DNA of 64,000 nucleotides from Clostridia bacterium. Lineage in GTDB: Bacteria > Bacillota > Clostridia > Christensenellales > Aristaeellaceae. The stretch lies in NCBI GenBank assembly GCA_017516765.1, contig JAFXBE010000016.1, forward strand, positions 1 to 64,000. The letters run 5' to 3'. Position numbers and translations under genes: made by a program. Under the pieces are notes generated by a model. That model made no database searches. It had not been told where the DNA came from and worked only from the letters and a program-made list of their open reading frames with translations. Below are positions 1 through 64,000 of the stretch, one piece after another. Within the stretch, counting starts at the first letter, position 1; every line of letters begins with the position of its first letter.

Positions 1-138
1 GGCGTGTACGGTGGTTTCGGAACCCTTGCGTAGCAAGGGGTTCCTATCGCCGTTTGCCGCCCGGGGAGCCGTAGGCTCCTAGGCAAACGGTGCAAAAGTC
101 GTCAAAAAAGCCGCCGCAGGCGTGTTTTTTGACGAGCT

Positions 139-172
139 GACCGGAGGGCTTTGGCTCTCCGGTTTTTGTTTT
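139..172 (+). terminator. Rho-independent terminator
   Basis: A stem with CCGGAG and CTCCGG arms is followed by TTTTTG on the + strand. It would end transcription coming from a gene left of the window and insulate the operon that starts at 480. Confidence 0.7.
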
Positions 173-177
173 GGGGT

Positions 178-290
178 GGGGGCAGAAGACCGGCGTCCCC
201 ATCGCCTTGCAATTGCCCCTACCATCAGGCACTGCGTGCCAGCTTCCTCCCCCGCTGGGGGGGAAGAAGCCTTTTGGGTGCCAAGCGTCC
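178..290 (-). repeat. Interspersed repeat family B, copy 1 (inverted relative to copy 2)
   Basis: The reverse complement of this stretch matches about 60121-60228 along most of its length. The shared blocks include TTCTTCCCCC..GGGGGAGGAAGCTGGCA, a CTGATGGT segment and GGCGATGGGGACG. The two copies sit in opposite orientations near the two ends of the window. No ORF with a ribosome-binding site is present, so it looks like a non-coding, MITE-like or structural repeat. Confidence 0.6.
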
Positions 291-300
291 GTTTTCTTCT

Positions 301-340
301 CAAAAACGATGTGACCATTCTCAGAAACGACCATTAATGC
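301..340 (+). promoter_or_regulatory. Putative AraC-type operator (two direct repeats 21 bp apart)
   Basis: Two half-sites, CAAAAACGATGTGACCAT (301-318) and CAGAAACGACCATTAATGC (322-340), start exactly 21 bp apart, the two-turn spacing usual for AraC-family sites. The same bipartite arrangement recurs at 14034-14072, and the second half recurs with 17 of 19 matches on the minus strand at 7440-7458. It lies just upstream of the -35 of the 480-6324 operon, where an activator would sit. Confidence 0.6.
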
Positions 341-349
341 CATTTTCTA

Positions 350-378
350 TTGTGCAAGAGGACAAAAATGTGTATGAT
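350..378 (+). promoter_or_regulatory. Sigma-A-like promoter of the first transporter/GH112 operon
   Basis: TTGTGC (350-355), a 17-bp spacer and TATGAT (373-378). The -35 is weak, which fits activation by a protein bound at 301-340. The first start codon is 102 bp downstream of the -10. Confidence 0.55.
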
Positions 379-479
379 GAGGCCACAACAAGGCATGAAA
401 GATACAAAACCCCTTGACGAAAATGAACATTTCGCAGGGTCTTCTTCATACCAAGCCACTACCACAGGGAGGGTCGTCC

Positions 480-1436
480 ATGAGCGAAAAGACAGTAACC
501 CCCAAACCCGCGCTCGGCACAGGCAAAGCCTATTGGAAAAAGCTGGGCTCCGATCTTGTCCGTGACCGCTGGCTGTATCTGCTGCTGATCCCCGGACTGA
601 TCTACTTTATCGTCTTCAAGTATCTGCCCATGTGGGGCATCGTGATCTCTTTCCAGAATTACGTTCCCTACTCCGGCGTTACCGGCAGTGAATGGGTGGG
701 ACTGAAGTGGTTCGAATACTTCTTCAAGTTCCCGGCATGGAAGCGGTACCTGAGCAACACGCTCATCCTCAGCTTCATGAACATCATCCTCTACTTCCCT
801 GCCCCCATCATTCTGGCGCTGCTGCTCAACGAAATGCGCAACCTGCGCTACAAGAAGCTGCTGCAGACCTTCCTCTACGTGCCCCACTTCATCTCCATCG
901 TTATCGTGGTCTCCATTACGATGGTGCTGTTCGGGCCCAGCGGCATCGTCTACAAGGGCACCGAGCTGCTGCTTGGCAAATCCATCAACTACCTTGGTTC
1001 GCCTCAGGCCTTCCGGTGGATGATCATCGGTCAGACCATCTGGAAAGAAACCGGCTGGGGCACCATCATCTTCCTGGCGGCGCTTACCAACGTTGATACC
1101 CAGCTCTACGAAGCCGCCATGGTAGACGGCGCGGGCCGTCTCCGCCGCCTGTGGCACATCACCCTTCCCGCCATCCGCTCCACCATCGTGCTGATGCTGA
1201 TCCTCCGCATGGGCAGCGTGCTGGATACCGGCTTCGACCACCTGATCCTGATGGCCAACAGCCTGAACCGCAGCGCATCCCAGACGCTGGACGTGTTCGT
1301 TTACCAGCAGGGTCTGCAGCAGGGACAGTTCAGCTACGCTTCCGCCGTGGGTCTGATGAAGAGCGTGGTAAGCGTAATCCTGGTGGTTGGCTCCAACAAG
1401 ATCGCACACCTGCTTGGCGAGCAGGGTCTCTACTGA
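480..1436 (+). CDS. Sugar ABC transporter permease, LplB type
   Basis: This 318-residue inner-membrane permease belongs to the CUT1 oligosaccharide importers of the LplB/YtcP kind. It has about six hydrophobic segments, starting near residues 30-55, and the EAA loop YEAAMVDGAGRLRRLWHITLP that docks the ATPase. The ATG at 480 is chosen over the in-frame ATG at 414 because AGGGAGG lies just upstream of it. It is first in an operon with a second permease 19 bp downstream, a binding protein and a GH112 phosphorylase, so galactose-containing pectic or related oligosaccharides are the likely cargo. No ATPase gene is nearby, so a shared ATPase (see 60498-61625) probably powers it. Confidence 0.93.
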   Translation: MSEKTVTPKPALGTGKAYWKKLGSDLVRDRWLYLLLIPGLIYFIVFKYLPMWGIVISFQNYVPYSGVTGSEWVGLKWFEYFFKFPAWKRYLSNTLILSFMNIILYFPAPIILALLLNEMRNLRYKKLLQTFLYVPHFISIVIVVSITMVLFGPSGIVYKGTELLLGKSINYLGSPQAFRWMIIGQTIWKETGWGTIIFLAALTNVDTQLYEAAMVDGAGRLRRLWHITLPAIRSTIVLMLILRMGSVLDTGFDHLILMANSLNRSASQTLDVFVYQQGLQQGQFSYASAVGLMKSVVSVILVVGSNKIAHLLGEQGLY

Positions 1437-1455
1437 GGAAAGGAGGAGAACCGAA

Positions 1456-2406
1456 ATGACCAACAATCCCACCCTTTCCGACGACCGCAAGATCCAGATG
1501 AAGGTCTCCTCCGGCCCCGTGGGTCAGGATGCCACCTTCGGCAGCAAGCTGTTCGATGTGCTCAACTACATCATCCTCACGCTGGTGGCCTTTACCACCA
1601 TCCTGCCGTTCATCTACATCATCGGCGCATCCTTTGCCACCGAGTATGAGCTTGCCACCCGTCCCCTGTTCATCATCCCGCAGGATGTAACGCTGGACGC
1701 CTACAAATTCATCTTCTCCTCCAACAAGATCCTCAATGGCTTCGGCAACTCCATCTTCATTACCGTTGCCGGTACGCTGATCAACCTGTTCTTTACCGTA
1801 ACCATGGCCTATGCCATCTCCAAGACCCGCATCCGCGGCCGCAACTTTATTCTGAACATGGTCATCTTCTCCATGTTCTTCTCCGGCGGCATGATCCCCG
1901 GCTACATCGTTGTTGCCAACATGCTCCACCTGAAGGATACCTACTGGTCGGTGCTGCTGCCCGGCGCCATCAGCGCCTACAACATGATGATCGTGAAGAA
2001 CTTCTTCCAGGGCATCCCCCAGGAGCTGGAAGACAGCGCCGCCATCGACGGCTGCAACGATCTGGGCATTCTGTGGAAGATCGTTCTTCCCCTGTCCCTG
2101 CCGGTGCTGGCCACCTTCGGTCTGTTCTACGCCGTTGGACACTGGAACAGCTACTTCGGCGCCATGATCTACATGAGCGGCGCCCGCGACAAGTGGCCCC
2201 TGCAGGTGCTGCTGCGCGAGATCATCATTCTCTCCAACGCTTCCGCAGGCGATATGGCTGCCATGGACCCCGAGTTCGTGCAGCCGCCGGAGCAGTCCAT
2301 CAAGATGGCCGTTATCGTGGTATCCACGGTGCCCATCATGTGCGTGTACCCCTTCCTGCAGAAGTACTTCGTTAAGGGCGTTATGGTCGGCGCGCTCAAG
2401 GGCTGA
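1456..2406 (+). CDS. Sugar ABC transporter permease, LplC type
   Basis: This 316-residue second permease pairs with the product of 480-1436. After a polar N-terminus of about 35 residues come six hydrophobic segments. The coupling loop reads EDSAAIDGCNDLGILWKIVLP, a slightly divergent EAA motif in which the usual EAA is DSA. The C-terminus ends KYFVKGVMVGALKG, the typical end of LplC permeases. The ATG at 1456 follows AAGGAGGAG by about 9 bases; the longer ORF reading overlaps the upstream gene and has no ribosome-binding site. The gene is followed by its binding-protein gene after 75 bp. Confidence 0.93.
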   Translation: MTNNPTLSDDRKIQMKVSSGPVGQDATFGSKLFDVLNYIILTLVAFTTILPFIYIIGASFATEYELATRPLFIIPQDVTLDAYKFIFSSNKILNGFGNSIFITVAGTLINLFFTVTMAYAISKTRIRGRNFILNMVIFSMFFSGGMIPGYIVVANMLHLKDTYWSVLLPGAISAYNMMIVKNFFQGIPQELEDSAAIDGCNDLGILWKIVLPLSLPVLATFGLFYAVGHWNSYFGAMIYMSGARDKWPLQVLLREIIILSNASAGDMAAMDPEFVQPPEQSIKMAVIVVSTVPIMCVYPFLQKYFVKGVMVGALKG

Positions 2407-2481
2407 TCCTTCCCCATCCACCCCGTTCCCCAAGCGGCAGGCAAGCCGCCGAAAGATAAATCAAAACAGGAGGAAACCAAA

Positions 2482-3981
2482 ATGAAGAAAATCGTTGCTC
2501 TGCTTCTGGCTCTGGTCATGATGCTCTCCGTGATGAGCTTCGCCTCTGCCGAAGAACCCTTCGTCCTCACCGTTATGCTGCCTGACTTCTACCCCACCGT
2601 AGACTTCATGGCCGAAGACAACCCCGTACTGAAGGCCATCGAGGATGCCACCGGCGTTCGTCTGGACATCACCTGGGCTGCCAACTCCACCTACGGCGAC
2701 CAGCTGAACACCACCCTGACTGATGAAGTGCTGCCCAACATCATCGTTATGACCGATGCCCGCGGCACCACCATGGTCAACAACGCCCGCGCCGGCGCTT
2801 TCCACGACCTGACCGACTACGTTGCCGACACCGCCACCTATCCCAACCTGGCCGGTGACGCCAACATCTACAACAACATTTCCATCGACGGCCGCATCTA
2901 CGGCATCTATCGTACCCGTGCTTACCCCCGTGCCGGTATCTACTACCGCACCGACATCGCCAAGGAAGTCGGCTTCGACAAGGAAGTAAAGACCATCGAC
3001 GACCTGACCGAGCTCGCCACCAAGCTGGCCGGTTACAGCGATGACACCTACGCTCTGAACATGTGCTCCTACACCGCCGGTACCATCAATGTGATCACCG
3101 TTGCTTTCGGCGCTCCCAACAACTGGGGCATCGACGAGAATGGTCAGATCTACCCCGCCCACAAGTCTCCCGCTTACCTGGAAGGCCTCAACTGGCTGCG
3201 CAACCTGTACGAGATCGGCGGCATCGACCCCAACTTCGCCACCATCGACTCCACCCAGTGGGACAACATCGAGCGCACCAACAAGGCTTTCATGCGCTTC
3301 GACTGCATGGATAACGGCTACCGCCAGCAGGAGTGGTTCGAGAAGAACGCCGGCACCACCGAGCAGATCTTCGAAATCTGCGGCCCCATCGCCAAGGCTG
3401 ACGGCTCCATCACCCTGTGGCCCCAGAACGCCGGCTTCTCCGGTGAAGTGGTTGTTACCAAGTCTGTTTCCGAAGAAAACCTGCCCAAGGTTATGAAGTT
3501 CCTGGATTGGGTCAACAGCGCCGAGGGCCAGATGCTGGTCAACTGGGGTCTGGCTGACCTGACCTACTGGCTGGATGCTGACGGCTTCCGCATGACCACC
3601 CCCGCCGACGGCACCGATATGTCCGTGCAGGTACAGACCATCCAGCACAGCCTCAACCAGCTGGGCATGAACCTCCCCGGCGACCTGTGCATCCCCGCCA
3701 AGGTGAGCGGCATCACCGATCTGCGTACCCGCTACAACGACCTGAACAAGGAACTGGCCCAGTACGCCGTTGCCGATCCCTGCTATCCCTTCGTTTCCGA
3801 GACCAACGTTGCTTTCGGCACCCAGCTGAGCACCATCATCAGCGACGCTGCTGTGCAGTACATTGCCGGCATCATCGATCTGGATGGCCTGCAGGCTGCC
3901 TGGCAGCAGTGGGAAGATGAGGGCGGCGCCACCATCACCGCTGAGTACAATGCCGCTTATCAGGCTGCCCAGCAGAAGTAA
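2482..3981 (+). CDS. Extracellular sugar-binding protein (LplA type)
   Basis: This 499-residue solute-binding protein delivers oligosaccharides to the two upstream permeases. The N-terminus is a classical signal peptide (MKK, a hydrophobic core to about residue 20, then ASA before EE) with no lipobox cysteine, so signal peptidase I cleavage near residue 23 is predicted instead of a lipid anchor. The body has the features of large family-1 binding proteins, including a W-rich C-terminal lobe and the segment NSAEGQMLVNWG. A strong AGGAGG lies 14 bases before the ATG. A perfect GC hairpin right after the stop may protect or attenuate the transcript before the phosphorylase gene. Confidence 0.92.
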   Translation: MKKIVALLLALVMMLSVMSFASAEEPFVLTVMLPDFYPTVDFMAEDNPVLKAIEDATGVRLDITWAANSTYGDQLNTTLTDEVLPNIIVMTDARGTTMVNNARAGAFHDLTDYVADTATYPNLAGDANIYNNISIDGRIYGIYRTRAYPRAGIYYRTDIAKEVGFDKEVKTIDDLTELATKLAGYSDDTYALNMCSYTAGTINVITVAFGAPNNWGIDENGQIYPAHKSPAYLEGLNWLRNLYEIGGIDPNFATIDSTQWDNIERTNKAFMRFDCMDNGYRQQEWFEKNAGTTEQIFEICGPIAKADGSITLWPQNAGFSGEVVVTKSVSEENLPKVMKFLDWVNSAEGQMLVNWGLADLTYWLDADGFRMTTPADGTDMSVQVQTIQHSLNQLGMNLPGDLCIPAKVSGITDLRTRYNDLNKELAQYAVADPCYPFVSETNVAFGTQLSTIISDAAVQYIAGIIDLDGLQAAWQQWEDEGGATITAEYNAAYQAAQQK

Positions 3982-3996
3982 TTCCTAACCCAATTC

Positions 3997-4025
3997 GGGG
4001 CCGCCGGGATCCCGGCGGCCCCTTT
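3997..4025 (+). terminator. Intercistronic GC hairpin (attenuator or mRNA-stabilising stem)
   Basis: A perfect 26-bp palindrome, GGGGCCGCCGGG-AT-CCCGGCGGCCCC, is followed by only TTTC. It lies between the binding-protein and phosphorylase genes. The short T stretch suggests partial termination or 3' end protection, which would give more binding protein than enzyme. Confidence 0.6.
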
Positions 4026-4173
4026 CGATAGGCGGCATTTTCTCCTGTCGCCTGCCGAAAGGGACCGCAGATCCGTCACCCTCATCCGCTGACGGGCAGC
4101 GCTCCGGATATTCACCAATACCATTCCCCCCTCGCGTACCCCAGAAAATCCGACACCGGAGGAATGACCGAAC

Positions 4174-6324
4174 ATGGATCAGAAATATCATCAGGGCGGC
4201 TTTACCCTGCCGGGCGAGGCAGGCTACGAGCAGCTTACCCTGGAGCTGGCAAAGAAATGGGGTGCCGACGTGATCCGCGACAGCGACGGCACCAAGCTGA
4301 GCGATGAGATCGTCAAGGCCGGTTACAGCATCTATTCCACCATCTGCATCATCCGGCAGCACAACGCCTTTGCCGCCCAGCACCCCGACAGCCAGCAGCA
4401 GACCTTCCTGTGCTCCCAACCCGTGGTCGCTTGCGGCGACACGCTGGTGATCGAACCCATGAAGGGCTACTTTGCCGAGCAGTTCCAGCTCAACGACAGC
4501 CCGGATGCCATGCCCTACTGGCAGGTATACGACCGCACCGCCAATACCGAGCTGCCCCGGGAGCAATGGACTTACGCAGACGGCAAAGTGACCCTGACCG
4601 GCTGCACCCCGTGGCATGAGTACACCGTATCCTTCCTGTGCTGGCGCATCTGGGAAGAGATCAACATGTACAACCACACCACCAACCATTGGACCAGCGA
4701 GCACCTGCGCCAGCTGGATCCCCGCCACCCCGCCGCATGGGCATACCTGCAGCAGTGGCTGGAAAACTGGTGCGTGGAAAACCCGGATACCAATGTGGTG
4801 CGCCTGACCAGCCTGTTCTACAACTTTGTGTGGATCTTCGGCGATGATCTGCGCAACCGCAGCCTGTACTGCGACTGGGCCAGCTACGACTTTACCGTAA
4901 GCCCCGCCGCCCTGAACGCTTTCCGGGATGAATACGGCTACGCTCTGACCGCAGAAGACTTTATCAACGGGCGCAAGCTGCAGGTGACCCACATGCCCCC
5001 CACCCGCGCCAAGCTGGACTATATGGCCTTTATCCAGAAGTTTGTGGCAGAGAAAGCCAAGGTACTGGTGGACATCATCCACAAGCACGGCAAGCTGGCC
5101 TATGTGTTCTACGACGACAGCTGGGTGGGCATGGAGCCCTACGGCGAGCACTTTGCCAAGGTGGGCTTCGACGGGCTGATCAAGTGTGTGTTTTCCGGCT
5201 TTGAATGCCGCCTGTGCGCCAATGCGGAGGTGCCCACCCACGAGCTGCGCTTCCACCCCTATCTGTTCCCGGTGGGGCTGGGCGGTCTGCCCACCTTTGC
5301 CGAGGGCGGCGATCCTGCTAAGGATGCATGGCAATACTGGCGCAACGTGCGCCGTGCCCTTGCCCGCCAGTGCGTGGACCGGATCGGTCTGGGCGGCTAC
5401 CTGCACCTGACCATCGGCTTCCCCGAATTCAACGATGCCATTGAGCAGATGGCCATCGATTTCCGCCGCATCAAAGAGCTGCACAGCCATGGCGCTCCCC
5501 TTTGTGGCAAGTGCCGGGTGGCCGTGATCCACACCTGGGGCAAGCTGCGCAGCTGGACCCTTTCCGGTCACTTCCACGAAACCGACAAGCATGCTCTGAT
5601 CCACATCAACGAAGCTTTGTCCGGTCTGCCGGTGGAGGTACGCTATCTGAGCTTTGAGGACGTGGAAAACGGCGCGCTGAAGGATGTGGATGTGGTCATC
5701 AACGCGGGCTGCGCCGGGGATGCATGGTCCGGCGGCGACGCGTGGAAGAGTGACAAACTGGTGGAGGAGCTGACCCGCTTCGTGCACGAAGGCGGCGCAT
5801 TCATCGGCGTGAAGGAGCCTTCTGCCGTATCCGGTTACCATACCCATTTCCGCATGGCCCATGTGCTGGGCATCGACAAGGATACCGGCGCAAGGATCTG
5901 CCACGGCCGCTGGCAGCAGCCGGTTTCCCCCGCTCCCTTTGCCCTGTGCGAGAGCGGTCTGGGCAGCGATGCTTCCCTCTACCTGACCGACGGCAACGCC
6001 GCCGTGCTCAGCGAAAAGAACGGTGTGCCCCAGATGACCCTGAACCGCTTCGGCAAGGGCTATGGCGTGTACATGAGCGATTTCAAGGTAAGCCCCGAAA
6101 GCACCCGGATGCTGCTGGAGATGCTGCTGCATCTCACTGGCGTGGAGGCCAAGGAGCTGTACCTGAGCGACAGCGCCTGTGTGGAGACCTCCTATTTCCC
6201 GGCAGACCATGTGCTGGTAGTCTGCAACAACCGGGAGGAGGATACCGAAGCGGTGATCCACACCCCGGCGGGGGATGTGAAGGTTTCGCTGAAGGCGATG
6301 GAAACCAGAATGGTGGAGATGTAA
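4174..6324 (+). CDS. GH112 phosphorylase, likely beta-1,4-galactosyl-L-rhamnose phosphorylase
   Basis: This 716-residue cytoplasmic enzyme matches the length and layout of GH112, a family known for galacto-N-biose/lacto-N-biose phosphorylase and D-galactosyl-beta-1,4-L-rhamnose phosphorylase. Seen in sequence: GGFTLPGEAG near the start; RDSDGT at 35-40; WHEYTVSFL at 147-155; and YDDSWVGMEPY at 313-323, in which D315 aligns with the catalytic acid D313 of the Bifidobacterium enzyme; NAGCAGDAWSGGD follows in the later half. There is no signal peptide. The start is supported by CCGGAGGA 11 bases upstream. The family call is firm. The galactosyl-rhamnose assignment is inferred from the rhaMBAD operon and rhamnogalacturonan enzymes in the same window; host-glycan galacto-N-biose is the alternative. 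Confidence 0.9.
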   Translation: MDQKYHQGGFTLPGEAGYEQLTLELAKKWGADVIRDSDGTKLSDEIVKAGYSIYSTICIIRQHNAFAAQHPDSQQQTFLCSQPVVACGDTLVIEPMKGYFAEQFQLNDSPDAMPYWQVYDRTANTELPREQWTYADGKVTLTGCTPWHEYTVSFLCWRIWEEINMYNHTTNHWTSEHLRQLDPRHPAAWAYLQQWLENWCVENPDTNVVRLTSLFYNFVWIFGDDLRNRSLYCDWASYDFTVSPAALNAFRDEYGYALTAEDFINGRKLQVTHMPPTRAKLDYMAFIQKFVAEKAKVLVDIIHKHGKLAYVFYDDSWVGMEPYGEHFAKVGFDGLIKCVFSGFECRLCANAEVPTHELRFHPYLFPVGLGGLPTFAEGGDPAKDAWQYWRNVRRALARQCVDRIGLGGYLHLTIGFPEFNDAIEQMAIDFRRIKELHSHGAPLCGKCRVAVIHTWGKLRSWTLSGHFHETDKHALIHINEALSGLPVEVRYLSFEDVENGALKDVDVVINAGCAGDAWSGGDAWKSDKLVEELTRFVHEGGAFIGVKEPSAVSGYHTHFRMAHVLGIDKDTGARICHGRWQQPVSPAPFALCESGLGSDASLYLTDGNAAVLSEKNGVPQMTLNRFGKGYGVYMSDFKVSPESTRMLLEMLLHLTGVEAKELYLSDSACVETSYFPADHVLVVCNNREEDTEAVIHTPAGDVKVSLKAMETRMVEM

Positions 6325-6327
6325 AAC

Positions 6328-6359
6328 AAATGCGGGCATCCGGTGGGATGCCCGCATTT
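6328..6359 (-). terminator. Terminator hairpin between convergent genes
   Basis: Perfect 14-bp arms AAATGCGGGCATCC/GGATGCCCGCATTT with a GGTG loop. Read on the minus strand it is followed by GTTTTAC, so it best serves the minus-strand AraC gene, although it could act both ways. Confidence 0.65.
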
Positions 6360-6373
6360 CCACACTCACAAGG

Positions 6374-6408
6374 AACCGCCCGCCGGGAAAAACCCGGCGG
6401 GCGGTTTT
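6374..6408 (+). terminator. Terminator of the 480-6324 operon
   Basis: Perfect 14-bp arms AACCGCCCGCCGGG/CCCGGCGGGCGGTT around an A-rich loop, continuing into TTTT on the + strand. It sits 50 bp past the phosphorylase stop. Confidence 0.75.
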
Positions 6409-6416
6409 GCAAACAT

Positions 6417-7349
6417 TTACTTCTCCGGCAGCGTCCAGCCCCGGTACGGCAGGATCGATCCCTTTTTCGGGCTTGGGCGGTGGGCCGTTGCCCGGTACTG
6501 ACGGGGGCTCATGCCCATTACCTGCTGGAAATTGCGGTTAAAGCTGCTCACCGATGCCATGCCCACTGCCTGGGCGATGTTCAGCACCGGGTCGTTGGTA
6601 TTCACCAGCAGAATACACGCCTGATAGATCCTTGTGGAAATGACGAACTGGAGCGGCGTGGAGCCCATGCAGCTGAGGAACAGCCGCCGGAAATGGGTCT
6701 GGCTCAGGTGGCACAGATTGGCAAGGGTCGCCGCGTCGCAGGGCTCGGTAAAGTGGTCGTGGATGTATTCCAGCGCAGGCTTCAGCGGGAACACCTTGCT
6801 GTTTTTGACCGCAGGCTTGCCGATCTCCAGCTGCCGCCGCTGCAGCTCCGCCACCATGGCAAGGGAGTAGAGGCGGATCATCTGCTGGGCTTCGGCGGTG
6901 TTGCGCTTGGCCTCTTCCAGAAGGGTGTTGCACAAAAAGTGCAGCCGGGGATCGCTCTGGGCGGTAATCTTGATATACCGCCCGATATTGACCACGCTCT
7001 TGCTTTCGTATGCCTCGCCGGAGGGGAACACATCGGCTGCCAGCGCATCAAAATCCACAAACAGATAGCTCCACATGCTCTTGCAGCCCTTGGTGGAGCA
7101 GGTGGTGTGGGGAATGTGGCGGGGAATGATGAAAACATCCCCGGCAGAAAACTGCAGCGTCTCCTCCTCGAAGGTGAGCAGACCGCTGTCCGTGTGGCAG
7201 AAGCCGATCTCCAGACAATTATGGAAGTGCAACCGCCCCGAAGGAGTATCTGAAATGCGCCAGCTGTCGCCCGTAAGGCAGAGCACGGGAAAATCCAGCG
7301 GCAGCTCATAGATGCGGTATTCCACTGCGTTATGCTGACTACGCGCCAT
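6417..7349 (-). CDS. AraC-family transcriptional regulator
   Basis: This is a 310-residue regulator with an N-terminal cupin-like sensing half (LHFHNCLEIGFCHTDSG, AGDVFIIPRHIPHT) and a C-terminal double helix-turn-helix (LANLCHLSQTHFRRLFLSCMG, then VSSFNRNFQQVMGMSPRQYR). The start is placed at the ATG at 7349, because GAGGAG lies 12 bases upstream and the usual family length results. The alternatives are ATG 7358, whose ribosome-binding site is too close, and TTG 7421. It is divergent from the 7565-11154 transporter and lies near a copy of the operator motif also found at 301-340 and 14034-14072, so it is the best candidate regulator of those promoters (inference). Confidence 0.9.
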   Translation of the reverse strand: MARSQHNAVEYRIYELPLDFPVLCLTGDSWRISDTPSGRLHFHNCLEIGFCHTDSGLLTFEEETLQFSAGDVFIIPRHIPHTTCSTKGCKSMWSYLFVDFDALAADVFPSGEAYESKSVVNIGRYIKITAQSDPRLHFLCNTLLEEAKRNTAEAQQMIRLYSLAMVAELQRRQLEIGKPAVKNSKVFPLKPALEYIHDHFTEPCDAATLANLCHLSQTHFRRLFLSCMGSTPLQFVISTRIYQACILLVNTNDPVLNIAQAVGMASVSSFNRNFQQVMGMSPRQYRATAHRPSPKKGSILPYRGWTLPEK

Positions 7350-7439
7350 TTTATCCATCAACTCCTCGATAAATTGTCGGATTTGTCCCCTTCGGTACCA
7401 GTATATCATGGTTTCGCCCAAAATTGGAAGCCGTTTTCT

Positions 7440-7458
7440 GTATTGATGGTCGTTTCTG
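7440..7458 (-). promoter_or_regulatory. Half-site matching the 322-340 operator
   Basis: On the minus strand this reads CAGAAACGACCATCAATAC, 17 of 19 identical to 322-340. It sits between the AraC gene and the divergent transporter operon, upstream of the TATAAT at 7506. A related CAGAAAACGG follows 18 bases on. The phasing with a second half-site is poorer than at the other two sites. Confidence 0.5.
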
Positions 7459-7484
7459 CGCAGTTTCCAGTTGCTTTATGGTGG

Positions 7485-7511
7485 TTCACAAGGGGGTATG
7501 TAGGCTATAAT
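7485..7511 (+). promoter_or_regulatory. Promoter of the second transporter operon
   Basis: A consensus TATAAT at 7506-7511 has only a poor upstream hexamer (TTCACA at 7485-7490, 15-bp spacing). A good -10 with a degenerate -35 is the usual form of an AraC-activated promoter. Confidence 0.5.
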
Positions 7512-7564
7512 CAAGACAGATAACGAACGTAATACGGACAAAAATATTTTTTGGAGGTGGCGAT

Positions 7565-8512
7565 ATGGCACAGGGAACCGTGGTGAACCGTCCGGGACGC
7601 AGAAAAGTGCTGGGCGTCTATTTCCGAAACAACTGGCAGCTTTATCTGCTGCTGCTGATCCCTGTTATCTTTGTGATCGTATTCAAATATGCGGCCTACC
7701 CGGGTCTGCGCATGGCGTTTATGAACTACAAACCCGCCAAGGGCTACGCCGGCAGCAAATGGGTGGGCTGGGAGACCTTCGAAAAGATCTTCCGGGACAA
7801 GGACTTTCACCGTGCGCTGAAAAACTCGCTGGCCTTCAACTTTCTGGATCTGCTGGTAGGCTTCCCGGTGCCGATCATCCTTGCGCTGCTGCTGAACGAG
7901 CTGCGCTTCCCCCGCTATAAGAAGCTGACCCAGACGGTGCTGTATCTGCCCCACTTCCTCAGCTGGGTCATTATCGCTTCCGTTGCGCTGAACCTTTTCA
8001 AGCCCGAGACCGGTCTGGTGAACATCCTGATGAAAAAAGCAGGATGGATCGAGGAAGGCATCCCCTTCCTGACCGAGAAATGGCACTGGGCCGTTACCTA
8101 CCTGTTGATCGGTGTCTGGCAGAACATGGGCTGGGGCTCCATCATCTATCTGGCAGCCATCACCGGCATTGATGCCGAGCTGTACGAAGCCGCCACCATC
8201 GACGGCGCAGGCCGCCTGCGCAAGATCTGGAGCGTTACCCTGCCCTGCATCCGCGGCACAATGGTCACTTTGCTGATCATGAACCTGGGCCGCGTGATGG
8301 GTTCCAACTTCGAACGTCTGGATGCCTTCGGCAACGTACAGGTGAAGGACTTCCAGTACCAGCTCGCCATCTACATCTACGAAAAGGGTCTGGCGGGCAG
8401 CAACTTCAGCCGTGCCACGGCGGTGGGTCTGTTCCAGTCCCTGACCGGTCTTCTGCTGGTGCTGGGCAGCGACTGGGTATCCAAACGTCTTGGCGAAGAC
8501 GGCTTGCTGTAA
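7565..8512 (+). CDS. Sugar ABC transporter permease, LplB type
   Basis: This 315-residue permease has six hydrophobic segments and a canonical coupling loop YEAATIDGAGRLRKIWSVTLP. The N-terminal RNNWQLYLLLLIPVIFVIVFKY is typical of LplB proteins. The ATG at 7565 follows TTGGAGGTGG by 6 bases. It opens a three-gene operon (permease, permease, binding protein) divergent from the AraC gene at 6417-7349. No hydrolase is attached to this operon, so its cargo must be inferred from the surrounding pectin genes. Confidence 0.93.
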   Translation: MAQGTVVNRPGRRKVLGVYFRNNWQLYLLLLIPVIFVIVFKYAAYPGLRMAFMNYKPAKGYAGSKWVGWETFEKIFRDKDFHRALKNSLAFNFLDLLVGFPVPIILALLLNELRFPRYKKLTQTVLYLPHFLSWVIIASVALNLFKPETGLVNILMKKAGWIEEGIPFLTEKWHWAVTYLLIGVWQNMGWGSIIYLAAITGIDAELYEAATIDGAGRLRKIWSVTLPCIRGTMVTLLIMNLGRVMGSNFERLDAFGNVQVKDFQYQLAIYIYEKGLAGSNFSRATAVGLFQSLTGLLLVLGSDWVSKRLGEDGLL

Positions 8513-8526
8513 AGGAGGGCGGAAAG

Positions 8527-9450
8527 ATGCAAAACACCACCAAAGCTCCCTCGGCAGCCGAAAAGAAGCCATCCATCTGGACGGGCGTAAACCGGGTTCG
8601 CATCAGCGATTTTGTGATCGCCTTCGTGATCCTGATCCTCTCCCTTACCTGTATTCTCCCCTTCCTGCACGTAGCGGCAAAGAGTATCTCCTCCAACACG
8701 GCGGTCATGTCCAAGGCGGTCTACCTCTGGCCCAAGGATATCACCTTCGAAGCATACGCCTCCATCTTCCGGGATGGTCAGCTGGTGCATTCCATGTTCT
8801 ACACCATCGGCATCACCCTTGCCTTTACCCTTGTGGGCATGATCGTTACCATCTGCGCCGCCTATCCCCTGAGCATCAAAGGGTTGAAGGGCCGCCCCTT
8901 CTTCGCCTTCTTCCTGATGTTTACCATGTACTTCTCCGCCGGTCTGATCCCCGAATACCTGCTCATGGGCGATCTGAAGCTGCTCAACACCCCCTGGGTG
9001 CTGATCCTGCCCCTGGCTTTCTCCCCCTACAATATGCTGATCATGCGCTCGTTCCTCTCCTCTACCATCCCCGACAGCCTTTACGAGGCCGCCAAGCTGG
9101 ACGGCGCAGATCACTTCCAGATCCTTACCCGGATCGTGCTTCCCCTCTCCAAGCCCATCATCGCCACCCTGTCGCTGTTCTACGCCGTAGGCCGCTGGAA
9201 TGCCTACGCAGATGCCAAGTACTACATTACCAAAAAGGCGCTGCAGCCCCTGCAGTACCTGCTGAGCAACATGGTGCTCTCTTCGGGCACCGACGCCATC
9301 AGCCTGAGCGAAAATGCCGCCGTGGTCTCCACTCCCGAGGTACTCCAGGCCGCGACCATCATGTTCGCCACCCTGCCCATCATCATGGTATACCCCTTCG
9401 TGCAGAAGTATTTCGTGAAGGGCGCCATGATCGGCGCGGTAAAGGGCTGA
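8527..9450 (+). CDS. Sugar ABC transporter permease, LplC type
   Basis: A 307-residue permease beginning 14 bp after the upstream stop, with AAAGGAGGG before the ATG. It has six hydrophobic segments, the coupling loop YEAAKLDGADHFQILTRIVLP and the usual ending QKYFVKGAMIGAVKG. It forms the heterodimeric channel with the 7565-8512 product. The following 66 bp contain a TAATGACG/CGTCATTA hairpin (9466-9489) before the binding-protein gene. Confidence 0.93.
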   Translation: MQNTTKAPSAAEKKPSIWTGVNRVRISDFVIAFVILILSLTCILPFLHVAAKSISSNTAVMSKAVYLWPKDITFEAYASIFRDGQLVHSMFYTIGITLAFTLVGMIVTICAAYPLSIKGLKGRPFFAFFLMFTMYFSAGLIPEYLLMGDLKLLNTPWVLILPLAFSPYNMLIMRSFLSSTIPDSLYEAAKLDGADHFQILTRIVLPLSKPIIATLSLFYAVGRWNAYADAKYYITKKALQPLQYLLSNMVLSSGTDAISLSENAAVVSTPEVLQAATIMFATLPIIMVYPFVQKYFVKGAMIGAVKG

Positions 9451-9516
9451 TCCCAACCACGGAATAATGACGGTGGATGAGACGTCATTATCATAAATCA
9501 AAGGAGGAAACTGACT

Positions 9517-11154
9517 ATGAAGCGTATCGTTTCTCTGGTTCTGGCCATGATCATGGTGCTGAGCATGTTCGCCGTTGCGAATGCCGAAGCCGCCACCGGC
9601 ATGGCTGCCTGGGCTCCCTTCGAGGAGACCGTTACCATCACCGTGCCTGTGTACGACCGTGCAAAGGCCGGCTATCCCGCTGTTGACGACAACTACTGGA
9701 CCCAGTGGATCCAGAAGGAATTCGGCGACAAGTACAACATCGATGTGAACTATGTTGCCATTCCCCGCGGCGATGTTATGACCAAGTACAACATGCTCAT
9801 CGCCAACAAGGAAACCCCCACCATCATGATGGAGTATGACTACCCCAAGGTAGCCCAGTGGGCCACCGACGGCGCCATGCAGCCCATCGATCTGGAAGCC
9901 TTCGCAGCCGTTGCTCCCACCTACTACGGCAAGATGGTGGAAAACAACCAGCTGGGCTACACCGCTATGAACGGCGAAAACTACTTCGTCCTGTCCGAGC
10001 GTCCCTACTACAACACCAACTACACCTACTACACCTTCGTCCGTATGGACTGGCTGCGCGCCGTGGGCTATGACCATGTGCCCGCCTCCTACGCCGAGCA
10101 GGTGGATGCCATCAACAAGATCATCAACGCCGGTCTGACCGATCAGGCTCCTCTGGGTCTGGGCGTTCCCTCCGCTGCTTACGTTGCCAACTTCGCTTAC
10201 CACGATGCCGATCTGGTAGAATCCGAGTGGGCACAGCACTGCTCTCTGGGCACCGCCTCCATGACCTGGAAGCCCACCGAGCGCATGCTCAAGCGTCTGA
10301 ACGCTGAGTACAACATGGGCTGGTACTCCTCCGAGTTCGACCTGGCCGAGAACACCGCCGGTGCTGCTGCCGACCAGATGCAGACCGACTTCATCAACGG
10401 CAAGACCTACTCCTACGCCGGCTACATGGCTGCCAACGTGGACTGGCTGAAGGCCTTCTACGACAACAACCCCGGTGCCGAGCTGGCCATCGCTTCCGCC
10501 TACAGTGTGGAAGAAGAAGGCGTTGCCACCGCCCGCAACCGTGCCGACAACCCCTTCGGTATGATCGTCGGCTTCTCCGCTCTGGCTTCCGAAGACCAGC
10601 TGAAGGCTGCCTGGATGCTGATGGAGTGGATGATCCAGCCCGAGAACCTGTTTGTTCTGGAGAACGGCATTGAAGGCACCACCTATGTGATGGGCGAAAA
10701 CAACCTGCCTGTTGTTGACGGCTCCTACATGGGCGACGGCATGCTCAACCACAACATGAACATCGACATGACCTGCCTGGTACACGCCTCCAAGGTCGTG
10801 GGCACCGTGGAAGATTCCATCCGCGCCGTTGCTCCCCAGGGCCTGCCCCAGGATTTCGCCCAGGCGATGATCGACAGCTGGACCACCGGCACCAAGGCCA
10901 TCGCTGACAGCGGCAACGCTTACTCCGACCCCATCTTCGCCGTGGCTATCGAGTCCGAAGCCGAGTACAGCGCCACCCTGCTGTCTCTGTGGCAGGAATA
11001 CTACGCCAAGCTGGTGAAGTGCGATCCCGCCGAGTTCGATGCCCTCTACGCCGACCTGAGCCAGCAGTATCTGGACGCCGGCTACCAGGAGATCATCGAC
11101 GAGCGTCTGGAAGCCTACAACAACGGCCAGACCACCAAGCTGCCCCAGAAGTAA
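9517..11154 (+). CDS. Extracellular sugar-binding protein
   Basis: This 545-residue solute-binding protein is for the 7565-9450 permeases. The signal peptide MKRIVSLVLAMIMVLSMFAVANAEA ends in a signal peptidase I site (ANA) and has no lipobox cysteine. The mature part is rich in aromatic residues (YYNTNYTYYTFVRMDWLR), as expected for a protein that stacks on sugar rings. AAGGAGG precedes the ATG. It resembles the binding protein at 40537-42132 more than those at 2482 and 16181, for example in the shared VYDR/VFDRSIAG opening and the segment WMIQPENLFVLENG versus WMCQPENMFALQNG. A terminator follows 21 bp after the stop. Confidence 0.92.
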   Translation: MKRIVSLVLAMIMVLSMFAVANAEAATGMAAWAPFEETVTITVPVYDRAKAGYPAVDDNYWTQWIQKEFGDKYNIDVNYVAIPRGDVMTKYNMLIANKETPTIMMEYDYPKVAQWATDGAMQPIDLEAFAAVAPTYYGKMVENNQLGYTAMNGENYFVLSERPYYNTNYTYYTFVRMDWLRAVGYDHVPASYAEQVDAINKIINAGLTDQAPLGLGVPSAAYVANFAYHDADLVESEWAQHCSLGTASMTWKPTERMLKRLNAEYNMGWYSSEFDLAENTAGAAADQMQTDFINGKTYSYAGYMAANVDWLKAFYDNNPGAELAIASAYSVEEEGVATARNRADNPFGMIVGFSALASEDQLKAAWMLMEWMIQPENLFVLENGIEGTTYVMGENNLPVVDGSYMGDGMLNHNMNIDMTCLVHASKVVGTVEDSIRAVAPQGLPQDFAQAMIDSWTTGTKAIADSGNAYSDPIFAVAIESEAEYSATLLSLWQEYYAKLVKCDPAEFDALYADLSQQYLDAGYQEIIDERLEAYNNGQTTKLPQK

Positions 11155-11175
11155 TTCTGAAGCGGTAAAAAATTG

Positions 11176-11204
11176 CCGGGGCCCGAAAGGGTCCCGGTTT
11201 TTTT
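11176..11204 (+). terminator. Rho-independent terminator
   Basis: Stem CCGGGGCCC/GGGTCCCGG with a GAAA loop and a run of seven T, 21 bp past the binding-protein stop. Confidence 0.85.
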
Positions 11205-11219
11205 GTGTGTAGAAGGAAC

Positions 11220-11302
11220 GGAAGCGGGGCTCTGCCCCGCACCCCGCCCAAGGGGCTGAGCCCCTTGGGAATCCCGCATATGCGCCCGTTTCACGGGCGC
11301 AG
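11220..11302 (+). repeat. Interspersed repeat family A, copy 1
   Basis: Three consecutive stems: CGGGGCTCTGCCCCG; AAGGGGCTGAGCCCCTT followed by GGGAATCCCGC; then GCGCCCGTTTCACGGGCGC. The same order recurs at about 34905-35030, 56236-56322 and 60398-60480. All copies lie in gene-free DNA past 3' ends of genes. Confidence 0.7.
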
Positions 11303-11311
11303 GGATGATGG

Positions 11312-12016
11312 TTATGAATAGCACAGGATTGGTTCGGCGGTGCTTTTTCTTGTTCCGAAGATGAGATGGAAGGTTGGGTGCTGCAGATCATCGCCGGGGC
11401 GGTGTTGGCAGATCAGTGAATAGCCGTTTTCTTCGAGGGGGTACGCTCCTGCCAGCTTGGGCAGGAGTTGCAGGGCTGCCGCAAGCAGGTCTAAGGATGG
11501 CGTTGTTTGTTCTGAACCAAGACTTTGGATGTTGGGCTGCAGGATCAGATGGAGATCATACGCCGGTGAGGAAGGACGGTATACATGAATGAAACGGTTG
11601 CTGTATTCCTCCGATTCCTGCAATTCCTGTACTGTTTCGCTTACCAGCTCCTGCCCGGTGAACAGATGGAAATGCACCTGACCCACCTCCTGCCGCCTGC
11701 CGCCGTTGGCAACAAGGGTAAAACCGTTACGGTATGCCTCATGGTGCGTTGCCAGATACGCAACTGCTTTCCAAAGCTCTGCCCCATACACCGCATGTTT
11801 CTCCTGCGCCAGTTCCGTCAGATCGGCAATGGGCTTTCTTGGCGAGAGAATCACGTGGTTCGGGTAAGCAGGACAGGGATGTTCCATGACAAGGACCCGT
11901 TCTGAGCAGTACAGCTTCTTTCCCGGGATCGCCCATGGGCAGAAGCGGAACGCACTCCCCACCGCCTTACCCATCCATTTGCTTTTTGCCAGTCGGAACA
12001 GAAGCTGCTTTACCAC
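11312..12016 (-). CDS. HIT-like (histidine triad) family protein
   Basis: This is a 234-residue protein with a HIT-like core. Residues in the first half (KLYCSERVLVMEHPCPAYPNHVILSPRKPIADL) match the substrate-binding strand region, and VGQVHFHLFTG carries the HIT loop. The first histidine of the usual H-x-H-x-H is glutamine here (Q-V-H-F-H). A C-terminal extension (DLQHPTFHLIFG) follows. HIT proteins are nucleotidyl hydrolases or transferases; the exact substrate is unknown. The GTG at 12016 is chosen because GGGGAGGG precedes it and a TTGCTA-17-TATGCT promoter lies at 12053-12081. The longer reading frame would start inside the neighbouring terminator. Confidence 0.7.
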   Translation of the reverse strand: MVKQLLFRLAKSKWMGKAVGSAFRFCPWAIPGKKLYCSERVLVMEHPCPAYPNHVILSPRKPIADLTELAQEKHAVYGAELWKAVAYLATHHEAYRNGFTLVANGGRRQEVGQVHFHLFTGQELVSETVQELQESEEYSNRFIHVYRPSSPAYDLHLILQPNIQSLGSEQTTPSLDLLAAALQLLPKLAGAYPLEENGYSLICQHRPGDDLQHPTFHLIFGTRKSTAEPILCYS

Positions 12017-12052
12017 GTTCCACCCTCCCCTTTGCGGTTTGATTCTGTATGG

Positions 12053-12081
12053 AGCATAACACACCCTGCCCACAGTAGCAA
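12053..12081 (-). promoter_or_regulatory. Promoter of the HIT-like gene
   Basis: On the minus strand: TTGCTA (12081-12076), a 17-bp spacer and TATGCT (12058-12053), 37 bp before the GTG start at 12016. It supports the short gene model. Confidence 0.65.
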
Positions 12082-12096
12082 GGGATATACCTGCAA

Positions 12097-12130
12097 CAAA
12101 AAAGGAGCAGGTTGCTGGTCCTGCTCCTTT
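12097..12130 (-). terminator. Terminator of the CE12-GH105 gene
   Basis: Minus strand: perfect AAAGGAGCAGG/CCTGCTCCTTT arms running into TTTTTTG, about 100 bp past the stop at 12226. Confidence 0.85.
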
Positions 12131-12225
12131 GGCGGCGGCGACAGAGAAGAGGAGGGAGAGAACTGCCGCCGTTCCGGGAAGAAATGCTGCTTCGGCAAGC
12201 CGCCGCAGCATGGACTGGTCGTGGT

Positions 12226-13956
12226 TTACAGGGTGATAACGCCCTGCATCAGCTCGGTGATCATCAGGAAGGTAAGGCCCTGACCATACGCCGTGGGGGT
12301 AACGATAATGTCCTTGTAGTGCTGGAGATTGTAGCCCATGCCGGTGCCGCCGGAAACGCCCTGCACCGCGCCGGTCTCGTCGATCTGGTCAAGCACGGCC
12401 TGCGCCGCCAGCTTGCCCATCTCCACATACTTGTCTTCAGTCAGCACGCCCATGCGGATGCCTTTCATAACGCCGTAAGCGATGGCAGCGGTGGCGCTGG
12501 TCTCGCAATAGGTCTCCTCCACATCGATCAGGGTGGTGTAGAGACCGTTTACCCGCTGGTACTTCCACAGCGCCAGCACCTGATCCTGCCATGCGGAGAG
12601 GATCATGCGCATGGCGGCGTTATCCCGCTTGGTAATATCCTTCAGCTCGATAGCAGCGGCGGTGAACCAGGCGTTGCCGCGGGCCCACTTGGCATTGGCG
12701 TAGTTGTGGCGGCGGTCGAAGGTCCAGCCGTGGTAGAACAGACCGGTCACCTGATCCTGCAGGTAGCGCACGTGGATCAGGAACTGGTACTCCGCCTCGT
12801 CGATCCACTCAGGCTTGTTGAGCACAACGCCCGCCTTGGCAAGGAACAGACCCACCATGAACAGGGTATCGCACCAGAGCTGCTGGTAGTGCTTGTTCCA
12901 TACGGTGCAGTGCTGCAGACCGCCGTACTCGGTGCGGGGCATTTCCTCCAGCACCCACTTTGCCCAGCTTTCGATCACGGGCAGATAGGCGGGGTTTTTG
13001 GTCTCGTCGTACAGGCAGGTGAGGGTGAGCACGGGGGCAACGGTATTCACGTTGCGGTGGGGCTTTTCCTCACGGGAGAGCATATCGTCGTACCAGCCGG
13101 TCAGATAATCCAGAATGGACTTGTCGCCGCTCTGCTGATAGGTCTTGTAGATGCCGTAGAGGGCTACGCCGGTGGGCCACTCCCAGTTGTTCATGGTCAG
13201 GTGTCCGCGGGAGGGATCGTTGCCATCGGCACGCTGGAGCATGCCCAGTACCTTATCGGCAATTGCCTTGTAATCCATGATCGTATCTCCTTTCGGATTC
13301 TTCATATACCGCTGGAGGCGGGGCTCCCGGCTCATCATATCGGCGATCAGGGAGGCGATGCACTCTGCGCCGTACGCGTTGAAATGGGTGGGGTCGTCGT
13401 GCCCGTCGGGGAAATCCGGGTTCTCGCCGGGCTCCAGATGCACGAACAGCTTGCCGGTATCGGCTCTGCCAAGGCTTTCGTAAAGGGCGCGGCTCTTCAT
13501 CTTCAGATCAAGGAAGGGGACATTCAGTTCCCCTGCCACCTTGGCTGCAGCGGCGGGGTATTCGCCATGGGTGTAGAGCAGATCGTTCTCGCCCACATAC
13601 AGCCTGCGGCTGACAGGGCTCAGGATCACAGGCAGTGCACCTTTTTCCATGGCGGTATGGCAGTACATACGCAGAAAATCCTGATAGGAGCTGTCCGGGT
13701 CGGTATGCAGGGTGGGATCCTTCTTCTCGTCGTTGTGACCGAACTGGATCATCAGCACATCGCCGGGCTTCATGCCCTCGCGGACGGGATCGAAGCGGCC
13801 TTCATCCACAAAACTGCGGGTGCTTCGGCCGCTCATGGCGTGGTTCTGTACCTTCACGCCCTCTCTGAGAAACTTGGGCAGCGCCCAGCCCCAGCCACGG
13901 AACGGCGGCTTGTTATCTTCTACGGTAGAATCGCCGATGATATAGACGGTGGGCAT
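12226..13956 (-). CDS. Fusion: CE12 rhamnogalacturonan acetylesterase + GH105 unsaturated rhamnogalacturonyl hydrolase
   Basis: A 576-residue cytoplasmic two-domain protein. Residues 1-220 are a CE12 SGNH esterase: YIIGDSTVEDN with nucleophile S10, FGHNDEKKD as the oxyanion/N block at 72-80, and DPTHFNAYGA with D188 and H191. Residues 227-576 are a GH105 domain (YteR kind) with WCDTLFM (D363 is the likely acid) and WARGNAWF. GH105 enzymes remove unsaturated galacturonate from rhamnogalacturonan lyase products, and CE12 removes acetyls from the same chain. AAAGGAGCCACC precedes the ATG at 13956. A second strong site, AAAGGAG, precedes the in-frame ATG at 13278 exactly at the domain junction, so free GH105 may also be made. 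Confidence 0.9.
   Translation of the reverse strand: MPTVYIIGDSTVEDNKPPFRGWGWALPKFLREGVKVQNHAMSGRSTRSFVDEGRFDPVREGMKPGDVLMIQFGHNDEKKDPTLHTDPDSSYQDFLRMYCHTAMEKGALPVILSPVSRRLYVGENDLLYTHGEYPAAAAKVAGELNVPFLDLKMKSRALYESLGRADTGKLFVHLEPGENPDFPDGHDDPTHFNAYGAECIASLIADMMSREPRLQRYMKNPKGDTIMDYKAIADKVLGMLQRADGNDPSRGHLTMNNWEWPTGVALYGIYKTYQQSGDKSILDYLTGWYDDMLSREEKPHRNVNTVAPVLTLTCLYDETKNPAYLPVIESWAKWVLEEMPRTEYGGLQHCTVWNKHYQQLWCDTLFMVGLFLAKAGVVLNKPEWIDEAEYQFLIHVRYLQDQVTGLFYHGWTFDRRHNYANAKWARGNAWFTAAAIELKDITKRDNAAMRMILSAWQDQVLALWKYQRVNGLYTTLIDVEETYCETSATAAIAYGVMKGIRMGVLTEDKYVEMGKLAAQAVLDQIDETGAVQGVSGGTGMGYNLQHYKDIIVTPTAYGQGLTFLMITELMQGVITL
13276..13295 (-). promoter_or_regulatory. Internal ribosome-binding site and start codon at the domain junction
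   Basis: On the minus strand AAAGGAGATACGATC runs directly into ATG (13278) and the MDYKAIADKVLG start of GH105, without an intervening stop codon. The site codes for PKGDTI in the fusion. It is as strong as the upstream ribosome-binding site. Confidence 0.6.
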
Positions 13957-14002
13957 GGCGGTGGCTCCTTTCCGGTGTGAACGTGCATTTTTTGGCATAT
14001 TT

Positions 14003-14008
14003 ATTATA
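14003..14008 (-). promoter_or_regulatory. -10 element of the CE12-GH105 gene
   Basis: Minus-strand TATGCTATAAT, with TATAAT at 14008-14003, about 47 bp before the start codon. No good -35 is visible at 17 bp, consistent with the activator site at 14034-14072 lying directly upstream. Confidence 0.5.
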
Positions 14009-14033
14009 GCATACTGTCCCTGATGAAACTTCT

Positions 14034-14072
14034 CAAAAACATGTGACAATCATGCAAAAACAACCACTGAGC
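14034..14072 (+). promoter_or_regulatory. Putative AraC-type operator, second bipartite copy
   Basis: CAAAAACATGTGACAAT (from 14034) and CAAAAACAACCACTGAGC (from 14055) start exactly 21 bp apart, as do the half-sites at 301 and 322. The first half resembles 301-317 with one base deleted. It sits between the divergent CE12-GH105 and deacetylase genes and could serve both. Confidence 0.55.
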
Positions 14073-14133
14073 AGGGAAAGCGCAACCGTTGGCGAATGTT
14101 ATGGGCAAAAGCTCCTATGGAGGAGGAAACAAG

Positions 14134-14934
14134 ATGAATAAGGTATATTGCGCTTTTCCCGGCGGCAGGCACAAAGCCCTGACCATGAGCTACGACGACG
14201 GCAAGCAGCAGGATCGGCGATTAGTGAGCATTTTCAACCAAAACGGCATCAAGGGCACTTTCCATCTGAACAGCGGCATCTTTCACGACCCGGAGAGGAT
14301 CAAACCCGAAGAGATGCCCACCCTCTACGAGGGGCACGAAGTTGCCTGCCACACCGTGACCCACCCCACCATCGAACGCTGCCCCATGCCCGAGGTGATC
14401 TACGAGGTGCTGGACGACCGCAAGGCTCTGGAAGCCATCATGCATTATCCCGTGCGGGGTCTCAGCTACCCAAACGGTTCCCTGTCGGATGATATCGTTG
14501 CCATGCTGCCCCATACCGGCATCCGCTACAGCCGTATGGTGGGCAACACCGATGGTTTTGCCATCCCCGCCGATCCATACCGGTGGATGGCCACCTGCCA
14601 CCACAACCACCGCCTGATGGAGCTGGGTGAGCAGTTCCTTTCCCTGCACAAGCAGCAGTATCTCTATCTGATGTATGTCTGGGGCCACAGCTACGAATTT
14701 GACCTGATGGACAACTGGCAGCTGATAGAGGATTTCTGCCGCATGATGGGCGGGAAGGATGATATCTGGTACTGCACCAACATCCAACTGATGGATTGTC
14801 TGGACGATTTCAAGCGGCTGCAATTCGCCGCTGATCATTCTTTCGTTTATAACCCAAACGCCCGGGACTGCTGGATCCGTGTTCGAAACACCGATTCCGT
14901 ATGCATCCCTGCCGGGCAGACCGTAACACTGTAA
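14134..14934 (+). CDS. Polysaccharide deacetylase family protein (CE4/NodB-like)
   Basis: A 266-residue cytoplasmic protein with the NodB-type motifs: MSYDDG (D21, D22), HEVACHTVTH (metal ligands H73 and H77), LSYPNG and WGHSYEFD. These enzymes remove N- or O-acetyl groups with a divalent metal. The ATG at 14134 follows GGAGGAAAC; the upstream ATG lacks a site. It is the first gene of a pair with the PL22-like lyase (14948), divergent from the CE12-GH105 gene and near the shared operator, so removal of acetyl groups from pectic oligosaccharides is plausible. There is no signal peptide, which argues against a role on the cell wall. Confidence 0.82.
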   Translation: MNKVYCAFPGGRHKALTMSYDDGKQQDRRLVSIFNQNGIKGTFHLNSGIFHDPERIKPEEMPTLYEGHEVACHTVTHPTIERCPMPEVIYEVLDDRKALEAIMHYPVRGLSYPNGSLSDDIVAMLPHTGIRYSRMVGNTDGFAIPADPYRWMATCHHNHRLMELGEQFLSLHKQQYLYLMYVWGHSYEFDLMDNWQLIEDFCRMMGGKDDIWYCTNIQLMDCLDDFKRLQFAADHSFVYNPNARDCWIRVRNTDSVCIPAGQTVTL

Positions 14935-14947
14935 GGAGGTATCCCCC

Positions 14948-15958
14948 ATGATCGAGTACCGCGACCCCATTACCGGCTATCTGGTGCGCCGCTACACCGA
15001 AGGCCCGGAACGCAATGCCAAGCTCTACTTCACCACCGAAAATTTCTCCACCGATGATCAATACTTCTACTTCAACAAGGATGTGGAAGGCGGACAGGAG
15101 ACCCACCGTGTCGCGCTTGCCAGCGGCGAGGTGACCCGGGTGACCGACAAGGCGTACAGCGGCTTTGCCCTTGACCGGGAAAAGAACATTGCCTATGTAT
15201 GCCGCAACGAGACCGAAGTCTTTGCCGTGGATCTTTCCACCAACGAACTGACCAAAGTAGGCGATCTGCCTGCGGGCGGCAAGATCACCGGGCATCTGAC
15301 CAGCGCCGATACCGGGCGCATTGCCTGCAGCTATCACCTTGCCAACAAGATCTATGCCCTGGTGATCCTGGATCCCGGCAAGGAAGCGGAGATCGTCTAC
15401 CAAAGCGATTACCGTCTGGGCCATGCCCAGATCTGCCCCAGCGATGAAAACCTGATCTTCTATATCCACGAGACCGAAGGTGATGCCTTCCAGCGCACCT
15501 TTATGTGCGATGTGAAGGAGCATTATGTGCGCCCATGGTATGTGGAGCACCCCAACGAGTGGATCACCCACGAGGTATGGGCAGCCGACGGCACCGAAAT
15601 GGCCTTTATGAAGCTCCACGGCAACATTCTGATCGGCGACAAGGACGGCAGACACTTCGACCACGCCGCCTACAGCGAGCAGCTGCTCCATCCCTGCCTG
15701 AGCCGGGACAAGAAATGGCTGGTAGCCGACCGCATCAGCTATCTGGGCGTTACCGTGCAAGAGGGCATCGTGCTCATCGAGCGCGCCACCGGCAAGCAGA
15801 AGCTGATCGCCACCACCGGCAGTTGCAAGACCGGCGCAGATCACCAGCACCCCTCCTTCAACCGTGCAGGCAATATGGTGCTGTTCAGCAACCCGGACAG
15901 GAATGGTATTGCGCAGGTATGCACCATCGATCTGGAACAGGTGATGAAAGACTGGTGA
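14948..15958 (+). CDS. Oligogalacturonate lyase-like protein (PL22 seven-bladed propeller)
   Basis: This 336-residue cytoplasmic protein is built of repeated beta-propeller blades (YFYFNKDVEGGQETHRVAL, AYVCRNETEVFAVDL, HQHPSFNRAGNMVLFSNPDRNG). The HAQICPSDENLIFYIHE segment and the final HPSFN..VLFSN blade resemble PL22 oligogalacturonide lyases, which cleave short pectic oligomers by beta-elimination. It is somewhat shorter than the roughly 385-residue family average. AAGGAGG precedes the ATG, 13 bp after the deacetylase stop, so the two are co-transcribed. The family is likely. The substrate (oligogalacturonate or a rhamnogalacturonan disaccharide) is not shown by the sequence. Confidence 0.8.
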   Translation: MIEYRDPITGYLVRRYTEGPERNAKLYFTTENFSTDDQYFYFNKDVEGGQETHRVALASGEVTRVTDKAYSGFALDREKNIAYVCRNETEVFAVDLSTNELTKVGDLPAGGKITGHLTSADTGRIACSYHLANKIYALVILDPGKEAEIVYQSDYRLGHAQICPSDENLIFYIHETEGDAFQRTFMCDVKEHYVRPWYVEHPNEWITHEVWAADGTEMAFMKLHGNILIGDKDGRHFDHAAYSEQLLHPCLSRDKKWLVADRISYLGVTVQEGIVLIERATGKQKLIATTGSCKTGADHQHPSFNRAGNMVLFSNPDRNGIAQVCTIDLEQVMKDW

Positions 15959-16012
15959 CCCTTGGTTCTGCCCTTGGCAGACAACACAGCATATAACAGA
16001 TACACAAGCAGG

Positions 16013-16054
16013 CAGCCCGCAGAGAACGATCTTCTCTGCGGGCTGCTCTTGTTT
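16013..16054 (+). terminator. Terminator of the deacetylase-PL22 pair
   Basis: Perfect 14-bp arms CAGCCCGCAGAGAA/TTCTCTGCGGGCTG followed by CTCTTGTTTG. Confidence 0.75.
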
Positions 16055-16094
16055 GTGTCGGTTTTTCTTACTTACGGCAAGTCTTTATTGCACA

Positions 16095-16125
16095 GAAAAG
16101 GGAGACCGACTTACGTCGGTCTCCC
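16095..16125 (-). terminator. Terminator of the third transporter operon
   Basis: Arms GGGAGACCGAC/GTCGGTCTCCC; on the minus strand the stem is followed by TTTTC. It lies 55 bp past the binding-protein stop at 16181. Confidence 0.75.
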
Positions 16126-16180
16126 CGATCCAGTTACTTAATGCTTACGCATTTTGTACCGGTTGGTTGGTAATCAGTAA

Positions 16181-17641
16181 TTACTGAGCCTTCCAAGCGT
16201 TGAACTGGTTCTGGAACTCGGCAAGGCAGGTCTGGAAGCCAGCGGCATCCAGGTCAGCCTGGTACTGAGCGATGTAATCTTCCACAGCGTCAGCGGGAAC
16301 GCCACCGTTCTCCAGCACGAAGCCGTACTGATCGAACAGAGCCTGGCAAGCAGCGTATTCAGCCTCAACGGGGGTCTTGTTGAAGCGGAAGCCAGCAGCA
16401 ACAGAGGTCACAGCGCCGCCGTTGAAGGCGTCGTACAGGTCAGCCTTGTTGTCGGGCTCGTTGTAGAGGGGGGTAACGATGGTAGCGTTGGCAGACTCCC
16501 ACATGGAGTGGTTGTACTTTTCGCTGTTCTGGGTTACGTGCTGGATGGTCTGGCCTTCTTCCTGAGTGTAAGTGAAGTCCTCGCCCTCGATACCGAAGGT
16601 GTACATGTCAGCCAGCTTGCTGTCGGTGTACAGCAGACCCATGAAGTCGATGGCAGCCTTGATCTTGGCTTCATCGGTGGTGGTCACGGCGTAGCAGGAG
16701 CCCAGAGCGGAGGTGCTGTGAGCATAGCGCTGGGTGGCGGGAGTCATAACAACTTCCTGGCCATAGCGGCTGTTGGCTTCGGCGTTAACGGGGATGTCGG
16801 TCCACCAGGACATGGCCCAATCCTGAGACTGGGTGGTGGTGTCGGTGGTAACCTTGGTCCAGTCATCCTCGTGGATGAGGCCCATCTCGCCCCACTTGCC
16901 CATCAGCTTGCAGAAATCGACGTAATCGGCGGTAGCCAGTACGTTCACAACTTCGCCAGTAGCGCGATCCACAGCAAAGAAGTTGGTGGAAGCATCAGCG
17001 GTGAAGAAGTCGAACTTGTCGATGTTCCAGCGATAGAACATGGAGGTCTTCTGGGTGAGGTAGGGATACTTGATGCCGGCTTCCTTGGCCTGGATGAGCA
17101 TGGGCTCAACGTCAGCCAGGGTCTTCACGGTGCTGATGTCCCAGCCGAACTGGTCCACAACAGCCTTGCGGAACATGAAGTCGTAGCCTTCTACGTTATC
17201 CTTGTAAACGGGGATGAAGTAGTTGCGGCCGTCGTACTTGGTGGCTTCCCACTGGCCTTCGGCCATGGAGCCGTACAGAGCGGTGCCGGGCAGGTAATCG
17301 GTGATGTCGGTCACAGCGTTGGCGGGAACCAGATCGTTGGTGCCGATGATGGACTCCCAGGAAGCAGTCCACAGCAGGTCGATCTCGTTGTTGGCCAGAG
17401 CCAGCTTGGCCTGGTCTTCGTACTCACCGGCCATGTCGGTCAGAACGATTTCAACATTGATCTTGTCAGCGATGTAGGCGTTGATGGCATCCTGAACCTT
17501 CTTGACCTGATCCTGATCAGGCTGAGCCAGGTTGAAGCACTTGCGCCATACGTTGATGACGACCTTCTCTTCAGCAGAGGCCACGGCCACAACGGACAGC
17601 AGCATGCAAAGAGCCAGCACCAGAGAAACGAGCTTTTTCAT
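16181..17641 (-). CDS. Extracellular sugar-binding protein
   Basis: A 486-residue solute-binding protein and the last gene of the 16181-19578 operon (permease, permease, binding protein). The signal peptide MKKLVSLVLALCMLLSVVAVASAEE has a cysteine at position 12, inside the hydrophobic core and not in a lipobox context (L-A-L-C), and ends in ASA, so cleavage by signal peptidase I is expected. The mature protein has several W and Y clusters. GGGAGGAA precedes the ATG. The cargo is not evident from the sequence; position between the pectin lyase genes and the rhamnose operon suggests a rhamnose-containing glycan. Confidence 0.92.
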   Translation of the reverse strand: MKKLVSLVLALCMLLSVVAVASAEEKVVINVWRKCFNLAQPDQDQVKKVQDAINAYIADKINVEIVLTDMAGEYEDQAKLALANNEIDLLWTASWESIIGTNDLVPANAVTDITDYLPGTALYGSMAEGQWEATKYDGRNYFIPVYKDNVEGYDFMFRKAVVDQFGWDISTVKTLADVEPMLIQAKEAGIKYPYLTQKTSMFYRWNIDKFDFFTADASTNFFAVDRATGEVVNVLATADYVDFCKLMGKWGEMGLIHEDDWTKVTTDTTTQSQDWAMSWWTDIPVNAEANSRYGQEVVMTPATQRYAHSTSALGSCYAVTTTDEAKIKAAIDFMGLLYTDSKLADMYTFGIEGEDFTYTQEEGQTIQHVTQNSEKYNHSMWESANATIVTPLYNEPDNKADLYDAFNGGAVTSVAAGFRFNKTPVEAEYAACQALFDQYGFVLENGGVPADAVEDYIAQYQADLDAAGFQTCLAEFQNQFNAWKAQ

Positions 17642-17714
17642 GGTAAATTCCTCCCATATTATTTATTCTTAACATTCCGTTTGCAGGAATGTCAGAAACA
17701 AGGTGAAGCGGGCA

Positions 17715-18656
17715 TCAGCCCTTGACGGAACCAACGGTAAGGCCCTTGATGAAGTACTTCTGGAAGAAGGGGTACACCACCATGATGGGGCCGATAACCA
17801 CGATAACCGTAGCCATGGTGGAAGAGTACTGGGGAATGGCACCGCCCATGGCAGCACGGACAGAAGCGGGCACGTTGGTGTTGTTCAGAAGGAAAGAGAT
17901 GTTCTTCTGAATGTTAACAAGCAGCAGCTGCAGGGGCTTGAGCTTGTCTTCGCTGATGTAGAGCAGAGCGTTCTGCCAGTCGTTCCAGTAGGTGGTAGCC
18001 AGCATGAAGCCAACAGCAGCAAGGGAGGGCTTCAGCAGCGGCAGGGTAATCTGGAAGAAAGTGCGGTAGTCGCCGGCACCGTCGATCTTGGCGGCTTCCA
18101 TCAGCTCACCGGGGATGCTGTTGGCGATGTAGGTACGAAGAATGATAACATTCATCGTGGAAACACACAAGGGGAGAATCAGCGCCAGAAGGCTGTTCTT
18201 GAGGCCGTAGTAACGGGTGAAGATCATGTAGCCGGAAAGCTGACCGCCGTTGAACAGCATGGGGATGAGCAGGAACAGGCTCAGGAAGCCGGCCAGCTTG
18301 AAGCCCTTACGGCTGATGGAGTAAGCATACATACTCATGACCAGCAGACCGAAGAAGGTACCGAACACGGTAACGAAGATGGTAACCGCATAAGAGGTGA
18401 ACAGCTTGTTGCCGTACTTGAGCACGGAGTTCATACCGACCATGGACCACTTCTCGGGCCAGAAGGAGAAACCGTTCTGGTTGATGGTCATTTCGTCGGT
18501 GAAGGCAGAGATGAAGGTGAGCAGCACCGGTGCGAAGCAGAACAGCGTGAACAGCACAACGAAGAATGTCAGAATGGTCTGACCCACGATCTGCTTGGGC
18601 TGAATCTTCATGCCGGTGTTAAACTTAACGGGGGCGTTGGCAGCCGTCTTTTCCAT
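17715..18656 (-). CDS. Sugar ABC transporter permease, LplC type
   Basis: A 313-residue permease with a polar N-terminus, six hydrophobic segments, the coupling loop MEAAKIDGAGDYRTFFQITLP and the family ending QKYFIKGLTVGSVKG. The ATG at 18656 follows GAAAGGAGTGGG; the longer ORF reads into the upstream permease gene. It sits 16 bp after the 18673-19578 gene and 73 bp before the binding-protein gene. Confidence 0.93.
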   Translation of the reverse strand: MEKTAANAPVKFNTGMKIQPKQIVGQTILTFFVVLFTLFCFAPVLLTFISAFTDEMTINQNGFSFWPEKWSMVGMNSVLKYGNKLFTSYAVTIFVTVFGTFFGLLVMSMYAYSISRKGFKLAGFLSLFLLIPMLFNGGQLSGYMIFTRYYGLKNSLLALILPLCVSTMNVIILRTYIANSIPGELMEAAKIDGAGDYRTFFQITLPLLKPSLAAVGFMLATTYWNDWQNALLYISEDKLKPLQLLLVNIQKNISFLLNNTNVPASVRAAMGGAIPQYSSTMATVIVVIGPIMVVYPFFQKYFIKGLTVGSVKG

Positions 18657-18672
18657 GGATCCCACTCCTTTC

Positions 18673-19578
18673 TTAGAACAGTGCGTTTTCGGGCTCGATC
18701 TTGCGAACCATCCAGTTGGCAAAGAGCATCAGCAGGAGACCAATCACAGACTGGAAGAAAGAAGTAGCAGCCGGGAAGCCAAAGTTGGAGCTCTTGAAGA
18801 TCTGACCCAGCACGTAGGAGTCGATAACCTGCGTGGTGGAGTACAGGATGCCGTTGTTACGGGTGACCTGATAGAACAGACCGGTATCGGAACGCATGAC
18901 ATTGCCGACGGAGAGCAGCAGCATAACGGTGATCATGGGCACCAGGGAAGGAATGGTGATGTGGCGGATCTGCTGCCACTTGTTGGCACCGTCGATCTCG
19001 GCGGCCTCGTAGAGGGAGGTATCGATACCTGCCAGCACGGACATATAAAGCACGGAGCCGTAACCGGTATCCTTCCAGATCTTAACGATCAGCAGGATCC
19101 AGGGCCAGTAGGCAGCCTTGGAGTAGAAGCTGACATTCAGACCCAGCGCATTGTTGATAAGACCGGTATCCTTGGCAAGGAATGCATACACGATGAACTG
19201 TACCGCAGCGTAGGAGATGAACACGGGGATGATCATCAGCGTCTGCATGGTCTTGGCGGCCTTCTTGAGGCGCATCTGGTCGATCATGATGGCCAGCGCC
19301 ACGTTGAGGAAGGTGCCCACCACGGTGAACAGCAGGTAGTACAGCACCGTGTTCTTGGTCATGTTGACGAAGGTCTTCCAAGACTGGATGAGGAATTGGA
19401 AGTTATCCAGACCGCACCAGGGGCTGGCGAAGATGCCCAGCTGGTAGTCGAACTTCTTGAATGCCATCACCAGACCGGCCATGGGCACGTACATAATGAA
19501 GAACAGGATCAGGAAGCCGGGAAGAGCCATAACGATATGGGCTCTGTGTTTCCAAAGATTTCCGAAAAATGCTTTCAC
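18673..19578 (-). CDS. Sugar ABC transporter permease, LplB type (GTG start)
   Basis: A 301-residue permease and the first gene of its operon. It has six hydrophobic segments and the coupling loop YEAAEIDGANKWQQIRHITIP. The start is the GTG at 19578, preceded by AAAGGAGATGG. The ORF remains open upstream for 94 codons, but that part has no family resemblance and runs through the regulatory region. It is divergent from the AraC gene at 20094, across a 515-bp intergenic region rich in GTACAA motifs. Confidence 0.9.
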   Translation of the reverse strand: MKAFFGNLWKHRAHIVMALPGFLILFFIMYVPMAGLVMAFKKFDYQLGIFASPWCGLDNFQFLIQSWKTFVNMTKNTVLYYLLFTVVGTFLNVALAIMIDQMRLKKAAKTMQTLMIIPVFISYAAVQFIVYAFLAKDTGLINNALGLNVSFYSKAAYWPWILLIVKIWKDTGYGSVLYMSVLAGIDTSLYEAAEIDGANKWQQIRHITIPSLVPMITVMLLLSVGNVMRSDTGLFYQVTRNNGILYSTTQVIDSYVLGQIFKSSNFGFPAATSFFQSVIGLLLMLFANWMVRKIEPENALF

Positions 19579-20093
19579 GGTGCCATCTCCTTTGGAATCG
19601 AAGATCATTCCTAATTTATTGTTACTGGGGCGTAGCCAGTTACAATCGGATGCGAGGCGGACGCCCCCTGATTTTTTGATTTGCCTGAAAACTGGAAAGC
19701 CGCCGATACAGCCTGCGGGAACCGGAACAACAACAACCGGTGAGAAAAACCGCAAGGATCGGTGGTTTTTGGAACGATCACCGCCGAAAACGTATTCGTA
19801 CTTTTCGGCCTTCGCTCCTTTTGTCATAGATATCATAACTCCATGCTGTACAAATTGCAAGTGTTTTTTCTAAAATTTTGTGTATTATTTTTTGAAACTT
19901 GTACGTTTTGTCTGATGTTTTCGTTTAAAAGTACAATCTTTCGGGAGATTTACGAAAATATTTTCGTACAAATTACGCGGGCTATTTTTTCGTCAACTGC
20001 CCTTCGGATCTCTGTGCCGCAGGTGCAGATCCCACACTTGCGCTTCCGGCGGCGATTGGTTAAAATAGGTTCATCAACGAGAGGTGATACCAA
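19579..20093. other. Long divergent regulatory region with a palindrome and GTACAA motifs
   Basis: This 515-bp gene-free stretch is more AT-rich than its surroundings, especially 19830-19980. It contains a perfect 18-bp palindrome at 19951-19968 and several GTACAA/TTGTAC elements: GTACAAATT at 19848-19856 and 19966-19974, TTGTAC at 19899-19904, and GTACAA at 19931-19936. It must hold the promoters of both the transporter operon (minus) and the AraC gene (plus). No unambiguous -35/-10 pair was seen. Confidence 0.6.
19951..19968. promoter_or_regulatory. Perfect 18-bp palindrome (candidate operator)
   Basis: TACGAAAATATTTTCGTA is fully symmetric. It overlaps the downstream GTACAAATT copy (from 19966). 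No T-run or long GC stem follows it, so a DNA-protein site is more likely than a terminator. Confidence 0.55.
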
Positions 20094-21065
20094 ATGAACC
20101 AAACCATTCTGATGCGACTTTCCGCCATTACGGACGAGGAGCAGGCCATCCTTGCAGGCAAACCGCTGGAGCCTTCCCGCTACGGCGAGGGCGAGCTTTT
20201 GACCGTATCCGGGCAGCGGCTGCTGCCCTCCTCCCGGATGATCACCCTGCGTCCCCACACCCGGTTTATTGCCTTTCCCGAGCACCGGCACGACTATGTG
20301 GAGATGCTCTACATGGTTACCGGACAGACGGTGCACCACTTTCCCGGCAAGGAGCCGCTGATCCTTGGGGCGGGCGATGTGCTGCTGATGGGGCGCAACG
20401 CCCAGCACGCCATTGAGCGCTGCGGCGAAGGGGACGTGGGCGTGAACCTGATCATCCAGCCCGCCTTTCTGGACGAAGCCCAGCGCGCCATCGGTTCGGG
20501 CAATGCGCTGGGGCGGTTTTTGCTGGAAAACATCAAGGAGGGCAAGACGGGGCTGCCCTATCTGCATTTCCGGGGCGGCGAACACCCCAGCGTGGAGGCG
20601 TTGATGGAAAGCATCGTCTGCGCACTGGCAAGCCCCAAACCCACCTCCCAGCGCATTCTGAAAACCTCCATCACCCTGCTTTTGATGTATATGCTGGAAT
20701 ATACCGACCATCTGAAAATGCCCCCTTCCGGTGGCAACGAGCTGGTGGTGAGCCTGCTGGAGGAGATCCGCCACCGGTACGCCTCGGTGAACCTGACCGA
20801 ATTTGCCCGATCCCACCACGTATCCGCGCCCTATCTGAGCCAGACCGTGCGCAAGGCCACCGGGCTTACCCCCACCCAGCACCTGCAGCGGCGGCGGATC
20901 GATCAGGCAAAGAAACTCTTGCGGGACACCGATCTTTCCGTTACCGAGGTGTGCTATCAGGTGGGCTACAGCAATACCAGCCACTTTTACCAGCTGTTCA
21001 CCCAGCTCTGCGGCATGAACCCCACCGAATACCGACATGTTAATTCAGGGCGCGAAAAGCCATAA
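20094..21065 (+). CDS. AraC-family transcriptional regulator, likely of the rhamnose genes
   Basis: A 323-residue regulator. The N-terminal cupin contains FPEHRHDYVEMLYMVTG and GAGDVLLMGRNAQHAIERC. The C-terminal helix-turn-helix pair reads LTEFARSHHVSAPYLSQTVRKATG and SVTEVCYQVGYSNTSHFYQLFTQ, ending in the GMNPTEYR family signature. GAGAGGTGATACC precedes the ATG. The gene lies 87 bp upstream of rhaM in the same orientation and is divergent from the 16181-19578 transporter, so it may respond to rhamnose or a rhamnosyl oligosaccharide and control both sides (inference). Confidence 0.9.
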   Translation: MNQTILMRLSAITDEEQAILAGKPLEPSRYGEGELLTVSGQRLLPSSRMITLRPHTRFIAFPEHRHDYVEMLYMVTGQTVHHFPGKEPLILGAGDVLLMGRNAQHAIERCGEGDVGVNLIIQPAFLDEAQRAIGSGNALGRFLLENIKEGKTGLPYLHFRGGEHPSVEALMESIVCALASPKPTSQRILKTSITLLLMYMLEYTDHLKMPPSGGNELVVSLLEEIRHRYASVNLTEFARSHHVSAPYLSQTVRKATGLTPTQHLQRRRIDQAKKLLRDTDLSVTEVCYQVGYSNTSHFYQLFTQLCGMNPTEYRHVNSGREKP

Positions 21066-21152
21066 AGTGGCGGCATATCGCAACAGGATGCCCTGTGCTA
21101 CAATAAACCCAGCCAAACGTTCACAATTCCTATATTCAAAGGAGGCTGACCC

Positions 21153-21470
21153 ATGGAACGCTTTGCCTGGATGGGACGCATCAAGCCCGGGATGAAGGCG
21201 GAATATAAACGCCGCCACGACGAGATCTGGCCCGAGATGACCGAGCTGCTCAAGAGCGCGGGCATCTGCAACTACACCATCTGGTCGGACGGAGACATTC
21301 TTTTTGGCTACTACGAGTGCGAAAAAGGCATCGCCTTTGCCGAAAAGACCCAGGCCCAGAGCCCGGTGGTGGACCGGTGGAACGAATACATGGACGATGT
21401 GCTGGAGCTGGTGATGGATCCCGTAACCGGCGCGCAGCCCAAGCTCGAGCAGATGTTCCTGATGGAGTAA
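21153..21470 (+). CDS. rhaM: L-rhamnose mutarotase
   Basis: A 105-residue protein of the RhaM/YiiL family, which interconverts alpha and beta anomers of L-rhamnose so that the isomerase gets the correct form. The family opening MERFAWMGRIKPGMKAEYKRRHDEIWPEM is present with its histidine in RRHDEIWPEM, followed by NYTIWSDGDILFGYYE and, near the C-terminus, VVDRWNEYMDDVLE. The length matches the family (about 104). AAAGGAGG precedes the ATG. It is the first gene of the rhaM-rhaB-rhaA-rhaD operon; a weak TACAAT -10 lies at about 21099-21104. Confidence 0.95.
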   Translation: MERFAWMGRIKPGMKAEYKRRHDEIWPEMTELLKSAGICNYTIWSDGDILFGYYECEKGIAFAEKTQAQSPVVDRWNEYMDDVLELVMDPVTGAQPKLEQMFLME

Positions 21471-21475
21471 CCGCT

Positions 21476-22900
21476 ATGAAGAAGATCTATCTTGCCATCG
21501 ATATCGGCGCATCCAGCGGGCGGCACATCGCCGCATGGGTGGAAAACGGACGGATCGAGACCCGGGAGGTATACCGCTTTCCCAACGGTGCATCCATGAA
21601 AAACGGGCATCTGTGCTGGGATATCGAAGCGCTGGAAAACCACGTGGTCGCCGGTCTGAAGGCCGCAGGCGAGCAGCAGCTTGCCCCTGCCTGCATCGGC
21701 ATCGACACCTGGGGCGTGGACTTTGTGCTGCTGGACAAGGCAGGCAACCGTCTGGGCGATGCGGTCGCCTACCGGGACAGCCGCACCGAGGGCATCGACC
21801 TTGAGCTGGAGCAGACCCTTTCCTTTGCCGGTCTCTACAGCATCTGCGGCATTGCCAAGCAGCCCTTCAACACCGTGTACCAGATGATCGCCCTTTTGAA
21901 GGAACACCCGGAATACCGGGAGGACGCCGCCGATTTTCTGATGATGCCCGAGTACCTTTCCTATCTTCTTACCGGCAAGCGCGCCCACGAATGGACCAAC
22001 TGCACCACCGGCGCACTGTGCGATGCACACGCCACCTGCTGGTCGGAGATCATCCGCAGCGCGGCAGAGCTGCCCGACAGCTGGTTCACCGCCCCGCTGG
22101 TGCCTCCGGGAACGGCGCTGGGCTGCCTGAGCGATACTGTTGCCGCAGCGGTGGGCTATCAGGCGCAGGTGATTCTGCCCGCCACCCATGATACCGGCAG
22201 CGCCTACATGGCCGTGCCCGCCAGAGACAGCGGCGCAGCTTTCCTTTCCAGCGGCACATGGAGCCTGCTGGGCACCGAGCTGACCCAGCCCATTACCACC
22301 GAAGCAGCCATGAAGTCCGGCTTTACCAACGAGGGCGGCTACGGCAGCACCACCCGTTTCCTCAAGAACATTATGGGCATGTGGATGCTGCAATGCATCC
22401 ACAAGGAGATCGACGGGGTCTATTCCTTTGCCGAAATGGCGCAAATGGCGCAGACCTCTGCCTATCCCTGCTGGATCGACGCTGCAGACAACCGCTTCCT
22501 TGCTCCCGAAAGCATGCTGGAAGAGGTAAAGGCCGCCCTGCGGGAAGCCGGTTCTCCCCAGCCCGAGAGCCTTGCCGATGTGCTGCGCGCCGTGACCATG
22601 GGTCTGGCGGTATGCTACCGGGATGCCATTGCGGAAATGAGCCGGGTGACCGGCAAGACCTTTACAAGCATCAACATCGTGGGCGGCGGCAGCCAGAACG
22701 TGGTGCTGAACCGGTGGACCGCCGATGTATGCGGTTTGCCGGTGTACGCAGGCCCCACCGAGGGAACTGCCCTTGGCAATCTTGCTGCCCAGATGATCGC
22801 CTGCGGCGAGTTTGCCGATCTGGCAGCCTTCCGTGCCGCACTGCCCGCAAGCTGTGAAATCCTCACCTATCTGCCGGGGCAGGAAAGCCCCGCTGTGTGA
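21476..22900 (+). CDS. rhaB: Rhamnulokinase
   Basis: A 474-residue kinase of the FGGY superfamily that phosphorylates L-rhamnulose at C1 with ATP. Visible motifs are IDIGASSGRH near the N-terminus (phosphate 1), CIGIDTWGVDFVLLD (substrate region), PATHDTGSAYMAVP, SSGTWSLLG, and NIVGGGSQNVVLNRWTADVCGLPV (adenosine region). Length is close to the E. coli enzyme (489). The ATG at 21476 starts 5 bp after the rhaM stop, so translation is probably coupled; longer versions of the ORF overlap rhaM. The next gene is rhaA. Confidence 0.95.
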   Translation: MKKIYLAIDIGASSGRHIAAWVENGRIETREVYRFPNGASMKNGHLCWDIEALENHVVAGLKAAGEQQLAPACIGIDTWGVDFVLLDKAGNRLGDAVAYRDSRTEGIDLELEQTLSFAGLYSICGIAKQPFNTVYQMIALLKEHPEYREDAADFLMMPEYLSYLLTGKRAHEWTNCTTGALCDAHATCWSEIIRSAAELPDSWFTAPLVPPGTALGCLSDTVAAAVGYQAQVILPATHDTGSAYMAVPARDSGAAFLSSGTWSLLGTELTQPITTEAAMKSGFTNEGGYGSTTRFLKNIMGMWMLQCIHKEIDGVYSFAEMAQMAQTSAYPCWIDAADNRFLAPESMLEEVKAALREAGSPQPESLADVLRAVTMGLAVCYRDAIAEMSRVTGKTFTSINIVGGGSQNVVLNRWTADVCGLPVYAGPTEGTALGNLAAQMIACGEFADLAAFRAALPASCEILTYLPGQESPAV

Positions 22901-22937
22901 TCGCATTTCTATTATATATTGAAAGGATGAAAACACC

Positions 22938-24203
22938 ATGACGCTGTACGAACAGGCAAAAGCCCGTTACGAAGCCCTGGGCGTGGATGTGGAAGCCGCC
23001 CTTGCCAAGCTGGAGAAAGCCCCCATTGCCATGCACTGCTGGCAGGGCGACGACGTGCGCGGCTTCGATACCGACCCCACCAAACCCCTGACCGGCGGTA
23101 TCCAGACCACGGGCAACTATCCCGGCCGTGCCCGCACCCCCGAAGAGCTGATGGCGGATATCGACATGGTGCTCCGGCTGGTGCCCGGTACCAAAAAGAT
23201 GAACCTGCACGCCTCCTACGCCATTTTCGATGAGGAGAACGGCGGCTGGGCAGACCGTGACAAGCTGGAGCCCCGGCACTTCAAAAAGTGGGTGGATTTC
23301 TGCAAGCAGCGGGGGCTGGGCTGCGACTTCAACCCCACCTTCTTCTCCCACCCCAAGTGCGATCCCCTTACCCTGTCCTCCCCCAACGAGGAGACCCGGC
23401 GTTTCTGGATCGAGCACGGCAAGGCCTGCATCCGCATCAGCCAGTATCTGGCCGAAGAGCTGGGCCAGCCCTGCATTATGAACATCTGGACCGGTGACGG
23501 CTTCAAGGACATCCCCGCCGACCGGATGGGACCCCGTATGCGCTACAAGGCTGCCATGGACGAGATCCTCTCCGAGCCCTTCGATTTTGACAAAGTGAAG
23601 CCCTGCGTGGAAAGCAAGGTCTTCGGCATCGGCGTGGAGGCCTATACCGTGGGCAGCGCAGAATACGCCCTGCTCTACGCCGCACAGAACCCGGGCAAGT
23701 GCATCCCCCTGATGGACAACGGTCACTACCACCCCACCGAGGTGGTCAGCGACAAGATCCCCGCCCTGCTGAGTTTCTTCCCCGAGCTGGCGCTGCACAT
23801 CACCCGCCCCATCCGCTGGGACAGCGACCATGTGGTGCTGCTGGACGACGAGACCAAGGAGATCTGCAAAGAGATCGTGCGCTGCGGCGGTCTGGACGGG
23901 CGCGTGCACATGGCCACCGACTATTTTGATGCTTCCATCAACCGCATCAGCGCATGGGTGACGGGTCTGCGCAACGTGCAGAAAGCCCTGCTGATGGCTC
24001 TGCTGACCCCCAATGACGACCTGAAGCAGCTGCAGGATACGGATCAGTTTACCGAGCTGATGGTGCGTCAGGAGGAAATGAAGACCCTGCCCTTCGGCGA
24101 GATCTGGAGCGAATACTGCCGCCGCTGCGGTGTGCCCGAGGACGGGCAGTGGTTCCCCATGGTGCAGCAGTACGAAAAGGATGTTCAGCTGACCCGCTGC
24201 TGA
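22938..24203 (+). CDS. rhaA: L-rhamnose isomerase
   Basis: A 421-residue TIM-barrel isomerase converting L-rhamnose to L-rhamnulose, with divalent metal. Family landmarks: AMHCWQGDDVRGF near residue 35, TGGIQTTGNYPGRA, KMNLHASYA, CDFNPTFFSHP, VFGIGVEAYTVGSAEYAL, MDNGHYHPTEVVSDK and RPIRWDSDHVV, which carry the metal-binding acidic and histidine residues. Length matches the family (about 419). GAAAGGATG precedes the ATG, 37 bp after rhaB. Confidence 0.97.
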   Translation: MTLYEQAKARYEALGVDVEAALAKLEKAPIAMHCWQGDDVRGFDTDPTKPLTGGIQTTGNYPGRARTPEELMADIDMVLRLVPGTKKMNLHASYAIFDEENGGWADRDKLEPRHFKKWVDFCKQRGLGCDFNPTFFSHPKCDPLTLSSPNEETRRFWIEHGKACIRISQYLAEELGQPCIMNIWTGDGFKDIPADRMGPRMRYKAAMDEILSEPFDFDKVKPCVESKVFGIGVEAYTVGSAEYALLYAAQNPGKCIPLMDNGHYHPTEVVSDKIPALLSFFPELALHITRPIRWDSDHVVLLDDETKEICKEIVRCGGLDGRVHMATDYFDASINRISAWVTGLRNVQKALLMALLTPNDDLKQLQDTDQFTELMVRQEEMKTLPFGEIWSEYCRRCGVPEDGQWFPMVQQYEKDVQLTRC

Positions 24204-24280
24204 GACCCGACCCAGCCGGAGTGCAGGGGTTCTCCCCCGCTCCGGCGAACCCCGACCAAGACACACAGGAGGCAACAATC

Positions 24281-25105
24281 ATGTCCATGACCGACATTAC
24301 CATTGTTCAGAAATATATCCGCATGGCAAACGACGGCTGGCTGCAGGGCTGGCACGAGCGCAACGGCGGCAACCTGACCTACCGCCTGACCAAAGAGGAA
24401 GTCGCCCAGATGCGCCCCTTCTTTGACGAGATGCCCCGGGAGTGGGTATCCATGGGTGTTACCGGCGAAAACCTTGCCGGGGAATACTTCCTTTCCACCG
24501 GCAGCGGCAAGTTTTTCCGCAACGTGATCACCGATCCCGAAGACTCCATCTGCGTGGTGGAGATCAACCATAAGGGCGACAGCTACCGCATCGTGTGGGG
24601 TCTGGTAAACGGCGGCAAGCCCACCAGCGAGTTCCCCAGCCACTACATGAACCACTGCGTGCGCGCCAAGGCCACCGGCGGCGCACACCGGGTCATCTAT
24701 CATGCCCACCCCGCCAACATTATCGCCATGACCTTCGTGCTGCCCCTGACCGACCGGGACTTCTCCCGCGCCCTGTGGAAGAGCGCCACCGAGTGCCCCG
24801 TGGTGTTCCCCGGCGGCGTGGGTGTGGTGCCGTGGATGGTGCCCGGCGGTGCGGACATCGCCCTGGCCACCTGCGAGAAGATGAAGGAATACGATGCTGC
24901 CGTATGGGCGCACCACGGTCTGTTCGCCTCCGGCCCCGATTTTGACATCACCTTCGGTCTGATGCACACCATTGAAAAGGCTGCGGAGATCTGGGTAAAG
25001 CAGAAGTCCACCGGTCTGCCCGAGCTGCAGACCATTCAGGACGACGAGCTGCGCGCCATCGCCCGGGATTTCAACGTACAGCTCCGGGAAGATTTCCTGG
25101 ACTGA
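24281..25105 (+). CDS. rhaD: Rhamnulose-1-phosphate aldolase
   Basis: A 274-residue class II aldolase that splits L-rhamnulose 1-phosphate to dihydroxyacetone phosphate and L-lactaldehyde. Landmarks are HERNGGNLTYRL near the N-terminus, STGSGKFFRNV, YHAHPANIIAMTF (two of the zinc histidines), PGGADIALATCEKM and WAHHGLFASG (third histidine). Length matches RhaD (about 274). AGGAGG precedes the ATG at 24281, 77 bp after rhaA; upstream in-frame starts have no ribosome-binding site. No lactaldehyde reductase or dehydrogenase gene lies next to it, so that step must be encoded elsewhere. Confidence 0.96.
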   Translation: MSMTDITIVQKYIRMANDGWLQGWHERNGGNLTYRLTKEEVAQMRPFFDEMPREWVSMGVTGENLAGEYFLSTGSGKFFRNVITDPEDSICVVEINHKGDSYRIVWGLVNGGKPTSEFPSHYMNHCVRAKATGGAHRVIYHAHPANIIAMTFVLPLTDRDFSRALWKSATECPVVFPGGVGVVPWMVPGGADIALATCEKMKEYDAAVWAHHGLFASGPDFDITFGLMHTIEKAAEIWVKQKSTGLPELQTIQDDELRAIARDFNVQLREDFLD

Positions 25106-25144
25106 CGATATGCGGGGGGCTGCCTTCCCCCGTCTGATCCGAAC

Positions 25145-25181
25145 AAAACCGGCACAGCGGGACGACCGCCGTGCCGGTTTT
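25145..25181. terminator. Terminator after rhaD
   Basis: Arms AAAACCGGCAC/GTGCCGGTTTT with a smaller AGCGG/CCGCC stem inside. A T-run is present on either strand, so it can work in both directions. Confidence 0.8.
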
Positions 25182-25245
25182 GCATTTCCTCCTTCTTTAT
25201 GGTAGGATCGGTACAGAATTTGCTGCGAAAAGGAGCGGGACAGAA

Positions 25246-25686
25246 ATGCGGGATCTGCACATCGAACAGGAAATGTACCAAAAGGCCGTGGAGCTGATCC
25301 GGAGCCGGTACCCCACCGGCTGGGGCGGCGCAGGGGTGGTGCGCACCGCCAAGGGCAACTACTTTACCAGCGTTTCCATCGAGACCGCCAACGCCTCCGC
25401 CATTGTGTGCATCGAGCTGGGCGCTATGCTGGAAGCCCACAAATACAACGAAAAGGTGACCCATTGTCTCTGCCTGATCCGGGACGACGAGCATTCCCCC
25501 TTCCGGGTGCTGTCGCCCTGCGGCATCTGTCAGGAGCGGCTGCGCTACTGGGGTGAGGACGTACAGGTGGCGGTGACCACAGACGAAGAGGATCTGCGTT
25601 TTGTGGAGCTGCGTCAGTTACAGCCCTACCACTGGACGAACGCATACCCTGCGCATGAGCTGGAGCGGTGGCAGGGGGAGGAGTAA
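25246..25686 (+). CDS. Cytidine deaminase-like protein
   Basis: A 146-residue member of the zinc-dependent cytidine deaminase fold. The motif IVCIELGAM (C55, E57) replaces the usual H/C-A-E, and SPCGICQERL (C92, C95) supplies the other two cysteine ligands. The set C-x-E plus P-C-x-x-C supports a metal-dependent deaminase, but the isoleucine in place of alanine and the divergent ends make the substrate uncertain; blasticidin-S-deaminase-like proteins look similar. The ATG at 25246 follows AAAAGGAGCGGG. It is flanked by terminators, so it is probably a single-gene unit. Confidence 0.75.
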   Translation: MRDLHIEQEMYQKAVELIRSRYPTGWGGAGVVRTAKGNYFTSVSIETANASAIVCIELGAMLEAHKYNEKVTHCLCLIRDDEHSPFRVLSPCGICQERLRYWGEDVQVAVTTDEEDLRFVELRQLQPYHWTNAYPAHELERWQGEE

Positions 25687-25747
25687 TAAGAAAACGCGCA
25701 TTCTATGGCGGGAGGATTGTTAAGGCACAATGGATCCGATAACGAAC

Positions 25748-25790
25748 AAAGGAACATCCGGCGATCATGCCAGATGCTCCTTTTCTTTTG
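25748..25790 (+). terminator. Terminator of the deaminase-like gene
   Basis: Imperfect arms AAAGGAACATC/GATGCTCCTTT (one mismatch) followed by TCTTTTG. Confidence 0.65.
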
Positions 25791-25885
25791 CAATCCAATG
25801 AACGCAACGCACCGGAACGGTGCGTATACTTGCGCCCTCTCAAACAGCAGGAAGTAAGTTTTTTCTTTCCCAACAAAAATAGCGT

Positions 25886-26032
25886 TTATTGGTTAGCTGA
25901 ATCAATCTCACTTTGACGTTTCAATGCTCCGATGATTTCTCTTATGCTTGGATCACCTTTGATGGTACAACGAAGCCCGTCGAAGTTCACAGTGGTCAAC
26001 AATTCCTTGAATATGTGCCAGAATCGTTTCAT
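25886..26032 (-). CDS. Small ORF (48 codons) divergent from the TetR gene, unknown
   Basis: A 48-residue ORF with a very good ribosome-binding site (GAAAGGAGCGTAAACCC before ATG). The product starts MKRFWHIFKELL, contains LRCTIKGDPSIREIIGALKR and ends SEIDSANQ. There is no signal peptide or obvious membrane segment. It is amphipathic, with basic and hydrophobic residues, and no family is recognised. It is divergent from the TetR regulator at 26210, with a 22-bp palindrome between them, so it may be the regulated gene or the truncated remnant of one. It lies in DNA clearly more AT-rich than the surroundings. Confidence 0.5.
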   Translation of the reverse strand: MKRFWHIFKELLTTVNFDGLRCTIKGDPSIREIIGALKRQSEIDSANQ

Positions 26033-26114
26033 GGGTTTACGCTCCTTTCGAATTTATCTTATGGCAGCTTACTCAAAAAGAAAATGGTCAACCGCTGTTC
26101 TATGGGGAAAATTT

Positions 26115-26136
26115 GGACAAAGCATCTTATTTGTCC
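26115..26136. promoter_or_regulatory. Palindromic operator candidate for the TetR-type regulator
   Basis: GGACAAA (26115-26121) and TTTGTCC (26130-26136) form perfect 7-bp arms around 8 bp. It lies between the divergent small ORF and the TetR gene, upstream of the TetR -35. Confidence 0.6.
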
Positions 26137-26158
26137 GTCAAATATTCAACATTGGTGG

Positions 26159-26187
26159 TTGGATCGTATGCCACACAAGTGTATACT
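26159..26187 (+). promoter_or_regulatory. Promoter of the TetR-family gene
   Basis: TTGGAT (26159-26164), a 17-bp spacer and TATACT (26182-26187), 22 bp before the start codon. Confidence 0.7.
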
Positions 26188-26209
26188 AAATTCAGGAAGG
26201 TGAGATAAC

Positions 26210-26782
26210 ATGAAGCATGAGGTTACAACCTACAATACGAAAAAGTTGATTGCCAACACGCTAAAGGTGCTCATGCGCACTAAGCCTTTTTCAAAAATAA
26301 CGGTGAGCGAGATCATTTCCACCTGCAAGATCAACCGAAAGACTTTTTACTACCATTTTGAGGATATTTTCGCGTTGCTTAAGTGGATGTTTGATGAAGA
26401 AGCCGTTGAGGTTGTAAAGCATTTTAATCTGTTTGTAGACTACGAATCGTGCATCCGCTTTGTTATGCAGTATGTAGATGAGAATGACTATATTATCAGT
26501 TGCATCGATGATTCGATCGGCAGGGAGGCAATGAAACATTTCTTTTACGCTGATTTTGTGAGCGTGATCACCTCAGTCATTGATTCTGCTATCGACAAGT
26601 ATGGCAAGAAGATTGACCCTGCGTTTAAAACGTATGTGGCGCGGTTCTATGCCGAAGCACTATCCGGAATGCTGATTGACTGGGCGAAAGAGAAAGACAA
26701 ACGCAACAGAGAAGAAGTCGTTGGCTATCTCACCACCATTATTGGCCTTGCGCTGAAAAGCATAGAAATATACGATCAGTAA
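26210..26782 (+). CDS. TetR/AcrR-family transcriptional regulator
   Basis: A 190-residue regulator. The N-terminal helix-turn-helix covers about residues 10-55 (KKLIANTLKVLMRTKPFSKITVSE, then TCKINRKTFYYHFEDIFALL). The C-terminal ligand domain resembles the DhaS-like subgroup of TetR proteins (WMFDEEAVEVV.., ALSGMLIDWAKEKDKRNREEVVGYL). GAAGGTGAG precedes the ATG. Base composition is much more AT-rich than neighbouring genes, suggesting transfer from elsewhere. It probably represses itself and the divergent 48-codon ORF through the palindrome at 26115-26136. Confidence 0.88.
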   Translation: MKHEVTTYNTKKLIANTLKVLMRTKPFSKITVSEIISTCKINRKTFYYHFEDIFALLKWMFDEEAVEVVKHFNLFVDYESCIRFVMQYVDENDYIISCIDDSIGREAMKHFFYADFVSVITSVIDSAIDKYGKKIDPAFKTYVARFYAEALSGMLIDWAKEKDKRNREEVVGYLTTIIGLALKSIEIYDQ

Positions 26783-26810
26783 AGAATAACGCCGTCTTTT
26801 TCATTAGGAA

Positions 26811-26847
26811 AAAGCAACGCGCCACACTTCACTTCAGTGTGGCGCGT
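26811..26847 (-). terminator. Terminator between convergent TetR and TIM-barrel genes
   Basis: Arms ACGCGCCACACT/AGTGTGGCGCGT are perfect. On the minus strand the stem is followed by GCTTTTTC, so it ends the 26918-27775 transcript. Confidence 0.8.
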
Positions 26848-26917
26848 CAGCTCATTGAAAAAGCGCGGGGTTTTCAGCAGTCTGAGCCCGCCGGGTGGCG
26901 GGCTTTCTGATCGTTGA

Positions 26918-27775
26918 TCACTTACCGAAGGCGTCCTGATTCTGGTTGGGGCTGGATCGCTTTTCGATATCGGGTCTGCGGCGTTCGATGGCGGCCAGAG
27001 AGATCTCCACATCCTCTTCGGCTTCCTCGGCATCGAAGCAGCCCACGGTAACGCAGTCGCAGGGGCGGATGGTGTTCCATACGAAGTTGAGACCCACGAA
27101 GGGCGATACACGACCCGCCGCCATGGGCTTGATGGTCAGCACAGGTTTCTTGGCATCGTGGATGATCTGGTTGACGGTCTCAATCTCCACCTGCATCAGG
27201 AAGCCCATGCAGTTATAGATCTGGATATAGGTCTGCACATCGTATTCGTTCTCGTCCGAATAGGTGATCAGCTCGGGCATGTGGGCGGAAAGACCGGGGA
27301 TCATGCCCTCCTGACGGATCATGTCCAGATAATCGGGCAGGCGGTCGATGATGTGCTTGTTCTTGTTGACCAGCGCCTCTGCGCTGGAGTGGTGCACCAG
27401 GCAGAAGGTGGCTCCGCAATCCCGGCTGCGGCGGATGGTGGCGCGTGCCTGACGGCGGCCCTCTTCCGTATCATCCACGTTGATGATGGGGGTATCGATC
27501 AAAATCAGCTTTTTACCGGTCTTCTCCTGGGCGTACTGCACGGCTTCCTGCATGACCCGCTCCTGTTGGAGGGGGCCCATGATGGTATCCACGCCCCGAT
27601 CCAGAAAGGTCTTGAGCATGGGGAAAGCCTTTTCGCCGTCGGAAAACTTGCGGATGATCTGGTGATCCTGCGCCGGGCTGCGATGGCTCCAGCCCAGCAT
27701 CCAGTTAGTGCCGATGATCATCCGGGACAGGGATACCCCTGCCACATCCGTACGGGGAAACAGAATCTCGCTCAT
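26918..27775 (-). CDS. Uncharacterised TIM-barrel protein, aldo/keto-reductase-like
   Basis: A 285-residue soluble protein. The pattern of strands (LSRMIIGTNWMLG, RGVDTIMGPL, KKLILIDTPIINV, CGATFCLVHHS, PGLSAHMPELITY, PVLTIKPMAAGRV, CDCVTVGCFDAEEAEEDVEISL) suggests an eight-stranded barrel related to aldo/keto reductases, but the canonical catalytic Y-K-H arrangement was not identified. The ATG at 27775 follows GGAGGCATT. It has a consensus promoter (27843-27871) and is divergent from the heparinase-like/GH2 pair, so it may act on a product of that pathway. I do not recognise a function. Confidence 0.6.
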   Translation of the reverse strand: MSEILFPRTDVAGVSLSRMIIGTNWMLGWSHRSPAQDHQIIRKFSDGEKAFPMLKTFLDRGVDTIMGPLQQERVMQEAVQYAQEKTGKKLILIDTPIINVDDTEEGRRQARATIRRSRDCGATFCLVHHSSAEALVNKNKHIIDRLPDYLDMIRQEGMIPGLSAHMPELITYSDENEYDVQTYIQIYNCMGFLMQVEIETVNQIIHDAKKPVLTIKPMAAGRVSPFVGLNFVWNTIRPCDCVTVGCFDAEEAEEDVEISLAAIERRRPDIEKRSSPNQNQDAFGK

Positions 27776-27842
27776 AACAAAATGCCTCCGTTTGATGATG
27801 TTGTGAAACGTTCCATGCCCAACGGGCATTCCTCTACGCATC

Positions 27843-27871
27843 AGTATACGGGTGAAAGAGCGTTTTGTCAA
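27843..27871 (-). promoter_or_regulatory. Strong promoter of the TIM-barrel gene
   Basis: Minus strand: TTGACA, exactly 17 bp, TATACT. This is one of the best consensus promoters in the window and suggests constitutive expression unless repressed. Confidence 0.75.
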
Positions 27872-27904
27872 AGAAAAAACGCGACGGAAAATGCGTTCCG
27901 GGTA

Positions 27905-27933
27905 TTGCGTCCGCCCCCTCCCCGCGCTAAACT
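27905..27933 (+). promoter_or_regulatory. Promoter of the heparinase-like/GH2 pair
   Basis: TTGCGT (27905-27910), a 17-bp GC-rich spacer and TAAACT (27928-27933), 39 bp before the ATG at 27972. Confidence 0.5.
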
Positions 27934-27971
27934 GAAGAAAGAAGAAGAATCCCCCGGAGGATCGTTTATCC

Positions 27972-29792
27972 ATGTTTACCGCCTTTCTGGATCAAAACCC
28001 CATGCAGGGGCTGCTGACCCGCTTGCCCCGCTGCCCCTTTCCCGCTATGGAAGACCGGGCAGCATGGGAAGCCCTGCCCGAAGCGGACAAAGCCGATCTG
28101 CTGGCACTGGCCGAGGGGTGCGGCGCGCCCTATCCCCTGCTGCGCGCTACGGATTTTCTTGCCTTTATACGCAGCGGCAGCCGTACCGTATACGAGCAGC
28201 CCTATTTCTACCGCCGCCGCAAGCTGATCGCCTCCGCCCTGCACTGCTGCCTTACCGGCAGAACCGAAAGGCTGGACGACGTGATCGACGGGCTGTGGTG
28301 CATCTGCGAGGAAAGCAGCTGGGTGATCAGCGCGCACAACATCAACCCTGTTCCCGGTGGGCTCAGCCCCGGCGAAAAGCCGCTGCCCGACCCGGAGGAT
28401 CCCTACATCGACCTGTTTGCCGCCCAGACCGGGATGATCCTCGCCTGCGTGTGCGCCCTGCTGGCAAAACCGCTGGACAGGGAGACCCCCATGCTGCGCC
28501 GGCGGGTGGAGCGGGAGATCCGGCGCAGGATCACCGAACCCTTTCTGAGCCGGGAGGATTACTGGTGGATGGGGGTGCTGCGGAAGGATCTGTGCAACTG
28601 GACGCCGTGGATCCTTTCCAATATTCTGTGCATCGCCGAATTGCAGGCAGGAAATCTGCCGGAACTGGCGGTTGTCTGCGACCGCGCCTGTCGCATACTG
28701 GATCGCTGGCTGGCGGTGCTGCCTGCCGACGGCGGCTGCGATGAAGGTACCGCCTACTACAACATGGCAGGGGGCGCGCTGCTGGATTGTCTGGAGCTGC
28801 TGGAGCGCATCACCGACGGGCGCATGGTTTTCTGGCAGGAGGAAAAGATCCGCAATATTCTGGCGTTTCCGCTGGCGACCCGGCTGGAGGGCGGCTGGTT
28901 CGTCAACTTTGCCGATTGCGATGCCCGCCCCCAGCTCTGCGGCGAGCGGCTGCAGCTGGCAGGCAAAAAGCTGGGGATGCCCGCCCTGACTGCCCTGGGG
29001 CTTGCCCACCGGGGTACGCCCTCGGAGCAGCTGGCGGATGTGCCCCATTTTAGCCGGCTGCTGAACCGGCTGTTCCACCCGGCGGCGCAGCTGCCCGCTG
29101 CGCCCTTTCCCCGGCGGGATGTATGGCTCGGGGATCTGCAACTGCGGGTCTTTGAGCAGGACGGCATGATCCTTTGCGCCAAGGGCGGGCACAACGGCGA
29201 ATCCCACAACCACAACGATGTGGGTTCCTTTATCCTGCAGGTGGACGGGCAGCCCGCCGTGGTGGATGCGGGCAATATGGTCTATACCGCCAAGACCTTT
29301 TCCCACGAGCGGTACACCCTGATGAACACCCGCGCCGCCTACCACAACCTGCCCCTGATCGGCGGGGAGGAGCAGCAGCCCGGAAGCCGGTTTGCCGCCC
29401 GGGATGTGCAGCGGCTGGCGGACGGGCTTTCGCTGGAGCTTTCCCGGACCTACAGTGAGGCAGCGGGCCTATGCAGCTTCAGGCGCAGCATGCGGCTGCA
29501 AGGCGGCGGCATGGAGCTGCGGGACAGCATTTCCCTTGCAGCGGCAAAGCCGGTCACATGGGTGTTCATGCTCCGGGAGAAACCGGTGATCCGCGAGGGA
29601 CGGGCGGTATCCGGGTGCATCGAGCTGGCGCTGCCCGCCGGACTTACGGCCCGGACGGAGGAGATCCCCGTTACGGACAGCCGTATGGCGAAAAACTTTC
29701 CCGGCTCCCTGTGGCGGCTGCTGGTGACCGCTGCCCCCGCGGAGGTGCACGAAGGATGCTTCCGCATCCGGCGGGCGACCGGGACTCTGTAA
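27972..29792 (+). CDS. Heparinase II/III-like polysaccharide lyase
   Basis: A 606-residue cytoplasmic protein with an N-terminal (alpha/alpha) toroid (NWTPWILSN at 209-217; DEGTAYYN at 257-264) and a C-terminal beta-sandwich domain opening with GGHNGESHNHNDVGSFIL (HNHND at 412-416) and then VDAGNMVYTAKTF. These are the hallmark blocks of heparinase II/III-type lyases, which cleave uronic-acid-containing chains by beta-elimination. There is no signal peptide, so the substrate would be an imported oligosaccharide. GGAGG precedes the ATG. The GH2 gene follows 37 bp later. The substrate (glycosaminoglycan, alginate or other uronate glycan) cannot be read from the sequence. Confidence 0.85.
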   Translation: MFTAFLDQNPMQGLLTRLPRCPFPAMEDRAAWEALPEADKADLLALAEGCGAPYPLLRATDFLAFIRSGSRTVYEQPYFYRRRKLIASALHCCLTGRTERLDDVIDGLWCICEESSWVISAHNINPVPGGLSPGEKPLPDPEDPYIDLFAAQTGMILACVCALLAKPLDRETPMLRRRVEREIRRRITEPFLSREDYWWMGVLRKDLCNWTPWILSNILCIAELQAGNLPELAVVCDRACRILDRWLAVLPADGGCDEGTAYYNMAGGALLDCLELLERITDGRMVFWQEEKIRNILAFPLATRLEGGWFVNFADCDARPQLCGERLQLAGKKLGMPALTALGLAHRGTPSEQLADVPHFSRLLNRLFHPAAQLPAAPFPRRDVWLGDLQLRVFEQDGMILCAKGGHNGESHNHNDVGSFILQVDGQPAVVDAGNMVYTAKTFSHERYTLMNTRAAYHNLPLIGGEEQQPGSRFAARDVQRLADGLSLELSRTYSEAAGLCSFRRSMRLQGGGMELRDSISLAAAKPVTWVFMLREKPVIREGRAVSGCIELALPAGLTARTEEIPVTDSRMAKNFPGSLWRLLVTAAPAEVHEGCFRIRRATGTL

Positions 29793-29829
29793 TGTTCCAG
29801 GCACGAAACCGAAAGGATGGTCATACCAT

Positions 29830-31491
29830 ATGGATCGTTTGTTTGACGCCCATCGGGTGCGCCCCTCCCGGGAAGCCGCACCCCTGTGGAATTTCCGTAC
29901 TCTTGACGAAGGCGGGTTGGAAAGCCCCGTCAAAACGCTGGTACCCGGCGTCTGGGAGACCCTGCCCCGGCTGCGCAGCTACCGGGGGCGCGGCGTTTTT
30001 GAACAGGCCATCACCTGCGGGGGCAATGTACGCTTTCTTTTCGGCGGGGTCAGCTTCCGGGCAAAGGTGCTGCTGGACGGGCAGGAGCTGTGCAGCCACT
30101 ACGGCGCGTACACCGCCTTTGAAGCCCTTGCGGAAAATCTGCCCTTTGGCAAGCATACCCTGACCGTGGAAGCGGACAACCGCTTCGGGGAGGATTCTGC
30201 CCTGCACATTCCCAACGATTACTATTCCTACGGCGGCATCACCCGCCCGGTGATGATCCAGCAGCTGGGGGATGCCTACATCACCCGCATGCAGGTGACC
30301 CCCGCCATGACCCCCGAGGGCTGGCGGGCAGACATCCGGGTGTGGGTACGCAGCCTTTCCGATGTGCCTGCCGCCTGCTATCTGCGCATCACCATTCCCG
30401 GGCTGTGCGAGCAGGGTATGCCCGTACGCCTGCAACCCCGGCAGGAGACCATGGTGCACTGCGCCGTCACCTGCCCGGATGCGGTGGCGTGGCAGCCCCT
30501 GCAGGCAAAGCTCTACACCATCGAAGCCCGGCTGGAAAAGGACGGTATCCCCGTGGATGACCTGATCGACCGGTTTGGCTTCCGGGAGGTGAAGGTTGAG
30601 GGCCAGAGCATTCTGCTGAACGGGAAAAAACTGCTGCTGAAGGGCTTCAACCGCCACGAGGACTACGGCGCATTCGGCTGCGCCATCCCGGTGAGCGCCA
30701 TGTACGAAGATCTGAGCCTGATGCTGGATCTGGGCTGCAATTGCGTGCGCACCTGCCATTACCCCAACGACCCCCGTTTCCTTGATCTGTGCGACGAGCT
30801 GGGCATTCTGGTCTGGGAGGAATCCCACGCCCGGGGTCTGAGCGAAAAGCGGATGCGTAACCCCCATTTTCTGGAGCAGACCTTCCTGTGTACCCGGGAG
30901 ATGGTTCAGCAGCACTACAACCACCCCTCCGTCTTTATCTGGGGCTGCCTGAACGAATGCGCCGACGATACGGAATACGGGGCAGACTGCTACCGGCAGG
31001 TCTACCAACTGCTCCGGCAGCTGGATGCAAGCCGCCCTGTGACCGCCGCTTTGCTGGAGCGGGCAGGCGGGCTGGTGTTCGGCGATTCGGACGTGGTCAG
31101 CGTAAACCTGTACCCCCAGTGGTACTATAGCGGCGCGACAGGGGAGCAGATCGCCGCCAAGGTGGATGAGATCCACAAAAACGGCGGCGCGGGCAAGCCC
31201 ATCATCCTCAGCGAGATCGGCGCAGGGGCCATTTACGGCTACCATGATCCGCTGGGCGAGAGCAAGTGGTCGGAGGAGCGGCAGTGCACCATCCTTCGCA
31301 GGCAGATCGAAGCCGCTCTTACCAACGAAAACCTGAGCGGTATTCTGCTGTGGCAGTTTGCCGACTGCCGCGTAACCGAGGAGGAATGGTTCGACAAGCG
31401 TCCCCGCACTTACAACAACAAGGGCGTGGTGGACGAATACCGCCGCCCCAAGATGAGCTATATGCTGGTACGGGAGCTGTTTCGGCGGTGA
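29830..31491 (+). CDS. GH2 glycosidase with NxK motif, probable beta-glucuronidase
   Basis: A 553-residue cytoplasmic GH2 enzyme: sugar-binding sandwich domain (about 1-150), immunoglobulin-like domain (150-255) and TIM barrel (260-553). Acid/base E376 lies in WGCLNEC and nucleophile E462 in PIILSEIGAG. Near the C-terminus, TYNNKGVVDEYRRPK places N529 and K531 as the NxK motif that contacts the carboxylate in bacterial beta-glucuronidases (E. coli UidA has NKK there). It is slightly short for the family (about 600). Pairing with a heparinase II/III-like lyase fits degradation of a glucuronate-containing oligosaccharide; a beta-galacturonidase is the alternative. Confidence 0.87.
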   Translation: MDRLFDAHRVRPSREAAPLWNFRTLDEGGLESPVKTLVPGVWETLPRLRSYRGRGVFEQAITCGGNVRFLFGGVSFRAKVLLDGQELCSHYGAYTAFEALAENLPFGKHTLTVEADNRFGEDSALHIPNDYYSYGGITRPVMIQQLGDAYITRMQVTPAMTPEGWRADIRVWVRSLSDVPAACYLRITIPGLCEQGMPVRLQPRQETMVHCAVTCPDAVAWQPLQAKLYTIEARLEKDGIPVDDLIDRFGFREVKVEGQSILLNGKKLLLKGFNRHEDYGAFGCAIPVSAMYEDLSLMLDLGCNCVRTCHYPNDPRFLDLCDELGILVWEESHARGLSEKRMRNPHFLEQTFLCTREMVQQHYNHPSVFIWGCLNECADDTEYGADCYRQVYQLLRQLDASRPVTAALLERAGGLVFGDSDVVSVNLYPQWYYSGATGEQIAAKVDEIHKNGGAGKPIILSEIGAGAIYGYHDPLGESKWSEERQCTILRRQIEAALTNENLSGILLWQFADCRVTEEEWFDKRPRTYNNKGVVDEYRRPKMSYMLVRELFRR

Positions 31492-31514
31492 CCCGGCAGG
31501 GTATACCTGAAGCA

Positions 31515-31548
31515 GGGGGCTTGCACGGGTTCCCGGAAGCCCCTGCCA
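31515..31548 (+). terminator. Hairpin after the GH2 gene
   Basis: Arms GCAGGGGGCTT/AAGCCCCTGC around a 14-base loop. There is no T-run, so termination would be inefficient or need a factor. Confidence 0.4.
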
Positions 31549-31588
31549 TTGACACAAATCGCCCGGTCGGGGTATGCTGTCCCCGACC
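31549..31588 (+). promoter_or_regulatory. Promoter with palindrome around the -10 (redox module)
   Basis: TTGACA (31549-31554), an 18-bp spacer and TATGCT (31573-31578). A perfect inverted repeat, GGTCGGGG (31565-31572) and CCCCGACC (31581-31588), brackets the -10, leaving it in the 8-bp centre. A protein bound there would block transcription, so this is a candidate repressor operator. Confidence 0.65.
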
Positions 31589-31610
31589 CCGATAACAGGA
31601 GGAATCAAGA

Positions 31611-32657
31611 ATGAAACAGTTGATGCGCAATGCCCTTTCCCTGCTGCTGACCCTGTGCCTGCTTCTGTGCCTTGGCGCAGCCGCCGAGACCGTCCCCCAT
31701 GGCGATCTGCCCACCCGCGGGCTGATCCTGCCCATGACGCAGGAGGATCTGGACAGCGGTCTGGAGCTTTACACAGTGGTCTACCCCACCCAGCTGGTCC
31801 CCCAGCTGCCCACGCTGGATCTGTACTTCAACGATCTGCCTGCCCAGGAGGCTGTGCTGGCCGCCTATACCGATGCACAGCTCAGCGACCCGGACATGCA
31901 GCAGGAGATCATGACGGCATACTACGAGCATGTGTATCTGGTGGGACGGGTGTTCCTGTTTGAAGAAGCCCTGCGGGACGAATGGGAATCCGCCGGGGTG
32001 ACCCCCGCCCAGCTGACCGGGGTGGAGACCGCCCATATCATGGGCGAAAACGACGGCTATGTGTACGTTGCCATGACCTTTGAGGGCATGAATACAGCGG
32101 ATGATCCCGCGCTGCAGCAGCAGATCGCCGCGGCGGAGACACGCGCCGCAGAGCTGCTGGCAGAGGCGCAGTACCAGCCCATCCAATTTGCCGAAGGCGA
32201 ACTGACCGAGCCGCTCAACGCCTTCCCCGCCTTTACCACCACCGACCTGATGGGCAACACGGTATCCAACGTGGTGTTCAGCGGCAAGGATCTGACAGTG
32301 GTGAACGTGTGGGCCACCTACTGCGGCCCCTGCATCGACGAGATGGACGAGCTGGCGGCGTGGAGCGCATCCATGCCGGAAAACGTGCAGCTGGTGGGGC
32401 TGGTAAGCGACCTGTACAGCCTTGAGGACACCGAAACGCTGGAGACGGCGCAGATGATCTGCGAAGCCACGGGGGCGGACAGCTACCTGCATCTGGTGGC
32501 ATCACAGGACTTCGTCCCCCTGCTGAGCACCGTGGTGGGCGTACCCACCACCTTCTTCGTGGACAGCACCGGCGCGATCGTGGGCGAACCCATCGTGGGC
32601 GCGAACGTGAGCGGCTGCATGGCCTTTGTGGAGGAATACCTGAATGGGCAGCAGTAA
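31611..32657 (+). CDS. Exported TlpA-type thioredoxin-fold protein
   Basis: A 348-residue protein with a signal peptide (hydrophobic core about residues 8-22, then AAAET), a unique middle domain of about 160 residues, and a C-terminal TlpA/ResA-like thioredoxin domain from about residue 205. The redox motif WATYCGPC gives C238 and C241, and VVGVPTTFFVDSTGAIVG holds the conserved cis-proline. It acts outside the membrane on disulfides or as an electron carrier. AGGAGG precedes the ATG. It overlaps the CD1871A gene and is followed by a membrane 4Fe-4S protein, a gene trio seen in Clostridia that suggests electron transfer across the membrane. Confidence 0.88.
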   Translation: MKQLMRNALSLLLTLCLLLCLGAAAETVPHGDLPTRGLILPMTQEDLDSGLELYTVVYPTQLVPQLPTLDLYFNDLPAQEAVLAAYTDAQLSDPDMQQEIMTAYYEHVYLVGRVFLFEEALRDEWESAGVTPAQLTGVETAHIMGENDGYVYVAMTFEGMNTADDPALQQQIAAAETRAAELLAEAQYQPIQFAEGELTEPLNAFPAFTTTDLMGNTVSNVVFSGKDLTVVNVWATYCGPCIDEMDELAAWSASMPENVQLVGLVSDLYSLEDTETLETAQMICEATGADSYLHLVASQDFVPLLSTVVGVPTTFFVDSTGAIVGEPIVGANVSGCMAFVEEYLNGQQ

Positions 32658-32799
32658 AGAAGCACGGATGACCGCCCTGCGCATTTTGCTGTTGACCGGG
32701 GCGGCGGTGATGATCGCCGTCGGGGTCAGCCGGGGCGAGGTAGGCATGGTGCTGAAAAAAGCCGTGGTGCTGTGCCTTGAATGCATCGGTCTGGGGTGA
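32644..32799 (+). CDS. CD1871A-family CXXC motif-containing miniprotein
   Basis: A 51-residue membrane protein overlapping the end of the TlpA gene by 14 bp. It has one transmembrane segment (ALRILLLTGAAVMIAVGVSRG) and then GEVGMVLKKAVVLCLECIGLG with the C-L-E-C redox or metal-binding pair near the C-terminus. This matches the CD1871A-type proteins found beside TlpA and 4Fe-4S proteins in Clostridia. The role is unknown; a relay between the extracellular thioredoxin-fold protein and the iron-sulfur protein is plausible. Translation is probably coupled to the upstream gene. Confidence 0.8.
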   Translation: MGSSKEARMTALRILLLTGAAVMIAVGVSRGEVGMVLKKAVVLCLECIGLG

Positions 32800-32804
32800 G
32801 AGAG

Positions 32805-33776
32805 ATGAAAATTTCGCAGAAATGGAAGCGGAAAGCCATTCAGATCGCCGCCTTCGGGCTCAACAACTGCCATGTGGGCAACTTCTTCCAAAAAGGCGGC
32901 GCAAAGCTGTACACCGGCAAGTGGAAGCAATTCTGCGCCCCGGGGCTGAACTGCTACTCCTGCCCCGCCGCCTCCCTGTCCTGCCCCATCGGTGCGCTGC
33001 AGGCGGTAAGCGGCTCCATGAAGCTGGACTTCAGCTTCTATGTGGTGGGCTTTCTGCTGGCGGTGGGCGTTGTGCTGGGCCGATGGGTCTGCGGCTTTCT
33101 GTGCCCCTTCGGGCTGATCCAAGAGCTGTTTGCCAAGATCCCCCTGCCGAAAAAGAAGCTGCGGCTGCCCCGATTTGCCAAGTACATCAAATACGGTGTG
33201 CTTGTGGTATTTGTGATTTTGATGCCGGTGCTGGTGACCAATGTGGTGGGCATGGGCGACCCGGCCTTCTGCCAGTACATCTGCCCGGCAGGCACGCTGG
33301 AGGGCGGCATCCCGCTGGTAAGCACCCGCCCGGAGCTGCAAAAGACCGTGGGGTGGCTGTTCGGCTGGAAGATGCTGGTGCTCGCTGCCACGGTGGTGGG
33401 CTGCGTGCTTGTCTACCGTTTCTTCTGCAAGACCCTGTGCCCGCTGGGGGCGATCTACGGTCTGCTGAACAAGGTGAGCTTCTACCGGCTGACGGTGGAT
33501 GAAGAAAAATGCATCCATTGTGGCAAATGCGCACAGGTCTGCGGCATGGATGTGGATCCGGTCAAGCACCCTCAATCGATGGAGTGCATCCGCTGCGGCG
33601 AGTGCGCCAAGGCATGCCCCACGGGAGCGATCCGGCTGGGGTTCGGGGTGTACCGGAGGAAGGAAGCACCCAAGGAGGCGGCACAGGCTGCCGGAGCTGC
33701 GCCTGTCCCGAAGATGGAGGGCGGCTGCGGCGGGCATTGTGCGCAGTGCGGGAAGTGCGGGACAAAGCGGGATTGA
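32805..33776 (+). CDS. Membrane 4Fe-4S binding protein (NapH/CcoG-like)
   Basis: A 323-residue membrane iron-sulfur protein. The N-terminal part has cysteine clusters (CAPGLNCYSCPAASLSCPIG) before the first membrane segment. Further membrane segments alternate with CGFLCPFG and CKTLCPLG, the C-x3-C-P motif typical of NapH-like proteins. Two ferredoxin clusters follow (CIHCGKCAQVC and CIRCGECAKACPTG), then a Cys-rich tail CGGHCAQCGKCG. It probably moves electrons across or along the membrane. The ATG lies 5 bp after the CD1871A stop. The cysteine-rich tail is an extra feature and may bind another metal. Confidence 0.87.
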   Translation: MKISQKWKRKAIQIAAFGLNNCHVGNFFQKGGAKLYTGKWKQFCAPGLNCYSCPAASLSCPIGALQAVSGSMKLDFSFYVVGFLLAVGVVLGRWVCGFLCPFGLIQELFAKIPLPKKKLRLPRFAKYIKYGVLVVFVILMPVLVTNVVGMGDPAFCQYICPAGTLEGGIPLVSTRPELQKTVGWLFGWKMLVLAATVVGCVLVYRFFCKTLCPLGAIYGLLNKVSFYRLTVDEEKCIHCGKCAQVCGMDVDPVKHPQSMECIRCGECAKACPTGAIRLGFGVYRRKEAPKEAAQAAGAAPVPKMEGGCGGHCAQCGKCGTKRD

Positions 33777-33826
33777 TGCCGAAACAAAGCCCTGCTGTAC
33801 ACAAGACAACACAAGGAGAATGCCTC

Positions 33827-34846
33827 ATGTTCTTACGCCGATACTGTTCTTTGTTTCTGGCATTTCTGGTATGCCTTGGCTGTGTGTCTTCCGCTTCGGC
33901 GGTTGCACTGCAAGCCATAGACGATGACCCCTATCTGCAATGCGCCAATGCCTACCTGATCCTGACGGGCAGCGTTGAGGGTTCGGCCGAAGAGGCGCTG
34001 GCGACCCTGCTGACCCACGCCGAAGCCGACTTCATTACCGCCCAGTGCATGCTGGGTACATTGTACGATTTCGGCGAGAGCGTGCCGCAGAGTGCAGAGG
34101 AAGCAGAAAAATGGCTGAAGCGGGCAGCGGACAGCGGTCACCCCATGGGGCTGTATTATCTGGGGCATCTGTATGCCAGAGGGGCTTCCACCCCCACAGA
34201 CTACGAAATCGCACTGCAGTTGTATCTGTCTGCCGCACAGATGGGCTATCCGCCGGCGCAGTTCGACGCAGGCAATCTGTATCTGGAGGGCAAGGGTACG
34301 GAAGCCTCGCTGACCGAAGCCTTGTACTGGTACGAAGCTGCCGCCGAGCAGGGCTACAGTGATGCGCAGGTGAATCTGGGCGTAGAGCTGTTGGAAAACC
34401 CGCTCTGCCTCGACCGGAAGAAGGCGCTGGAATGGTTCATGGCGGCTGCGGAGCAGGGGGATGCAAACGGACTGCACAATGTGGGCTACTGTTATTACAT
34501 GGGGTACGGCACAGAGCAGAGCTACACCCATGCAATGAAGTGGCTGCTTTCGGCTTCTGAGCTGGGGCATTGCGCCTCGGGGCTTTACATTGGTAATATG
34601 TACTACTTCGGCGAGGGCGTGCGGCAGGATCTTACCGAAGCCTTCAAGTGGTACAGCATCTCTGCGGAGCGCGGACTCCCAGAGGCGCAGCTGGTGCTCG
34701 GGGTGCTGTGTGAACACGGCATCGGCACGGAGCGGGATCCGGAGCAGGCTGCAAAATGGAATAAAGCCGCAAACGATCAGGGATACTACATCACATGGGA
34801 AAACACATGGGCTTATCTGAGCGAAGCCATGCATCTGGAAAAATAG
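33827..34846 (+). CDS. Exported Sel1-repeat (TPR-like) protein
   Basis: A 339-residue protein with a signal peptide (FLAFLVCLGCVSSASA); a cysteine in LGC could be a lipobox, but SASA also gives a signal peptidase I site. The rest is at least seven Sel1-like repeats of about 36 residues, each with the A-x2-LG-x2-Y-x-G and A-x2-W-x2-A-A-x-G pattern. Such solenoids bind other proteins. AAGGAG precedes the ATG, 50 bp after the 4Fe-4S gene, so it could be the last gene of the redox operon or independent. A strong terminator follows. Confidence 0.85.
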   Translation: MFLRRYCSLFLAFLVCLGCVSSASAVALQAIDDDPYLQCANAYLILTGSVEGSAEEALATLLTHAEADFITAQCMLGTLYDFGESVPQSAEEAEKWLKRAADSGHPMGLYYLGHLYARGASTPTDYEIALQLYLSAAQMGYPPAQFDAGNLYLEGKGTEASLTEALYWYEAAAEQGYSDAQVNLGVELLENPLCLDRKKALEWFMAAAEQGDANGLHNVGYCYYMGYGTEQSYTHAMKWLLSASELGHCASGLYIGNMYYFGEGVRQDLTEAFKWYSISAERGLPEAQLVLGVLCEHGIGTERDPEQAAKWNKAANDQGYYITWENTWAYLSEAMHLEK

Positions 34847-34854
34847 CACAGACA

Positions 34855-34894
34855 AAAGCCCTGCATGATGAATGCGCATCATGCAGGGCTTTAT
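34855..34894 (+). terminator. Terminator of the Sel1 gene
   Basis: Perfect 16-bp arms AAAGCCCTGCATGATG/CATCATGCAGGGCTTT with a 6-base loop and a following T-rich stretch. Confidence 0.85.
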
Positions 34895-34904
34895 TACATT
34901 TCCA

Positions 34905-35030
34905 TCATCCCCCACCCTGCGCCCGTGAAACGGGCGCAAACGCGGGATTCCAAAGGGCCTCAGGCCCTTTGGCGGGTTCAAGGGCAGAGCCCTTGCCCCG
35001 GGCGTGGGAGGCAGCGCCTCCCACCGTCTC
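34905..35030 (-). repeat. Interspersed repeat family A, copy 2
   Basis: Minus strand: GGGAGGCGCTGCCTCCC, GGGCAAGGGCTCTGCCC, CCAAAGGGCCTGAGGCCCTTTGG with AATCCCGC, then GCGCCCGTTTCACGGGCGC. The order and spacing follow copy 1, with one extra stem. It lies between the ends of two convergent genes. Confidence 0.7.
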
Positions 35031-35038
35031 TCCCCCCG

Positions 35039-36118
35039 TTACTTGAGTCGCACCGCCTTCTCCTGCGCCGTGAGGCACAGTTCGGCGGCTTTGAAGCAAT
35101 GGTGCTGGGTCATGGCGATCTCGGTGCGGTTGAGGCAGTCCAGGATCAGCTCGCCGAAGAAGGGGCAGCCGATGCCGTCGGCGTTGTAGTACTTCTCCTG
35201 CTGCTGGTTGACCAGAAATACGTGGTCGCCGCCTTCCATATCGGTGGTGATGTTGACGTATTTGCGCAGCTCGATGTAGCCCTTGGTGCCGATGATCAGG
35301 GTGCGGCCGTCGCCCCAGGTGCGCAGCCCGTCGGGGGTGAACCAGTCCACACGGAAATAGTTGGTGGTGCCTTTTGCGCCCACGATGTTGCAGTCGCCGA
35401 AATCCTCCAGCTCGGGATGATCGGGGTTGGCGTAGTTGGCGATACGGCTGTAGGTGACCTCCGCTTCTTCCTCGCCGGTAAAGTACATGTACTGCTCGAT
35501 CTGGTGACTGCCGATATCGCACAGGATGCCGCCGTACTTCTCCCGTTCGAAGAACCAGGCGGGGCGGGCATGCGCCATGAGCCGGTGGGGACCGAAGCCT
35601 TCCACGTGCACCACTTCGCCGATCTCGCCGGCGGCGATCATCTGCCCGGCAAGGGTGGCAGCCTGGCAATGGATGCGCTCGCCGTAGTAACACATATACT
35701 TGCGCCCGGTGGCCTTGACCATTTCCCGGGCGGCGTTGAGCTGCGCCATGGTGGTGAAGGGGGCTTTGTCGGTAAAGTAATCCTTGCCCGCGCCCAGCAC
35801 CCGCAGACCGAAGGGGCCGCGCTCGCTGGTGATGTGGGCACCGGCGATGAGATGGGTATCCCGGTCCAGCAGCACCTGCTCTTCGGTAAGGGCGACCTGC
35901 ACTTGCGGGTAGGTCTTGACAAAGTTGGCCACCTTGTTGGGGTCGGGATCGTAGACATACTTGAGGGTGCCACCCGCCTCAAGAAGGGCGTTGGTCATGC
36001 CGTAGATATGGCCGTGATCCAGATGGGCAGCGGAGAAAATGAACTCGCCCGGCTTTACCACAGGGGCGGGCTTGCCCTTGGGGGCATAGGTCATGCCGTT
36101 GGAAGCGTCAACTTTCAT
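35039..36118 (-). CDS. Gfo/Idh/MocA-family oxidoreductase
   Basis: A 359-residue NAD(P)-dependent dehydrogenase-like protein. The N-terminal Rossmann part (FSAAHLDHGHIYGMTNALLEAGGTLKYVYDPDPNKVANF) is divergent: the usual GxGxxG is not obvious. EKAPFTT-like DKAPFTTMAQL and the C-terminal sheet domain (GGILCDIGSHQIEQYMYF, a metal- or substrate-facing histidine region) follow. AAGGAGG precedes the ATG. It is the second gene of a pair with 36131-37282 (12-bp gap). Such enzymes oxidise or epimerise sugars, inositols or glycosides; the specific substrate is unknown. Confidence 0.85.
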   Translation of the reverse strand: MKVDASNGMTYAPKGKPAPVVKPGEFIFSAAHLDHGHIYGMTNALLEAGGTLKYVYDPDPNKVANFVKTYPQVQVALTEEQVLLDRDTHLIAGAHITSERGPFGLRVLGAGKDYFTDKAPFTTMAQLNAAREMVKATGRKYMCYYGERIHCQAATLAGQMIAAGEIGEVVHVEGFGPHRLMAHARPAWFFEREKYGGILCDIGSHQIEQYMYFTGEEEAEVTYSRIANYANPDHPELEDFGDCNIVGAKGTTNYFRVDWFTPDGLRTWGDGRTLIIGTKGYIELRKYVNITTDMEGGDHVFLVNQQQEKYYNADGIGCPFFGELILDCLNRTEIAMTQHHCFKAAELCLTAQEKAVRLK

Positions 36119-36130
36119 GGGGTTGCCTCC

Positions 36131-37282
36131 TTACTTTTTGTAGGTGCTGCCGAGGGTGATCTCGCCGCCCAGATCGGCGGCAGAGGTGGTTTTCTCGTAG
36201 AAATGGGGTACATTTTTCATAATGCCCTCCACGGTGTAGAAGGGATCGTCCTTGCTGAGGGGCAAAGACACGGTCTGCCCCACGGAGCCGGACTTGAAAA
36301 TGGCGGTGATCAGCTCGATGGTGCGCCGCCCGTCCTCGCCGCCGATGGCTACATCGCAGCCGGTCTCGATGGCGGTGAGCACGTTTTCCAGCTGCCCGTC
36401 ATGCCCTTCCCACTTTACTTCGGGCAAAGCGTTGGCATAGTCGGCGATCTGCTTCTCCAGCTCTTCGTTGCGCCGGGGGAAGCCGTTGCCCATGGATTCG
36501 GAAGCGTAGCAGGCAAAGGGTGCGGCGATCTTGGCCTTCTCGCACTGGAAGACCAGCTGCTGCTCCTCGCCGTGGTGCACCACAGAGGCGGTCAGCTGGG
36601 CAAGGGCTCCGGGATACTGGAGAATGCTGGCGGAAAGATCCTCCACCTCGGCATTGTCGTGGGCTACATTGGCAAGGATGCTGCTCACCTTCTCGGGCAG
36701 ACCCATCATCCACGCCAGCATATCGATATGGTGCACGGCATGGTTGAGGGTGCAGCCGCCACCCTCTTTTTCCCACGTGCCGCGCCACCACAGGTCGTAG
36801 TAACAATGGCCGCGCCACCAGAAGCTGTCCACCTGGGCGGAGCGCACCGGACCTGCCAGACCGCTGTCCAGCAGGGCCTTCAGGTTGGCGATGGGCTGAC
36901 GGAAACGGTTCTGGGCAATGATGGAGAGCTTTTTGCCGCTCTCGTCCCGGGCGCGGAGCATGGCATCGCATTCCTCAAGGGAAGCCGCCATGGGCTTTTC
37001 GCACACCACGTTCTTGCCCGAACGCAGGCAGTTGATGCTGATGGAGGCATGCACGTAGGGAGGGGTGCATACATCCACCAGATCGATATCCTCCCTGGGA
37101 AGGATCTTCAGGTGGTCGTCGTACACATCCGCTTCCAGCCCGTAGCGTTCTTTCATGTGCTGCGCCTTCTCGGGTACGATATCCACCAATGCGACAATCC
37201 TGCACCGGTCGGGGAACTTGAGGTATGCCTGCACATGGGCATTGGAAATGCTGCCTGTGCCTACGATTGCAACACGGATCAT
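36131..37282 (-). CDS. Gfo/Idh/MocA-family oxidoreductase
   Basis: A 383-residue dehydrogenase with a clear Rossmann start, IRVAIVGTGSISNAHVQAYL, then DLVDVCTPPYVHASI, the EKPMAASLEECD block with the conserved lysine, and GGCTLNHAVHHIDMLAWMMG in the C-terminal domain. The ATG at 37282 follows GGAGGTGC; the longer ORF is in the promoter region. It is first in a two-gene operon with another family member and lies beside an AraC gene and the fourth transporter, so the pair likely modifies the imported sugar. Confidence 0.9.
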   Translation of the reverse strand: MIRVAIVGTGSISNAHVQAYLKFPDRCRIVALVDIVPEKAQHMKERYGLEADVYDDHLKILPREDIDLVDVCTPPYVHASISINCLRSGKNVVCEKPMAASLEECDAMLRARDESGKKLSIIAQNRFRQPIANLKALLDSGLAGPVRSAQVDSFWWRGHCYYDLWWRGTWEKEGGGCTLNHAVHHIDMLAWMMGLPEKVSSILANVAHDNAEVEDLSASILQYPGALAQLTASVVHHGEEQQLVFQCEKAKIAAPFACYASESMGNGFPRRNEELEKQIADYANALPEVKWEGHDGQLENVLTAIETGCDVAIGGEDGRRTIELITAIFKSGSVGQTVSLPLSKDDPFYTVEGIMKNVPHFYEKTTSAADLGGEITLGSTYKK

Positions 37283-37420
37283 TGGGTTTGCACCTCCATT
37301 TGGTTGTACGGTTTCGTTAGGGGTATGATACGCCCGCACAAGCCCTGCGGGCTATGGAATACCTGCAACAAATTATGCAGATACTGCACAAACGTTTTCC
37401 CAAACCATGCGGTGTGCTGC

Positions 37421-38317
37421 TCAGTCTGTGCGTTTCGGGTCCTTCTGGGCATCCTTGCTGCGCTTGCGGTAGGCCGAAGGCGACATACCCGCCATCTTGG
37501 AAAACACCCGCAGGAAATTGGAATAATCATTGAAGCCGCAGCGGTACGCCACTTCCCCCAGGGGAATGGCTTCGCTGATCATGGCCTTTGCCATCTGCAC
37601 CCGGCGGTGCAATACGTAATCGTATACGCTGCGCCCGGTATAGCGTACAAACTCGTGGCTCAGAAAGCTGACGCTTACGCCGAACTGGTGGGCAAGGGCT
37701 TCCAGCTTCATCTGCTGGGTGTAGTTTTCATTAATATAGGAAAGGATCTCGTGCATTACCTCGTTGACCACGATGGGCTCGGTGGTGGTCTTGGCGTGCT
37801 TCATGTTGCGGCACACCACAGAGAGGAAATTGAGCATGCGCACATGGTTGGCAAAGCGGGTGGTGGAAGAGGTGGTGTGCAGATCCTGCGCGATCTGGCT
37901 GATGTATTCCTTACAGGCCAGTGCATCCTCGTGGGGCAATTGGAAATGGCACTGCCCGTTCTGGATGTACTTGTTGAGGAAGTTTTCCAGATCCAGCACA
38001 CCCGCGCCGCAGGTTTTGAGCATGGTGGGGGTAATGTAGAGGAAGGCGCGCTCGTAATCCATGGGCGCGCTTTCGCCGATAAGCCCGTGCATGCAAAAAG
38101 GCGGCACAACCACCAGCTGGTCGGCATCCAGGGGATAGACATTGTTGTCTACGCAGTAGAACTTTGCGCCTTTGTAGTGGATGTACAGCTCGTAAAAATC
38201 GTGGCAGTGCAAGCCGTACAGCCCCCAGGCTTCGTCGTGGCGGTAGCAGGCATCATAATCGTGGCGCTCGTTGTTCATCCCTTCGAAGGATGCGGCGGAA
38301 CGGATGGCAGGGTTCAT
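37421..38317 (-). CDS. AraC-family transcriptional regulator
   Basis: A 298-residue regulator with an N-terminal cupin (LHCHDFYELYIHYKG, LDADQLVVVPPFCMHGLIG) and C-terminal double helix-turn-helix (LEALAHQFGVSVSFLSHEFVRYTG and PLGEVAYRCGFNDYSNFLRVFSKMAGMSPSAYRKR). CAGGAGGAG precedes the ATG. It is divergent from the 38622-42132 transporter and directly upstream of the oxidoreductase pair. Repeated GATATGCATA and TGCA-containing motifs on both sides are candidate sites. Confidence 0.9.
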   Translation of the reverse strand: MNPAIRSAASFEGMNNERHDYDACYRHDEAWGLYGLHCHDFYELYIHYKGAKFYCVDNNVYPLDADQLVVVPPFCMHGLIGESAPMDYERAFLYITPTMLKTCGAGVLDLENFLNKYIQNGQCHFQLPHEDALACKEYISQIAQDLHTTSSTTRFANHVRMLNFLSVVCRNMKHAKTTTEPIVVNEVMHEILSYINENYTQQMKLEALAHQFGVSVSFLSHEFVRYTGRSVYDYVLHRRVQMAKAMISEAIPLGEVAYRCGFNDYSNFLRVFSKMAGMSPSAYRKRSKDAQKDPKRTD

Positions 38318-38621
38318 GGATACTCCTCCTGTATGGCTGTGGGGGGTGCAAAACGAACTTGATATGCATATATTTTAACACAAAAGCGAATTTTTCCTAT
38401 CATTTTGTTCAAACGTGCAGCATTTGCATAGATGCAGACAGTATTTGCACAATTGATTAACGGGGTTACGAAACTTTCTTTCACAATGCAGGATATGCAT
38501 ACATCCAAGCAGAATAAACGTGGAAAAGGTGCATTGGGGAAACGTATAATGAAAGCAGCAACGAATGGAAGAAACGGTCGTATTTCGGCCTTATTTCCCA
38601 TACCACAAAGGAGGTAGCACA
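38318..38621. other. Divergent regulatory region with repeated ATGCAT motifs
   Basis: AT-rich gene-free region. GATATGCATA occurs twice (38361-38370 and 38492-38501), with GCATTTGCATAGATGCAGA between (38410-38438). A perfect TATAAT for the transporter operon lies at 38545-38550, without a good -35, so activation by the AraC protein bound at the ATGCAT repeats is likely. Confidence 0.55.
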
Positions 38622-39551
38622 ATGACCACCGCAACCAAGCCCCGCCGCAAGACCGGCTGGCTGAAGCGCGACTGGCGGCTGTATCTGATGCTGCTGATTC
38701 CCGTTGTCTGGTACCTGTTGTTCTGCTACAAGCCCATGGCAGGCGTAGTGATCGCCTTCCAGAAATACAGCATGGTAAAAGGCATGTGGGGCAGCAAATT
38801 CGTAGGCTGGAAAAACTTCGAATTTGTTATGAAGCAGCGCGACTTCCTTCCCGCCCTGCAGAACACCCTGTACCTGAACCTGCTGGGGCTGATCGTAGGC
38901 TTCCCCGTACCGGTGGTGCTGGCGATCATGCTCAACGAGATCCGCTCCAGGGGCGTTAAGCGGGTAAGCCAGACGCTGCTGTACCTGCCCCACTTCCTGA
39001 GCTGGATCATCATCGGCGGTATGATGCTGAAGATCTTCGCCCCCACCACCGGCGTGGTGAACGCCACCCTGCTGCGCTGGGGCTGGATCGATCAAAACAT
39101 CCCATTCCTGACAGACGGCGTTGCCTGGCAATGGACATACACGCTGATCGGCGTATGGCAGAACATGGGCTGGGGTACGATCCTCTACCTTTCCGCCATT
39201 ACGGGCATCAACATGGAGCTGTTCGAGGCCGCCAAAATCGACGGCGCCAACAAGCTGCAGCAGATCTGGCACGTTACGCTGCCGGGCATCCGCTCCACCA
39301 TCGTGGTGCTGCTGATCCTGAACATCGGCCAGATGATGAACATCAGCTTCGACCGCCCCTACATTCTGGGCAACACGCTGGTGCAGGACTACTGCGACGT
39401 GCTTTCCACCTACGTGTACCGCACGGGCATTACCAATGCCAAGTTCGACCGCGCCACCGCCATCGGTCTGTTCCAGTCCGTGGTCGGCTTCATCATGATC
39501 ACCGCAGCCAACTTTGTTACCAAGCGGCTGGGTGAAGACGGTATCTGGTAA
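38622..39551 (+). CDS. Sugar ABC transporter permease, LplB type
   Basis: A 309-residue permease with six hydrophobic segments, N-terminal KRDWRLYLMLLIPVVWYLLFCYKPMAG and coupling loop FEAAKIDGANKLQQIWHVTLP. The ATG at 38622 follows AAAGGAGGTAG. It is the first gene of the fourth transporter operon, divergent from the AraC gene at 37421. Confidence 0.93.
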   Translation: MTTATKPRRKTGWLKRDWRLYLMLLIPVVWYLLFCYKPMAGVVIAFQKYSMVKGMWGSKFVGWKNFEFVMKQRDFLPALQNTLYLNLLGLIVGFPVPVVLAIMLNEIRSRGVKRVSQTLLYLPHFLSWIIIGGMMLKIFAPTTGVVNATLLRWGWIDQNIPFLTDGVAWQWTYTLIGVWQNMGWGTILYLSAITGINMELFEAAKIDGANKLQQIWHVTLPGIRSTIVVLLILNIGQMMNISFDRPYILGNTLVQDYCDVLSTYVYRTGITNAKFDRATAIGLFQSVVGFIMITAANFVTKRLGEDGIW

Positions 39552-39569
39552 GAAAGGAGGAGAACGCAA

Positions 39570-40478
39570 ATGACGACGGTTCCTGCCTCTGTACAGATGC
39601 ACAAGCCAAAATCCAAATGGACGCCCGGTCAGATTATTCTGGTAGCGATCATCTTCGTGTTCGTGCTTACCTGCGTACTGCCCTTCCTGAACGTGATCGC
39701 CATCTCCTTCAGCTCCAAGTCTGCCATCCTGCGCGGCGACGTCTCCTTCTGGCCGGTCGAGTTCGAAACCAAGGCCTACGACATCATCTTCTCCGACAAG
39801 ACCATGATCGACTGCCTGTTCTACACCATCAAGCTGACGATCATCTACACCGCTCTTGCCATGGTGCTGACCATTCTGATGGCTTACCCCCTTACCAAGA
39901 AACGCCTGAAGGGGCGCAAGTTCTTCAACCTGCTGGCCCTGTTCACCATGTACTTCTCCGGCGGCACCATCCCGATCTACCTGAACGTGCGCGACTTCGG
40001 CATGCTGGACACCATGTGGTCGCTGATCATTCCCGGTCTGCTTTCCACATACAACATGATCATTATGAAGAGCTTCTTCTCCTCCCTGCCCAACGAGCTG
40101 GAGGAAGCCGCCACCATCGACGGCGCAAACGACTTCCAGATCCTGCTGCAGGTCTATCTGCCGCTGTCGCTGGCATCCATCGCCACGCTGACGCTGTTCT
40201 ACGCCGTTGGCAAATGGAACAGCTTCGCCGATGCCAAGTACTACATCCAGACCAAGGCGCTGCAGCCTTTGCAGCTGCGGCTGTACAACATCATCAAGGG
40301 TTCTACCGCTGTTGATGTTACCGCCATCGAGGGCAATGCCAACAGCAATGCCCAGAACGTTTCCGAATCCATAGAATCGGCAACCATCATCTTCGCCACC
40401 CTGCCGATCCTTGTGGTATACCCCTTCGTGCAGCGCTACTTCGTAAGCGGCGTTACCATCGGCGCTGTGAAGGGCTGA
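39570..40478 (+). CDS. Sugar ABC transporter permease, LplC type
   Basis: A 302-residue permease with six hydrophobic segments, coupling loop EEAATIDGANDFQILLQVYLP and ending QRYFVSGVTIGAVKG. AAAGGAGGAG precedes the ATG, 18 bp after the preceding gene. It closely parallels the 8527-9450 permease (for example WNAYADAKYYITKKALQPLQ versus WNSFADAKYYIQTKALQPLQ), suggesting the two systems are paralogues. Confidence 0.93.
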   Translation: MTTVPASVQMHKPKSKWTPGQIILVAIIFVFVLTCVLPFLNVIAISFSSKSAILRGDVSFWPVEFETKAYDIIFSDKTMIDCLFYTIKLTIIYTALAMVLTILMAYPLTKKRLKGRKFFNLLALFTMYFSGGTIPIYLNVRDFGMLDTMWSLIIPGLLSTYNMIIMKSFFSSLPNELEEAATIDGANDFQILLQVYLPLSLASIATLTLFYAVGKWNSFADAKYYIQTKALQPLQLRLYNIIKGSTAVDVTAIEGNANSNAQNVSESIESATIIFATLPILVVYPFVQRYFVSGVTIGAVKG

Positions 40479-40536
40479 TCCCCCCGGTACCAATACCGCC
40501 CGTGTGCGGTAAATAATAAAGAGGAGTTGGACCCAC

Positions 40537-42132
40537 ATGAAAAAAATGTTGTCTCTCGTGATGGCTCTGGCGCTGATCATCAGCTGCCTGTGCCTGCCCG
40601 CCTCCGCTGAGGTGGCCTACACCCAGACCCTGCGCGTGGAAGTGTTTGATCGCTCCATCGCCGGCCTGAACATCGAAGACTGCTGGCAGCTGCATTATGC
40701 CCAGAAGAACTTCGGCGACCCCAACGGCATCAAGATCGAGTTCGTGCCCGTTTCCCGCTGGGAGGAAGGCGACATCCTGACCACCCAGTTCAATGGCAAG
40801 ACCGCTCCCGACATCTGCGTTACCTATAACGGCGACCTGGTGAATGCCGCTATCGCAGACGACGGCGTGAAGGCTCTGGACGATCTGATCGCTCAGTACG
40901 GCCAGAACATCGTCAGCTTCCTGGGCGAGACCCTGCTGGCCTACGGCGCCTTCGATCCCGATGGCGACGGCGTGAAGACCCAGTACACCATCCCCGCCCG
41001 CCGTATCTCCGTTGTGAACCAGGGCGCTTTCGTCCGCGCTGACTGGCTCAAGACCCTGGGCATGGAAGAGCCCAAGACCATCGAAGATCTGGAGAAGTAT
41101 CTCTACGCTGCCAAGGAACAGAATCTGGGCGGCGAGATGACCATCCCCTTCAACTATGGCATCTTCACCTCCAACCCCATGTTCGCTCTGCGCCACTACA
41201 TCAACGCTTTCGTTGACTTCTCCCAGGTTACCGAGGAAGACTGGGTGGCTCTGAAGGACAACCCCGAGTTCCTGCCCGGCGCTCAGGAAATGTTCAAGAT
41301 GCTCAACAAGTGGTACCACGACGGCATCCTGTACGAGAACTTCGCTATCGATACCGACAGCACCATCGGCGACACCTACATGACCATGGGTAACTTCGGT
41401 TACTTCATGCAGCAGTACGACCAGCCCTGGCGTACCGACAAGAACTACCAGGCTGAAATGGCCAAGAACGTTGAAGGCGCTGAGTGGATCCCCGTGAACT
41501 GCTGGGCCAACAAGTACGACGGCCGCACCCTGCATGACAACTACGACGCCGCTGGTCTGACCGTGTTCATCCCCTACTGGGTAAGCGATGAGACCGCCAA
41601 GGCCGCCGTCATGTACCTCGACTGGATGTGCCAGCCCGAGAACATGTTCGCTCTGCAGAACGGTACCGAAGGCATCAACTACGAGAAGCTGAACGAGAAC
41701 GGCCTGCCCGTTGGCGCCAAGCCCACCGAAGAAGTGCCCGATGAAAACAAGCTGCATGCCGGCGACGTGGCCTTCATGTCCAACGGCTACTACTTCGGCG
41801 ACGACGAGAAGAACGCTGCTTACGTGGCTATGAGCTTCCCCGGCTACGAAGAGAACGTTGCCAAGTCCGTGCTGTATGCCGGCAGCGACGCCTGGACCCA
41901 GATCAGCTTCACCGTGCCGATCGAGGCTGCTACCGACTACTCCGCCACCGTTATGAGCAAGCAGAACGAGCTGATCGCCCAGATCATCAGCTGCGAGCCC
42001 GAAAACTTTGACGCCGTTTGGGCCGAGTACACCCAGGCTATCCTGGATGCCGGCGCTGACGAAGTGATCGCCGCCTACCGTGAGGCCTATCAGGCTGGCA
42101 ACTACCGCGGCACCTTCCCCGGCACCAAGTAA
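40537..42132 (+). CDS. Extracellular sugar-binding protein
   Basis: A 531-residue solute-binding protein. The signal peptide MKKMLSLVMALALIISCLCLPASAEV has an IISC that weakly fits a lipobox and also an ASA signal peptidase I site, so the anchoring is ambiguous. Sequence blocks shared with the 9517-11154 protein (VFDRSIAGLN, WMCQPENMFALQNGTEGINYE) make these two binding proteins paralogues. GAGGAG precedes the ATG. A strong terminator follows, so the next oxidoreductase gene has its own promoter. Confidence 0.92.
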   Translation: MKKMLSLVMALALIISCLCLPASAEVAYTQTLRVEVFDRSIAGLNIEDCWQLHYAQKNFGDPNGIKIEFVPVSRWEEGDILTTQFNGKTAPDICVTYNGDLVNAAIADDGVKALDDLIAQYGQNIVSFLGETLLAYGAFDPDGDGVKTQYTIPARRISVVNQGAFVRADWLKTLGMEEPKTIEDLEKYLYAAKEQNLGGEMTIPFNYGIFTSNPMFALRHYINAFVDFSQVTEEDWVALKDNPEFLPGAQEMFKMLNKWYHDGILYENFAIDTDSTIGDTYMTMGNFGYFMQQYDQPWRTDKNYQAEMAKNVEGAEWIPVNCWANKYDGRTLHDNYDAAGLTVFIPYWVSDETAKAAVMYLDWMCQPENMFALQNGTEGINYEKLNENGLPVGAKPTEEVPDENKLHAGDVAFMSNGYYFGDDEKNAAYVAMSFPGYEENVAKSVLYAGSDAWTQISFTVPIEAATDYSATVMSKQNELIAQIISCEPENFDAVWAEYTQAILDAGADEVIAAYREAYQAGNYRGTFPGTK

Positions 42133-42154
42133 TCCACAAACCTGAGTAACCCTT

Positions 42155-42187
42155 CGGGGGACTGCCACCCGGCAGTCCCCCGATTTT
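42155..42187 (+). terminator. Terminator of the fourth transporter operon
   Basis: Perfect 12-bp arms CGGGGGACTGCC/GGCAGTCCCCCG followed by ATTTTG. Confidence 0.8.
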
Positions 42188-42213
42188 GTACCTTGTTATG
42201 TCGGGTTTGTCCG

Positions 42214-42242
42214 TTGACTTTTTTGTATGTCTGGTGTACCCT
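42214..42242 (+). promoter_or_regulatory. Promoter of the oxidoreductase/toroid-protein pair
   Basis: TTGACT (42214-42219), a 17-bp spacer and TACCCT (42237-42242), between the terminator and the ATG at 42298. Confidence 0.5.
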
Positions 42243-42297
42243 TGCAGACACAGAAAAAAGCCAACGCAAGAATGCATACCGCAGGGGGGTACCCACC

Positions 42298-43467
42298 ATG
42301 GATAACGTAAGGATCGGCGTGATCGGACTGGGCAATATGGGTTCGGAGCACTGCCGGTTGATCCTGTCTGAAAAAGCGAAGAATGTAGAGCTGTGCTGCG
42401 TTGCCGACCGCCGCCCGGAGCGGCGGGAATGGGCTGCAGCCTCCCTTCCTGCCCATGTAAAGGTCTATACCGAGGGCGCAGAGCTGATCCGGGAAGCCAA
42501 GTGCGACGCGGTGATGATCGCCGTGCCCCACTACCAGCACCCGGAGCTGAGCCGCGCCGCCCTGGAACGCGGGCTGCATGTACTGTGCGAAAAGCCTGTG
42601 GCTGTCTACACCGCACAGGTGCACCCCGTGCTGGAGGCCGCAAAAAGCAGCGGTAAGACCTTTGCCCTCATGTTCAACCAGCGCACCAACTGTATTTACC
42701 GCAGGCTGAAGCAGGTCATTGATTCTGGCGAGATGGGTGCCATCAAGCGGATGAGCTGGAACATTACAGACTGGTACCGCAGCCAGGCGTATTATGACAG
42801 CGGTTCCTGGCGCGCCACCTGGGCGGGCGAGGGCGGCGGCGTGCTGCTGAACCAGTGTCCCCATCAGCTGGATCTGCTGCAATGGCTCTTCGGCATGCCC
42901 ACCACCGTGCGCGCCTTCTGCCACGAAGCCAAGTGGCACGATATCGAAGTGGAAGACGATGTGACCGCTTATCTGGAGTTCCCCAGCGGCTCCACCGGCG
43001 TGTTTATCGCTTCCACCGGCGACTTGCCCGGCTCCAACCGGCTGGAGGTCTCCTTTGACCGGGGCAAGATCGTCTGCGAGGGCGGCAGGCTGCTGCGCTG
43101 GATGCTGCCCGGCAGCGAGGAATCCGACTACCGCCCCGGCAGGGATGCCTATCCCCACCCGGAACTTCAGCCCGAGGTGCTGGAAACCGACGGGGAGAAC
43201 CCCCAGCACATCGGCGTGATCAACGCTTTTGCCGCCCACATCCTGACCGGGTCGCCCCTGGTGGCAGAGGGCAGCGAGGGCATGAACGCCCTGATGCTTT
43301 CCAACGCCATGCATCTGTCCTCCTGGCTGGGGAAACCCGTGACCACCCCCATTGACGAGCAGCTCTTTGCCCACCTGCTGGCAGAGCGGGCAAAGCATTC
43401 CCGTCTGAAGGATACCAAGGATGTGACCTTTATCACCGACCACAGCGCCACCGGACGGGCGCTGTAA
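42298..43467 (+). CDS. Gfo/Idh/MocA-family oxidoreductase
   Basis: A 389-residue NAD(P)-binding dehydrogenase. Rossmann start IGVIGLGNMGSEHCRLIL; CDAVMIAVPHYQHPELS; EKPVAVYTAQVHPVLEAA; and GGGVLLNQCPHQLDLLQWLFGMP in the second domain, where Q replaces the more usual HxxH aspect. The start at 42298 follows AGGGGGG; the longer ORF would begin in the promoter. It is followed after 93 bp by a large (alpha/alpha)-type protein. The substrate is unknown; a role in oxidising the sugar or glycoside taken up by the preceding transporter is inferred. Confidence 0.88.
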   Translation: MDNVRIGVIGLGNMGSEHCRLILSEKAKNVELCCVADRRPERREWAAASLPAHVKVYTEGAELIREAKCDAVMIAVPHYQHPELSRAALERGLHVLCEKPVAVYTAQVHPVLEAAKSSGKTFALMFNQRTNCIYRRLKQVIDSGEMGAIKRMSWNITDWYRSQAYYDSGSWRATWAGEGGGVLLNQCPHQLDLLQWLFGMPTTVRAFCHEAKWHDIEVEDDVTAYLEFPSGSTGVFIASTGDLPGSNRLEVSFDRGKIVCEGGRLLRWMLPGSEESDYRPGRDAYPHPELQPEVLETDGENPQHIGVINAFAAHILTGSPLVAEGSEGMNALMLSNAMHLSSWLGKPVTTPIDEQLFAHLLAERAKHSRLKDTKDVTFITDHSATGRAL

Positions 43468-43478
43468 GCCCACCGCGT

Positions 43479-43512
43479 CAAACGACCGCTCCCCGTGCCG
43501 GAAGCGGTCGTT
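43479..43512 (+). other. Intercistronic hairpin
   Basis: Arms AACGACCGCT/AGCGGTCGTT around about 13 bases, with no T-run. It may be a processing or stabilising stem between the oxidoreductase and toroid-protein genes. Confidence 0.4.
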
Positions 43513-43560
43513 GCTATATACAGGCTGCCCTGCGCAGCCAAAGGAAAGGAAGGATCTTCT

Positions 43561-45531
43561 GTGCAGGAACTGACACTGACCGCCCGCTCTCTGAGCGGCG
43601 ACGAAACCTACCGCCCCCTTACCGAACACGGGCTGACGGCGGCTGTGCGCACCCTTGCGGGGGACGGCTCTGCCAGAGATCCGTGGGTCAGGGAGATCAC
43701 CCTTGAAAACAAGGAAAGCGAAGACTGGCTGGGTGTGATACGCATTGCCCTCCCAACCGGGCTGGAGGATCCCCGTTTTTTCCTGCCCGGCTTTATGTAC
43801 GGCACCAACCGGGGGGATGCGCCCCTTTTTACCGACAGCCAGACCCCGCGTCTGCGCCGGGAAGAGGAATTTCCCGCTTTCCGCTGGTGGATGACCCGCA
43901 GCGACCGGCTATCCCACCCCTGCGCCTTTGTTTACGGCAGCGGGCGGCTGGAGGGGCTGTGCGCCGCTCCCTATCTGGTAAGCAGTGAGGGCAGGCGGCA
44001 GGGCTGGATGCCCGGCATCACCGGCAGCTTTGACCAGTACACGGGCTTCGGCTGCGATCTGGAAGGCAGCGAGGTGAGCTGCACCCTTGGCTATGAAAAT
44101 GCGCCCTGGTTCTTTCTGGATTCCCACAAGTATTCCCCCCGCGCGCCCATGGGCAGCAACTGCTTCCGGTTGGCGGCGGGCGAAAGTCTGACATTTACCG
44201 TGTACCGGTTCTCTCTGCCCGCAGCGGACGAACGCACCCTGCATGATGCCCTTCGTTGGGTATACAGCGCCTTCCACCAGCAGCCCCGCCGCCGCAGCAC
44301 CATCCCCGAAACGGTGAACGCCATGGCCACTGCCATTGCCCGGGATGCATGGCTGCCGGAGAAAAGCTCCTATGCCTGCTTTGTATTTGACAGGGGCGAT
44401 CATTTTGAATACCGGGAGCTGCCCTCCATCTCGTGGACGAACGGGCTTTCCACCGCCGCCCCCATGCTCATGTGCGCCCATCGGCTGGGGCGGGAGGATA
44501 TCCGCAGACAGGCCCTGTGCTGCATCGACCACATTGTGGAATGCTCCCTGAATCCTGCCAGCGGGCTGCCCTTTATGTGTGAAAAGGAAAACGGACGCTG
44601 GGACAACAACGGCTGGTGGAGCCACAAGCAGCCCGTGCCGGGGCATGCCGCCTATCTGGTGGGACAATCCTGCTACCTGATCCTGAGATCCTATGCGCTG
44701 GAAAAGCAGCACGGGCATGACCACCCGGAGTGGCTCGGCTTTGTGGGCAACGTGCTGACCGTTACCCAGCGCAGCCGCAACAGCGACGGGGAATACCCCT
44801 ACGTGCTGTCGGAGAAGACCGGCGCAGGGCTGTGCTACGACTCCTTCTCCGGCTGCTGGCTGCTGGCGGCGGCTGCATACCATGCCTGGCTGACCGGCGA
44901 CCATGCATGGCTGCCCGATCTGCTGGCGAGTGAGCGGTATTATCATGCTGCCTTCATCACCCGGCAGGAGTGCTACGGCGGGCCTCTGGACATCGACAAG
45001 CAGATCGACTCGGAAGGCATTCTTTCCTACATCCGGGCGGTACGGTACCTGCACGCCGTGACCGGGGAGGATACGCTGCTGGATCGCATGCGGGATGCCC
45101 TGCACTACGAATACACCTTCAAATTCTGCTACAACAGCCCGGTGCAGACCCCGCCGCTGAGCAAGACGGGCTGGTGCAGCTGCGGCGGCAGCATCACCTC
45201 GGTGACCAACCCCCATGTACACCCCATGAGCAGCTCGGTCTGCGACGAGATGTACTACTACCTTGACCGGCGGGAGGATGACTACATCCGCAGCCGGCTC
45301 AGCGATACCATCCTGTGGAGCTGCCAGTGCCACAACACCCGTGACCGGGAGCTGGATTACGGACTGACCGGCTGGATGAGCGAGCGGTACTGCCATTCCG
45401 AAGGATTGCTGACCGAGCATTACCCGGACGGTTCCCCCGCCAGCACATGGTTTGCGCTGATGCCCTGGGGCTGCGGTTCCATTCTGGAAGGGATCGCAGG
45501 GGAGGCTTGGGAGCGGTTTGGGAAAGAATAA
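43561..45531 (+). CDS. Unrecognised protein, glycosidase-like (beta-sandwich plus (alpha/alpha) toroid)
   Basis: A 656-residue cytoplasmic protein starting at the GTG at 43561, which follows AAGGAAGG. Residues 1-240 look like a beta-rich domain (WLGVIRIALPTG, FFLPGFMYGTN, CTLGYENAPWFFLDS). Residues 260-656 are helical with repeating W/Y/G motifs (SISWTNGLSTAAPMLMCAH, NGWWSHKQPVPGHAAYLVGQS, YDSFSGCWLLAAAAYHAWL, WCSCGGSITSVTNPHVHPMSSSV, DEMYYYLDRREDDYI), as in toroid glycosidases. I cannot assign a family or catalytic residues. Linkage to a sugar oxidoreductase suggests an intracellular glycoside-processing enzyme. Confidence 0.6.
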   Translation: MQELTLTARSLSGDETYRPLTEHGLTAAVRTLAGDGSARDPWVREITLENKESEDWLGVIRIALPTGLEDPRFFLPGFMYGTNRGDAPLFTDSQTPRLRREEEFPAFRWWMTRSDRLSHPCAFVYGSGRLEGLCAAPYLVSSEGRRQGWMPGITGSFDQYTGFGCDLEGSEVSCTLGYENAPWFFLDSHKYSPRAPMGSNCFRLAAGESLTFTVYRFSLPAADERTLHDALRWVYSAFHQQPRRRSTIPETVNAMATAIARDAWLPEKSSYACFVFDRGDHFEYRELPSISWTNGLSTAAPMLMCAHRLGREDIRRQALCCIDHIVECSLNPASGLPFMCEKENGRWDNNGWWSHKQPVPGHAAYLVGQSCYLILRSYALEKQHGHDHPEWLGFVGNVLTVTQRSRNSDGEYPYVLSEKTGAGLCYDSFSGCWLLAAAAYHAWLTGDHAWLPDLLASERYYHAAFITRQECYGGPLDIDKQIDSEGILSYIRAVRYLHAVTGEDTLLDRMRDALHYEYTFKFCYNSPVQTPPLSKTGWCSCGGSITSVTNPHVHPMSSSVCDEMYYYLDRREDDYIRSRLSDTILWSCQCHNTRDRELDYGLTGWMSERYCHSEGLLTEHYPDGSPASTWFALMPWGCGSILEGIAGEAWERFGKE

Positions 45532-45534
45532 CGC

Positions 45535-45583
45535 AAAACGACCCCCATCCGGCGCACAGCGCACCGGACAGGGGTCGTTTTTT
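45535..45583. terminator. Bidirectional terminator between convergent genes
   Basis: AAAACGACCCC / GGGGTCGTTTTTT outer arms with an inner CCGG stem. A T-run is present on both strands. Confidence 0.8.
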
Positions 45584-45587
45584 CTTC

Positions 45588-46418
45588 TTATTCCGTACAT
45601 TCCAGCGTAACGATCACCAGCTCCGGCGGGTTGTTGACCCTGACCGGGATGATCGAATTGCCCAGACCCCGGCTGACCACCATAGCGGTTCCATCCTGCC
45701 GGTACACACCCCCGGTATAGCGGGGAAACAACCCCTGATCCGGGGCGATCAGCCCGCCGAGCCAGGGCAGGCGTACCTGACCGCCGTGGGCATGCCCTGT
45801 CAGCACCAGATCTGCACCGTGGGCGGCGTACAGATCCAGCAGCTCGGGGCGGTGGCTGAGCAGAATGGTATAGGCATCCCCCTCCAGCACATAGCGCAGG
45901 GCTGCCTCTGTTGCCGTCTGCCGCCCGCCCCTGTAGGCAGGATCCCGCACCCCGGCGATGCGGATGGTATCGCCGCCCCGGGAGAGGGTCTGCCAGGCAT
46001 CGTTCAGCATGATGACCCCCGCTTCTTCCAACGCGCGGAGCAAAGCGGGCGTTTGGGCAGCACGGGCTTCGTGGTTGCCGGTCACATAGTACACCGGCGC
46101 GATCTTTACCGCTTCTGCGGCAAAGGCGGCTGCGGTATCCGTATTGGTGCGGAGAGAATCGATCATATCGCCGCAGAGGGCGATCATATCCGGGTTTTCC
46201 CGGCGGATGGCATCGGTGAGCCTGTCTCCCCAGAGGTGGTTGTGCAGATCCGCCACCAGCGCAACGGTATAGCCGTCAAACCCGGCGGGAAGCCCCCGGG
46301 CGGGCAGGGTGATCCGTGTGGTCTGAAAACACAGATTGCCCCACAGCAGCCACAGGGCGGCTATGGCGCACAGCAGCCACAGCAAGCGTCTTCCCATGCG
46401 TTTCAGTTTCTCCCTCAT
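45588..46418 (-). CDS. Membrane-anchored metallophosphoesterase (YkuE/YaeI type)
   Basis: A 276-residue protein with an N-terminal membrane anchor (about residues 10-30, LLWLLCAIAALWLLWGNL) and an extracytoplasmic calcineurin-like phosphoesterase domain. Metal motifs are seen in order: VADLHNH, LCGDMIDS, VTGNHEA, LLSHRPE and LTGHAHGGQVRLP. GGGAGGAAC precedes the ATG. It is last of three minus-strand genes after a GNAT and a serine hydrolase. Family members act on phospholipid or nucleotide phosphates; the substrate is not determined. Confidence 0.9.
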   Translation of the reverse strand: MREKLKRMGRRLLWLLCAIAALWLLWGNLCFQTTRITLPARGLPAGFDGYTVALVADLHNHLWGDRLTDAIRRENPDMIALCGDMIDSLRTNTDTAAAFAAEAVKIAPVYYVTGNHEARAAQTPALLRALEEAGVIMLNDAWQTLSRGGDTIRIAGVRDPAYRGGRQTATEAALRYVLEGDAYTILLSHRPELLDLYAAHGADLVLTGHAHGGQVRLPWLGGLIAPDQGLFPRYTGGVYRQDGTAMVVSRGLGNSIIPVRVNNPPELVIVTLECTE

Positions 46419-46478
46419 TCTCTGTTCCTCCCGGCTGCCTGTATGCAGTGTTCCGGACAGTGATCCGGTGAAACGCTT

Positions 46479-47342
46479 TTACTCCGCCCCCAGCAGATGC
46501 TTTTCCATGCTCTGCCGCAGGGGGCATTCCTCCCGGATATCCGCCAGATAGCCGATCACCAGCCCATCTTCCGGCAGGATGTAGCACTTCTGCTTCCATT
46601 TGCCGTTCATGCTGAAGCCGCTGCGGTATTTCCAGAAGAAATAGCCGTAGCCGCCCTCCCGGTTCATCTGCTGCACGGAGGTCGCCCGGCGTACATAACC
46701 GGCAGGGACGATCCGCTGCCCGCCGTATACGCCGCCTGCGCAGAGCATCACGCCGATGCGGCTCAGGCTCTCCACCGTAAGCTCCATGCCGGATGCGCCG
46801 TAGAAGTATCCCTCCGGGCAGCGGGCAAGGCGGTAGTCTTCGATGCCCAGCGGCTGCAGCAGCCGCTTTTCGATGTAGCTGCCCGCATCCTCCGACAGGG
46901 CGTGGGTAAGCGCCACCCCCACCAGATAGGCGGGAATGTTGCTGTAATCAAACCGGGGCTGCTCCGGGGCTTCCAGCGGGCAATTGAGCGAAAAATCCAG
47001 CCAGCTTTCCCCCTCCGGCCGGAAGGGAAAGCCCGCCGCCGACATGGTCAGCAACCGGTGCAGGGTAAGGGGCGCAAAGGTCTGCCGCTGCTTTTCGCTC
47101 ATGCGGGCAAGGGCGGCGGCGGGCAGATAGTCGGTCACCGGGCGGGTCAGGTCGATCTTCCCCTCCCCTTCGGCAATGCCCACCGCCAGCGACAGCACCG
47201 ATTTGGTCACCGAGTAGAGGGGGTGCAGCCCGGCGGTGCAATCGCCCCAGCGGTGCAGCAGCTGCCCGTGGCGGTAGACCTCCGCGCCGAACACCTGCCA
47301 GCGGTTTTGGATGATATCCTGTGTGAATGCATCAAAATTCAT
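46479..47342 (-). CDS. Serine beta-lactamase-like hydrolase (class C/EstB fold)
   Basis: A 287-residue cytoplasmic protein of the beta-lactamase/transpeptidase-like superfamily. SVTKSVLSLAVG carries the S-x-x-K catalytic pair, FDYSNIPAYLVG carries the Y-x-N element, and there is no signal peptide. It may be an esterase, peptidase or amidase rather than a true beta-lactamase; a classical K-T-G triad near the C-terminus was not seen. GAAAGGAGTCC precedes the ATG. The GNAT gene is 27 bp upstream, so they are co-transcribed. Confidence 0.82.
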   Translation of the reverse strand: MNFDAFTQDIIQNRWQVFGAEVYRHGQLLHRWGDCTAGLHPLYSVTKSVLSLAVGIAEGEGKIDLTRPVTDYLPAAALARMSEKQRQTFAPLTLHRLLTMSAAGFPFRPEGESWLDFSLNCPLEAPEQPRFDYSNIPAYLVGVALTHALSEDAGSYIEKRLLQPLGIEDYRLARCPEGYFYGASGMELTVESLSRIGVMLCAGGVYGGQRIVPAGYVRRATSVQQMNREGGYGYFFWKYRSGFSMNGKWKQKCYILPEDGLVIGYLADIREECPLRQSMEKHLLGAE

Positions 47343-47369
47343 GATACGGACTCCTTTCGGGGGGATCCA

Positions 47370-47801
47370 TCAGCCAAAATACATGCAGATGGTTCCTTCG
47401 GAGAGCTGAAAGCCGTTGGATTCGTAAAACTTCGCCGCCGGGGCAAAGCGGCTGGTATAGAGCACGATCCCCGCAAGGCCGTTTTCCCTGCTGTAGGCTT
47501 TGGCTGCATCCAGCAGCTGTTTGCCGATGCCCTGCCCCTGCCGCCCGGGCAGTACCGCCATTTCGTTGATCCAGAGCTCTTTTTGGCTGCCGCACAGCTT
47601 GCACAGGGCAAAAAGGCAGCCCGCAACTTCGCCGCTTTCTTCGTACACATAGCCGACAAAGCGTTTCTGCTCATAAAAATCCCGCAGATATTCCGTTGCA
47701 TTTTCTGCCGTCCAGTCGATGCCCCAATGCTCCACGGGGAATGCCTGTGCATAGACCGCGCCGCATTGCGCCAGATCGCGCTGCTCCATGGTTCTGATCA
47801 T
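47370..47801 (-). CDS. GNAT-family N-acetyltransferase
   Basis: A 143-residue acetyltransferase with the acetyl-CoA loop LPGRQGQGIGKQLLDAA and a C-terminal KFYESNGFQ. The start is placed at the ATG at 47801, because GGCGGTGAT lies 7 bases upstream. ATG 47810 and GTG 47813 are in frame and possible. It is first in a three-gene minus-strand group. The substrate is unknown. Confidence 0.87.
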   Translation of the reverse strand: MIRTMEQRDLAQCGAVYAQAFPVEHWGIDWTAENATEYLRDFYEQKRFVGYVYEESGEVAGCLFALCKLCGSQKELWINEMAVLPGRQGQGIGKQLLDAAKAYSRENGLAGIVLYTSRFAPAAKFYESNGFQLSEGTICMYFG

Positions 47802-47854
47802 CAGCCGCATCACCGCCTGTTGTGTGGTTAAGGTACCTGCTCTGATTCTATCAC

Positions 47855-47905
47855 AGCAGCAAACAAAACAGCAAGCCGTCCCGAAGGGGATGGCCTGCTG
47901 CTCTG
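47855..47905 (-). terminator. Terminator after the GH26 gene
   Basis: Minus strand: CAGCAGGCC..CCC-CTTC-GGG..GGCTTGCTG with small internal mismatches, then TTTTGTTTG. Confidence 0.6.
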
Positions 47906-47916
47906 TTTGTTCACCC

Positions 47917-49407
47917 TTACCGGAGAGCGGGCAGCTCGTCCAGGGTGATGAAGTATTCGCTGTTGTAGATGGTGTTCAGGCTTTCCACGGTGTTGTTGGC
48001 GGTATTGGTGAGCCAGTCGGTATGCCAGGTCATAAACATGAGCCAAGGGGCATTGGCTTCCTTCATTTCCGCTTCGGTGGGGATGGTGCCGCATTCGTGG
48101 AACACGATGGGCATACCTTCGGGGGCAAGGGCTGCCACCTCTGCATACAGGCTGCCGTTGGCACCTGCGGTGTAGCTGTCTGCACCGATAAGATCCACAT
48201 AATCGTCGCCGGGGTACCAGGCTGCCATGTTGCCGCCGTTGCCGGAATAGCCCAGCAGCCAGATCAGGTTATCCAGACCCCAGTAGTCGGTATAGCGGCT
48301 GTACATCAGCTGCCAGAGCTTGACGAAGCTCTCGCTGCCGCCCTTGGACCACCAGAACCAGCCGCCGTCCAATTCGTGGAAGGGACGCCACAGCACCGGC
48401 ACGCCCGCATCCTCCAGCTGCTGCAGATAGGGCACGGCGCGATCCATGGCCTTGAGCAGCTTGTCGTAATCGGCGGTGCCGGGGGTCAGCGCAGTTTCCC
48501 AGTTCAGGTTATGATCCTTGCTTTCGTTGTAGCCGGAGGCAAAATCGCTGCCGGTATGCCAGCAGATGTGGGGAATGCCGCCCTGCTCCCACCACTGCTG
48601 CGCGCGCCCCGCAACGCCCCGGAAGTCGTTGTGCATAAAGTCCAGACCCCGGATGGCGGGCAGCTTGCCGGTATGTTTTTGCAGATAGAGCATTTCGTAA
48701 TCGGGCGAGCCCATCCAGGTGGATTCCATCTGCCCGGTCAGGCAGCCGGTCTTCCAGGCGGATTTCAGGTATGCGTAGAGGGTCTTTGCCGCGGGAATGG
48801 CGTTTTCGTTGGACAGTTCGCCTTTGTAGGTATGGATCACTGCTTCGGATGCCTCCACCTTTGCCACATGGGCAGCCATTTCCGCTGCCGCTTCGCCCTT
48901 GAGCAGGTACAGCCCCGCCACGCGGCCGCCGTTCCATGCACCCAGCACCATGCCCTTGAAATCGGCGGGGGTCTGGATGTTCACACTTTCCATCAGCTGG
49001 GCGATGGTGTAGAGATTGAGCCGTTCCTTCTCCGGATGGTCGGAAACGGCAACGATCTCCTGCTGCACGCCGTTGATACTCAGCCCCAGCACGCCCCAGC
49101 CGCCGTGGGTCACATCATCGCATGCCCAGAGCAGGGCGACGGCATCCTCGGGGGCGGCTTCCTTGAGCCAGGTCATGTTGCTGCCGGAATTGAAGCCCTG
49201 ATTGGTCTTGCCGCTGTAGATGAGCGTACCCTTTGCCAGAATGGCGTTGCGCTCCGCCACCACCTCTTCTTCGGAAAGGCTGTTGCGGATGGCGGGGGCT
49301 TCTTTGGGGCTCCAGACCTGCTCTGTCTCCCCGGCAGCGCAGCCGGAGAGGCAGCCAAGGCAGAGCACAAGAGCAACGAGCAGGGGGAGCAGACGTTTCA
49401 TCATCAT
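47917..49407 (-). CDS. GH26 glycoside hydrolase lipoprotein (beta-mannanase family)
   Basis: A 496-residue surface lipoprotein. The signal peptide ends in a lipobox LSGC with C23 as the lipidated residue. Residues about 50-225 form an accessory domain of unknown role. The GH26 TIM barrel follows, with WHTG near 283, acid/base E345 in LWRPFHELDGGWFWW and nucleophile E438 in IVFHECG. GH26 enzymes are mostly endo-beta-1,4-mannanases, with some beta-1,3-xylanases and lichenases. AAGGAGAG precedes the ATG at 49407. It lies 58 bp after a MATE exporter, not near mannose genes, and is the only clearly surface-anchored polysaccharide hydrolase in the window. Confidence 0.9.
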   Translation of the reverse strand: MMMKRLLPLLVALVLCLGCLSGCAAGETEQVWSPKEAPAIRNSLSEEEVVAERNAILAKGTLIYSGKTNQGFNSGSNMTWLKEAAPEDAVALLWACDDVTHGGWGVLGLSINGVQQEIVAVSDHPEKERLNLYTIAQLMESVNIQTPADFKGMVLGAWNGGRVAGLYLLKGEAAAEMAAHVAKVEASEAVIHTYKGELSNENAIPAAKTLYAYLKSAWKTGCLTGQMESTWMGSPDYEMLYLQKHTGKLPAIRGLDFMHNDFRGVAGRAQQWWEQGGIPHICWHTGSDFASGYNESKDHNLNWETALTPGTADYDKLLKAMDRAVPYLQQLEDAGVPVLWRPFHELDGGWFWWSKGGSESFVKLWQLMYSRYTDYWGLDNLIWLLGYSGNGGNMAAWYPGDDYVDLIGADSYTAGANGSLYAEVAALAPEGMPIVFHECGTIPTEAEMKEANAPWLMFMTWHTDWLTNTANNTVESLNTIYNSEYFITLDELPALR

Positions 49408-49465
49408 ACCGGTTCTCTCCTTATGGTGTTCTATTGCAAGCGTTCCAAGGCAGGAACGCCCGGGT

Positions 49466-50824
49466 TCAGACAGGCTGCATGATCTTCTTGCCCGCTTTAT
49501 GCCGCCAGTAAAGATAGCGTACAAAGCAGGTAAGACCGCTGATCATCCATGTTGCGCCGGTGGTCCACCAGATGGCCCACACGCCCATGGTGGGAATGAG
49601 CACCAGCAGCATGGGCAGGAAAATGCGGCACGCCACCTCCACCACACCGTTGATGAAGGAGAACAGCGCATCGCCCACACCGTTGAGCACGCCCCGGCAC
49701 ATATAGATGAGTGCAAGGAAGATATAGAACCAGCTGGTGATGCGCAGCGCTGCGCCGCCGATGCGGATGACCTCTGCATCATTGACGAAAATGCTGATGA
49801 TCTGGTTGCCGAAGAGCTGCACGGCGACGAACATGACCAGCGTGAACACCGTACACATCAGCAGACCATGCTTGAGACCGTCCCGGACGCGGTCCATCCG
49901 CTTTGCGCCGTAGTTCTGCCCCGTATAGGTGGCAAGGGCGGCATTGACCGAGCCGTAGGGCTGCTGCAAAAGCTGATCCAGACGGCAGGTGGCGGTATAC
50001 GCCGCCATGGCAGCCGGGCCGAAGGAGTTGACAAAGCCCTGCAGCACCGAGGTGGAAACGGCGATCATGCTCCACTGCATGGCCATGGGCAGACCCAGCC
50101 GGAGGGCATGCCACATCACCTTGCGGTCGGGCTTCCAGTCTTCTTTGCCAAGCATGAAGTAGGGGTTATGGCGCAGGGCGTACAGGATGCAGCTTGCGCC
50201 GGAGACCAGCTGAGCAATGACCGTTGCCACGCCTACGCCCACCACGCCCATATGGAAGAAGTAGACGAACACCACATCCAGAATGATGTTGAGAATGCTG
50301 GCAATGATCAAAAAAAACAGCGGGGTGCGGGAATCGCCCAGTGCGCGCAGCATGGAGGAGGCGTAGTTATACACCGCCACCAGCGGCACGCCCAGACAGC
50401 TGATGCGGATATAAGCGATGGCATCGGGCAGGATCTCGTCCGGCGTGCCCAACAGCCGAAGCACGGAGGGGGCTGCCACATAGGCCGCCAGACCCATGAT
50501 CAGCGCGGCGGCGAACATCAGGTAGGCGGAGTTGGCAATGGCGCTCTTGGTCTTGCGCACGTTGTCCGCACCGAAATACTGGGAGGTGACCACGCTGCTG
50601 CCCGAGGCGATACCGCTGCACACCGAGAAGAACAAAAAGGTGGTGGAGCTGGTGGAGCCGATCGCCGCCAGCGCGTTTGCGCCCACAAAATGCCCCACAA
50701 CGATGGAGTCTGCAAGGCTGTAGGCCTGCTGGAACAGATTGCCGATGAGCATGGGAATGGCAAAGGTAAAAAGCAGACCGGTGGGGTTGCCGGTGGTCAT
50801 ATTCAGATTCCGGGAAAGTTTCAT
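49466..50824 (-). CDS. MATE-family efflux transporter
   Basis: A 452-residue membrane protein with about twelve hydrophobic segments and the MATE pattern of two related halves (FTFAIPMLIGNLFQQAYSLADSIVVGHFVGANALAAIGSTSS; LRLGLPMAMQWSMIAVSTSVLQGFVNSFG). These are Na+- or H+-driven exporters of drugs or metabolites. The ATG at 50824 follows GGAGGCATT; the longer reading is promoter DNA. It may be co-transcribed with the GH26 gene downstream. Confidence 0.92.
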   Translation of the reverse strand: MKLSRNLNMTTGNPTGLLFTFAIPMLIGNLFQQAYSLADSIVVGHFVGANALAAIGSTSSTTFLFFSVCSGIASGSSVVTSQYFGADNVRKTKSAIANSAYLMFAAALIMGLAAYVAAPSVLRLLGTPDEILPDAIAYIRISCLGVPLVAVYNYASSMLRALGDSRTPLFFLIIASILNIILDVVFVYFFHMGVVGVGVATVIAQLVSGASCILYALRHNPYFMLGKEDWKPDRKVMWHALRLGLPMAMQWSMIAVSTSVLQGFVNSFGPAAMAAYTATCRLDQLLQQPYGSVNAALATYTGQNYGAKRMDRVRDGLKHGLLMCTVFTLVMFVAVQLFGNQIISIFVNDAEVIRIGGAALRITSWFYIFLALIYMCRGVLNGVGDALFSFINGVVEVACRIFLPMLLVLIPTMGVWAIWWTTGATWMISGLTCFVRYLYWRHKAGKKIMQPV

Positions 50825-50902
50825 GATGGAAATGCCTCCGTAGCTTCCGTGAAAATAGCCATGCCCGGCAATGCCTGCGGGACATGGCAAGATACATGGA
50901 GT

Positions 50903-50930
50903 ATTATACTCACTTGCCCCGCCTGTGCAA
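50903..50930 (-). promoter_or_regulatory. Promoter of the MATE-GH26 genes
   Basis: Minus strand: TTGCAC, a 16-bp spacer and TATAAT (50908-50903), about 80 bp before the MATE start. The leader in between can form a GCCATG..CATGGC stem (about 50854-50889). Confidence 0.65.
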
Positions 50931-50964
50931 GGGGGATGAAGGGGAAATTTCAAAATAACCGTCG

Positions 50965-52191
50965 CTATCTATCCTGCACCGGGGCATGGCGGCGGTACCG
51001 GTGGGGCGTTGTTCCGAAACGCTTGCGGAACAGCTTGGAAAAGTAGTTGGCATCAGGGATGCCGCACAGCTGCGCCACATGCTGCACCTGCAGCTGGGTG
51101 GTGGTGAGCAGGTGCAGGGCATGGTTCATGCGCAGATCGGTAACGTGCTGGGTGATGGTTTTGCCCATTTCCCGATGGAACAGCCCCGACAGATAGCCCG
51201 GGGACAGGTTGAGCACCTGCGCCAGCTTCTGCAGCCCCAGATCGCCGGAAAGATTCTCTTCCATATAGAACAGGGCGTTCTGCACCGGTGCGGAATACTG
51301 CCCGGTGGCATGGCTGCGCACAAGCCGGCAATAGCCCCGGAACATTTCCCCGATCAGGCGCACACAATCCTCGGGGGTGGCTTTGGATTCGATCTGCTCC
51401 GCATACCGGCTGGAGACCCTGTCCACATGCAGGGGATGCACCCCGCCCTTTTCGGCTGCCTTGCGCAGAAGGGTATTACAGATGATGCAGTAGTTTTTCG
51501 TATTGCGCAGCGGGTCTGCCGTGCGGGGCTCTAAGGACAGCCCGGTTACATGCTCGGTAATCCACTCCACGTGCTGCAAGAGCCCTTTGGACACCGCATC
51601 CATCATGCTGTTCTCGTGGCGGTAGCGCAGCTCGATGTTTTTCATTTCCATCAGGATGCGGTTTTCCTCCATAGCAGCGGTATCCCGGGACAGCAGCGGT
51701 ACCGCCGCCCGGTTCAGATCCACTGTTTCAAAAGAGGTGGCTCCTCCCCACAGGGTATCCCCCAGCGTACTGATGAGCGCAAGCAGCATGGAGGTATCCA
51801 CAATAACGGGTTGGGAGGCGTAAAACTCGGTCAGCTGGCGGGCAAAGACCAGCGGCAGCCCCAGCTGCTCGGTTTTTTCCAGTACCCATTCCCGGCTCAG
51901 GCTGCCGGCCAGATAGGGCCCCACCACCGCCACCCGGTTTGCGGCATCCTGCGGCAGGGCAAAAAACAGATAGCGGCAGTCGAAAGCATCCGTCAGCCGG
52001 TTGACGGTTCCCGCCCTTGCACGGCTGAACAGCAGCTCGTGCATTCTGTCGTATTCCTCGTCCAGCCCCAGCATGGCGCGCAGACCCGAATCGATTCCGC
52101 TGAGGGGATCCCCGGGCGAAACCAGCGTAAACCGCAGCCGCATGCGCCCAAACGCAGACGACAGATATTCCATAATCGCACCCTGCACCAT
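50965..52191 (-). CDS. AraC-family transcriptional regulator with extended N-terminus
   Basis: A 408-residue regulator. The C-terminal double helix-turn-helix (LQKLAQVLNLSPGYLSGLFHREMGKTI, then VQHVAQLCGIPDANYFSKLFRKRFGTTPHRYRRH) is clear. The roughly 300-residue N-terminal part lacks a cupin and instead looks like a YSIRK/PocR-type sensing region with predicted helices (MEENRILMEMKNIELRYRHENSMMDAVSKGLLQHVEWI). TTTGGAGGGG precedes the ATG. It is divergent from the symporter/beta-galactosidase operon, which it probably controls. Confidence 0.88.
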   Translation of the reverse strand: MVQGAIMEYLSSAFGRMRLRFTLVSPGDPLSGIDSGLRAMLGLDEEYDRMHELLFSRARAGTVNRLTDAFDCRYLFFALPQDAANRVAVVGPYLAGSLSREWVLEKTEQLGLPLVFARQLTEFYASQPVIVDTSMLLALISTLGDTLWGGATSFETVDLNRAAVPLLSRDTAAMEENRILMEMKNIELRYRHENSMMDAVSKGLLQHVEWITEHVTGLSLEPRTADPLRNTKNYCIICNTLLRKAAEKGGVHPLHVDRVSSRYAEQIESKATPEDCVRLIGEMFRGYCRLVRSHATGQYSAPVQNALFYMEENLSGDLGLQKLAQVLNLSPGYLSGLFHREMGKTITQHVTDLRMNHALHLLTTTQLQVQHVAQLCGIPDANYFSKLFRKRFGTTPHRYRRHAPVQDR

Positions 52192-52378
52192 ACTGCCCCT
52201 CCAAACGGTGGAAATTGTTTTTTTGCTGTTGGAAATATTTCGACCATTTCCACCACATTACTAAAAATATTACGGTTTTATATGAATATATTCCTCACAC
52301 ATTGCCCAAATTCCTGCTATGATAGTGCTACAAGGTTCTGCCTTACTTCGTACAAAACATAGAAACGAGGGATCATCC

Positions 52379-53899
52379 ATGGCAAAGAAGCCCGTTCAAC
52401 TGGATGCCAACGGCAAGCGCAAGTTCGGCATGCGCGACTGTCTGGCCTACGCAGCCGGCGACCTTGGCTGCAACATGAGCTTTGCTCTCAAGAGCACCAT
52501 GGCGCTGTTCTGGACTCAGGTTATGGGTCTGAGCGCATGGTATTCTCTGCTGATCATCATCCTGCAGGTGTGGGACGCCATCAACGACCCGCTGATCGGC
52601 TCCATGGTGGACGCCGACAAGCACAAGTATAAGCGCAACAAGTTCCTCCAGTACATCTGGGCGGGCTCCATCGGTCTGATCGTTGGCGGCGCATGCTGCT
52701 TCCTGCCCTTCCCCAACGCTCCCATGTGGGCCAAGATCATCATCTTCATGGCCGGTTATGTGGTATGGGATGCGTTCTACACCGTAGCCAACGTGCCCTA
52801 CGGCAGCCTGCTCTCCCTGATCTCCGATGACCCCGCCGACCGTGCTTCCCTGTCTGCATGGCGCTCCATCGGTTCCATGGTGGGCAACATGCTGCCCATG
52901 GTGATCCTGCCCTTCCTGATCTACAACAAGGACAAGTCCCTCAACGGCCCCATGGTGTTTGTGGCTGCTCTGGTGATGGGTATTCTGGGCTTCCTGTGCT
53001 TCCAGTTCATGATCAAGAACACCGAAGTGCGTGTGGATACCGAAAACGCCACCACCGGCGAAAGCTTCGAGAAGTTCAACGTGATCGAAGCCATGAAGAA
53101 CTTCCTCAAGAACCGTCCCGCCGTGGGCGCAACGCTGGCTGCCATGGGTATGTTCATCGGCATGCAGGCCGCTGCCACCGCTGTTACCGTTACCTTCCAG
53201 ATCTACTTCCAGAACCCCCAGATCTCCGGTGTGGTTACCGCTTTCTCCATGATCCCCATCGTGGTCTTTACGCCCCTTGCCCGTAAGATGGTTACCAAGT
53301 ACGGCAAGAAGGAGCTTTCCATCGTGGGCTCCATCTGCTACATCGTGGGCGGTCTGCTGCTGTTTGCCGCGCCTCTGGGCATCATCCCCGTAAGCCAGGG
53401 CAACACCGGCATCGACCTGATCGTATACATCCTTGCACAGCTGATCATGGCGCTGGGCATGGGTATCTACTCCACCGTTTCCTGGGCCATGATGGGCGAT
53501 GCCATCGACTACAACGAGTGGAAGACCGGCAAGCGCGAGGAAGGCACCGTCTACTCCCTGCACTCCTTCTTCCGTAAGCTGGCACAGGGCGTTGGTCCCG
53601 CACTGGCGCTGACCATTATGCAGAAGATGGGCTACATCAACAACGCCACCCCCGATGCCAACGGCGTGTTCACCACCATCGACGTTTCCCTGCTCTCCTG
53701 GGACTTCGCCGTGGATCTGCGTCTGCTGGTCGCCATCCTCTACATGGTTGCCGGTGTGATGCTGTTCGTGGGTCTGGGTCTTGTCTACAACCTGGATAAG
53801 AAGACCCTCGCCACCATGAATGCCGAGCTGGAAGCCCGCCGCGGCACCGGCGAAGCCGCTGCCGAGGAAGCCGACGCCGCGCAGATCGTCGCTGAATAA
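52379..53899 (+). CDS. GPH-family sugar:cation symporter (MFS)
   Basis: A 506-residue membrane transporter of the glycoside-pentoside-hexuronide:cation symporter family, with twelve hydrophobic segments. Family landmarks are YAAGDLGCNMSFALKSTM near the N-terminus, DAINDPLIGSMVD, RADLSAWRS-like DRASLSAWRSIGSM and SWAMMGDAIDYNEWKTGKREEGTVYS. It imports a beta-galactoside or related glycoside with Na+ or H+. The ATG at 52379 follows GAGGGATC. The GH2 beta-galactosidase follows 84 bp later. Confidence 0.93.
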   Translation: MAKKPVQLDANGKRKFGMRDCLAYAAGDLGCNMSFALKSTMALFWTQVMGLSAWYSLLIIILQVWDAINDPLIGSMVDADKHKYKRNKFLQYIWAGSIGLIVGGACCFLPFPNAPMWAKIIIFMAGYVVWDAFYTVANVPYGSLLSLISDDPADRASLSAWRSIGSMVGNMLPMVILPFLIYNKDKSLNGPMVFVAALVMGILGFLCFQFMIKNTEVRVDTENATTGESFEKFNVIEAMKNFLKNRPAVGATLAAMGMFIGMQAAATAVTVTFQIYFQNPQISGVVTAFSMIPIVVFTPLARKMVTKYGKKELSIVGSICYIVGGLLLFAAPLGIIPVSQGNTGIDLIVYILAQLIMALGMGIYSTVSWAMMGDAIDYNEWKTGKREEGTVYSLHSFFRKLAQGVGPALALTIMQKMGYINNATPDANGVFTTIDVSLLSWDFAVDLRLLVAILYMVAGVMLFVGLGLVYNLDKKTLATMNAELEARRGTGEAAAEEADAAQIVAE

Positions 53900-53918
53900 A
53901 GTTATCCCATGTTTTCCC

Positions 53919-53955
53919 CAAAGGGCAGACAGACAACGGTCTGTCTGCCCTTTGC
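53919..53955 (+). other. Intercistronic hairpin before the beta-galactosidase
   Basis: Perfect 16-bp arms CAAAGGGCAGACAGAC/GTCTGTCTGCCCTTTG with an AACG tetraloop, 27 bp before the GH2 start. No T-run follows, so it is probably a processing or mRNA-stabilising stem rather than a full terminator. Confidence 0.55.
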
Positions 53956-53982
53956 AGGCATATTATGAAGGAGGTTTTCCCC

Positions 53983-56229
53983 TTGCGTCAGATCGTGAAT
54001 TTGAATGCTGACTGGTTGTTTTCCAAGGAAACCTGCGACACCCCCGTTACCCTGCCCACCGGCTGGGAAGCCGTTACCCTGCCCCACAGCTGGAATGCCA
54101 AGGACGGTCAGGACGGCGGCAACGACTATTACCGGGGCGCATGCTGGTATGTAAAGACGGTTGACAAGGCTTCCCTGCCCGCCGCGGACCGCTATTATCT
54201 GGAGCTGCAGGGCGCCAACTCCTCTGCCGATGTGTACGTGGGCGGCAAGCATCTTGCCCACCACGACGGCGGCTACTCCACCTGGCGTGTGGATGTGACC
54301 GACAGCCTGACCGGCACAGATGTGCTGGCCATCAAGGTGGATAACAGCGCAAACGACACCGTATACCCCCAGATGGCCGACTTTACCTTCTACGGCGGTA
54401 TCTACCGGGATGTGAGCATCCTGTGCGTAAGTGAGAGCCACTTTGATCTGGACTACTACGGCGGCCCCGGTCTGCAGGTGACCCCTGCCATCGAAGGCAA
54501 GGATGCCAACGTGGAAGTGATCGCTTATGTGACCGGCATGAAGGAAGGCCAACAGCTGCGCTACACCATCAAGGCTGCCTGCGGCTGCGAGATCGCTACC
54601 CTGACCACTGCCGACACCAAGGTGAATCTGGAGATCAAGGACGTGCACCTGTGGCACGGACGCAAGGATCCCTATCTCTACACCGCCACCGTTGAGCTTC
54701 TGGACGGCGAAACCGTGCTGGACAACGTAAGCACCCGCTTCGGCTGCCGCACCTTCCGCATCGATCCCGACAACGGCTTTATCCTTAACGGCGAAGAGTA
54801 TCCCCTGCGCGGTGTGAGCCGCCATCAGGATCGCTGGGGCTTCGGCAACGCCCTTTTGCCCGAGCATCACCGGGAGGACATCGAGCTGATCTGCGAGGTG
54901 GGCGCAACCACCATCCGTCTGGCTCACTATCAGCATGCCCAGTATTTCTATGATCTGTGCGACGAAAAGGGTCTGGTCATCTGGGCTGAGATCCCCTACA
55001 TTTCCAAGCACATGCCCGGCGGACGGGAAAACACGATCTCCCAGATGAAGGAACTGATCACCCAGAACTACAACCACCCCTCCATCGTGGTCTGGGGTCT
55101 GAGCAACGAGATCGGCATCGGCGGCAGCGATGAGGATCTGCTGGAAAACCACCGCATCCTCAACAACATGTGCCACGAGATGGACAAGACCCGCCTGACC
55201 ACCATTGCGGCTGTTTCCATGTGCAAGATCGACGACCCCTACCTGCAGATCCCCGATGTGGTGAGCTACAACCACTACTTCGGCTGGTACGGCGGCGAGA
55301 CCTCCATGAACGGTCCCTGGTTTGACCGTTTCCACCAGACCCACCCCCGCATTCCCATCGGCTGCTCCGAGTACGGCTGCGAAGCCCTCAACTGGCATAC
55401 CTCCGACCCTGTGCAGGGCGACTATACCGAAGAGTACCAGTCCTACTACCACGAAGAGCTGATCAAGCAGCTGTTTACCCGCAAGTACATGTGGGCCACC
55501 CATGTGTGGAACATGTTCGACTTCGGCGCGGATGCCCGCAGCGAGGGCGGCGAGAACGGGCAGAACCACAAGGGTCTGGTCACCTTCGACCGCAAGTACA
55601 AGAAGGACTCCTTCTATGCCTACAAGGCATGGCTGAGCGATGATCCCTTCGTGCACCTGTGCTCCAAGCGGTACATCGACCGTGTGGAGGATGTGACCCG
55701 CGTGACCGTCTACTCCAACCAGCCCGAGGTGGAGCTGTTCGCCAACGGCGTATCCCTTGGCAAGAAGACCGCCGAGGATCACTTCTTCAAGTTTGATGTG
55801 CCCAACGCGGGCGAGACCAAGCTGGAAGCCGTTGCGGGCGAGTGCCGCGATGAGAGCGTCATCCGCAAGGTGGATACCTTCAACGAGGCCTACCGCCTGA
55901 AGGAAGAGGGCGCGATCCTCAACTGGTTCGACATCGAGACCCGGGAAGGCTACCTGTGCCTGAACGACAAGATGAGCGAAGTGCTGAAGACCTTCCGCGG
56001 CAAGCTGCTCTTTGCCAAGATCGCCAAGAAGATGCTGGGCGGCGGCAAGAAGGGCGGCAAGGTGAAGGCTGCCGGTTTTGAAGTGGGACCCGAAATGATG
56101 AGCATGATGGGCGGCTTTACCGTGCTGCGCCTGTTCACCATGATGGGCGGCATGGCCAATGTGAAGTTTACCAAGGAAGAGCTTCTGGCGATGAACAAGA
56201 AGCTGAACCGGATCAAGAAAAAGAAGTAA
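53983..56229 (+). CDS. GH2 beta-galactosidase with unusual C-terminal tail (TTG start)
   Basis: A 748-residue cytoplasmic GH2 enzyme. The start is TTG at 53983, because the only ribosome-binding site (AAGGAGG, 53968-53974) overlaps the in-frame ATG at 53965 and is correctly spaced for the TTG. Domains: sandwich (1-150), immunoglobulin-like (155-260), TIM barrel (265-570) with acid/base E376 in WGLSNEIG and nucleophile E463 in CSEYGC, then a further sandwich. The last about 90 residues form an atypical K- and M-rich tail (KIAKKMLGGGKKGGKVKAAG, MMSMMGGFTVLRLFTMMGG, then TKEELLAMNKKLNRIKKKK). Partner of the upstream symporter; beta-galactosides are the likely substrates. Confidence 0.9.
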   Translation: MRQIVNLNADWLFSKETCDTPVTLPTGWEAVTLPHSWNAKDGQDGGNDYYRGACWYVKTVDKASLPAADRYYLELQGANSSADVYVGGKHLAHHDGGYSTWRVDVTDSLTGTDVLAIKVDNSANDTVYPQMADFTFYGGIYRDVSILCVSESHFDLDYYGGPGLQVTPAIEGKDANVEVIAYVTGMKEGQQLRYTIKAACGCEIATLTTADTKVNLEIKDVHLWHGRKDPYLYTATVELLDGETVLDNVSTRFGCRTFRIDPDNGFILNGEEYPLRGVSRHQDRWGFGNALLPEHHREDIELICEVGATTIRLAHYQHAQYFYDLCDEKGLVIWAEIPYISKHMPGGRENTISQMKELITQNYNHPSIVVWGLSNEIGIGGSDEDLLENHRILNNMCHEMDKTRLTTIAAVSMCKIDDPYLQIPDVVSYNHYFGWYGGETSMNGPWFDRFHQTHPRIPIGCSEYGCEALNWHTSDPVQGDYTEEYQSYYHEELIKQLFTRKYMWATHVWNMFDFGADARSEGGENGQNHKGLVTFDRKYKKDSFYAYKAWLSDDPFVHLCSKRYIDRVEDVTRVTVYSNQPEVELFANGVSLGKKTAEDHFFKFDVPNAGETKLEAVAGECRDESVIRKVDTFNEAYRLKEEGAILNWFDIETREGYLCLNDKMSEVLKTFRGKLLFAKIAKKMLGGGKKGGKVKAAGFEVGPEMMSMMGGFTVLRLFTMMGGMANVKFTKEELLAMNKKLNRIKKKK

Positions 56230-56234
56230 TGTGG

Positions 56235-56322
56235 TGCCAAAGGGCTCTGCCCTCTGGAAACCCGCTCAAGGGGGCAATACCCCTTGAGAATCCCGTTTCT
56301 GCGCCCGCTTTGCGGGCGCAGA
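56235..56322 (+). repeat. Interspersed repeat family A, copy 3
   Basis: AAAGGGCTCTGCCCTCTGG, CTCAAGGGGGCAATACCCCTTGAG with AATCCCG, then CTGCGCCCGCTTTGCGGGCGCAG. It has the same three-stem order as copy 1 with compensatory base changes. Confidence 0.65.
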
Positions 56323-56331
56323 TTTGTTTTT
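56298..56331 (+). terminator. Terminator of the symporter/beta-galactosidase operon
   Basis: TCTGCGCCCGC/GCGGGCGCAGA arms with a TTT loop, then TTTGTTTTT. The last stem of the repeat copy therefore also serves as the terminator. Confidence 0.75.
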
Positions 56332-56364
56332 CAAAGAAGTTGCCGGATGCCCCACATGTACGGT

Positions 56365-56400
56365 CAAAAAAACAGGCAGCACCCGAAGGTTCTGCCTGTA
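56365..56400 (-). terminator. Terminator of the sdpR-sdpI-CPBP operon
   Basis: Minus strand: ACAGGCAG..CTGCCTGT stem followed by TTTTTTT, 4 bp past the CPBP gene stop. Confidence 0.85.
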
Positions 56401-56404
56401 AAGA

Positions 56405-57163
56405 TCAAAGGAACAGGAGCCAGATCAGCTTCGATACCACATGGCACCCGCCATGAGCGATCATGGCGTAACGCAAGCCATACTTGCGGTACAGCCAGCC
56501 GAAGGCCAGCGCGAACACACCATTGAGCAGGAAGCACCGGAAGACGATCATCGGCGTAAGACCATACATCATCTCGTTTACGGGCAGATGTCCCGCTGCG
56601 AACAGCAGCGCAGAAATCACATTCGCCACCACCAGTACTGCTGTGCTTACCTCCTTGCGCTTACGCTCAAAGAGCAGGTGCAGCACAAAGGCCACCAGCG
56701 ACATCATAAACAGCCTGAACATGATCTCCTCGATCACCGCACCGTAGGTGACCGTTGCCAGCAGATAGGGGATCGTCGGCTTGACGGCATACATGTCCAG
56801 CAGCGCCGGTTCGTATTTGCTGAAGAACAGAAGATCCGGGAGAATGATTCCCAAGCCGCCGATCAGGCTGATGACCAGCGCCGCCAGCAGGGGCTTTTTC
56901 GTGATGTGGCGTTCGTCCTTCCACAAGCCCACCTTCCTGCCCAGCCAGATGCCCGCCGTTCCAAGCACCAGACCATAGGTCGCGCTCTGTATTGCCATCG
57001 TCAGGGCCATATTCATGTCGGTCATGCCCTGTGCCAGCATCTCCTGCTGCATTTCCGGCGGGTAGCTTTCCAGCAAATAGAGACCGGAGACCCAGCCGCC
57101 GATCCAGCCCACCACAGTAAAGAAGAGCAGTGTTTTCCAGTATGCTTTGATAAATGCTTTCAT
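56405..57163 (-). CDS. CPBP-family intramembrane metalloprotease
   Basis: A 252-residue membrane protein with about seven hydrophobic segments. The CPBP/CAAX-protease motifs are complete: VIEEIMFRLFM (E145, E146, R150), LFAAGHLP (H192) and IAHGGCH (H237, H241). Bacterial members are often tied to bacteriocin self-immunity or maturation. GGAGGAG precedes the ATG. It follows the sdpI gene by 22 bp, so all three minus-strand genes form one operon. Its substrate is unknown. Confidence 0.88.
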   Translation of the reverse strand: MKAFIKAYWKTLLFFTVVGWIGGWVSGLYLLESYPPEMQQEMLAQGMTDMNMALTMAIQSATYGLVLGTAGIWLGRKVGLWKDERHITKKPLLAALVISLIGGLGIILPDLLFFSKYEPALLDMYAVKPTIPYLLATVTYGAVIEEIMFRLFMMSLVAFVLHLLFERKRKEVSTAVLVVANVISALLFAAGHLPVNEMMYGLTPMIVFRCFLLNGVFALAFGWLYRKYGLRYAMIAHGGCHVVSKLIWLLFL

Positions 57164-57185
57164 GATTTATTCTCCTCCGTACAGC

Positions 57186-57830
57186 TTACTTGATCCTTCC
57201 CTTGAAGAGCAGCCAGGAATACACTGCCGGTACTGCCACCGCCGCCACAACCGCTGCCGCCATCAGCCACAGGAAGCTGCCGCCGAGCAATGCGCAGAGC
57301 ATGACCACCATGCCGCAGACCACCCAGACAGGCCCCGCGAAGCGATGGGTGCGGTTCCAGTTTTCCTCATCCGCCAGCGTCCATGGCAGTTTGATACCCA
57401 GCGTCCAAGTCGGCTTGCATTTTGGCAGCCAGTTGCCAATGATGACCACCAGCAGACCGATCAGCAGCGGCAGAATGATCTGCACATTCATGTTCATGCC
57501 CAGAGCGGTGCAGTACACCAGCGCATGCATCACGATGGACAGAACCGGGGTGATCCACAGCACCAGCGAAAACATCTTGCCTTCCAGATTTTCAGCCTTG
57601 GGATCCATTTTCAGGCTGCCCACAACACACAGCCATTGTATCGCTGCCAGAATCAGCGGCAGACCGAATACGCCAAAGACCTTGCCGGCATAGCCATCCA
57701 CCTCACCGGCAGCATTGAAATGGATGGGGAACTGTTCGGGCAGTCGGCTCCAAAGGATCAGCCCCGCTAGCATGGGCAGAAGAATGACGACTGTGGTGAT
57801 GATCAGGGTTTTGCTGTATTTTTTGAGCAT
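57186..57830 (-). CDS. sdpI: SdpI-family immunity protein
   Basis: A 214-residue membrane protein with about six hydrophobic segments. An N-terminal DUF1648 block (WSRLPEQFPIHFNAAGEVDGYAGK) is followed by the SdpI signature GNWLPKCKPTWTLGIKLPWTLADEENWNRTHRFAG. In Bacillus subtilis, SdpI both protects against the SdpC killing factor and signals to the repressor SdpR. It starts 4 bp after the sdpR stop, so translation is coupled. No SdpC toxin or SdpAB genes are seen in this window, so it may defend against competitors' toxins. Confidence 0.9.
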   Translation of the reverse strand: MLKKYSKTLIITTVVILLPMLAGLILWSRLPEQFPIHFNAAGEVDGYAGKVFGVFGLPLILAAIQWLCVVGSLKMDPKAENLEGKMFSLVLWITPVLSIVMHALVYCTALGMNMNVQIILPLLIGLLVVIIGNWLPKCKPTWTLGIKLPWTLADEENWNRTHRFAGPVWVVCGMVVMLCALLGGSFLWLMAAAVVAAVAVPAVYSWLLFKGRIK

Positions 57831-57834
57831 AGCG

Positions 57835-58098
57835 TTACTCTCCCTTCAGAGTGGATACCCAGAACAAAACATCCTCCAGCACGGAGGTGTTCAGGGTGTA
57901 GATGATAAACTTGCCGTCCCGCTGATCGCGGATCAGGTCTGCATCCTTCAGGACGGACAGATGGCGCGAGATCGCCGCTGCGGTAATATCGAACTTTTCG
58001 CTGATCTCCCCGGCGGATCTGCTGCCGCCGCGGAGCATCTGCAAGATTTCCCGGCGGGTCGGGTCGGACAGCGCCTTGAGGGTTTCCTGTAATGACAT
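57835..58098 (-). CDS. sdpR: ArsR-family repressor, SdpR-like
   Basis: An 87-residue winged-helix protein: MSLQETLKALSDPTRREILQMLRGG, the recognition region ITAAAISRHLSVLKDADLIRDQRDGKFIIYTLNTSVLEDVLFW. Metal-binding cysteines typical of metal sensors are absent. Length and linkage to sdpI match SdpR (90 residues). The ATG at 58098 follows GAAGGAGAG; the longer reading is the promoter region. A palindrome (58149-58170) over its own transcription start argues for autorepression. Confidence 0.9.
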   Translation of the reverse strand: MSLQETLKALSDPTRREILQMLRGGSRSAGEISEKFDITAAAISRHLSVLKDADLIRDQRDGKFIIYTLNTSVLEDVLFWVSTLKGE

Positions 58099-58148
58099 AT
58101 GCTTTCTCTCCTTCTGCCGGTTCCGGATCCCGGCACACTTACATTTAA

Positions 58149-58170
58149 CATTTAACATAAGTGTTAAATG
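58149..58170. promoter_or_regulatory. SdpR-type operator palindrome
   Basis: Perfect 9-bp arms CATTTAACA (58149-58157) and TGTTAAATG (58162-58170) around TAAG. An extra direct copy of CATTTAACA overlaps at 58142-58150. It begins 2 bp downstream of the -10 of the sdpR promoter, so a bound dimer would cover the transcription start. Confidence 0.75.
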
Positions 58171-58171
58171 A

Positions 58172-58200
58172 ATAATAACAGAGATCTCTGCCGTTGTCAA
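58172..58200 (-). promoter_or_regulatory. Promoter of the sdpR-sdpI-CPBP operon
   Basis: Minus strand: TTGACA (58200-58195), exactly 17 bp, TATTAT (58177-58172). A near-consensus promoter of the kind usually kept off by a repressor. Confidence 0.8.
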
Positions 58201-58324
58201 CAGGTTTTTATGATTCGGTTAATGCACAGCGCTTTTGGTGTTAAGGGGACTGCTGTAGAATGTGGGCGTTGCCAAGGGACGCCTGTAACGCTGCTGTGTG
58301 CAGCGGCTCCGAGGGAGCTGTGCG

Positions 58325-58353
58325 TCGCAATGGGCGGGGCTTTGTGCTATAAT
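58325..58353 (+). promoter_or_regulatory. Promoter of the two-component system
   Basis: Extended -10 TGCTATAAT (TATAAT at 58348-58353) with a weak -35 (TCGCAA, 17-bp spacing), 61 bp before the response-regulator ATG. Confidence 0.55.
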
Positions 58354-58414
58354 ACCATCAAAGCAAGACCGGGCAGCCGTGCCGTGCTGCCAGCGGAAAG
58401 GAAAGTGGGATCGG

Positions 58415-59089
58415 ATGCCGAAGATTCTGATCGCAGACGACGAAAAAGAGATCATCCGGCTGTTGCGGATGTATCTGGAGACCGACGGCATCACCGTGCT
58501 GGAAGCCAACGACGGGCTGCAGGCGGTGGATATTGCCAAAAGCAACGACATCGATCTGGCGCTGGTGGATATCATGATGCCCAAGATGGACGGCTATCAG
58601 GTGATTCGGCAGCTCAGGCAGCAGGAAAAGTACATCCCCGTGCTGGTGATCTCTGCCCGGGTGAGCCTTTCGGATCGAGTGCTGGGCATGGATATCGGTG
58701 CGGACGACTACATCACCAAGCCCTTTGAGCCGCTGGAGGTTGCCGCCAAGGTGCGGGCACAGCTGCGCAGGCTGAACGCCGCCGACCGGCGCATGCCTGC
58801 AAAGAATGTGATCACCGTCGGCGGCATCTGTCTGGATGTGGACGAATGCACCGTTGCCAAGGACGGCAAGGTGACCGATCTGACCAAGACCGAACTGAAG
58901 GTGCTGCAGCTGTTGATGAGCCAGCCCCGGCGGGTGTTTACTCTGGAGCAGATCTACGAAAACGCATGGTATTCCGAAGCCGCGGTGGATGACAACGCCA
59001 TCAGGGTGATCATCAGCCGGGTGAGGGACAAGATCGGGGCAGAGCACATCAAAACCATCAGAGGATTGGGGTATCGCTTTGAAGAATAA
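58415..59089 (+). CDS. OmpR-family response regulator
   Basis: A 224-residue DNA-binding response regulator. The receiver domain has the acidic pair DD near residue 8, phospho-acceptor D52 in LVDIMMPKMDG and the conserved K in YITKPFEP. The C-terminal winged helix includes LTKTELKVLQLLMSQPRRVFTLEQIYENAW and ending IKTIRGLGYRFEE. GGAAAGG precedes the ATG at 58415. The stop overlaps the start of the sensor kinase gene. Adjacency to the sdpRI-CPBP operon suggests, without proof, a cell-envelope stress role. Confidence 0.93.
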   Translation: MPKILIADDEKEIIRLLRMYLETDGITVLEANDGLQAVDIAKSNDIDLALVDIMMPKMDGYQVIRQLRQQEKYIPVLVISARVSLSDRVLGMDIGADDYITKPFEPLEVAAKVRAQLRRLNAADRRMPAKNVITVGGICLDVDECTVAKDGKVTDLTKTELKVLQLLMSQPRRVFTLEQIYENAWYSEAAVDDNAIRVIISRVRDKIGAEHIKTIRGLGYRFEE

Positions 59090-60005
59090 GCTTTCCTTCC
59101 GGGGGAAAATATTCATATGCTTTGTGCTGTGCTGCGCCTGCGTGGTGCTGCTGCGGCAGAATCTGGACGCACTCTATGTGAGCATGCTGCAGCCGGGCGA
59201 AACGCCATGGGAGGTAAACAGCATTCGCGAATGGGTCTTCTTTATCGGTGGCTTGCTGATCTTTGTGCTGGGGGCGCTGGTTTTCTACAGGATCATCACA
59301 AAGATCATCAAGGCAGAAAGCGAGCGGCGGGTGCGGGAGCAGAACCTGATCTATGCCTCCATTGCCCACGACCTGAAAACCCCCATGACCTCGGTGCAGG
59401 GCTTTGCCAAGGCATTGATGGACGGCAAAGTGAAGCCGGAGGAGCAGCAGGAGGTCTTTGAGATCATCTGCCGCAAATCGGCGAGCATGAACGACATGGT
59501 GAACACCCTGTTCGATTATGCCAAGCTGGGTACCGAGGGCTACCATACCCAGCCGGTGCAGTTTGACCTGTGCGCCATGGTCAGGGGCATCGTTGCCGAA
59601 AACTATACCGATCTGGAAGCCCGCGGCATCGTGCCGGAGCTGGAACTGCCAAACCGCCCGGTGATGGTGAACGGGGACAGGAACGAGCTGCGGAGAGCTT
59701 TCTCCAACCTGATCGTGAATGTGTACAAGCACAACCCGGAGAGCATCCGGGCGGGCATCTTACTTTTGCAGGAGCAGGGCTGCGCTGTTGTGCGCATAGC
59801 CGACAGCGGCAAGCCCTTGCCCGATGATATGGACATCTTTGAACCCTTCGCAACCGAGAACACCGCCCGAACTGCCGGGAAGGGCACCGGGCTGGGGCTG
59901 GCGATCACCAAGCGGATCGTTCTGTTGCACGGGGGCAGTATTGAAACGGAAAGCGGTAAAGGGGACTATACCAAGGCGTTTGTCGTTAAGCTGCCCTGCG
60001 TGTGA
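59079..60005 (+). CDS. Sensor histidine kinase (TTG start)
   Basis: A 308-residue membrane kinase with two transmembrane segments (about 10-25 and 52-73), enclosing a very short extracellular loop of about 27 residues. The HisKA box SIAHDLKTPMTSVQGF gives H97. NLIVNVYKHN is the N box, though divergent from the usual N-A-x-K/R-Y/H; G boxes follow (RIADSGKPLP, AGKGTGLGLAITKRIVLLHGG). The start is a TTG overlapping the response-regulator end by 11 bp, indicating translational coupling. A short loop is typical of kinases that sense within the membrane or partner with a membrane protein. Confidence 0.92.
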   Translation: MKNKLSFRGKIFICFVLCCACVVLLRQNLDALYVSMLQPGETPWEVNSIREWVFFIGGLLIFVLGALVFYRIITKIIKAESERRVREQNLIYASIAHDLKTPMTSVQGFAKALMDGKVKPEEQQEVFEIICRKSASMNDMVNTLFDYAKLGTEGYHTQPVQFDLCAMVRGIVAENYTDLEARGIVPELELPNRPVMVNGDRNELRRAFSNLIVNVYKHNPESIRAGILLLQEQGCAVVRIADSGKPLPDDMDIFEPFATENTARTAGKGTGLGLAITKRIVLLHGGSIETESGKGDYTKAFVVKLPCV

Positions 60006-60497
60006 TGCGGAGTGCGGGAAGTGGAGATGATTTTCGGAGGGAGGCACCCTCAGCCCCTTCGGGGCAGCTCCCTCCTTCGGAAGGAGCCTTTTTTGTTGGC
60101 TGTCCCCAAGGAAAACAGCCAACAGAAAGGCTTCTTCCCCCAGCGGGGGAGGAAGCTGGCAGGCGTAGCCTGACTGATGGTGGGGGTGATTGCAGGGCGA
60201 TGGGGACGGTCGTTTTCTGCCCCAGGCATCGTCCGACCCGAAACGGTATACGCCCCTGCTCCAAGCACCCTCAGTCTGCCCTTCGGGCAGCTCCCTCCTT
60301 CGGAAGGAGCCTTTTTCGTTGGCTGCCACTGCCATTAAATTCAAACAAGCATCCGGAAGCTTTCCGGATGCTTGTTGTTTTTCTGCTTTCAAACTCCCCC
60401 TGCACCCGTGAAACGGGCGCAGCAGCAGGGTGCAGGGGCATCATGCCCCTGCCGGGGCGCGGGGCAGAGCCCCGCATCCCCCGTATTCTCTCATCGA
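60006..60497. repeat. Repeat-filled intergenic region (family B copy 2 and family A copy 4)
   Basis: No gene is seen. 60043-60102 and 60265-60325 are near-identical direct copies (GCACCCTCAG.., CTCCCTCCTTCGGAAGGAGCC, TTTTT, GTTGGCTG). Between them, 60121-60228 matches the reverse complement of about 178-290. 60398-60480 is family A on the minus strand. The CTCCTTCGGAAGGAG stems followed by T-runs would work as terminators for the sensor kinase gene. Confidence 0.65.
60398..60480 (-). repeat. Interspersed repeat family A, copy 4
   Basis: Minus strand: GCGGGGCTCTGCCCCGC, GCAGGGGCATGATGCCCCTGC, then GCGCCCGTTTCACGGGTGC. It has the same architecture as copies 1-3 and lies just past the 3' end of the ATPase gene. 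Confidence 0.7.
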
Positions 60498-61625
60498 TCA
60501 GCCGTAGATCAGGTTCAGCTGGCTTTCCTTGTCGAAGAAGTGCATCACCTTGCCTTCGAAGGTAAGGTACAGCTGTGCGCCGTAGACCAGCTGATTGCGC
60601 TGCTCCATGGTCAGGTTGATGGTGGGCACGCGGGCAATGAGGCGGGTGCCGTCTTCGGTGTAAACGTGCAGGTGCAGCTCGCTGCCCATCATTTCATTTA
60701 CTTCCAGCTTACAGGGGATGGAGCCTTCGCCGCCATTGGCGGTAAGCACCATATGTTCGGGACGCACGCCCAGCATAATGCTGCCGGGGCAAACGTTCTT
60801 CCGGGTGAGCTCGTCCGTCTTCCCGCCGGTCACTTCAATCTTTGCGCCAAAGGGGGTAACGAACCAGCGGTCGCCTTCCTTGACCAGCTCGGTCTCCAGC
60901 AGGTTCATCTTGGGTGCGCCGATAAACTCGGCAACAAAGATGTTGCGGGGCATTTCAAAAACCTCGGTGGGGGTGCCTACCTGCTCGATGATGCCGTCCC
61001 GCATGATGACGATGCGGTCGCCGAGGGTCATGGCCTCGGTCTGGTCGTGGGTAACGTAGACGAAGGTGGTATCCAACTTCTGACGCAGCAGAATGATCTC
61101 GGCACGCATCTGATTGCGCAGTTTGGCATCCAGGTTGGACAGGGGTTCGTCCATCAGGAATACCTTGGCGTTGCGCACCATGGCGCGACCGATGGCTACA
61201 CGCTGGCGCTGACCGCCGCTGAGGGCGCGGGGCTTGCGGGTCAGGTATTCGGTAATGCCCAGAATCTCGGCGGCGTTGGTCACCTTCTCGTAGATCTCGT
61301 CCTCGGGCATCTTCTTCAGCCGCAGAGAGAAGGCGATGTTGTCATACACCGTCATGTGGGGATAAAGGGCATAGTTCTGGAAAACCATGGCGATATCGCG
61401 ATCCTTGGGCTGCAGGTCGTTGACCACTTCCCCATCGATCTCGATGGTGCCGCCGGAGATATCCTCCAGACCGGCGATCATGCGCAGGGTGGTGGATTTG
61501 CCGCAGCCGGAGGGGCCGACGAACACCACGAATTCCTTGTCTGCGATCTCCAGATTAAAATCGTGCACCGCAGTTACTTTGTTATCATAAACCTTTTTCA
61601 CGTCTGTCAGTTTGACGCTTGCCAT
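60498..61625 (-). CDS. msmX: Sugar ABC transporter ATPase, MsmX/UgpC type
   Basis: A 375-residue cytoplasmic ATPase of the CUT1 transporters. Walker A GPSGCGKST at 37-45, signature ALSGGQRQRVAIGRAM, Walker B KVFLMDEPLSNLD, then H-loop YVTHDQTEAMTLG. A C-terminal OB-fold (MOP-like) regulatory domain runs from about residue 240 (VRPEHMVL). Proteins of this type are known to serve several sugar importers in Gram-positive bacteria. It lies 43 bp after the malG-like gene. No other sugar ATPase gene is present, while four transporters in the window lack one, so it is the best candidate to energise them all. Confidence 0.93.
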   Translation of the reverse strand: MASVKLTDVKKVYDNKVTAVHDFNLEIADKEFVVFVGPSGCGKSTTLRMIAGLEDISGGTIEIDGEVVNDLQPKDRDIAMVFQNYALYPHMTVYDNIAFSLRLKKMPEDEIYEKVTNAAEILGITEYLTRKPRALSGGQRQRVAIGRAMVRNAKVFLMDEPLSNLDAKLRNQMRAEIILLRQKLDTTFVYVTHDQTEAMTLGDRIVIMRDGIIEQVGTPTEVFEMPRNIFVAEFIGAPKMNLLETELVKEGDRWFVTPFGAKIEVTGGKTDELTRKNVCPGSIMLGVRPEHMVLTANGGEGSIPCKLEVNEMMGSELHLHVYTEDGTRLIARVPTINLTMEQRNQLVYGAQLYLTFEGKVMHFFDKESQLNLIYG

Positions 61626-61668
61626 AGATGTTGTCTCCTTTCATCCTAATGGGCGGGCAGGGTGTGCA

Positions 61669-62559
61669 TCAGCCCTTGACTGCGCCGCCGGTAACGCCTT
61701 CCACGTAGTACTTCTGCAGGCACATGAACAGAATGGTAACCGGTACAGCCACCAGCACACCGCCTGCGCAGAACATGGTGTAGAACTTGGAGATCTGGTC
61801 CTTGTTGAGCCAGTTGTACAAGCCTACGGCCACATTCATGCCCTTGGAGGTGCCAAAGGCGATGTAGCGGGCGAAAACGAAGTCTCCCCACGGGCCCATG
61901 AAAGCCGTCAGGATGGTGTAGATAACGATGGGCTTGGAAAGCGGCAGGATGATCTTCTTGAGTACCTGGAAACGGGTGGCGCCGTCCACACGGGCTGCCT
62001 CATCCAGCGATTTGGGAATGGTATCGAAGAAGCCCTTGGAAACGTAGTAGCCCATACCGGAGGATGCCACGTATACCAGAATCAGACCCGGTACGGAGTT
62101 TTCCTGTGTCATGCCCAGATCCTTCAGCACCCGGTAGAGGATGATCATGGTCAGCATGCCGGGGAACATGCCGAGGATCAGCATCAGGCGCATGAGGGGC
62201 TTGCGCATCTTGAAGCGGAAGCGGGAGAGGGTGTAGCTCATGCACAGCACAATGATCGTCTGCAGCACGGCGGTGATCAGCGCGCTGATGAAGGTGTTCA
62301 GATACCAGCGGGGGAAGTCGGTCTGGAAAAGCCTTACGTAGTTATCCAGCCCCCACTTCTGGGGGATCACATAACCTACCTGATGGGTGTTTTCCACACG
62401 GAAGGACTGAAGCAGGATGCATACAAAGGGAATCAGCCAGATGATGCTGATGATGATCAGCAGGGTATAAATGGCTGTGTTGCTCAGAGCACGGGAGACA
62501 CGCAGACCCATGTGACGGCGTGCGGGACGGGAGTCATTCTGCAATGTATTGGTACTCAT
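61669..62559 (-). CDS. Maltodextrin-type ABC transporter permease, MalG-like
   Basis: A 296-residue permease with six hydrophobic segments, coupling loop DEAARVDGATRFQVLKKIILP and ending QKYYVEGVTGGAVKG. LYNWLNKDQISKFYTMFCAGGVLVAVPVTILFM resembles MalG/MdxG of maltodextrin importers. The ATG overlaps the stop of the malF-like gene (TAATG), so translation is coupled. The ATPase gene follows. Confidence 0.92.
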   Translation of the reverse strand: MSTNTLQNDSRPARRHMGLRVSRALSNTAIYTLLIIISIIWLIPFVCILLQSFRVENTHQVGYVIPQKWGLDNYVRLFQTDFPRWYLNTFISALITAVLQTIIVLCMSYTLSRFRFKMRKPLMRLMLILGMFPGMLTMIILYRVLKDLGMTQENSVPGLILVYVASSGMGYYVSKGFFDTIPKSLDEAARVDGATRFQVLKKIILPLSKPIVIYTILTAFMGPWGDFVFARYIAFGTSKGMNVAVGLYNWLNKDQISKFYTMFCAGGVLVAVPVTILFMCLQKYYVEGVTGGAVKG

Positions 62560-64000
62560 TACTGGAAATCCTCCTCATTCTTGATAGACGGCAGCACATT
62601 GTAGACCACCAGCGAGATGAGCGCCACCACCACGAACACCAGAATACCCACCACAGAGGCCAGATAATACTGGCTTTCTGCGCCGGTGGTGATCTTGAAC
62701 AGCCAGGTGATGAGCAGGTCGGTATAGCCGACCGCGCCGGCCGCCGAGGAGGCATCCGGGTTGGTGGGCGCGCCGCCGGTAAGCAGATAAATAACGTTGA
62801 AGTTATTCATATTGCCTGTAAAGCTGGTCAGCAGATAGGGGCCGGTAACGAACAGCATGTACGGCAGGGTGATCTTGGTATACTGCTGCCATGCATTGGC
62901 GCCGTCGATACGGGCGGATTCGTAGAGATCCTGCGGGATGTTCATCAGGATACCGGTGGTGATGAGCATCAGGTACGGGATACCGATCCAGATGTTGATC
63001 AGGATCACGGTGATCCTTGCCCAGGTGGGATCCTCCCAGAAGGGCAGCGCCTGCTGGATCCAGCCCATGTTCATCAGGAAGCCGTTGATGATGCCGTTTT
63101 TGGCAAACATCTTGGATACGTACAACAGGGAAATGAACTGGGGAATGGCGATGGTGAGCACCAGCACGGTACGCCAGACCTTCTTGAGCTTGATGCCCTT
63201 CTTGTTGATGGCCATTGCCACGAACATGCCAAGAAAATAGTTGGTGAAGGTGGCGAAGAAAGCCCACATCAACGTCCAGGAGAGCACCTCGCCGAAGGTG
63301 GCGGCATAGGACTGCCCGCCGCCGGCAGACTGCCAGTTGAGCATGGTGTTGAAGTTATCCAGCCCCACCCAGGTGAACAGGTTGTTGTAGTAACCGTCGT
63401 GGGTGCCGTCGTAGTTGGTAAAGGCGACCAGCACCATAAACACGATGGGCAACACCGTAAAAATGAGGATGCCCGTAAGCGGCAGGGACAGCAGGGTCTT
63501 GTGGAACTGATCATCCACCAGAGAGCGCAGGTCGTCTTTGCCGGACTTCAGCTTTTTGCCCGTGGCAAGGATCTTTTCTGCCATTTGGTTCTGCTTTACG
63601 TTGACCCGCCATGTGTAGATAAAAGCGATGATGAAGAAGATGGTCAGAACGCCGTAGAGCAGGATTTTGAAGGAGTTGTCGTTGTAGGTGGTAACATAGG
63701 TGTCGAAGATGATGTTGTACTCTTCGGTGGGACCCACCTTGCCAAGGCTGGGCAGCATGGAAAGCCAGTAGCCGCCGGCAAGGATCATATAAGCGATAAA
63801 GACGATCTCAAAAAGCAAAAACAAAAGCCCGCGCAGGATCTGCCCCCGCGCCAGATTGCCAAAGCCCATGACCAGAAAGGAGAGCCTGGTCTTCCAATCG
63901 CCGTTGACAAAGGTGCTCCAGATATCGCTTACTTCTTTGCCGATGGCGCTGCCTGCGGTTTTGATCAGGTTCCACAGGGCAACGAACAGACCGCCGATCT
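62559..64000 (-). CDS. Maltodextrin-type ABC transporter permease, MalF-like (partial, runs off the window)
   Basis: At least 479 residues are visible; the reading frame stays open to the right edge. The internal ATG at 63869 is not the start: upstream codons read IGGLFVALWNLIKTAG and later GDWKTRLSFLVMGFGNLARGQ, which is continuous family sequence. The protein is a large MalF-like permease with an N-terminal extension, at least seven hydrophobic segments, the coupling loop YESARIDGANAWQQYTKITLP and an inserted cytoplasmic stretch (QNQMAEKILATGKKLKSGKDDLR). It pairs with the MalG-like product. A binding-protein gene is expected beyond 64000. Confidence 0.9.
   Translation of the reverse strand, partial: IGGLFVALWNLIKTAGSAIGKEVSDIWSTFVNGDWKTRLSFLVMGFGNLARGQILRGLLFLLFEIVFIAYMILAGGYWLSMLPSLGKVGPTEEYNIIFDTYVTTYNDNSFKILLYGVLTIFFIIAFIYTWRVNVKQNQMAEKILATGKKLKSGKDDLRSLVDDQFHKTLLSLPLTGILIFTVLPIVFMVLVAFTNYDGTHDGYYNNLFTWVGLDNFNTMLNWQSAGGGQSYAATFGEVLSWTLMWAFFATFTNYFLGMFVAMAINKKGIKLKKVWRTVLVLTIAIPQFISLLYVSKMFAKNGIINGFLMNMGWIQQALPFWEDPTWARITVILINIWIGIPYLMLITTGILMNIPQDLYESARIDGANAWQQYTKITLPYMLFVTGPYLLTSFTGNMNNFNVIYLLTGGAPTNPDASSAAGAVGYTDLLITWLFKITTGAESQYYLASVVGILVFVVVALISLVVYNVLPSIKNEEDFQ

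Follow-up and report, generated by a model that had tools for sequence, protein, structure and literature searches.

A bifunctional GH105-CE12 protein has been described in a Bacteroides plebeius-like polysaccharide-utilization locus, together with PL11, PL26 and GH28 (PMC7531118). In-frame dual-product genes have been described as well, such as the genes for Cas11, made from cas8/cas10 (PMC11899642), and for RepR/RepR' of pIGRK (PMC6854812), and lysA241 within lysA of phage Ms6 (PMC3111421). Thus, there are precedents both for GH105-CE12 bifunctional proteins, with the domains in the opposite order to that reported here, and for genes that give two products in frame. CE12 and GH105 genes also occur as adjacent pairs with the order and strand of the fusion described below, in Clostridiales DTU070, Paenibacillus turpanensis and three genomes of our set (G098, G058 and G631). 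These genes are often close or overlapping, with an ATGA overlap in G098, but stop codons separate them.

Here we analysed a CE12-GH105 fusion encoded in a stretch of 64,000 nucleotides from a Clostridia bacterium, hereafter called the window. We found no paper on this fusion in the open-access literature. The same two activities are predicted in one polypeptide as in the Bacteroides plebeius-like protein; however, the latter is GH105-first, going by its name, whereas in our case CE12 comes first, the origin appears to be a lost stop codon and the start of the GH105 gene has been retained. The statement of an earlier note on this DNA that the two enzymes normally occur as separate proteins is correct for this lineage, but the bifunctional protein just cited is on record. 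As in the Cas11, RepR' and lysA241 systems, one frame contains an internal start, preceded by an SD in the clearest cases, from which a separate C-terminal product could be made. Those three products have been shown experimentally, whereas the present fusion is known from its sequence, consists of two recognisable enzymes and has the old ribosome-binding site as its linker.

Domain organization of the fused protein

The fused gene (12226..13956, minus strand) starts with an ATG at 13956, and its stop codon ends at 12226. Its 576 codons contain no internal stop and code for a protein of about 65 kDa (expected mass). The single frame holding both domains reported in the earlier note is therefore real, and we add that it lies on the minus strand, which had been left out. 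Pfam analyses yielded a Lipase_GDSL_2 match at residues 7-198 and a Glyco_hydro_88 match at residues 254-570. The Glyco_hydro_88 family spans GH88 and GH105.

The CE12 half (13300..13956, minus strand; residues 1-219) is an SGNH esterase whose nearest solved relative, by both sequence and fold, is the CE12 rhamnogalacturonan acetylesterase 1DEO. The fold match (E 1.3e-12, TM-score 0.79 by target length) corresponds to a CE12-type fold. The SGNH residues are Ser10 of the GDS motif, Gly43, Asn75 of a GHND motif and the Asp188-x-x-His191 pair; they are invariant across the aligned fused copies, and the first three motifs align to 1DEO. The GH105 half (12226..13278, minus strand) has 350 residues and an expected mass of about 40 kDa if internally initiated. 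Its nearest solved relatives by sequence and fold are 3QWT, 3PMM and YteR, with a match to the (alpha/alpha)6-barrel of 3QWT (E 9.6e-31, TM-score 0.87 by target). Asp363 of the fused protein corresponds to the catalytic Asp143 of YteR in alignments to 1NC5 and 2GH4, the D143N mutant. The GH105 half scores 398 bits against NCBIfam NF051900 ('beta-galactosidase BglB'), below the curated cut-off of 420, and is not assigned to that family. Thus, each half has the fold and the catalytic motif residues of a characterized enzyme, YteR-type GH105 and the Aspergillus aculeatus rhamnogalacturonan acetylesterase (CE12), respectively; the latter are separate single-domain proteins, whereas the halves are fused here and their substrate is predicted.

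The fused protein has no signal peptide. As the GDS motif occupies residues 8-10, there is no space for one, and the fused enzyme should therefore be cytoplasmic. In the AlphaFold model, whose mean pLDDT is 89, both domains are predicted confidently, and pLDDT values fall below 50 only at residues 224-226, which belong to the translated ribosome-binding site, and at residues 352-355. The predicted pTM of 0.63 fits with two domains without fixed orientation.

Junction and expression signals

The DNA at the junction reads CCGAAAGGAGATACGATC-ATG. Codon 220 (AAT, Asn; 13297..13299, minus strand) lies where the free CE12 relatives have their TAA stop. It is followed by the six linker codons 221-226 (P-K-G-D-T-I; 13279..13296, minus strand), whose DNA CCGAAAGGAGATACGATC is the translated ribosome-binding site; its SD is conserved, and the segment is among the least confident of the model. 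The SD itself, GAAAGGAG, is found within the linker at 13294-13287 (minus strand). The internal ATG (Met227; 13276..13278, minus strand) occupies the position at which free GH105 proteins begin (MDYK...).

This internal start is in frame and has a strong, normally spaced SD, as expected for a dual-product gene. Ranked by SD:anti-SD duplex energy, the ATG at 13278 (-12.9 kcal/mol) comes first among the 490 in-frame internal ATGs of the 51 genes predicted by codon usage in the window, which alone served as background, and it outdoes 46 of the 51 true gene starts. This agrees with its description in the earlier note as a near-ideal initiation site. It is on a par with the CE12 start of the same gene (-12.6 kcal/mol), with which it shares an identical 8-nt SD (GAAAGGAG) and 8-nt spacing. 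The RNA structure around the internal start is unremarkable, with 39% of internal ATGs equally or more open. An apparent excess of unpairedness of the SD (0.61 versus a mean of 0.43) vanished with longer sequence context and was discarded as evidence.

A promoter-like site, TTGAGA-17-TATGCT (14008..14036, minus strand), is located upstream of the fused gene. It overlaps a TATAAT-type motif conserved upstream of all ten fusions that we identified (see below), and all ten likewise carry an AAAGGAG as SD region ahead of the CE12 start (in the window at 13962..13973, minus strand). A terminator-like hairpin of 11 pairs followed by a T tract (12101..12130, minus strand) is found about 95 nt past the stop codon, so that the transcript of the fused gene looks monocistronic. 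No promoter-like site was found within the fused gene on its own strand. With no inner promoter and a terminator behind the gene, the internal ribosome-binding site is the obvious route to a free GH105 protein. The listed start of the HIT-domain ORF at 11312-12211 of the window overlaps this terminator; its true start is probably nearer to VKQLLFRL, as judged by the MMKQLLFRL of its relative in G002.

Distribution and origin of the fusion

Our search for the fusion covered 200 related genomes, 308 genomes from the same family and 391 from the class. Ten copies were found in eight genomes of ruminant-gut Clostridia, all of them MAGs, which belong to only two genera. Genus g1 comprises the carriers G000 (the genome of the window), G002 and G010, and genus g24 comprises G078, G102 (two copies), G308, G314 and G315 (two copies); both G102 copies reach the contig end within GH105. 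The named records are MAGs such as SIG359, SIG362, RGIG9056, RGIG8955 and RGIG5426, and the eight assemblies stem from several studies and hosts. The search of the 391 genomes of the class yielded no further in-frame fusion. Elsewhere in the family, GH105 genes are mostly solitary and have their own leader, and other Firmicutes have CE12 and GH105 genes side by side with stops between them.

Two observations on these copies deserve comment. Between G000 and G010 (locus L041), the GH105 half is 99.7% identical at the protein level while 31% of four-fold sites differ; purifying selection on this half is very strong and far exceeds that on the CE12 half. One of the G102 copies (G102:C13, L034) looks mosaic, its CE12 half being nearest to genus g1 and its GH105 half to G102:C14 (L033) and G078, as might result from recombination between copies or from a chimeric MAG contig.

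Comparison with homologues, as proposed in the earlier note, revealed where the separating stop had been. The free CE12 proteins of three g24 species (G317, G312 and G310) are exactly 219 residues long and align with the fusion without gaps, and their TAA falls at codon 220 of the fusion. Among the fusions, two sister copies that lack the SD have CGG at this codon, and the remaining eight have AAT, CAA, CAT or CAC. In G002 it is CAA, and a single base change from TAA to CAA suffices for stop loss. On the other side of the junction, Met227 lines up with the first residue of the free GH105 proteins of G312, G318 and G317. All CE12 halves of the fusions form one clade (100/99), and in the GH105 tree the fusions cluster with three unfused g24 genes (100/99), which is compatible with a single origin. 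In the distant relative G631, the paired CE12 and GH105 genes share a reading frame but are kept apart by stop codons.

The fusion would thus have arisen most simply by loss of the stop codon in a tight CE12-GH105 gene pair. An ancestral pair transcribed together, CE12 then GH105, would have lost the CE12 stop, for instance by a change from TAA to CAA, and the 18 nt between this stop and the GH105 start, including the ribosome-binding site of GH105, would have become a translated linker of six residues. We consider it distinctly less probable, though worth keeping in mind, that an intervening gene was deleted, an origin that would fit either pattern of products. It is suggested by G317, of the genus that holds most fusions, in which CE12, a GH32-type gene and GH105 occur in a row (L068:2457-5786) and CE12 stops at the same codon. 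However, such a deletion needs precision, as the breakpoint falls right at the stop and the ribosome-binding site is complete; moreover, CE12-GH105 pairs are adjacent in other lineages (G098, G058, G013 and G631), and the GH32 gene of G317 may be a later insertion. A third possibility would be a recent neutral loss of the stop confined to one strain, or a stop concealed by faulty assembly; the earlier note had listed a recent stop loss and a sequencing error, and the sequences are indeed MAGs. The junction is nevertheless open in all ten copies from eight assemblies, with constant spacing from K219 to residue 227 and no frame break, and the nine copies other than that of the window exclude a hidden stop. 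The relatives refute this explanation, to which we attach next to no credence. The CE12 halves of the ten copies, in two genera, differ from one another at 16-51% of four-fold sites, and the fusion is therefore not recent; of the recent loss of a stop in a coupled pair put forward earlier, the stop loss stands, with the old ribosome-binding site as linker and Met227 as the free start, and the recency does not.

Conservation of the internal start

The internal ATG is present in seven of the ten copies, each of which also has the SD. The other three have ACG (G102:C14) or TCC (G308 and G314) in its place; all three have also lost the SD, and their fusion is still open. On the CE12 tree, SD and ATG were lost in two separate events.

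Gly223, whose codon lies within the SD, is encoded by GGA in all seven ATG-bearing copies. This codon is rare in the fused gene, with one to four uses among roughly 30-50 glycines per copy. Out of 152 four-fold columns, 27 contain A, and the Gly223 column is the only one with A in all seven copies, the next best having A in four. The ATG-bearing copies differ from one another at 16-43% of four-fold sites. With substitution models fitted to the other four-fold sites of the gene, GTR puts the chance of A in all seven copies given A in one at 2.4e-3 for the CE12 half and 8e-4 for the whole gene, and F81 puts it at 0.05-0.09, figures that refer to seven related copies (perhaps five independent lines), of which G102:C13 looks mosaic. 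GTR is favoured over F81 by BIC (997 versus 1015 and 2183 versus 2246). These data make a good but not overwhelming case for selection on the SD itself in copies that possess the ATG. The internal signal is conserved beyond protein constraint, as would be expected of a dual-product gene, though lost in three of the ten copies.

We also compared the presence of the internal start with that of other GH105 genes. In the three g1 genomes with the fusion, which have kept the internal start, the next-best GH105 is just 28-29% identical. G308 and G314, which have lost it, carry a free GH105 paralog (46-48%), and the start-less copy of G102 (C14) is found alongside a second copy that retains the start. 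The internal start has been kept in G078 and G315 despite GH105 relatives (41% and 34%, respectively). Loss of the internal start tracks a free GH105 paralog, as would fit a requirement for some free GH105, but G308 and G314 are sisters, such that this represents one or two events and is only a lead.

One product or two

We favour, with some confidence, a fixed cytoplasmic bifunctional enzyme that arose by stop loss in a gene pair and whose preserved internal site also yields free GH105 in most lineages, that of the window among them. Ribosomes would initiate at the internal site as well, and one mRNA would give the fusion of about 65 kDa and extra free GH105 of about 40 kDa. We infer this initiation in the cell, and a need for both products, from the conservation data, which suggest that free GH105 is probably co-produced in most lineages. 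The dual product proposed in the earlier note thus gains indirect support from the constraint on the rare codon of the SD and from the fact that SD and ATG are either both kept or both lost, while the three copies without internal start speak against it. Two lineages dropped the internal start yet kept the fusion, and free GH105 is therefore not universally needed. Ribosomes elongating from the CE12 start may in addition hide the internal site, which counts against a dual product.

Alternatively, the fusion might be the only product made in meaningful amounts, with the SD and ATG at the junction as undecayed leftovers of the free GH105 start. This agrees with the retention of the fusion in the two lineages that lost the site; also, the linker residues P-K-G may be held for protein reasons, and the ATG-bearing copies are kin. 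Nevertheless, the rare glycine codon of the SD persists in seven of seven copies despite 16-43% divergence at four-fold sites, as no other such codon does, the chance of this under GTR is about 1e-3, and SD and ATG disappear jointly, which makes mere leftovers unlikely in our opinion. The SD might instead cause a translational pause between the domains, its pairing with the anti-SD aiding co-translational folding of CE12. Its position exactly at the domain boundary and the synonymous constraint are what such a role would leave as a trace, but a pause does not predict that SD loss coincides with ATG loss, and the copies without SD retain the fused frame; we regard this role as improbable. An extension of our favoured reading, which we put forward as a tentative proposal that could well be wrong, is that the gene is held between the two-gene and one-gene states: the translated SD that forms the linker would be maintained by selection, such that one mRNA gives a tethered pair plus surplus free GH105, and the internal start would be dropped where another free GH105 exists.

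These genes form a natural series from operon neighbours to a multi-domain enzyme, with separate genes, overlapping genes, and fused genes with and without the old start. They also illustrate how simple the initial linker in a fusion can be, namely a translated ribosome-binding site. Whether the fused gene still supplies the free downstream enzyme, tuning the stoichiometry, becomes a testable question, with silent changes to the SD sequence of the internal start (CCGAAGGGC). Ordinary genome annotation would list the fusion alone.

Genomic context and predicted substrate

The fusion is surrounded by genes for a GH112-type phosphorylase, a solute-binding protein, predicted permeases, a polysaccharide deacetylase, a PL22-like protein and an AraC regulator, and by rhaM, a rhamnulokinase-type FGGY kinase gene (rhaB-like) and rhaA. 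These surroundings are a rhamnogalacturonan/rhamnose cluster, and the fusion adjoins the same rhamnose genes in several g24 genomes. From the enzyme families and these neighbours, we infer a substrate of the rhamnogalacturonan or pectin type. After import, oligosaccharides of rhamnogalacturonan or pectin would be deacetylated by the CE12 half, and the GH105 half would remove the unsaturated uronic acid at their non-reducing end. A plasmid search gave no match, and an Rfam search of positions 6000-26000 found nothing. No tRNA was found in the window, and hence no tRNA-linked island.

The protein encoded at 14948-15958 of the window has only a partial match to oligogalacturonate lyase (Pectate_lyase22, residues 145-222) and is possibly a diverged PL22-like enzyme. 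Genes for relatives of this protein adjoin the fused gene at several other loci (L040, L041, L042 and L070). The gene at 4174-6324 of the window, in the rhamnose cluster, is of the GH112 type (lacto-N-biose phosphorylase family); a galactosyl-rhamnose phosphorylase would fit this context.
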